21,322 bases of DNA. Origin: a virus. The stretch is from positions 37,959-59,280 of IMG/VR virus record IMGVR_UViG_3300030104_004863, one strand, 5' to 3'. The number at the start of each line of letters is the position of its first letter. Position 1 is the first letter of the stretch. The notes under the pieces were generated by a model. That model had not been told where the DNA came from. It searched no databases and saw only the letters and a list, made by a program, of their open reading frames with translations. Made by a program: the position numbers and the translations under genes. Below are positions 1 through 21,322 of the stretch, one piece after another.

Positions 1-3000
1 CTATATCAATTGGTTCAATATCTTTTTTATATCTTTTTGAGGATGATAATTTTCTAATAAATCCACTCCCATCAACTCCAATAGCAGTAGCACCAGCAGT
101 AACACCAATTAAAGGAATTTTTATATTTCCATCTGCTCTTATCATCATTAATTCTGTTGTGTTACTAGAAAAGAATACGTGGTCATATGCGCCCATATTT
201 TGGTATCTAAAAACGTCTTGTTCAAAATAATGAGCCGCTGTATTAGTTCCGTTTGCCTGAAATATTGTACCACCTGATAAAGTTGTTGAAGTAGAACCAA
301 AAGTTATTGTTGTACATGCTCCAGATATAGCACCAGGATTTGAAGCTCCAACTCCAAAATTTCTACCACTATAAAAAGCATCTGTATTGTCTTTAAATAT
401 AACTCTATTTAATCCACCAGTTGAACTACCCACCCATGCATTATCATTAGCATCATCCGAAACTAATTGGGCGTTTTGAGAAGTTCCATTTGATTGCGCA
501 ATAAATCTTGATACGGCTGTTCCGTGTACATTTTTATTTATAAAATCAGATGAAGAAGAATTATTTTGGAATATATCAACATTGCCATAAAAAGATGTGG
601 CTCCTGAGTTATTTATCCTTATACTTTCTGTAAAATTACTACCTCCATCTGATGACCTATGAAATACAGTTGACCTTGCAGTATCAGTTGCAATCATTCT
701 AATATTTGCATTACCACCTTTTGCATCAATAGAAATTGATTGAGAAGCAAATGCACCAGTACCTCTAAAAACTCTAAGTGTCTCACTTGTATCGTTGTTA
801 GGACTTATATTAACTTGTCCTGCAGATGTTATCCTCATTTTTTCTGCTACACCAACTGTGCCATTACCTGCAGTAGTTCCAATTTTAAAAGCTATATAAT
901 CATTATATAAAAACATTGCTGTTCCATTTGCTGCTGTATCTAAAGCTTGAAAAGTGCTATGTGTAGAACCCACATAAATATTGTTAGAAAACATAGTTTC
1001 CCCAGAACTTGTAGTATAACTCCCCATAACCCCACTTCTTCCTACTTGTAATTGTTGGAATTGATTGGTTGATACAAAGGGGTCAGCTATAGGAGATGTT
1101 GTTCCAACTGATACAACACCTAAACTGCTAATACGCATTCTTTCTGTAGCATTCCCTGAGGTTCCCCTAGTTCCAAATATTAAAGAAGTGTTGAAGTTAC
1201 TAGCGAAATTGCCTAACGCTTGAACAAAGCCACCTAAGTAATCAGTTCCACCTGATTCGCTAGAAAAACCTAAACCCCATACCTCATTTGCTGTTCCAAT
1301 ATCTTTGTTTGTTAATTTTATAAAGTTGCTATCATCTGCTGTTGAATCTGTTCCTATTGTGCTATCTGAAATTTGTAATTTATTGCTAGAATCTGTTTCA
1401 TTTATTCCTAAGTTTCCGTTTTGTAATAATCTCATCTTACTACTAGCAGCTTGCCTCCAATCTTGTATATAAGCACCACCTGTGCTATTTACATCTATAA
1501 CTAAACCATTACCGTTTGTTGAATTGGTATTTCTCATAAAACCAATAGCAAAACCATCAGCAGTCGTTTTTTGCACAACAAATGGAATACCAGTGTTTAT
1601 TGATGTTCCAATAACTACGCTCCCTGCAAAAGTTGAGTTAACTCCAGTTATATCCAAAGCAACAGTGCCACTTCCAGTTCCAGTTCTAAAATTAATTGTT
1701 TCATCACTGCCATGTCCCCAAATATCTAATTCACCAGTTGATAAAACTGAAACAAAAGCAAACTCACCATTATTTTCAAATCTAATATGTTGACTTGTAT
1801 TTTTAAGAGTTAAAGAAGCGGTTCCATGAGCACTATCGCCTATTCCTACATTACCTGTAAAAGTTGCGTTTGCAGCAAATAGATTACCCCATGGTTTTGT
1901 AACACTACCTATATTAATTCCGTTTTGACCACCAAAAAAATCAGTGGAAGAACTAGCACCTAGAGTTATTGTATTTGATCCATTTCCAGGAGCCTGATCC
2001 CCAATAACAATTTCTTTATCTGGAGTACCTACGCCTGAAGAAGTGTTATATCCTATATATATACAACCATCTCCTGAGGTTTTTTGATAAGCTGCAGATG
2101 CTCCAATATGAATATTAAATGCTCCAGTTACCCTATTTCCAGAAGCATTAGAACCAATAGCAACGTTACCATCGGAATCATTTACATCAGTACTGCTTAA
2201 TTCGCCCAAAGCATTAGAACCTACAGCAACATTACCGCTATTAACTGTCATAGCATCTAAACATTTATAACCTATGGCTACATTTGAATGCGCAGTAGTG
2301 AACTGAAGACCCGCTTGACTCCCTATAACTGTATTATAATATCCTGTAGTTGTGTCTTCTAAAGCTTTGAAACCTATCGCAACATTCTCATCTCCAAATG
2401 CTCCAGAAGTATTAGCTAAACTATTTAAAGCATTAATACCTAAAGCTGTATTTTTTACATCATTAGACCCTGGTGCTGCAGTTCTGCTAGAAATAAATAT
2501 ACTTCCGGTATCAGCACTTAGTATTTTAGTGATTGAACCGATTTGTATATAACTACTAACATCTAATATACCTGCAACAGTAGCTTGTGTAGCGCCTGCG
2601 TTTTGTGATATAATAGAATCACCTAATGTTGTTGTAGTTGCAAACATAGGTAAAGCATATTGTGTACCTGATACTGCACTAGTAAGCTGACTTGTTAAAG
2701 CTATGGTTCCGGTGGCGTTTGGTAATGTAATAGTTCTATCGGCTGTAGGATCTTCTATAGTTAAAGTTGTTTCGTGCTGGTCTGGGGTGGCGCCTTCAAA
2801 TACGATTGCATTTGCTGCCTCCATAGTAACTGTATCTACAGTTGTTGTAGTACCTGCTACACTTAAGCTAGGAACAAGTAAAGTTCCAGTCGATGGATTA
2901 TATCTAAGTGCGCCAGTATCATCTAATAAACCGTTTGATTCATTGTGGAATACAACAGGGAAGTTAGTATTGGCTGTAGAATCTGTAACCGTAACTTTAG

Positions 3001-3796
3001 CTGCAGTACCGGTAGTGTCTTGATTCAATGTACCAACAGCAAAATCTAAAGTACCATCGCCATCCTCATAAGTTACTGTAATATCAGTTTCAGTATTGTT
3101 ACTTACCATACCGCCCACTATATCCTGAACTTCCTCAGTTGTTAATTGTGTATTAGCAGTCATATCATCTACAACTAAATCAATTGTTCCGTCTGAATCT
3201 TGATATGTAGCAGATACTCTAGTTTCTGTATTTGAGCTAAACATAGCGCCAACTATATCTTGCACCTGTTCTGTGGATAGCTGAGTGTCTGAAGATGCAA
3301 TTGTTATATTATCGGCATCGGTATGTGTAAGAGTTATATTTGATCCAGCTACAAATTTAATATCATCGGTACCACTACCTGCTCCACCTGTGGTATTTCT
3401 TAAAATTATATCATTGCTACTGTCTACAAAAGAAAGTGTAGTTGTGTTTTGAGTGTTAGGTGTAGTTACGGAACCGCCTAAAGCTATTGCCGATCCATTT
3501 ATAGTTATACTTGAATTGGCTAAATCGCTATTAGCAAGTTGACCCGTTATTGACGATGCCCCTAAATCTATAGCTAACTGCTGAGTTCCAGAAATAGTTT
3601 CTCTTACTATACCACCGTTTGTTTTTAATGTTATAGTAGATGCGTCGACTGAAATTTGACCTGAAAAGAATTCTACTAGGTCTGCTAGTTTGAAGTTTTT
3701 TGTGTTGTAATTGTTGAGTCCTACAAAATTGGATCCAGTTAATAAATCTTCTGTAGATATACTGGTATCTCTTTCGTATGTTGAGAGTTTAGCCAT
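1..3796 (-). CDS. Long tail fibre / tail spike protein with C-terminal S74 chaperone domain (3' end outside window)
   Basis: The leftward frame opens at the ATG complementary to 3794-3796 and stays open to the window edge, giving about 1265 codons without a stop. The N-terminus (MAKLSTYERD) is typical of a fibre adaptor. Residues 171-260 are two tandem copies of a 45-residue unit with the core EVQDIVG and NTET. Residues about 450-613 hold many NVAIG / ALG repeats resembling the beta-roll head of YadA-like trimeric adhesins. The rest is low-complexity, Ser/Thr/Gly/Asn-rich shaft. At about residue 1250 the sequence SSKRYKKDIEPID matches the start of the intramolecular chaperone auto-processing domain (peptidase S74), which assists trimerisation and then cleaves itself off; its catalytic residues lie outside the window. 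Role inferred: trimeric receptor-binding fibre. The function class is well supported; the receptor is unknown. Confidence 0.88.
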   Translation of the reverse strand, partial: MAKLSTYERDTSISTEDLLTGSNFVGLNNYNTKNFKLADLVEFFSGQISVDASTITLKTNGGIVRETISGTQQLAIDLGASSITGQLANSDLANSSITINGSAIALGGSVTTPNTQNTTTLSFVDSSNDIILRNTTGGAGSGTDDIKFVAGSNITLTHTDADNITIASSDTQLSTEQVQDIVGAMFSSNTETRVSATYQDSDGTIDLVVDDMTANTQLTTEEVQDIVGGMVSNNTETDITVTYEDGDGTLDFAVGTLNQDTTGTAAKVTVTDSTANTNFPVVFHNESNGLLDDTGALRYNPSTGTLLVPSLSVAGTTTTVDTVTMEAANAIVFEGATPDQHETTLTIEDPTADRTITLPNATGTIALTSQLTSAVSGTQYALPMFATTTTLGDSIISQNAGATQATVAGILDVSSYIQIGSITKILSADTGSIFISSRTAAPGSNDVKNTALGINALNSLANTSGAFGDENVAIGFKALEDTTTGYYNTVIGSQAGLQFTTAHSNVAIGYKCLDAMTVNSGNVAVGSNALGELSSTDVNDSDGNVAIGSNASGNRVTGAFNIHIGASAAYQKTSGDGCIYIGYNTSSGVGTPDKEIVIGDQAPGNGSNTITLGASSSTDFFGGQNGINIGSVTKPWGNLFAANATFTGNVGIGDSAHGTASLTLKNTSQHIRFENNGEFAFVSVLSTGELDIWGHGSDETINFRTGTGSGTVALDITGVNSTFAGSVVIGTSINTGIPFVVQKTTADGFAIGFMRNTNSTNGNGLVIDVNSTGGAYIQDWRQAASSKMRLLQNGNLGINETDSSNKLQISDSTIGTDSTADDSNFIKLTNKDIGTANEVWGLGFSSESGGTDYLGGFVQALGNFASNFNTSLIFGTRGTSGNATERMRISSLGVVSVGTTSPIADPFVSTNQFQQLQVGRSGVMGSYTTSSGETMFSNNIYVGSTHSTFQALDTAANGTAMFLYNDYIAFKIGTTAGNGTVGVAEKMRITSAGQVNISPNNDTSETLRVFRGTGAFASQSISIDAKGGNANIRMIATDTARSTVFHRSSDGGSNFTESIRINNSGATSFYGNVDIFQNNSSSSDFINKNVHGTAVSRFIAQSNGTSQNAQLVSDDANDNAWVGSSTGGLNRVIFKDNTDAFYSGRNFGVGASNPGAISGACTTITFGSTSTTLSGGTIFQANGTNTAAHYFEQDVFRYQNMGAYDHVFFSSNTTELMMIRADGNIKIPLIGVTAGATAIGVDGSGFIRKLSSSKRYKKDIEPIDI
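3017..3286 (-). repeat. Tandem 45-residue repeat inside the tail fibre
   Basis: Two adjacent copies of a 135-nt unit (3286-3152 and 3151-3017) encode residues 171-215 and 216-260. Both read TQL(S/T)TE(Q/E)VQDIVG, then NTET, a TY(Q/E)D element and DG(T)(I/L)D. At the DNA level they have diverged, so this is an old protein-level duplication rather than a recent one. Similar EVQDIVG units occur in fibres of many aquatic phages and probably form repeated shaft or collar modules (inference). Confidence 0.8.
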
Positions 3797-3798
3797 AT

Positions 3799-4029
3799 TT
3801 ATTCTTTTTTAGTTCCTCGGCCCCTGTTGCCTCTATTGGCTCTTATTGATGTGAATTTTTTTGTCTTGTGATCGTAATCTTTGCCCTTAAGGTTCTTACC
3901 TTTCTTTTTAGCTGCTCTACGTTTTCTTTGATTCTCTGCTTTCATTGATCTTCTTCTAGGTGTCATTGCAGTTTTCTTATCTCTTGCTTTTTTAGCAGCT
4001 TTTGCTTTCTTACTGAGTTTTTGTGCCAT
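3799..4029 (-). CDS. Small, extremely basic protein (76 aa)
   Basis: A 76-residue leftward gene whose stop codon lies 2 nt before the tail-fibre ATG, so the two are probably co-transcribed. Well over a third of the residues are Lys or Arg, in runs such as KKAKAAKKARDKK, RRRSMK and KRRAAKKKGK; there are no Cys or hydrophobic segments. This composition suggests nucleic-acid binding, for example a packaged DNA-condensing or RNA-binding protein, or a disordered assembly factor. No catalytic motif is visible and no family can be named with confidence. Upstream is A/T-rich with no Shine-Dalgarno sequence. It is the first leftward gene from the divergent control region. Confidence 0.75.
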   Translation of the reverse strand: MAQKLSKKAKAAKKARDKKTAMTPRRRSMKAENQRKRRAAKKKGKNLKGKDYDHKTKKFTSIRANRGNRGRGTKKE

Positions 4030-4117
4030 ACTTTATTATTACGTGACAACAGGTGTTTATTAAATGTATTATTATTAGCTAGTGTCGTATAGAGGATTAA
4101 TGGGTTACATTACCGTA

Positions 4118-4207
4118 TTTACCTTATATACTACAAACAAAAACAAAAACATTTTACCCCACGGGGGGTATATTTACAATATTTTTACAAAAAGTTTTAC
4201 CTTTTAC
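4118..4207. repeat. Cluster of six TTTAC pentamers in the divergent intergenic region
   Basis: The 250-nt gap 4030-4279 separates the leftward fibre operon from the rightward early array and holds no gene. Within it, TTTAC occurs at 4118, 4153, 4173, 4184, 4196 and 4203, all on the + strand, with a GTAAA at 4242. A rough estimate from base composition is less than one copy per 100 bp. The cluster ends just before the first copy of the ACGAW-N7-GGATAAT element. It may be an array of protein-binding sites or part of a replication origin; the sequence does not decide. Confidence 0.5.
4155..4170. other. GC-rich hairpin in the divergent promoter region
   Basis: TACCCC and GGGGTA form a perfect 6-bp stem around a 4-nt loop (ACGG). 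It is by far the most GC-rich stretch in this otherwise strongly AT-rich gap. It is followed by TATTTACAATATTTTTAC, so it could work as a weak terminator separating the divergent units, or as a regulatory or DNA-structure element. Both functions are inference. Confidence 0.5.
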
Positions 4208-4216
4208 ATACACAAC

Positions 4217-4239
4217 ACGAAGTACTATGGATAATATAA
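4217..4239 (+). promoter_or_regulatory. Two-box element, copy 1 (ACGAA-N7-GGATAATATAA)
   Basis: ACGAA at 4217-4221, seven variable bases, then GGATAATATAA at 4229-4239. It lies 40 nt before the first rightward start codon (4280). It shares GGATAATATAAGTGTAAA with copy 2. Its position at the head of the rightward array suits a promoter. Confidence 0.65.
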
Positions 4240-4279
4240 GTGTAAAAAGTATTAATAATAAACTAAAATTATATAAATT

Positions 4280-4585
4280 ATGAATAAGAATAAATTAAAC
4301 GATGCAATAAGTAAGTTATCTAAAAAAGAATTGTCAGACATCTTTCCTCCAATTCACAGAAATAACTTTGTAGTAAGAGAGAACTGGTATGGTAGAAATC
4401 AAATAATAACTTTTATAAATAATAAAGGTCAACAAATAACTTACAATCACGATGAAGTATTAAAAGTAATGTTACCTAAATTAAAGTTAATGCCTTGTTG
4501 GATTAAAAGAAAGTATTGGTCTCAGTCAACTGACATGCCAAGTAATGTTCGAAATAATGTAATTGAAAGACTAGACTTAGTATAA
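4280..4585 (+). CDS. Hypothetical protein, first gene of the rightward array (101 aa)
   Basis: A 101-residue protein with no recognised family. It is Lys/Asn-rich at the N-terminus (MNKNKLNDAISKLSKKELSD), has a central aromatic stretch (NWYGRNQIITF) and a Trp/Lys-rich C-terminal half (CWIKRKYWSQ). There is no signal peptide or membrane segment. It is the first rightward gene after two-box element copy 1, so it may be made early, as host-takeover proteins often are; that role is inference from position only. A hairpin follows 8 nt after its stop. Confidence 0.75.
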   Translation: MNKNKLNDAISKLSKKELSDIFPPIHRNNFVVRENWYGRNQIITFINNKGQQITYNHDEVLKVMLPKLKLMPCWIKRKYWSQSTDMPSNVRNNVIERLDLV

Positions 4586-4592
4586 TTGCGAA

Positions 4593-4621
4593 ACACCGTC
4601 CAGTGACAGAGGGCAAGGTGT
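4593..4621 (+). other. Stable hairpin directly after the first early gene
   Basis: ACACCGTCC (4593-4601) pairs with GGGC (4611-4614) and GGTGT (4617-4621), giving nine base pairs including one G-T wobble, with a 2-nt AA bulge and a 9-nt loop. It starts 8 nt after the stop codon at 4585. There is no clear U-tract after it, so it is more likely an mRNA-end structure or processing site than a classical intrinsic terminator. It is immediately followed by a 9-bp tandem repeat. Confidence 0.5.
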
Positions 4622-4637
4622 ATAGCATGTATAGCAT
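4620..4637. repeat. Tandem 9-mer (GTATAGCAT x2)
   Basis: Two exact adjacent copies of GTATAGCAT at 4620-4628 and 4629-4637, overlapping the end of the preceding hairpin. No function is evident. Confidence 0.6.
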
Positions 4638-4857
4638 TTACTTTATTTACCGAAAGTATTAAAAAAAGTGTGACAATTGCTCTTTACTATTATAACTTAA
4701 TATACCTAATGTCACATTATTTACTTTATTACATAAGTGTACATAGTGGGTAACATATGTAAACTATTTTACAATAGTAAACAATTTATATACTTTTATT
4801 TTACAAACTTAATACGAAGTGTATTGGATAATATAAGTGTAAATAAATAATAATAAA
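4637..4857. promoter_or_regulatory. AT-rich gap with TTTAC/GTAAA cluster and inverted repeat
   Basis: This stretch has no gene. It holds TTTAC at 4637, 4646, 4683, 4720, 4768 and 4800 and GTAAA at 4759, 4777 and 4839. It also holds a 7-bp inverted repeat, TGTGACA (4669-4675) and TGTCACA (4710-4716), spaced 34 nt apart, and a small CTATT/AATAG hairpin near 4764-4777. Two-box element copy 2 lies at the end. The layout resembles the divergent region upstream of copy 1, so both gaps may be control regions of the same kind, or one may be an origin (inference). Confidence 0.45.
4814..4836 (+). promoter_or_regulatory. Two-box element, copy 2
   Basis: ACGAA at 4814-4818, seven variable bases, GGATAATATAA at 4826-4836. 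It is preceded by ACAAACTTAAT, so the full left box reads TTAATACGAA. It lies 21 nt before the ATG at 4858. The left box contains TAATACGA, identical to the first eight bases of the T7 RNA polymerase promoter. Confidence 0.68.
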
Positions 4858-5004
4858 ATGAAAAGAAAAAAAATATATACCTACGAAGAAAGCAAATTAG
4901 AAAAATTAACTAAAGAAATGTTTGGTGAAAAATATACTTTCAATAAAATGAGTGAAAGAGAAAAAGGTATGATAAAAAATGAGTACAATGATATATATAG
5001 ATAA
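4858..5004 (+). CDS. Hypothetical small protein (48 aa)
   Basis: ATG at 4858 opens a 48-residue frame ending at TAA 5002-5004 (begins MKRKKIYTYEES). It is Lys/Glu-rich, probably helical and soluble, with no known motif. It follows two-box element copy 2 at promoter-like distance and overlaps the next small gene by 17 nt. Its size, position and the absence of a competing frame support it as a real gene of the early array; its function is unknown. Confidence 0.6.
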   Translation: MKRKKIYTYEESKLEKLTKEMFGEKYTFNKMSEREKGMIKNEYNDIYR

Positions 5005-5119
5005 TTACGGAAATAACTTTACTTGGGCAATCTTAAAACAAATGTCAGGTGAATTAACTAGAGTAGATGTACTAGGTATAATTGAAACTCACAAACTAAA
5101 TACGAACTTAACTGGATAA
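4988..5119 (+). CDS. Hypothetical small protein (43 aa), C-terminus encoded by the two-box element
   Basis: ATG at 4988 opens a 43-residue frame (begins MIYIDNYGNN) that ends at TAA 5117-5119. The last nine residues, HKLNTNLTG, are encoded by two-box element copy 3, and the stop codon lies inside the GGATAAT box. The same arrangement (LNTN then G-stop) is seen in the gene at 6057-6254. The family is unknown. A somewhat hydrophobic centre (FTWAILKQM) is visible, too short to call membrane-spanning. Confidence 0.5.
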   Translation: MIYIDNYGNNFTWAILKQMSGELTRVDVLGIIETHKLNTNLTG

Positions 5120-5124
5120 TATAA
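5102..5124 (+). promoter_or_regulatory. Two-box element, copy 3
   Basis: ACGAA at 5102-5106, seven variable bases, GGATAATATAA at 5114-5124, preceded by ACAAACTAAAT. It overlaps the 3' end of the gene at 4988-5119 and lies 12 nt before the ATG at 5137. Confidence 0.68.
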
Positions 5125-5136
5125 TAAATTAATAAT

Positions 5137-5277
5137 ATGAATAAAGAATTTGAAAAATTAATGGAAGAAATAGGTTTCCAAATAACTAAACTAAATGATG
5201 GTACAATTGACAAAAATGATTTTACCAATGCAATCGAAGAAATACACGAATATTTTAATACCACAATAACTATATGA
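5137..5277 (+). CDS. Hypothetical small acidic protein (46 aa)
   Basis: ATG at 5137 opens a 46-residue frame (begins MNKEFEKLMEEIGF) closing at TGA 5275-5277, which overlaps the next start codon as ATGA. It is acidic and predicted helical, with an LNDGTIDKNDFTNAIEEI stretch loosely like a helix-loop-helix; no known domain is assigned. Two-box element copy 3 precedes it, and the ATGA junction suggests translational coupling to the next gene. Confidence 0.6.
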   Translation: MNKEFEKLMEEIGFQITKLNDGTIDKNDFTNAIEEIHEYFNTTITI

Positions 5278-5474
5278 AAGTAAATAATATGAAAGAATTG
5301 CTAGAGTATGTAGCAAATAAAAGGAAAAAACAAGCTCACCAACATTATGAGGTAGCAAAAATATACGGTTCCTGTAGTGGAATGGGTAATAAAAGATACA
5401 GAGTACAACAAAAAAGTACTTTTACTAAAGGTAAATCATATGCCTATAATAAGAAATGGATTTATACAAACTAA
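5274..5474 (+). CDS. Hypothetical basic protein (66 aa)
   Basis: A 66-residue Lys-rich protein with a central YGSCSGMGNKRYRV segment and a basic, Tyr-rich tail. ATG at 5274 overlaps the upstream stop (ATGA); a second in-frame ATG is at 5289. There are no recognised catalytic residues. Its stop codon TAA is the start of the CTAAATACGAA box of two-box element copy 4. The basic charge hints at nucleic-acid binding but nothing firmer. Confidence 0.65.
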   Translation: MKVNNMKELLEYVANKRKKQAHQHYEVAKIYGSCSGMGNKRYRVQQKSTFTKGKSYAYNKKWIYTN

Positions 5475-5476
5475 AT

Positions 5477-5499
5477 ACGAATAAAGATGGATAATAATA
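5477..5499 (+). promoter_or_regulatory. Two-box element, copy 4
   Basis: ACGAA at 5477-5481, seven variable bases, GGATAATAATAAT from 5489, preceded by ACAAACTAAAT. The right box departs from the others after GGATAATA. It lies 2 nt before the preferred ATG at 5502; an earlier in-frame ATG at 5487 falls inside the element. Confidence 0.65.
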
Positions 5500-5501
5500 A
5501 T

Positions 5502-5762
5502 ATGAAATACAGAAATATAAAATATAATTATCACGAATGGAAAACGTTTGACGGTAGATTAGTAACAGGCTATCACTGTGAAGACAAAAAATTACTAAAT
5601 GGTTTAGATACCATATCATTCGGCGCGAAAACCATCAACGAAATGCAAGAATATATCGACGATTATATCGATAATAGACAAGAAAAACTTGATAATCAAG
5701 TGCTAACAGACTCTGCAATGGCAGAATACTATGCCAAATGGAGTACTGCTGGTGAATTTTAA
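5502..5762 (+). CDS. Hypothetical protein (86 aa)
   Basis: The preferred start is ATG 5502 (begins MKYRNIKYNYHEW), because the earlier ATG at 5487 overlaps the conserved element and would add only MDNNN. The 86-residue product has a Trp-containing N-terminal strand region (EWKTFDGRLVTGYHC), then a likely helical acidic region (INEMQEYIDDYIDNRQ) and ends in KWSTAGEF. It looks like a compact soluble phage protein; no family is recognised. Confidence 0.65.
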   Translation: MKYRNIKYNYHEWKTFDGRLVTGYHCEDKKLLNGLDTISFGAKTINEMQEYIDDYIDNRQEKLDNQVLTDSAMAEYYAKWSTAGEF

Positions 5763-5780
5763 TTTTAAATTTTATAAAAA

Positions 5781-5873
5781 ATGAATGATAATAGAAAATT
5801 AAGTGAAATGCAAAAAGCAAATATTATGACTCTTATTACCTTTATAGCAATACTAACATACATTATACTATAA
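5781..5873 (+). CDS. Predicted single-span membrane microprotein (30 aa)
   Basis: ATG at 5781 opens a 30-residue frame: a polar N-terminus (MNDNRKLSEMQKAN) followed by a 16-residue hydrophobic segment (IMTLITFIAILTYIIL) that ends the protein. The TAA at 5871-5873 overlaps the next ATG as TAATG. The design fits a small inner-membrane protein (N-in), such as a lysis or superinfection factor, but nothing identifies the role. It is short, so the gene call is tentative. Confidence 0.5.
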   Translation: MNDNRKLSEMQKANIMTLITFIAILTYIIL

Positions 5874-6064
5874 TGAGAACATTTGACAAATATAAAGTAA
5901 ATTTAAGACAAGTTGGTGACGATATATACTCTTACAGTACTAAAGTCGCAACGATACACCACGATAAGTTAATACAACACGGTTGGTGGAGTGTAACAAC
6001 TCAGAAACATATAAACTATGTTGCAAACGAATTAGGATTAGAAATAGATAAAAGCTATGAGTAA
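5873..6064 (+). CDS. Conserved small phage protein (GWWSVTT motif, 63 aa)
   Basis: A 63-residue protein with GDDIYSYSTKVA, then GWWSVTTQKHINYVANELG. I recognise this pattern (IYSY-TKVA followed by GWWS-TT-KHINYVA-ELG) from small uncharacterised proteins in many phages and prophages, probably a DUF8033-type domain; that name is from memory. The ATG shares an A with the upstream stop (TAATG), and the end overlaps the next start by 8 nt, so it sits in a tightly coupled operon. Molecular function is unknown. Confidence 0.75.
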   Translation: MRTFDKYKVNLRQVGDDIYSYSTKVATIHHDKLIQHGWWSVTTQKHINYVANELGLEIDKSYE

Positions 6065-6254
6065 AATGAAAGAACTAGATAATATCGCTAGCGGAATAGC
6101 GGAAGTAACAAAAGAATTAATGTACGATAGTATACACTGGCAATTGGAAGATTACCCGCAAGAAGGCGATAATTACAATGCTATACATTCTCACGTTATG
6201 AAAAGAGCAATCGAAATGATGTATTACGAACTAAATACGAACGAGGATGGATAA
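6057..6254 (+). CDS. Hypothetical acidic protein (65 aa), C-terminus encoded by the two-box element
   Basis: A 65-residue acidic, probably helical protein (begins MSKMKELDNIASGIAEV) with His and Trp residues in the centre (DSIHWQLEDYPQEGDNYNAIHSHVMKRA). No family is recognised. The ATG at 6057 overlaps the upstream gene by 8 nt (ATGAGTAA). The end, ELNTNEDG-stop, is encoded by two-box element copy 5, with the stop inside GGATAAT, as in the gene at 4988. Confidence 0.65.
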   Translation: MSKMKELDNIASGIAEVTKELMYDSIHWQLEDYPQEGDNYNAIHSHVMKRAIEMMYYELNTNEDG

Positions 6255-6259
6255 TATAA
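6237..6259 (+). promoter_or_regulatory. Two-box element, copy 5
   Basis: ACGAA at 6237-6241, seven variable bases, GGATAATATAA at 6249-6259, preceded by GAACTAAAT. It lies 4 nt before the ATG at 6264 and overlaps the 3' end of the preceding gene. Confidence 0.68.
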
Positions 6260-6263
6260 TTGT

Positions 6264-6455
6264 ATGAAAAAATGTAAATGCAATAATATAATACCAATCG
6301 GTAGAGTCAAGCTAGGTTATAATACCTGCGTTAATTGTAGTACAACACAACAATATAGTTATATACCAATTATCGCAAACAAACAAGTACTCGAAGTGCA
6401 GATAGTTTCACAAGAAGTTTCAGCTTCAGTACATAAAGCTTGGCGAAGAAAATAA
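6264..6455 (+). CDS. Small zinc-ribbon-like phage protein (63 aa)
   Basis: A 63-residue protein with two cysteine pairs, CKC at the N-terminus and CVNC about 16 residues later, suggesting a small zinc ribbon. The second half carries YSYIPIIANK and IVSQEVSASVHKAWRRK, a pattern I recognise from small zinc-ribbon proteins of unknown function in many phages. Zinc binding is inferred. It is the last gene before the non-coding/tRNA segment and is preceded by two-box element copy 5. Confidence 0.75.
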   Translation: MKKCKCNNIIPIGRVKLGYNTCVNCSTTQQYSYIPIIANKQVLEVQIVSQEVSASVHKAWRRK

Positions 6456-6570
6456 TACGGTGAAGAAGAAATAGGAAACAATATATATGTATGTGGTGCC
6501 GACTATCGACCGATATAAGCGAGCGTACGGAAGTGTATTACATATTGAGTCACACTAACTTCTTCATACA
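6456..6570 (+). other. Non-coding leader of the RNA segment
   Basis: There is no convincing gene here. A 23-codon frame from ATG 6487 is the longest and has no recognisable feature. The stretch is locally more GC-rich than the surrounding genes (for example GACTATCGACCGATATAAGC), suggesting it belongs with the structured RNA region that follows, or to a transcribed leader for the tRNAs. Confidence 0.35.
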
Positions 6571-6676
6571 GGTGAGGGGAAGGACGAGTAGCTTAACAGG
6601 TAGATTTGAAGCTGACCACGTGTTGGTTATTTGATGGATTTCTACACATAAGTGAATTGCCTCCCCCACCTTTTTT
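6571..6676 (+). ncRNA. Candidate structured non-coding RNA ending in a U-tract
   Basis: GGTG-A-GGGGA at 6571-6580 pairs perfectly with TCCCCCACC at 6662-6670, nine pairs with one bulged A, and the 3' strand is followed directly by six T residues (6671-6676). Inside the closed loop AGCTT (6600-6604) can pair with AAGCT, or GTAGA with TCTAC, so alternative folds exist. This is the most GC-rich short-range structure on the strand and it ends just 2 nt before tRNA-Asp. It could be a small phage RNA, a leader with an attenuator before the tRNAs, or a decayed tRNA. No known RNA family is recognised. Confidence 0.45.
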
Positions 6677-6678
6677 AA

Positions 6679-6752
6679 GGTTTGGTAGTTCAGTTGGTTA
6701 GAATATCTGCCTGTCACGCAGGGGGTCGCGGGTTCGAGTCCCGTCCAAACCG
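6679..6752 (+). tRNA. tRNA-Asp (GUC)
   Basis: Full cloverleaf: acceptor GGTTTGG pairs perfectly with CCAAACC; anticodon stem TCTGC/GCAGG encloses the loop CTGTCAC, with anticodon GTC; T-arm is GCGGG-TTCGAGT-CCCGT, with one G-T wobble at its base. The discriminator is G and the CCA end is not encoded. The body is nearly identical to ordinary bacterial tRNA-Asp. It likely supplements the host supply for phage late genes (inference). Confidence 0.95.
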
Positions 6753-6763
6753 CAACATTAAAT

Positions 6764-6836
6764 AGCGCTGTAGAGCAGTGGCCAGCTCGCAAGGCTCATA
6801 ACCTTGAGGTCGTCGGTTCGAATCCGGCCAGCGCAA
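6764..6836 (+). tRNA. tRNA-Met (CAU), initiator-like
   Basis: The cloverleaf fits with AGCGCTG as acceptor 5' strand and CAGCGCA as 3' strand, leaving an A1-A72 mismatch above six perfect pairs. The D-stem GAGC/GCTC has A11-U24, the anticodon stem CAAGG/CCTTG encloses CTCATAA (anticodon CAT), and the T-arm is GTCGG-TTCGAAT-CCGGC. An unpaired 1-72 position and A11-U24 are initiator tRNA hallmarks. Only two of the three G-C pairs usual at the base of the initiator anticodon stem are present (29-41 is A-U). CCA is not encoded. An elongator Met or lysidine Ile tRNA remains possible but is less likely. Confidence 0.85.
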
Positions 6837-6848
6837 CTAAGAGACTGT

Positions 6849-7004
6849 ATAAGTGTTATACAAGATGATGATGTTAATGATTTAGATATATACGAAGTTA
6901 ATGGCTTAGCAGAATTACAACTACTTGCTATGGATATAATAGCCATGCAAGATGAAATCGGTAGAATAATCGATAGTAACAAAGAAAGATTAAATACAAA
7001 CTAA
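6849..7004 (+). CDS. Hypothetical acidic protein; start unclear, possibly truncated by the tRNA
   Basis: An open, protein-like frame (VIQDDDVNDLDIYEVNGLAE..., ending NKERLNTN) runs from the end of the tRNA to TAA 7002-7004. It contains no ATG, GTG or TTG before codon MDII at about 6930. The options are an ATA start near 6849 or 6858, a start inside the tRNA gene, a short 24-residue product from the internal ATG, or a gene whose 5' end was replaced when the tRNAs arrived. The tail LNTN is encoded next to two-box element copy 6. The product is acidic and helical; the family is unknown. Confidence 0.4.
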   Translation: MSVIQDDDVNDLDIYEVNGLAELQLLAMDIIAMQDEIGRIIDSNKERLNTN

Positions 7005-7006
7005 AT

Positions 7007-7029
7007 ACGAATTAATACGGATAATATAA
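7007..7029 (+). promoter_or_regulatory. Two-box element, copy 6
   Basis: ACGAA at 7007-7011, seven variable bases, GGATAATATAA at 7019-7029, preceded by ACAAACTAAAT. It lies 5 nt before the ATG at 7035. The upstream gene's stop codon is the TAA in CTAAAT. Confidence 0.68.
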
Positions 7030-7034
7030 ACGAT

Positions 7035-7259
7035 ATGCAAAATTTATACGAACAATTAAAACCGAAAATCAGAAAAGAACTGAACGAAAGCGCTAAAAAA
7101 TATGATAGTGTTAGTAGAATTAAATATACTTTAATGTCTAAAACATTATGGTCTGAACTAAAAGTTTCAACAGTTAAAGATTTAATATTATTTAGTAGTA
7201 TTGATGCTAATAATTTAGGAATTAACGCCATGTTATATGGTAATAATATTATTGACTAA
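7035..7259 (+). CDS. Hypothetical protein (74 aa)
   Basis: A 74-residue protein with a highly charged helical N-terminal half (QLKPKIRKELNESAKKYDSV) and a more hydrophobic C-terminal half (VKDLILFSSIDANNLGINAM). No recognised family, signal peptide or membrane span. It is the first gene after two-box element copy 6 and its stop overlaps the next ATG (TAATG), so it leads a coupled group running to 7949. Confidence 0.65.
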   Translation: MQNLYEQLKPKIRKELNESAKKYDSVSRIKYTLMSKTLWSELKVSTVKDLILFSSIDANNLGINAMLYGNNIID

Positions 7260-7495
7260 TGAGTATTAAAAATACAATAAGGCTAAACGAACAAGCTTAC
7301 GATAAAGTTTATTCTAAAATAAAAGCTATAGAAAACGAAATTAAAAAAGACCAATACAATATTGATAACAATATGGTAACTCCATTTATACCAATGGAAC
7401 TACACTTAGATGTTCTTGATTATAAAAAGCGGGAAAAAAGAGTGTATGAATATATGTTAAATTTAATTAATAAAGAAAGAGAAAATGGCAACTAG
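7259..7495 (+). CDS. Hypothetical helical protein (78 aa)
   Basis: A 78-residue Lys/Glu-rich protein with two likely helices (about residues 8-32 and 50-75) separated by a Pro-containing linker (MVTPFIPMELHLD). The heptad-like pattern suggests a small coiled-coil hairpin. It overlaps the previous stop by one base and the next gene by 11 nt. Function unknown. Confidence 0.65.
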   Translation: MSIKNTIRLNEQAYDKVYSKIKAIENEIKKDQYNIDNNMVTPFIPMELHLDVLDYKKREKRVYEYMLNLINKERENGN

Positions 7496-7949
7496 AAATG
7501 TAACTATGGTAGTACCTATAGAGTTCTACCACGAAAATAAACCTAATCATCCTGACATGTTTAAAGACGTTAGCCGTGTAAATATGTATCTACATCATGA
7601 CGGTTATCCTCAATGGCAAGGTGTACAACTAGCTAATTGGCTAAAAGTTAATGCAAGACAGGATAGTTCCGCATTAGCCGCTCAATTAGTGAGAGATATG
7701 TACTATGACAGTTGCTATTTATATCAAAACCATCAGGTAATTGACCACCATTATACTTATATAATATTTGTGGATAAAGACCCGTTAATACTATGTTATG
7801 ACCAATATTCTTCTCGCGAAGTATTTTGCTATACACCACAACAAGTTATAGATAAATATACAGACGATATGGATTACACGGATTTTGCCGCCGGTAAAAC
7901 TAGATGTGAATATAGCGGTTTAAGAAGCACGCAAAGCTATACAGACTAA
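7485..7949 (+). CDS. Conserved-type phage protein with YLHHDGYP motif (154 aa)
   Basis: A 154-residue protein starting MATRNVTMVVPIEFYHE. Residues 35-42 read YLHHDGYP followed by QWQGVQLANWL. The pattern of a short strand, H-x-DGYP and a helix occurs in small uncharacterised phage proteins that I recognise only by this motif. The C-terminal half has HHYTYIIFVDKDPLILCYD, probably beta strands, and an acidic end. It closes the coupled set that starts at 7035; its stop codon is part of two-box element copy 7. Biochemical role unknown. Confidence 0.7.
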   Translation: MATRNVTMVVPIEFYHENKPNHPDMFKDVSRVNMYLHHDGYPQWQGVQLANWLKVNARQDSSALAAQLVRDMYYDSCYLYQNHQVIDHHYTYIIFVDKDPLILCYDQYSSREVFCYTPQQVIDKYTDDMDYTDFAAGKTRCEYSGLRSTQSYTD

Positions 7950-7951
7950 AT

Positions 7952-7974
7952 ACGATAACAAATGGATAATATAA
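7952..7974 (+). promoter_or_regulatory. Two-box element, copy 7
   Basis: ACGAT at 7952-7956, seven variable bases, GGATAATATAA at 7964-7974, preceded by AGACTAAAT. The only usable ATG of the next gene (7962) overlaps the GG of this copy, unlike the other copies. Confidence 0.65.
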
Positions 7975-8117
7975 ATGAAATAAAAGTTAAATCTCACAAA
8001 GATGGTGAGTCTTATACACTTAAAGAATTATTAGTTAGGATTGAAGAGCTAGAAGATAAACAATGGGAAATTAAATACTTTTTACAAAATCCTAAAAAAT
8101 TAAATGAATTTTTATGA
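7962..8117 (+). CDS. Hypothetical small protein (51 aa)
   Basis: ATG 7962 lies inside two-box element copy 7; the downstream ATG is out of frame and closes after two codons, so 7962 is the only standard start. The 51-residue product (begins MDNINEIKVKSHKDG) is charged, with a probable coiled coil (LKELLVRIEELEDKQWEIKYFL). It ends in ATGA overlap with the next gene. If the element is a promoter with its start point at or after GG, this ORF would have to be translated from upstream transcripts. Confidence 0.55.
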   Translation: MDNINEIKVKSHKDGESYTLKELLVRIEELEDKQWEIKYFLQNPKKLNEFL

Positions 8118-8404
8118 CCGAAAAAGAATATAAAGCACTATATAATCGTATAAAAGAAGATTTGTACGACGAATTTCTAAATCCTGAAACAGCAACTTAT
8201 GGTGCTGATGTCTTACGACATAAGGAAGATAAGCGAACTGGTTTTTTAAGTTCATTTAATTTAGAACCTATCGACGAAAAAGAAATAATAAAAGAAGAAA
8301 TAGAACAGCTTATGTTAGTTATGAAAAAATATGAAGAAAACGAAGAATATGAAAAAGCTGCAATAATGAAAAAAAGAATTATATATTTAAAAAGTAAATT
8401 ATGA
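8114..8404 (+). CDS. Small protein with a UVR-like (UvrB/UvrC) motif (96 aa)
   Basis: A 96-residue acidic protein. The C-terminal 35 residues (EIEQLMLVMKKYEENEEYEKAAIMKKRI, broken here for length, then IYLKSKL) match the UVR helical hairpin pattern: L-x2-M-x-x-A/K-x-E-x-E-x-Y-E-x-A-A-x2-[RK]-x-x-I. In cellular proteins this motif mediates UvrB-UvrC contact and other protein interactions. The N-terminal half (KALYNRIKEDLYDEFLN) is unassigned. The start overlaps the upstream stop (ATGA) and the end overlaps the ligase start, placing it in a ligase operon; a DNA-repair or protein-docking role is inferred. Confidence 0.7.
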   Translation: MTEKEYKALYNRIKEDLYDEFLNPETATYGADVLRHKEDKRTGFLSSFNLEPIDEKEIIKEEIEQLMLVMKKYEENEEYEKAAIMKKRIIYLKSKL

Positions 8405-9249
8405 TAAAACCAATGCTAGCCCACAAGTTTGACATCAACAGAGTTGATTATAACCAACCCGAAGGCTACTACATACAACCAAAGCTCGATGGCATCAGAT
8501 GTTTATTTACTGCTGATGGTGCATACTCGCGTAACAATAAAAAGTTTATGAACCTAAAACATATTGAAATGGCTCTTAAACCTTTCTTTGAACAACAACC
8601 AGATGTAGTACTCGACGGCGAACTATATAATCATAAGTTGAAAAACGATTTTGAAAAGATCGTATCGCTTGTACGAAAGCAAAAGCCAACCGAAGAAGAT
8701 AGACGTAATGCTCAACACCTTATACAGTTTCATGTATACGATTACTTTTCTCAAGATTCTTATTATGAAAAGTATCAAACTAGAATGCACAATTTAGTTT
8801 GTTCTGACATTTATGGGCCTTGTATTAAAATGGTAGAAGCTTATAAAGTAAGAAAACACGATGATTCATTATATTATCATTGGAATGAGTTTCTCTCTAA
8901 CGGTTACGAGGGCTCTATACTCCGTGACGGTAGCGCTTTATATAAGCACGGCCGATCGTACGGTTTAATGAAGTTCAAAGACTTTAGCGACGCAGAAGCA
9001 ACAATTGTGGGCTATGAAATTGGTCAGGGTAAACGAACTGGTACACTTGGCAAGTTCTTAATGATGGATGATGATGGCAATAGATTTGGTTGCCCTCCTG
9101 GTAAAGGTTATAATTATAAAGACCTTGCTAATATGTTAAAAAATATTAATAAATATATTGGCCAGCGAGCTACGTTTACTTATTTTCAAAGAACTAATGC
9201 GGGTAGTTACAGACACCCATTATTTAAATGTATTAGAAATTATGAGTAA
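8401..9249 (+). CDS. ATP-dependent DNA ligase (T7-like, 282 aa)
   Basis: This seals nicks in duplex DNA during replication, through a lysine-AMP intermediate. Motif I is KLDGIR with the predicted adenylated Lys28; motif III-like LDGELY has Glu74; motif IV is YEGSILRD; motif V is LMKFKDF. The C-terminal part (GTLGKFLMMDDDGNRFG... to RHPLFKCIR) fits the OB-fold. At 282 residues it is a minimal two-domain ligase, shorter than T7 ligase (about 359), with nothing before the nucleotidyltransferase domain. The ATG overlaps the upstream stop (ATGA). Assignment to ATP-dependent DNA ligase is secure; host origin versus phage lineage is not examined. Confidence 0.93.
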   Translation: MIKPMLAHKFDINRVDYNQPEGYYIQPKLDGIRCLFTADGAYSRNNKKFMNLKHIEMALKPFFEQQPDVVLDGELYNHKLKNDFEKIVSLVRKQKPTEEDRRNAQHLIQFHVYDYFSQDSYYEKYQTRMHNLVCSDIYGPCIKMVEAYKVRKHDDSLYYHWNEFLSNGYEGSILRDGSALYKHGRSYGLMKFKDFSDAEATIVGYEIGQGKRTGTLGKFLMMDDDGNRFGCPPGKGYNYKDLANMLKNINKYIGQRATFTYFQRTNAGSYRHPLFKCIRNYE

Positions 9250-9352
9250 ATTAATATGGCAATTATACAACGACAATATGATCTCAGAGGAGGTGGCAAA
9301 CCTCTTATTAGACAAATACTATAATAGATTAAACAATAAAAGATATAAATGA
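9242..9352 (+). CDS. Hypothetical microprotein (36 aa)
   Basis: ATG 9242 overlaps the ligase end (ATGAGTAA) and gives a 36-residue product, MSKLIWQLYNDNMISEEVAN..., ending at TGA 9350-9352, which overlaps the next ATG. A longer same-frame reading from 9158 lies within the ligase gene and is disfavoured. The gene contains a GAGGT/ACCTC hairpin near 9288. Overlaps on both sides support translation as part of the operon; function unknown. Confidence 0.55.
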   Translation: MSKLIWQLYNDNMISEEVANLLLDKYYNRLNNKRYK

Positions 9353-9861
9353 ATATATTTTATTTACACGAAGACCCTAATTTAGCTGCAAGCTATGTAT
9401 ATGATAAACATAAAGTTAAAATGATATTAGAGTCTGCTCAAATGCTTTGTACAGCTCATCATGCTTTTAATAATGGTAACAATGTACCTTATAGAAAAGT
9501 TCATTTAAATCATCCGTCAAGTATTTGGGTTCGTGAAAATACACATCATTACTATTGGTTGTATCAACATATGTTAGCCTTAGGTAATGAATATACAAAA
9601 AGATATAATAAAATACATCTAACAATAACTAAATGTGCAGAGGCTTTATTACACCCTCCTAGTGGTATGCCAACTAAAAAGTTTGAGCAACCTCCACAGT
9701 GTATGCCCGACGAACATAAACGTTCCAATGCTATACACGGTTATTGGCGATATTATATTATTGATAAAGCAAAAATAGTAAACAAAAATGAAACACCTTA
9801 TACTTATAACACTATTCCTAAAAGAATTAGTGACCGCTACGGTTTATCATGCGGTAATTGA
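9349..9861 (+). CDS. Conserved phage protein, MNIFYLHEDP / KHKVKMILESAQ family (170 aa)
   Basis: The N-terminus MNIFYLHEDPNLAASYVYDKHKVKM followed by ESAQMLCTAHH, then NHPSSIWVRENTHHYYWLYQHM, is a pattern I recognise from a family present in many large and marine phages. Several conserved His, Lys, Trp and Tyr residues suggest an enzyme. A distant link to pyrimidine-dimer DNA glycosylase-type proteins is possible, and I hold it only as a hypothesis. The C-terminal part has EQPPQCMPDEHKR and YWRYYIIDKAKI. It overlaps the upstream microprotein (ATGA) and follows DNA ligase, consistent with a DNA-metabolism role. Confidence 0.7.
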   Translation: MNIFYLHEDPNLAASYVYDKHKVKMILESAQMLCTAHHAFNNGNNVPYRKVHLNHPSSIWVRENTHHYYWLYQHMLALGNEYTKRYNKIHLTITKCAEALLHPPSGMPTKKFEQPPQCMPDEHKRSNAIHGYWRYYIIDKAKIVNKNETPYTYNTIPKRISDRYGLSCGN

Positions 9862-10138
9862 ACAGACAGACAGTACTCCATTCGTTACTGCCTCAATGAA
9901 ACAAATAAATCCTAATAACCCTGCGGGACATCGCTGGATTGCAGTTTCACGAGACCTTGAAAAGTTGGGCTATACGTTTGGAGCAGTTGTCTGCATTGAA
10001 GGAATAAATAAACAATTTGACGGTGACTGGACTGTACAAGATAGAATGAATAAACGTTTTACTAAACGTATTGATTTTCTTGTTAACGAAGGTACTATGG
10101 GTAAATGGAATAATATAAAAATAGAAATAAATGAGTAA
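9788..10138 (+). CDS. 3D-domain-like (double-psi beta-barrel) protein, possibly secreted
   Basis: The core TATVYHAVIEQTDSTPFVTAS, NPAGHRWIAVSRDL, GAVVCIEGI, then FDGDWTVQDRMNKRFTKRIDFLV resembles the 3D domain of cell-wall-active and RlpA/MltA-like proteins; D-R-M-N-x-R-x-x-x-x-I-D is the conserved end. The long start at 9788 overlaps the upstream gene by 74 nt and yields MKHLILITLFLKELV, which looks like a short signal or membrane segment. The alternative GTG near 9830 starts at VTATVYH and lacks it. If exported, it could act on peptidoglycan during lysis (inference). The start is uncertain; the domain is fairly well supported. Confidence 0.68.
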   Translation: MKHLILITLFLKELVTATVYHAVIEQTDSTPFVTASMKQINPNNPAGHRWIAVSRDLEKLGYTFGAVVCIEGINKQFDGDWTVQDRMNKRFTKRIDFLVNEGTMGKWNNIKIEINE

Positions 10139-10244
10139 AGCATCACAAAATGCAAAGCATTTAATTAAAGTTAATTATATGCAAATAGCAGATAAAATTA
10201 AAAATTTTAGAAAACCGCGAAGAGCGACGAAAGCAAGAAAATAA
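10131..10244 (+). CDS. Hypothetical basic microprotein (37 aa)
   Basis: ATG 10131 overlaps the upstream stop (ATGAGTAA). The 37-residue product (begins MSKASQNAKHLIKVN) becomes strongly basic toward its end (FRKPRRATKARK). The overlap pattern is the same as at other junctions in this operon, supporting translation. The basic tail suggests nucleic-acid or ribosome binding, but no family is known. Confidence 0.5.
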   Translation: MSKASQNAKHLIKVNYMQIADKIKNFRKPRRATKARK

Positions 10245-10262
10245 TTAAATAGTAATAAGCTA

Positions 10263-10889
10263 ATGTCACAGAAAAGAAATATGGCATGGTTAAACAATAA
10301 TAGGATAATATATTATAGAAATCCTATTAGCGATATGCCAACCGAAAGTACTGATCTATATGATTACTACGCAGAAGGTACGCATGAATGCTATAGTTTA
10401 TTTAGAAGTAAAGCAAAGATAACTACTTATAAATCATTAAAATGGCATTTATTAGTTATATATTATTTAAATTATGATGGTAACCCGCATCCATACCAAT
10501 GGTTTAGTAAAGTTGCCAGGTTTATTGCTGATAAAAAAAATGGATTTGTTACGTTTTATATTAAATGGCAAATATTAGAACAAATGATATTAGACGTTAT
10601 ATTAAAAGGTAATGATCCGCCTCGCAATCGTATACGTAAAGTTATATTTAAACCGTATACTATGTTAACATTAAGCGAGAAACTTAGTATTGTAGGCAAA
10701 CTAATAGGTAGAGGTAAGAAGATAGTTGAAGATGATATTTATGAGTGCATGTTAAGTTTAAATAATGAAAAAACAAAAATAACTATTAACAAAATTGCTA
10801 AATCGTTAAATTGTTCAAGCAGAACAATATATCGTAATATGGGCAATCAATTAAAACTTGAAAAAAAATTATTAAACTCTGAACTATGA
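10263..10889 (+). CDS. Helix-turn-helix protein upstream of the sigma factor (208 aa)
   Basis: A 208-residue protein whose C-terminus holds a clear helix-turn-helix: ITINKIAKSLNCSSRTIYRNM at about residues 173-193. The first 170 residues are rich in Tyr, Trp and Ile (WHLLVIYYLNYDG, YQWFSKVARFI) and belong to no family I recognise. An alternative start is ATG 10281 (MAWLN). It overlaps the sigma-factor gene by ATGA, so the two are likely translated together; a role in choosing phage promoters, as repressor, activator or sigma partner, is inferred. No two-box element precedes it. Confidence 0.75.
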   Translation: MSQKRNMAWLNNNRIIYYRNPISDMPTESTDLYDYYAEGTHECYSLFRSKAKITTYKSLKWHLLVIYYLNYDGNPHPYQWFSKVARFIADKKNGFVTFYIKWQILEQMILDVILKGNDPPRNRIRKVIFKPYTMLTLSEKLSIVGKLIGRGKKIVEDDIYECMLSLNNEKTKITINKIAKSLNCSSRTIYRNMGNQLKLEKKLLNSEL

Positions 10890-11650
10890 GAAAATATAAT
10901 ATAGATAACTATGTTAGATATAAAAAAGATGTTGAGATTAAGCTTGACAAAGTAAGAAAACCAGTTGATGGTGACTATACATTTTTAACAGACGAAGAAA
11001 TACAAATTAATTTTTTACCACTGGTTGAAACTTTAGCAAGAAAACAATCAACTTCAGATCAAGCTTCGGGTGTTCTTAGTATAAATGATTTATTGCAAGA
11101 AGGTAATTTAGGTTTATGCGCAGCTGTATCTAAATTAGACAGAACGCTTTTAGCAGAATCTGAGGACCAAGAAAAAACTTTAAAGTCGTTTCTATCAAAA
11201 AGAATTAAAGGCGCAGTTAGAAGAGCCGTGGATATGAATAGAGGCGATGTAAGAATACCTGAACATAAGCTAAACGAAATAAGACGTAACCCTAAAGATG
11301 AAAAGATGGTTGCTATGTTTTTTAATAGTGTATTTTCAAGTATCGATTCAAAACCAAACAATGAAGAAAATATGGCTTATCAGGTTATAGATAAATCTGA
11401 ACCATATAATATAGCTTTACTTAATACATATTTATTATCGTTAATGAGAACTCATTTAACAACTATTCAATACGATGTACTACGTATGAGCTACGGACTA
11501 GACTGCGAAAAATGTTCGGCAAATGACATTGCAGCTAAACTGGGAATCAATGTAAGCACTGCTCATGTTCGCATTTCTCAAATAAAAAGAGATGCCATAC
11601 AACAGCTTATCGATAATGTAGATAGCTCGCAAGTGCTTGATTACCTGTAA
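10886..11650 (+). CDS. Phage-encoded sigma-70-family RNA polymerase sigma factor (254 aa)
   Basis: Region 2 is clear at about residues 43-118: LPLVETLARK, INDLLQEGNLGLCAAVSKLD and FLSKRIKGAVRRAVDMNRG. Region 3 begins VRIPEHKLNEIRR (122-134), and region 4 carries a helix-turn-helix, SANDIAAKLGINVSTAHVRISQIK (about residues 213-236). There is no region 1. At 254 residues it is an alternative-type sigma, which would redirect the host core RNA polymerase to phage promoters. The middle segment (about 140-175) is poorly conserved. It follows an HTH gene and is followed by a terminator-like hairpin, making a two-gene regulatory unit. Which promoters it reads is unknown; the two-box element is a candidate. 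Confidence 0.88.
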   Translation: MRKYNIDNYVRYKKDVEIKLDKVRKPVDGDYTFLTDEEIQINFLPLVETLARKQSTSDQASGVLSINDLLQEGNLGLCAAVSKLDRTLLAESEDQEKTLKSFLSKRIKGAVRRAVDMNRGDVRIPEHKLNEIRRNPKDEKMVAMFFNSVFSSIDSKPNNEENMAYQVIDKSEPYNIALLNTYLLSLMRTHLTTIQYDVLRMSYGLDCEKCSANDIAAKLGINVSTAHVRISQIKRDAIQQLIDNVDSSQVLDYL

Positions 11651-11653
11651 GTT

Positions 11654-11684
11654 ACGGTGAAAAAAACCGTTTAAGTTTAATTTA
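11654..11684 (+). terminator. Terminator-like hairpin after the sigma factor gene
   Basis: ACGGT (11654-11658) and ACCGT (11666-11670) form a 5-bp stem around a 7-nt A-rich loop, followed by a T-rich stretch (TTAAGTTTAATTT). It sits just after the sigma stop codon (11648-11650) in one of the few true intergenic gaps on this strand. The stem is short, so termination may be partial. Confidence 0.5.
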
Positions 11685-11704
11685 TTTTATGTAATTATAT
11701 TATT

Positions 11705-12250
11705 ATGACCATAAACCAAAAGCTGGCAACAATCCAGACAAAATTTAAATCGAAGAAAAGTAGATTTAACGCATTCGGCAAATATAACTTCAGATCAGCC
11801 GAAGACATTCTCGAAGCAATTAAACCCTATCTTTTACAGTTAGGAGTATCAGTAAGGATTAAAGAAAAATTAATCTCACCTGAGCCTATGCCTATATTGC
11901 AAAGTACTGCAATTATTAAAGATGAAAAAGGTATGGAATTGAAAGCTACAGCATTAGTAGGTGTAGACTTAAATCAGAAGGGTATGCAAACTCCACAACA
12001 GTTTGGAAGCGCATCGAGTTATGGGAAGAAGTATGCGTTGGGTAATCTATTATTAATAGATGATACTCAAGATAGCGACGCTACAAATGATCACAGTAAA
12101 AAGAAATTCACAGCTCCAAAATCAATTAAGCCAAAGCTTAATGATATACAAAAAGCCGTAGACTATATTAAAGCTGGCGGCAAAATAAATGCTATAAGAG
12201 CTAAATATGAACTAACTGAAGATCAAGAAAACAAGCTAAACACGATTTAA
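11705..12250 (+). CDS. ERF-family single-strand annealing recombinase (181 aa)
   Basis: ERF proteins anneal complementary single strands in phage recombination and genome circularisation or concatemer repair. The N-terminal part has FGKYNFRSAEDILEAIKPYL; residues 99-120 read QFGSASSYGKKYALGNLLLIDD, followed by TQDSDA, the family hallmark (GSA-x-[ST]-YG-[RK]-[RK]-YAL then IDD-x-D-x-DA). The C-terminal region (LNDIQKAVDYIKAGGKINAIRAKYELTED, split for reading) is a variable small helical domain. It heads the replication block after the terminator-like hairpin and is followed by an exonuclease, the usual SSAP-exonuclease pair. Confidence 0.9.
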   Translation: MTINQKLATIQTKFKSKKSRFNAFGKYNFRSAEDILEAIKPYLLQLGVSVRIKEKLISPEPMPILQSTAIIKDEKGMELKATALVGVDLNQKGMQTPQQFGSASSYGKKYALGNLLLIDDTQDSDATNDHSKKKFTAPKSIKPKLNDIQKAVDYIKAGGKINAIRAKYELTEDQENKLNTI

Positions 12251-12264
12251 TTCGGATAATATGA
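12242..12264 (+). promoter_or_regulatory. Two-box element, copy 8
   Basis: ACGAT at 12242-12246, seven variable bases, GGATAATATG at 12254-12263, preceded by AAGCTAAAC. It overlaps the ERF stop codon (12248-12250), and the exonuclease ATG (12261) lies inside the right box. It is the last and most isolated copy in the window. Confidence 0.62.
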
Positions 12265-12992
12265 ACAAAGAAGCGATTATTGAAAAGCTTAGAGAAGACG
12301 AACATTATTACGGTGAGTTTGGAAAACAATATCTAAGTAATAGTGACATAAGAACTTTGCTTAATAATCCTTTAGCACTTGGAGAACAATCTAAACCAAG
12401 TCCAGCATTTTTAGTTGGAGGTTATTTTCACACAGCTATACTTGAACCAGATAAATTAAAAAAGTATAAAGTTATTGAATCTACAACTAGAAATACTAAA
12501 GCTTATAAAGAAATGTCAGGTGGAGAGTTGTGTTTATTACAACATGAAGTAGACAAGATTGAGCTGATGACACAAAAAATAATGGAAAACGATATATGCC
12601 GCGGACTCATACGCGGTATAGATGTTGAGTATGAGAAGCCAGGTATTGCAGAGCTTGAAGGAGTTATGTGGAAGGGTAAAGCTGATATAGTCAATCACGA
12701 CGAGAAGCTTATAATTGATTTGAAAACAACCAAAGATATTAATTCTTTCAAGCGGTCTGCTTACCGTTGGAACTATGATTCACAAGCATATATTTATAGT
12801 ACATTATTTGGATATGAATTTGTATTCATAGCTATTGATAAAGAAAGTCATCAAATAGCAGTTATGGATTGTTCACCTGATTTTTATGAGTCAGGTAAAG
12901 ACAAGGTTAAAAGAGCAGTAGAAGCTTACGATTTATTCTACAAAACAGATGGATTTGATCCATCACAATATTTTATTAATTTAACACTTTAA
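12261..12992 (+). CDS. PD-(D/E)XK exonuclease, RecE / exonuclease VIII-like (243 aa)
   Basis: This is predicted to resect double-stranded DNA to expose single strands for the ERF protein. It starts with a helical region bearing YLSNSDIRTLLNNP (the 'S-x-SD/S-x-LR-x-L-x-x-P' style of the PDDEXK-like DUF3799 family) and GGYFHTAILEPDK. The catalytic core is GKADIVNHDEKLIIDLKTTKD with Asp142, Asp153 and Lys155, and a helix with SAYRWNYDSQAYIY (Gln important in the family). Length is normal for a phage exonuclease of this type. The pairing with the ERF gene strengthens the call. Polarity and processivity cannot be read from sequence. Confidence 0.87.
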   Translation: MNKEAIIEKLREDEHYYGEFGKQYLSNSDIRTLLNNPLALGEQSKPSPAFLVGGYFHTAILEPDKLKKYKVIESTTRNTKAYKEMSGGELCLLQHEVDKIELMTQKIMENDICRGLIRGIDVEYEKPGIAELEGVMWKGKADIVNHDEKLIIDLKTTKDINSFKRSAYRWNYDSQAYIYSTLFGYEFVFIAIDKESHQIAVMDCSPDFYESGKDKVKRAVEAYDLFYKTDGFDPSQYFINLTL

Positions 12993-13002
12993 TTTTATTA
13001 TT

Positions 13003-13170
13003 ATGCCTAGAACTAAAACAAAAACCTGTACAGTAACAGGAATGAGAACAAGTACAAATAACTTTTACGGAAATCAAACTCATGTAAAAGCTGTTGATAA
13101 CTTGAGAAGAGTAACTGGTGCAAGTAAAGACCAGTTAACTAGAATGTTTAATCAATTACAAACATATTAA
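13003..13170 (+). CDS. Conserved small phage protein (55 aa)
   Basis: ATG 13003 opens a 55-residue frame, MPRTKTKTCTVTGMRTSTNNFYGNQTHVKAVDNLRRVTGASKDQL... in shortened form: PRTKTKTC, TSTNNFYGN, then VDNLRRVTGASKDQL. I recognise this pattern from small uncharacterised proteins near replication genes in aquatic phages (from memory). It is basic and mostly helical. It sits between exonuclease and SSB with 1-10 nt gaps, so it belongs to the replication operon; function unknown. Confidence 0.7.
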   Translation: MPRTKTKTCTVTGMRTSTNNFYGNQTHVKAVDNLRRVTGASKDQLTRMFNQLQTY

Positions 13171-13171
13171 T

Positions 13172-13483
13172 ATGGCAAGTATTATAGCAACAAGTATTGA
13201 CCTTACTAAAATACCCAAAGATAAAATTATCGATGGTAAGAAAGGAAAATACTTACCAATTACAATTACTGTCAACGACGAAGTTGATCAGTTTGGTAAT
13301 CAAGGTCCTGTTGTAGTTCAACAAACTAAAGAGGAAAGAGATGCTAAAACTGAAAAAGTTTATCTTGGTAACGTAAAAGTAGTATGGACAAACGGTGATA
13401 ATGTTGAGGTGGCCGCAAGAGATAATGCTCCTGCTGCTATGCCACAACAGTCACAACAACCAGTAGACGATTTACCATTTTAA
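13172..13483 (+). CDS. Single-stranded DNA-binding protein (SSB-like, 103 aa)
   Basis: A 103-residue protein with a beta-rich body (ASIIATSIDLTKIP, KGKYLPITITVND, KVYLGNVKVVW) and a flexible Pro/Gln-rich linker (AAMPQQSQQPV) leading to the acidic C-terminal tip DDLPF. That tip is the hallmark of SSB proteins, used to dock replication and repair partners. The body is shorter than a cellular SSB OB-fold protein, and the fold is inferred. It lies 10 nt before the primase-helicase gene, the expected partner. The SSB call is strong from tip and context, moderate from the fold. Confidence 0.8.
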   Translation: MASIIATSIDLTKIPKDKIIDGKKGKYLPITITVNDEVDQFGNQGPVVVQQTKEERDAKTEKVYLGNVKVVWTNGDNVEVAARDNAPAAMPQQSQQPVDDLPF

Positions 13484-13493
13484 ACAATAATTA

Positions 13494-15218
13494 ATGCAAG
13501 TAAATAACACGGAGATTAACGGATTTTTAATCGACCAGTTTAACCAGCATGAATTAAAGGTTGGTGCAACGCAGGGGATTTGTCCCCTGTGTTCACATAA
13601 CCGCAAGCCAGAAAATAGAAAGGCTAAATGTGCTAGTTACGATTGGGAACGTGGATTAGGAACTTGTCATAACTGTGATTCAACTTTTCAATTACATTCT
13701 TATCAACGCAAAGGTGAACCAAATAAAGTATACGAAAAACCCGATGCTATACACTTAGTTGAATACAAAGAATTAAATAGCAAAGTTGTAAAATGGTTTG
13801 AAGATCGTGGTATATCAAATAATACTCTTAATGATTTAAATGTCACAGAGGGCAAAGAATATATGCCACAGACCGGACAAGTTGAGAACACTATCCAGTT
13901 TAATTACATTATGGGCGATGAGCTTATTAATGTTAAATACAGAGACGGACGAAAGAACTTTAAATTATATAAAGGTGCTGAGAAAGTCTTTTATAATATA
14001 AATAGCATAGTAAATACCGATACATGTGTTATTGTTGAAGGAGAAATGGATGCTTTAGCTTTTCACGAAGCTGGTATTACTAATGTAGTATCTGTTCCAA
14101 ATGGAGCCACACTTAATCATAATAATTTAGATTATCTTGATAACTGTATAGATTATTTTACAGATAAAGAAAAAATAATATTAGCAGTAGATCAAGATGA
14201 GGCTGGCGTTGCATTACAAAATGAATTAATAAGAAGACTAGGTGCAGAAGTATGTTACTTAGTTAATTTTATTGATTGTAAAGACGCTAACGATTATTTA
14301 TTAAAATATGGTAAAGAAGATTTAGCAAATGTAATAACCGAATGTAGACCTGTACCACTTGAAAATGTAACAACCTTTAAAGATATAGAACATGAAGTTA
14401 CGGACTTTGTACAACACGGCTTTAAAAAAGGATTCCAAATTGGTTTATCAAATTTTGATAATATCTTTAGCACTTATACTGGTCAATTTATTACAGTTAC
14501 TGGTATTCCTTCATCTGGTAAATCAGATTTTGTAGATCAAATGGTCGTAGGTTATAATAATAACTACGGCTGGAAAACAGCATTTGCATCACCAGAAAAT
14601 GCGCCTACATATTTACATGCGCATAAACTAATGCGTAAAGTATGGCAAGATATGCCACGAAAATCAGATATTGGCTCAGCTAAATGGAAACAAGTAGCAG
14701 AACACGTTAACGATAATTTTTTCTTTATCGATATGGAGCGTTATACTCTTGAAACAGTATTACGTAAAGGTGCAGAATTAGTTAAACGTAAAGGTATCAA
14801 ATGTCTTGTTATTGATCCATTTAATAAAATAAGAGATGTTGATTGTAAAACTGAAGATGTAAACAGATATACAATGGAATATCTAACTAAAATAGAAACG
14901 TTTGCAAAGAAGTTTGATGTATTAGTATTTATAGTAGCTCATCCAACTAAAATGTATAAAGATAGCAATGGCAAGATTGAAGAACCAACTATGTATAATA
15001 TAAAAGGCGGTGGTGAATGGTATGATGCTTCTTATCATGGTTTATTAGTACATAGAGATTACGAAGCTAAAACTGTTAAAGCAAAAGTTTTAAAGGTTAA
15101 GTTTCAGAATCTTGGCGAGAACGGAGCTGAAGCTAATTTTAAATGGGAACCAAGATCTGGATGTTTTATACCTTATGAGGTTGAAAGCTTAGAAGAAGAG
15201 CCAATGCCCTGGGAATAA
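13494..15218 (+). CDS. Bifunctional DNA primase-helicase (T7 gp4 / Twinkle-like, 574 aa)
   Basis: This makes RNA primers and unwinds the replication fork. An N-terminal zinc ribbon has Cys30, Cys33, Cys58 and Cys61 (CPLC...CHNC). The TOPRIM primase core has VIVEGEMDALA (Glu182) and AVDQDEAG (Asp233, Asp235). A RecA-like DnaB-type helicase domain starts near residue 300, with Walker A GIPSSGKS (Lys343), Walker B CLVIDP (Asp441) and a later VAHPTKM motif. The acidic tail EEEPMPWE recalls the T7 gp4 tail that contacts the polymerase. All key residues are present, so both activities are likely. It is similar in length to T7 gp4 (566). Its stop overlaps the next ATG (TAATG). Confidence 0.93.
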   Translation: MQVNNTEINGFLIDQFNQHELKVGATQGICPLCSHNRKPENRKAKCASYDWERGLGTCHNCDSTFQLHSYQRKGEPNKVYEKPDAIHLVEYKELNSKVVKWFEDRGISNNTLNDLNVTEGKEYMPQTGQVENTIQFNYIMGDELINVKYRDGRKNFKLYKGAEKVFYNINSIVNTDTCVIVEGEMDALAFHEAGITNVVSVPNGATLNHNNLDYLDNCIDYFTDKEKIILAVDQDEAGVALQNELIRRLGAEVCYLVNFIDCKDANDYLLKYGKEDLANVITECRPVPLENVTTFKDIEHEVTDFVQHGFKKGFQIGLSNFDNIFSTYTGQFITVTGIPSSGKSDFVDQMVVGYNNNYGWKTAFASPENAPTYLHAHKLMRKVWQDMPRKSDIGSAKWKQVAEHVNDNFFFIDMERYTLETVLRKGAELVKRKGIKCLVIDPFNKIRDVDCKTEDVNRYTMEYLTKIETFAKKFDVLVFIVAHPTKMYKDSNGKIEEPTMYNIKGGGEWYDASYHGLLVHRDYEAKTVKAKVLKVKFQNLGENGAEANFKWEPRSGCFIPYEVESLEEEPMPWE

Positions 15219-15493
15219 TGAAAAGTTTATACAAAAGAAGAAAAAGAAATCTATTGCCTTCTTATATGCCAACAGAAGATGAATGCGAATGGAAATTGTT
15301 TTGTACAAGAAATAATATAAGAATATCGCCGTGGGCTACTAATCAAGATGGACAATGGAAAATATGTATAAAAGTAGGGCCGTATAAAAAAGGAGAAAAA
15401 TGTAACTTTGCGCCATCTATTTATGATAAGCATACGTTATGGCCAGAATATTATAAATTTTGTAAATATTATTATGATAAATATAGAAAATGA
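15218..15493 (+). CDS. Hypothetical protein between primase-helicase and ThyA-like gene (91 aa)
   Basis: A 91-residue basic, Trp- and Tyr-rich protein: KSLYKRRKRNLLPSY, then EDECEWKLFCTRNNIRISPW, GQWKICIKVGPYKKG and a C-terminal YYKFCKYYYDKYRK. The middle (W-x-x-F-C then I-x-x-SPW then W-x-I-x-I) resembles small uncharacterised phage proteins I have seen, without a named domain. It overlaps the primase-helicase stop by one base and the next gene by 20 nt. Operon position suggests a replication- or nucleotide-related role (inference). Confidence 0.65.
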   Translation: MKSLYKRRKRNLLPSYMPTEDECEWKLFCTRNNIRISPWATNQDGQWKICIKVGPYKKGEKCNFAPSIYDKHTLWPEYYKFCKYYYDKYRK

Positions 15494-16322
15494 TTATAGA
15501 GCATTGCTAGCCAGCATATTGCATTCTGCTTCAGATAAGAAAGATAGAACAGGTGTAGGTACTAAATCTTTATTTGGTAGGCAGTTAACTCATGATATGA
15601 AATTAGGTTTTCCTTTATTAACAAATAAAAAAATGTATTTCAATTCTGCTAGAACAGAATTATTATGGATATTGAATGGCAGAACAGATATGAAATATCT
15701 AAGAGATAATAATGTATCTTATTGGGATGCTGATTACAAAAGATCTGGCAGAAAAGATGGAACGCTTGGTCCAGTATATGGAGCACAATGGCGTAAATGG
15801 AAAATAGCAGATGGTGCATACACTAGATATGTAGATCAATTATTTAATTTAGTTAAGAATATAAAAGAAAATCCTAACTCAAGAAGATTAATTGTTAATG
15901 CTTGGAACTCGTCTGAATTAGAAAATATGGCATTGCCTCCTTGTCATTATGCTTTTCAAGTATATATAAACAATGGCAATATGGATTTAATGTGGATTCA
16001 AAGATCTGCTGATGTATTCTTAGGCTTACCTTATGATATTGCAATGTATGGTTTATTATTAGAATTACTTTGTAAAGAAACAGATTATAAACCGGGTAAG
16101 TTAATTGCACAATTAGGTGATTGTCATGTATATAAAAATCATATAGACGCTGCTAATTGTTATATATATAGAAAAGAAACAAATAATTTGCCTGAACTAA
16201 TATTAAATGAAGGCATTAAAATAATAGACAATAAATTACATATACCAAATAAAGAGTCTATTAATATAATTAATTATAATCCTTTGCCAGCGATACCGGC
16301 AAAATTAAACGTAGGAAAATGA
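15474..16322 (+). CDS. ThyA-family enzyme with Asp at the base-selecting site; predicted dCMP (hydroxy)methylase (282 aa)
   Basis: The thymidylate-synthase fold is complete: RTGVGT phosphate-binding loop, ELLWIL (the conserved Glu), GPVYGAQWRKW, SRRLIVNAWN, the nucleophile in LPPCHYAFQ (Cys157), RSADVFLGLPYDI (Arg177) and GDCHVYKNH (His and Tyr that hold the sugar). The striking change is Asp188 in LPYDI, where ThyA has Asn (LPFNI in E. coli). That Asn reads uracil; Asp is found in T4 dCMP hydroxymethylase, and the Asn-to-Asp change in Lactobacillus casei ThyA is known to favour dCMP. I predict 5-methyl- or 5-hydroxymethyl-dCMP synthesis using methylene-tetrahydrofolate. Start: ATG 15474 (MINIEND); the longer frame from 15408 runs through the upstream gene. 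It overlaps the MazG-domain gene by ATGA. Confidence 0.85.
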   Translation: MINIENDYRALLASILHSASDKKDRTGVGTKSLFGRQLTHDMKLGFPLLTNKKMYFNSARTELLWILNGRTDMKYLRDNNVSYWDADYKRSGRKDGTLGPVYGAQWRKWKIADGAYTRYVDQLFNLVKNIKENPNSRRLIVNAWNSSELENMALPPCHYAFQVYINNGNMDLMWIQRSADVFLGLPYDIAMYGLLLELLCKETDYKPGKLIAQLGDCHVYKNHIDAANCYIYRKETNNLPELILNEGIKIIDNKLHIPNKESINIINYNPLPAIPAKLNVGK

Positions 16323-17131
16323 CATATTATTTATACCATATACCAGGTAAAAAGATTGGTGTTACACGTGATCTTAATAAAAGAGTTACGGAAACGCAAG
16401 GCTATAAGCCCGGTGAATATGAAGTTTTAGAATCTTCAACAGATATAAATTACATATCAGATAAAGAAATAGAACTTCAAAAGTCTTTCGGATATAAGAA
16501 AGATACTAAACTTTATAAAAATTTATTTAAAATGAAAATAAACGTAACCGAACAAACAACAACATTTCCCGTAAAGCTTACTAAAATTAAAGAAGCTTTA
16601 GAAAACGAACCAAATCTAACTTGGAAAACAGAATTTGGTAAAGTTGCTTTGTGTCCACAACTTATAACATGGATAGTAGGAAATGTACATGAGTCGAGAT
16701 ATAATAGCGAAAGAAGCTATGTATATAATAAAGCTTTATGGGAAGCTTTTACTGAAATAAACAGCTTAGATTCTTTAAAGAAACATATAGCTAAATTTAA
16801 ATCAAACTCAAAAGATAAAGTAAATGCAATACCTTCTTATGCTATCTTTGATTTAATAAGAAACTGGGCAGCAATTAGAGGTATATATGAAAAAGGTAAT
16901 AGCCATACACAATATGTTAAGCTTCAAGAAGAAGCTGGTGAACTTGCTAAAGCTTTATTAGATAAAGATAAACCAGAAATAAAAGATGCTATAGGCGATA
17001 TTGTTGTTGTATTAACAAACTTAGCATACTTAGAAGGTTTTCAAATAGAAGACTGTATTGAAACTGCCTATATAGAAATTGCTGCAAGAAAAGGCAAAAT
17101 GATTAACGGAACATTTGTAAAAAATGAATAG
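16319..17131 (+). CDS. Two-domain protein: GIY-YIG-like N-terminus and MazG-like pyrophosphohydrolase (270 aa)
   Basis: The C-terminal domain is MazG-like: KLQEEAGELAKAL (Glu204, Glu205, Glu208) and EIKDAIGDIVVVLTNLA (Asp223, Asp227), the acidic metal-binding pattern of all-alpha NTP pyrophosphatases, which turn (d)NTP into (d)NMP plus PPi. Residues 1-60 (YYLYHIPGKKIGVTRDLNKRV) resemble a degenerate GIY-YIG fold (Tyr pair, KIG, Arg); nuclease activity is doubtful. The middle (about 70-190) is unassigned. The start overlaps the ThyA-like gene by ATGA. Beside a predicted dCMP modifier it could be the dCTP pyrophosphatase, as T4 pairs gp56 with gp42 (inference). Otherwise it is a general MazG. 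Confidence 0.75.
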   Translation: MTYYLYHIPGKKIGVTRDLNKRVTETQGYKPGEYEVLESSTDINYISDKEIELQKSFGYKKDTKLYKNLFKMKINVTEQTTTFPVKLTKIKEALENEPNLTWKTEFGKVALCPQLITWIVGNVHESRYNSERSYVYNKALWEAFTEINSLDSLKKHIAKFKSNSKDKVNAIPSYAIFDLIRNWAAIRGIYEKGNSHTQYVKLQEEAGELAKALLDKDKPEIKDAIGDIVVVLTNLAYLEGFQIEDCIETAYIEIAARKGKMINGTFVKNE

Positions 17132-17414
17132 AGATAAAATAATTGAACGAGTAATTAATAAGATTAAAAGCCGTTCAGATGTTGGCTATAAAAAATATGG
17201 CGTAACATTACACGATGATAACCAACCATTAGACAGGTGGTTAACTCATATACAAGAAGAATTAATGGATGCTGTAAATTATATCGAAAAAGCTAAAGCT
17301 GTATTAACAGATGAGGTTGAAGAAGTTATGCTTAAAAGATTTGAATTAGTTAGTGAAGAAGAGTTCGATAAAAATATAGCTAATATAAATGTTGATGAAG
17401 AGGAAATATTATAA
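17124..17414 (+). CDS. MazG-like / all-alpha NTP pyrophosphatase-type small protein (96 aa)
   Basis: The first 60 residues read RSDVGYKKYGVTL, then LDRWLTHIQEELMDAVNYIEKAK: the E-E-x-x-D (Glu45, Glu46, Asp49) helix with W-L-x-H-x-Q before it is found in small phage proteins often annotated as MazG-like. The second acidic helix of the classical motif is not obvious, so activity may need dimerisation or be absent. The tail (EEVEEVMLKRFELVSEEEF) is very acidic. It overlaps the previous gene by 8 nt and lies in the nucleotide-metabolism operon. Confidence 0.65.
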   Translation: MNRDKIIERVINKIKSRSDVGYKKYGVTLHDDNQPLDRWLTHIQEELMDAVNYIEKAKAVLTDEVEEVMLKRFELVSEEEFDKNIANINVDEEEIL

Positions 17415-17850
17415 ACGCAAAAAAAGAGGTCCTGTAGTTTCAAAAAAAGTTGAATACGATGGAATAACTTTTGCTTCTGGTTTAGAAAAATATATGTACA
17501 TAGCTTTAAAAGCTGCTAATATAAAAGCTAAATATGAAGGCGAAACGTTTGTATTGTTAAATGGTTTTCATTTTGATAATGAAGCTTATGAAAGACAATC
17601 TAATAGTAAAGGGTTATTTAAAAATAGAGGTAGTAAAAGAGTGCTGCCTATAAAATATACACCTGACTTTATCGGCAAGAACTTTATAATTGAAACTAAA
17701 GGTAGACCTAACGAATCTTTTCCAATGCGTTGGAAACTATTCAAGAGATTGGTAACACAACAGTTCCCAAGCTATACTTTATTTAAACCACAAAATCAAA
17801 AAGAATGCGACAAGGTAGTAGAAATTTTAAAGAGTCAGCCAAGCATTTAG
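17389..17850 (+). CDS. T7 endonuclease I-like Holliday-junction resolvase (153 aa)
   Basis: This cuts branched DNA such as Holliday junctions and can help degrade host DNA and clear junctions before packaging. The active-site pattern of T7 gp3 is present: SGLE (Glu33), YTPDF (Asp93) and IETKG (Glu102, Lys104), matching T7 Glu20, Asp55, Glu65 and Lys67. The gap between SGLE and YTPDF is longer than in T7 because of an insertion at about residues 58-88. Basic residues crowd the N-terminus (KRKYYKRKKR). The start may be ATG 17389 or 17395; both overlap the upstream gene. Length is close to T7's 149. The 3' end is overlapped by a small basic gene. Confidence 0.88.
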   Translation: MLMKRKYYKRKKRGPVVSKKVEYDGITFASGLEKYMYIALKAANIKAKYEGETFVLLNGFHFDNEAYERQSNSKGLFKNRGSKRVLPIKYTPDFIGKNFIIETKGRPNESFPMRWKLFKRLVTQQFPSYTLFKPQNQKECDKVVEILKSQPSI

Positions 17851-17978
17851 CTAGACGCAAATATAAAGAGCGTAAAATTAACTCTTTTATAAAATGGTCA
17901 TTAGCAACTCGCGGTTATTTGAGGTGGAAAGATTTAGAATTTATACATAACGAACACGGAATAAAATGCTATGGCTAA
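17805..17978 (+). CDS. Hypothetical basic protein (57 aa)
   Basis: ATG 17805 opens a 57-residue frame overlapping the resolvase end by 46 nt: MRQGSRNFKESAKHLARRKYKERK, in parts, then FIKWSLATRGYLRWKDLEFIHNEHGIKCYG. It is basic at the N-terminus with a Trp-rich centre. The stop overlaps the next ATG (ATGGCTAA). No other frame explains the gap, and the pattern of overlaps matches the rest of the operon. The family is unknown; an in-frame TTG near 17916 would give a very short product, so the upstream ATG is preferred. Confidence 0.6.
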   Translation: MRQGSRNFKESAKHLARRKYKERKINSFIKWSLATRGYLRWKDLEFIHNEHGIKCYG

Positions 17979-18108
17979 AAAAATAAATATATATCAATAT
18001 ATAAGAAAACCAAAAAAACGTAGACCAGGAATTCATGCGAAATCCAAGTCTTCAAATTTAAAATCAAGTAATAATTATGTTAAAAAATACAGAGGGCAAG
18101 GGAGGTAA
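17971..18108 (+). CDS. Conserved small basic phage protein (HAKSKSSNLKSS motif, 45 aa)
   Basis: A 45-residue protein with KKRRPGIHAKSKSSNLKSS and an ending NYVKKYRGQGR. The pattern RPG-[IV]-HAK-x-K-[ST]-S-x-LK-x-S followed by YRGQGR is one I recognise from small uncharacterised proteins in many marine phages. It is very basic, so nucleic-acid or ribosome association is plausible. It overlaps both neighbours (8 nt upstream, 32 nt downstream). Confidence 0.7.
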   Translation: MAKKINIYQYIRKPKKRRPGIHAKSKSSNLKSSNNYVKKYRGQGR

Positions 18109-18241
18109 AAAAAATTGGAGTATGGCCTTAGGTTTATATCCCGGTATATTATTAGGGGTTAGAACTTACGAAGGACCTACGCATACACAAACAGTTTTTT
18201 ATTTACCTTTTATTGACTTAGCAATTGAAAAAGAAAATTAA
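18077..18241 (+). CDS. Conserved small phage protein (LYPGILLGVRTY, 54 aa)
   Basis: ATG 18077 starts in frame inside the preceding gene and gives 54 residues: MLKNTEGKGGKKNWSMA, LGLYPGILLGVRTYEG and VFYLPFIDLAIEKEN. The pairing of PGILxGxRTY with V-x-YLPF-x-DL-x-I is a small protein pattern I recall from aquatic phages, usually next to nucleotide-metabolism genes. A second in-frame ATG is at 18122. It ends one base before nrdB's ATG. Function unknown. Confidence 0.7.
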   Translation: MLKNTEGKGGKKNWSMALGLYPGILLGVRTYEGPTHTQTVFYLPFIDLAIEKEN

Positions 18242-18242
18242 T

Positions 18243-19235
18243 ATGGCAGCACCAATATTTACAGAAAGAATACCTTATAAGCCTTTTGAATATCCTGAGT
18301 ATTATACAGAAGGCTGGTTAAAACAAGCTCAGGCGTTTTGGTTACATACAGAAATACCTATGTCAGGTGATGTTAAAGACTGGAACGAAAAATTAACTAA
18401 AGAAGAGAAAAACTTAGTAGGTAATATACTATTAGGTTTTGCTCAAACAGAGTGTGCAGTATCTGATTACTGGACACAAAAAGTCGTATCATGGTTTCCT
18501 AAACATGAGATACAGCAAATGGCTATGATGTTCGGCTCACAAGAAACAATACATGCTGTAGCTTATAGTTATTTAAATGAAACACTTGGCCTCGAAGATT
18601 ACGAAGCTTTTTTACACGAGCCTGCGACCGCTGCAAGGTTTGATAACTTGGTTAGTTATGACGGGTCCGATCCTGTTGGTATTGGCAAGTCTCTTGCTAC
18701 TTTTTCTGCTTTTGCTGAAGGTGTTAGCTTATATTCTGCCTTTGCTGTATTATATAGTTTTCAAATGAGAAACCTATTAAAAGGTATAGGGCAACAAATG
18801 AAATGGTCTGTAAGAGATGAATCATTGCATAGTAAAATGGGTTGTAAGTTATTTAGACATATGTGTTCACAAATACCAGGATTAAAAGAAGAATGCGAAC
18901 CACATATATATGAAGCAGCATTAACAATGCACAATGCTGAAATGTCTTATATAACTAAGATATTTGAAATGGGCGATATAGAAAATTTAACAGCTTATGA
19001 TTTACATCACTTTATTAAGAAAAGAGTTGGCGATAAGATTGCAGAACTTGGTTATACAAATAGAAAATATAAGCAGTGGGATTGGACAGAAAAAAGTTAT
19101 GACCAAAAAGCAGTTGATAAAATGGCTTGGTTTGATCATCTTACCGGGGGGCATACCCATACTGATTTCTTTGCGGTTAGGCCGACTGATTACAGTAAAG
19201 CTAACGAAGGTGAAGACTTTGAAGATATTTGGTAA
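18243..19235 (+). CDS. nrdB: Ribonucleotide reductase class I small subunit NrdB (330 aa)
   Basis: The radical-generating beta subunit of class I RNR. The ferritin-like metal site is complete: Glu70 (FAQTE), Glu101 and His104 (QETIH), Glu159 (FAEG), Glu193 and His196 (DESLH). Tyr108 (four after His104, as in E. coli Tyr122) is present, so a tyrosyl radical is possible. Position 70 is Glu where E. coli has Asp84 (spacing to the next ligand is 31 in both). The C-terminus EDFEDIW is the likely NrdA-docking tail. ATG 18243 is preferred; a TTG at 18225 would only add MKKKIN. The gene sits after three tiny genes and is followed by two small genes and nrdA. Confidence 0.95.
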   Translation: MAAPIFTERIPYKPFEYPEYYTEGWLKQAQAFWLHTEIPMSGDVKDWNEKLTKEEKNLVGNILLGFAQTECAVSDYWTQKVVSWFPKHEIQQMAMMFGSQETIHAVAYSYLNETLGLEDYEAFLHEPATAARFDNLVSYDGSDPVGIGKSLATFSAFAEGVSLYSAFAVLYSFQMRNLLKGIGQQMKWSVRDESLHSKMGCKLFRHMCSQIPGLKEECEPHIYEAALTMHNAEMSYITKIFEMGDIENLTAYDLHHFIKKRVGDKIAELGYTNRKYKQWDWTEKSYDQKAVDKMAWFDHLTGGHTHTDFFAVRPTDYSKANEGEDFEDIW

Positions 19236-19480
19236 TGAATATAAAGCTTTTAAGAATAATAGCAACAACTAAAAGGCTAACGCCTATTCAAAAAATGTCT
19301 ACTCGTATAGGATATATGGGCGCAGGCTTTTTAGTTGCAGCTCAATGGACTATAGAGCCTAAGTTATATATGGCTGGTTTTATTTGTGTAATGATACAAA
19401 CAGCAGCTAGAAAGCAATGGAACTTAGTTGCTTTAAATATTAATGGCTTATTTGCCTGGACAAAACATTTAATATCATGA
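19235..19480 (+). CDS. Small two-span membrane protein (81 aa)
   Basis: ATG 19235 shares an A with the nrdB stop (TAATG). The 81-residue product has a basic N-terminus (MNIKLLRIIATTKRL) and two hydrophobic stretches, IGYMGAGFLVAAQWTI and LYMAGFICVMIQTAA, separated by EPK. This looks like a hairpin of two short membrane helices with both ends cytoplasmic. It lies between nrdB and nrdA, which usually hold accessory genes in phages, but it resembles neither glutaredoxin nor NrdI. Function unknown. Confidence 0.65.
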   Translation: MNIKLLRIIATTKRLTPIQKMSTRIGYMGAGFLVAAQWTIEPKLYMAGFICVMIQTAARKQWNLVALNINGLFAWTKHLIS

Positions 19481-19680
19481 AAGAAAGTAAATTAATTGAA
19501 ATAAAAAATAAAGTTGAAGTATTAGGCTCGGCATTAACAAGATGTTTAAAAGAAATAGAAACTTTAAAAACATTATGTCAAGGAACTTTAACGGCTTTCC
19601 AATTACATATTGGAAAAGAAGATTGGGATAAAATTGTTGAACAACTAAAAGATTTAGATAAAAGAGATGTGGAACAATAA
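19477..19680 (+). CDS. Small coiled-coil protein (67 aa)
   Basis: A 67-residue, mostly helical acidic protein: KLIEIKNKVEVLGSALTRCL, KEIETLKTLCQGTL and KEDWDKIVEQLKDLDKRD. It has two Cys 12-15 residues apart but no redox CxxC. It overlaps the preceding gene (ATGA) and nrdA by 14 nt. The helical pattern suggests a small protein-interaction or oligomerising module. No family assigned. Confidence 0.65.
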   Translation: MKESKLIEIKNKVEVLGSALTRCLKEIETLKTLCQGTLTAFQLHIGKEDWDKIVEQLKDLDKRDVEQ

Positions 19681-21322
19681 TTGGAAAAAAGGTGTTGATT
19701 ACCCTTCTTGGGGAGACACTGATGTATATAAAAAAACAATAGCAGGTGGTTATTTAATTGGTGATGAAACACCAAGAGATGCTTATAATAGAGTTTGTAC
19801 AACTGTAGCTAAGCGTTTAAATCGCCCAGAACTAACCGAAACTTTTTTCGAATATATATGGAAGGGTTGGTTATGTTTAGCTTCCCCTGTGCTTTCTAAT
19901 ACAGGCACAGACAGAGGTTTGCCTATATCATGCTTTGGTATTGATGTTGCTGATAGTATACACGATATTGGTATGAAAAATTTAGAAATGATGCTACTCG
20001 CAAAACACGGCGGCGGAGTTGGTATCGGAGTTAATATGATTAGACCCGCCGGTGCAAACATAACTGGAAATGGAACATCTGATGGAACTGTGCCTTTTTG
20101 TAAGATCTACGATTCAACAATACTCGCAACGAATCAAGGATCTGTCAGAAGAGGAGCTGCAAGCGTTAATATTAATATTGACCACCCCGATTTTGAAGAG
20201 TGGTTGGAAATACGAGAACCTAAAGGCGACATTAATCGTCAATCACTCAACCTCCACCAGTGCGTTGTGGTCGGCGACAAATTCATGCGAAAGCTTGATG
20301 CAGGAGATAAAGAGTCTAGAAGATTATGGGGAAAGCTATTACAAAAGCGTAAAGCAACTGGAGAACCTTATATTTTATTTAAGGGAAATACAAACAAAAG
20401 TAACCCAAGAGCTTATAAAAAACACGGCTTAAAAGTACATATGACAAATATATGTAGTGAAATAACATTACATACAGATGAGTCACATTCTTTTGTTTGC
20501 TGCTTGTCATCTTTAAATTTAGCTAAGTATGATGAGTGGAAAGGAACTAATATAATATATGACGCCACTTGGTTTTTAGATGGCGTATTAGAAGAATTTA
20601 TACAAAAATCAAAAGGTAAAGTTGGATTTCATAATTCAGTTAGATCAGCAGAAAAAGGAAGAGCACTAGGCTTAGGCGTTTTAGGTTGGCATACTTATTT
20701 ACAGGAAAAAGGTTTACCGTTTGAAGGATTATTATCACAATATGAAACAAGAAAAATATTTAGTCAAATTAAAATCGAGTCTGAAAGAGCTTCAAGAGCT
20801 CTCGCTGAAACTTTCGGAGAACCTCTTTGGTGTGTTGGTACTGGGTTACGTAATACCCATTTACGCGCTATTGCTCCTACTGTTAGCAATTCTAAGCTTA
20901 GTGGAAATGTGTCAGCCGGTATTGAACCGTGGGCTGCGAACGTCTTTACTGAGCAAAGCGCTAAAGGTACTTTCATAAGAAAGAATCCAACGCTTAAAAA
21001 AATATTACGTAAAAATAAAATTGATAATGAAATTATATGGAATCAAATATTAAAGGACGGAGGGTCTATACAAGGTTTAAAACAATTAGACAATGTTACG
21101 CATGGTCCTCACGACATACCCGTCAAAGAAATCTTCAAAACATTCAAAGAAATTAATCAGTTAGAATTAGTTAATCAGGCTGGCATAAGGCAACAGTATA
21201 TAGATCAATCAGTAAGTTTAAACTTAGCTTTTCCTAGTGTTGCTACGCCAAAATGGATTAATAAGGTGCATATGGAAGCGTGGAAGAAAGGTATTAAAAC
21301 TTTGTATTATATGCGTACAGAG
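19667..21322 (+). CDS. nrdA: Ribonucleotide reductase class I large subunit NrdA (3' end outside window)
   Basis: This catalytic subunit reduces ribonucleoside diphosphates with NrdB. From ATG 19667 the frame stays open for 552 codons to the window end. Key residues are present: Cys89 (PISCFG, first redox Cys), Asn261, Cys263 and Glu265 (TNICSEI, the thiyl-radical active site), Cys278 (VCCLSSLNLA, second redox Cys) and Tyr547-Tyr548 (KTLYYMRT), the radical-transfer pair. There is no ATP-cone: only about 90 residues precede Cys89 (Cys225 in E. coli), so dATP feedback through that domain is missing. Alternative splitting by inteins is not seen in the part shown. The missing piece should be the short C-terminal Cys-x-x-Cys tail. 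Confidence 0.95.
   Translation, partial: MWNNNWKKGVDYPSWGDTDVYKKTIAGGYLIGDETPRDAYNRVCTTVAKRLNRPELTETFFEYIWKGWLCLASPVLSNTGTDRGLPISCFGIDVADSIHDIGMKNLEMMLLAKHGGGVGIGVNMIRPAGANITGNGTSDGTVPFCKIYDSTILATNQGSVRRGAASVNINIDHPDFEEWLEIREPKGDINRQSLNLHQCVVVGDKFMRKLDAGDKESRRLWGKLLQKRKATGEPYILFKGNTNKSNPRAYKKHGLKVHMTNICSEITLHTDESHSFVCCLSSLNLAKYDEWKGTNIIYDATWFLDGVLEEFIQKSKGKVGFHNSVRSAEKGRALGLGVLGWHTYLQEKGLPFEGLLSQYETRKIFSQIKIESERASRALAETFGEPLWCVGTGLRNTHLRAIAPTVSNSKLSGNVSAGIEPWAANVFTEQSAKGTFIRKNPTLKKILRKNKIDNEIIWNQILKDGGSIQGLKQLDNVTHGPHDIPVKEIFKTFKEINQLELVNQAGIRQQYIDQSVSLNLAFPSVATPKWINKVHMEAWKKGIKTLYYMRTE

Follow-up and report, generated by a model that had tools for sequence, protein, structure and literature searches.

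In the middle promoters of phage T4, a MotA box at about -30 is combined with a sigma-70 -10 box, and the host sigma-70 is used. Phage-sigma promoters of phiEco32 and phage 7-11 have the consensus tAATGTAtA (PMC4331800), the sigma-28 (FliA) promoter reads TAAAGTTT-n11-GCCGATAA (PMC2859248), and the primary promoter of Flavobacterium is TTTG / TAnnTTTG at -33/-7 (PMC6847099). Here we analyse a repeated element in a window of 21,322 nucleotides, positions 37,959 to 59,280 of the virus record IMGVR_UViG_3300030104_004863. The hosts of this virus and its relatives are marine Flavobacteriia-type bacteria, and the element is common to hundreds of uncultured relatives, in some of which one of its halves has, judging from their sequences, been rewired. 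No transcription study of these phages was found in literature searches.

As in phiEco32 and 7-11, there are two opposite-strand gene blocks and repeated phage-specific promoters, and a phage sigma would redirect the host core polymerase. The sequence, however, is another one, and whereas the phage promoters of phiEco32 and 7-11 serve middle and late (structural) genes, the elements described here lie nearly all on the early/replication strand and combine a long left box with a coupled helix-turn-helix (HTH) gene. With T4 middle promoters they share a two-part layout, with a putative activator box in place of the -35 region and a -10 box at fixed spacing, and an association with early/middle genes, but the phage's own sigma would be used here and the -10 box is GATAAT, not TATAAT.

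Results

An earlier note on this window had described eight copies of a two-box element, with the ACGA of the left box at 4217, 4814, 5102, 5477, 6237, 7007, 7952 and 12242. All eight are found there, all on the + strand (Table 1), and ACGA is separated from the GGATAAT box by exactly eight bases (W plus N7) in each. The boxes themselves had to be redrawn. The right box, given as invariably GGATAAT, keeps to GGATAATATAA except at 5477 (GGATAATAATA) and 12242 (GGATAATATGA); AATACGA occurs in six of the eight copies, with ACACGA at 4217 and AACACGA at 12242; and the left part is conserved over 17 bp, not 5. Placement in gene junctions holds in part, as several copies overlap gene ends, those at 6237 and 12242 extending across the end of the preceding ORF. 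The one-strand distribution extends to the whole 59,280-base record, in which the core has 8 forward and 0 reverse matches, with no further copies beyond the eight and 0 matches for a reversed control pattern. When up to three mismatches are allowed, 10 matches are obtained against 1.43 expected in shuffles (0 of 100 shuffles reach 10).

Table 1. Copies of the element and genes of its two proposed readers, in window coordinates.
Feature	Coordinates	Strand	Remarks
Element copy 1	4204..4242	+	Predicted start 4242 (G); next gene ATG 4280, 38-nt leader
Element copy 2	4801..4839	+	Predicted start 4839 (G); next ATG 4858
Element copy 3	5089..5127	+	Predicted start 5127 (A); next ATG 5137
Element copy 4	5464..5502	+	Predicted start 5502 = A of ATG, leaderless
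Element copy 5	6224..6262	+	Predicted start 6262 (G); next ATG 6264; overlaps end of ORF 6057-6254
Element copy 6	6994..7032	+	Predicted start 7032 (G); next ATG 7035
Element copy 7	7939..7977	+	Predicted start 7977 (G); ATG 7962 upstream of start; next long ORF from 8114
Element copy 8	12229..12267	+	Predicted start 12267, 6 nt inside exonuclease ORF starting at 12261
HTH208	10263..10889	+	208 aa, C-terminal helix-turn-helix (HTH_11); proposed left-box reader
Phage sigma-70-family factor	10886..11650	+	Regions 2 and 4; proposed reader of GATAAT box

The full element is TTACAAACTAAATACGA-N7-Y-GGATAATA followed by a Y-R step at position 25, the A of ACGA being position 0. It is about 39 bp long, and its 17-bp left box would extend from -38 to -22, spanning the -35 region. 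All the related uncultured phages that were examined, of 60-71 kb, carry 4-12 copies in essentially one orientation, and in 11 whole genomes high-scoring copies with the fixed spacing lie on one strand, the opposite strand having nothing that scores 8 or more. The constant spacing reported in the window holds among relatives too, where 8 bp separate the boxes in 367 cores and every other spacing from 2 to 19 accounts for between 0 and 7; the sequence between the boxes is not conserved, only its length. The first G of the right box (position 12) is G in 66%, C in 18% and A in 14% of copies in relatives, and in many of them it is swapped genome-wide for A, C or T. The base before GATAAT behaves as a genome-wide dialect, agreement within genomes being.81 where.45 is expected (z=35.6, with 7.6 the next largest z). 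A trans-acting reader would be expected to produce such a pattern.

Start codons are registered on the element. Among 669 copies, an ATG begins exactly at position 25 in 120, compared with 3 at position 24 and 6 at position 26. Position 25 is a purine in 97% of the copies whose gene starts elsewhere, where it is G in 56% within an AT-rich context, and in 98% of those whose gene starts at least 33 nt along; position 24 is mostly a pyrimidine in the non-leaderless set (T.64, C.10). In 40% of the far copies, with the gene start at least 33 nt along, positions 23-25 hold an unused ATG whose commonest context is ATGTAA; its retention within an mRNA leader would be odd. From the start-codon registration and the Y-R step we infer that transcription starts at position 25, often on the start codon's own A. 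In the window, copy 4 would be leaderless for an 86-aa ORF (5502-5762), which has an upstream ATG at 5487 in the same frame; copies 7 and 8, the latter being the weakest of the eight (score 30.1), have an annotated ATG upstream of the predicted start, which counts against the model. A start at position 25 would make GATAAT (13-18) a -10 box at -12 to -7. The geometry is that of a sigma-70-family holoenzyme promoter, with a -10 hexamer about 7 nt before a purine start, a preceding pyrimidine and, at a constant distance upstream, an element in the -35 region.

The same data bear on whether the element acts in RNA, as a ribosome-binding, translation-control or mRNA processing site. Many copies in relatives overlap the upstream stop codon and sit near the next start, and the GGA at 12-14 could resemble a Shine-Dalgarno core. 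Other copies, however, lie inside coding sequence or in non-coding gaps, and the distance from position 25 to the start codon varies between 0 and over 40 nt, a variability that the earlier note had held against a ribosome-binding site. The out-of-place ATG of the far copies also speaks against an RNA-level role, as does the absence of Shine-Dalgarno sequences from Flavobacterium mRNAs (PMC6847099). We regard such a role as scarcely probable.

Of the two promoter hypotheses in the earlier note, one was that of a T7-like, single-subunit RNA polymerase, with initiation at the right-box GG. The string AATACGA does resemble the T7 promoter in its upstream half, single-subunit polymerases use early promoters that are compact, repeated and confined to one strand, and a giant virion-type protein of 2.1-3.2 k residues, present in all 11 genomes, could in principle hide a divergent, injected polymerase. 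The family search, catalytic signatures and comparison of profiles with the PDB nevertheless found nothing: PF00940 is absent from all 18 records searched, which are possibly incomplete (T7 control E=1e-109), no protein longer than 700 aa has a DxDGD-type or T7 motif-C signature, and no polymerase in the PDB is matched by the profile of the giant protein. Moreover, the first G is not conserved and varies by genome, start codons register at position 25 and not relative to the GG, and initiation at the GG does not fit a start 13 nt further on. The T7 recognition region also reaches less far upstream of its GG than the left box does here, and the spacer is not conserved. A T7-like or virion polymerase is therefore very unlikely to be the reader.

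The other candidate named in the earlier note was the sigma factor encoded in the window, and the ORF at 10886-11650 is a genuine sigma-70-family protein. Its profile matches sigma-28/FliA over nearly the full length (E=3e-11) and region 2 of many other sigma factors; Pfam sigma regions 2 and 4 are detected in 9 of 9 family members, the window's own copy lying below the curated cut-off, and Foldseek matches the phage sigma to sigma chains with probability 1.00. Sigma-28 is its best profile relative of solved structure, and both -10 boxes contain GATAA. Beyond GATAA, however, the element does not match the FliA -10 box GCCGATAA: the three bases before it are GCC there and any, Y, G/A/C here. 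The FliA -35 box TAAAGTTT with its 11-nt spacer is replaced by ACAAACTAAATACGA, the match being limited to CAAA/TAAA, and the left box is about twice as long.

The sigma gene and the element occur together. Sigma is present in 25 of 28 motif-bearing records; of the three others, the two inspected (G041 and G045) are contigs that end inside the expected sigma region and the third is a 7.7-kb fragment. Conversely, the element lies upstream of 136 of the 140 sigma loci that have 5 kb of upstream sequence, and none of 22 terminase-related records, five of them isolate or complete phage genomes, carries either sigma or the element. The element precedes the ligase gene and not directly the HTH208-sigma pair, which counts against the model. 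Overall, GATAAT as the -10 box of a sigma promoter is supported, though not proven, by geometry and co-occurrence, no alternative having been found.

The element could also be an early promoter of host type, read by a host sigma factor that a phage activator on the left box might assist. The host holoenzyme usually transcribes early phage genes first, and the right box includes a TATAAAT-like AT-rich sequence. GATAATA is nevertheless unlike the Flavobacterium TTTG / TAnnTTTG (PMC6847099), and the element as a whole does not conform to this Bacteroidota primary (sigma-ABfr) promoter; combined host-type -33/-7 promoters give 0-1 matches upstream of the early genes, with no enrichment. When up to two mismatches are tolerated, only 4 out of 397 Flavobacteriaceae genomes contain the element, the right box being broken in one of them; it therefore does not represent a class of host promoters. 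The 22 relatives lacking both sigma and element belong to the same host group. Reading by a host sigma factor thus appears unlikely.

The HTH208 gene lies immediately upstream of the sigma gene and overlaps it by 4 nt. At least three of the four exceptional sigma loci (L389, L462 and L388) retain xGATAATA, its spacing unchanged, beside a left box that is different and internally repeated, the L388 promoter type being CGAATTATAATAC. Sigma region 4 is ordinary in all three. In L389 and L462 the C-terminal half of HTH208 is unusually divergent, one or both of its segments ranking under the 5th percentile, and in L388 HTH208 was not found, sigma following the ligase directly. Left-box exchange thus goes with HTH208 change or absence in three genomes. 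L365, which counts against the model, has a normal sigma and HTH208, yet its 10 kb of upstream sequence contains no recognisable element. The earlier note had missed the HTH partner gene, the length of the left box and the fact that this box can be exchanged beside a constant -10 box.

The length of the left box, and its exchange where HTH208 is changed or absent, would also suit an operator, a binding site for a phage regulator such as HTH208 acting as repressor or activator while other promoters drive transcription. An operator, however, needs neither a GATAAT at fixed distance nor a Y-R step with start codons 7 nt after it, and the right box is retained when the left box changes. We give this reading little probability.

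Which protein reads the dialect base was addressed by covariation, nearest neighbours and tree changes, which point suggestively to sigma and HTH208. No single residue of either protein explains the base before GATAAT, and tree-based counts gave 24-26 changes on all four trees, with sigma and HTH208 not separated from control proteins. In nearest-neighbour prediction across 23 families, sigma ranked first and HTH208 second at the loosest cut-off, by a modest margin; at the strictest cut-off neither was as clear.

A late counterpart was sought on the structural strand by k-mer enrichment, which found the AT-rich TATTATATTATG at two capsid-adjacent genes, after terminators; it was judged local and not a regulon signal.

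Discussion

On sequence grounds, the element is almost certainly a DNA promoter for early and replication genes, early timing being presumed. We consider it likely that these are phage-sigma promoters starting at position 25, used by the host core polymerase, with a left box most likely bound by the HTH208 partner. The host core RNA polymerase carrying the phage sigma would recognise GATAAT as the -10 box, and HTH208, bound to a left box longer than a sigma -35 element, would recruit or stabilise the holoenzyme. The promoters stand in series before small early genes and before a run of ligase, sigma, recombination and replication genes; since this run contains sigma, the sigma gene is probably within its own regulon. 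An initial trigger, either a host promoter or an injected factor, would then have to exist.

More tentatively, the system may be a two-protein promoter code, in which sigma is fixed on GATAAT, a co-encoded, exchangeable HTH factor reads the 17-bp box, and many messages start at AUG. If so, swapping or losing one small gene would rewrite the specificity of the whole early regulon, and the left-box exchange between close relatives would be a natural experiment in whole-regulon rewiring.

A predicted start, -10 box, upstream box and candidate readers can now be offered for these uncultured marine phages, which form a large group, and the motif is usable as a metagenome marker for these phages and their early genes. 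It becomes testable how Bacteroidota phages take over the polymerase of hosts with a divergent primary promoter.

Structure and genomic layout of the element

The element consists of a left box ending in ACGA, whose first A is taken here as position 0, and a right box, GGATAAT in the window. The eight plus-strand copies reported in the earlier note were all recovered in place, and its fixed spacing was borne out, ACGA and GGATAAT being exactly eight bases apart in each. The window spans positions 37959-59280 of a 59,280-base virus record; a search of that whole record gave eight matches to the core on the forward strand and none on the reverse, and a reversed control pattern has no match. When hits were chosen by the left box alone, so that the right box stayed unbiased, RGATAATA or CGATAATA followed at a constant distance in 380 of 404. 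The left box spans positions -13 to 3 (TTACAAACTAAATACGA) and precedes seven free bases, T or C at position 11 and a genome-specific base at 12; GATAATA occupies positions 13-19, followed by an AT-rich stretch (20-23), a pyrimidine-rich position 24 and a purine at 25. The spacing between boxes is constant among copies in relatives.

Structural genes occupy the minus strand in the left part of the record, and the plus-strand elements begin at the divergence point and continue onward, preceding small genes and the ligase, HTH, sigma, Erf, exonuclease, SSB-like and primase-helicase run. Two tRNA genes lie within the early region; over 63 nt, the tRNA-Asp matches enterobacterial records at 98% identity. 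In this record and in relatives, the stretch downstream of the capsid gene holds a terminator and, after it, TTTATTAA...TATTATATTATATTATG immediately ahead of the following start codon; in relatives this arrangement also precedes the gene between the portal and capsid genes.

Coordinates of the features discussed (window positions unless a record or locus is named; G000, whole record; other G and L handles, related phage records and individual loci or contigs)
Feature	Location	Strand	Detail
Predicted transcription starts	4242, 4839, 5127, 5502, 6262, 7032, 7977, 12267	+	
Phage sigma factor	10886-11650	+	sigma-70 family
HTH208	10263-10889	+	208-aa HTH protein
tRNA-Asp and tRNA-Met genes	6679-6837	+	
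Small basic protein gene	3799-4029	-	
Outward-facing copies at divergence point	L249:2091, L212:2389, L239:2280, L254:1239	-	relatives
Chromosomal copies	L476:5169, L475:6696	-	Flavobacteriales MAGs
Chromosomal copies	L477:4286, L474:10336	+	Flavobacteriales MAGs
Alternative left box	L389		ACAxACAAAATAtaa
Alternative left box	L462		ACACGGACTTA
Alternative left box	L388		CGAATTATAATAC
Sigma gene split over two frames	G005:C1:55767-56520, G008:C1:65743-66500		
Two sigma/HTH208 pairs	G006:C1:3695-4444 and 64909-65658		
Terminator and TTTATTAA...TATTATATTATATTATG	G000, 19.8 kb	-	
Giant protein gene	G000 3161-9442 (L009:3161-9442)	-	outside window

Distribution and host

The pattern ACTAAATACGA-N8-GGATAATA matched at least 118 IMG/VR stretches. 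Each of 19 records tested (43-71 kb) carries 4-12 copies in a single orientation, and when 11 whole genomes (0.74 Mb) were scanned with a weight matrix, copies on the replication strand scored 18 to 53, with none reaching 8 on the other. Among isolates, the terminase relatives infect Flavobacterium, Cellulophaga, Tenacibaculum and Maribacter, so the host most likely belongs to Flavobacteriia. The element is essentially absent from 397 Flavobacteriaceae genomes. Three Flavobacteriales MAGs have full-length copies on large chromosomal contigs, with no phage relatives in the vicinity. In two related genomes the copies stand before the gene for a short secreted-type protein (MKTKITIxTLLFGFTVNAQ...), and in the third before a gene whose product begins MGILDFFSGKSKREKK and, judged by eye, is possibly TerB-like. 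These could be captured promoters, or host genes able to respond to infection.

Predicted transcription start

The first usable ATG falls exactly at position 25 in 120 of 669 copies, at 24 in 3 and at 26 in 6, the others being scattered between 27 and about 66. In copies whose gene begins further along, position 25 is a purine in 98% (G in 56%) within sequence nearly devoid of G, and 40% of such copies carry a non-start ATG at positions 23-25, mostly as ATGTAA. Start codons and bases are thus distributed as expected if position 25 were +1 and GATAAT lay at -12 to -7, in which case about one message in six would be leaderless. An RNA start at the GG, suggested by the earlier comparison with T7, does not fit, the first G giving way to C or A in one copy out of three. 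In the window, the first six predicted starts suit their genes, with leaders of 38, 19, 10, 0, 2 and 3 nt; at the last two the annotated ATG lies slightly upstream, so that they would serve later genes or the gene starts are mis-assigned.

Co-occurrence with the phage sigma factor

The phage sigma contains regions 2 and 4. In each of the 11 whole genomes it adjoins HTH208, a protein with an HTH at its C-terminal end. Sigma was found in 25 of 28 motif-bearing records; two of the others were inspected and both are cut where sigma is expected, and the third is 7.7 kb long. Conversely, among 140 sigma loci that have 5 kb or more of upstream sequence, 136 carry the element, and it is absent from 22 terminase relatives lacking sigma, including five isolate or complete phage genomes. 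This co-occurrence is strong but not independent evidence, because it lies within one clade. Equal numbers on the other strand, which the earlier note would have counted against its proposal, were not seen: over all sigma loci, 884 copies share the strand of sigma and 7 are on the opposite one. Of the opposite-strand copies inspected, most are found close to the first forward copy, at the divergence point, and face outwards; with the same layout, and a Y-R step in those checked by eye, they appear promoter-like.

For three of the four tabulated outward copies, a gene for a small basic protein, similar to the one in the window, lies about 230 nt further on, with GGGGCCCGG in the leader. In two genomes the sigma gene is broken across two reading frames (assembly frameshift or real disruption), and one record contains the sigma/HTH208 pair twice, through either duplication or the merging of two related genomes at assembly.

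Candidate readers of the two boxes

At position 12 the base is uniform among the copies of one genome and varies from genome to genome (agreement.81 vs.45 expected, z 35.6; next largest z at any position, 7.6), with about 24-26 switches on trees. In nearest-neighbour prediction of this base, sigma was the best of 23 protein families at the two looser cut-offs, and HTH208 was second at the loosest and holds the single most informative column. Assignment of sigma or HTH208 as its reader is only suggestive, because families differ by small margins and tree counts fail to distinguish the candidates.

Three of the four sigma loci failing the element scan (L389, L462 and L388) keep GATAATA and the downstream pattern, but each has a left box unlike the usual one, which recurs within its genome. 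Conservation of sigma region 4 in these three is at about the level of normal genomes. In L389 and L462 the C-terminal half of HTH208 falls below or close to the 5th percentile; in L388 no HTH208 could be recognised, and sigma directly follows the ligase. Both the left-box exchange and the genome-uniform position 12 point to trans-acting readers, and the simplest reading is that sigma would read GATAAT and HTH208 the left box. The fourth locus, L365, has normal sigma and HTH208 and no recognisable element in the 10 kb upstream of sigma.

Discussion

Judged from sequence, the element is with high probability a promoter; it is likely to be read by the phage sigma, and plausibly by sigma and HTH208 as a pair. 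The earlier note had weighed two polymerases. Its T7-like RNA polymerase found no support: the T7 family profile had no match in 18 records (T7 control, 1e-109), no large protein carries polymerase catalytic signatures, and the profile of a giant phage protein matched no polymerase among solved structures. Its other proposal, a sigma promoter with GATAAT as -10 box, is made more likely by start registration and co-occurrence.

T4 middle promoters carry an upstream activator box, to which the left box may correspond. As in phiEco32 and 7-11 (PMC4331800), a phage sigma would take over the host polymerase. The closest solved relative of the phage sigma is sigma-28, whose -10 box, GCCGATAA (PMC2859248), shares GATAA with the element; the rest of that consensus is not matched, so the element is not filed as a sigma-28 promoter. 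The host primary promoter, TTTG/TAnnTTTG (PMC6847099), is a different sequence from the element and shows no enrichment upstream of these genes. A literature search, mostly of journals open without subscription, turned up no work on transcription in these phages.

The giant protein (2.1-3.2 k residues, homologues in 11 genomes) has an HExxH metallopeptidase-like motif and, in eight genomes, a homologous stretch resembling sigma region 2 (residues about 820-905 in the G000 copy); searched against PDB to E=10, most of its profile matches were to sigma region 2, weakly (best E=0.009). If the giant protein is injected, this stretch could help to start early transcription.
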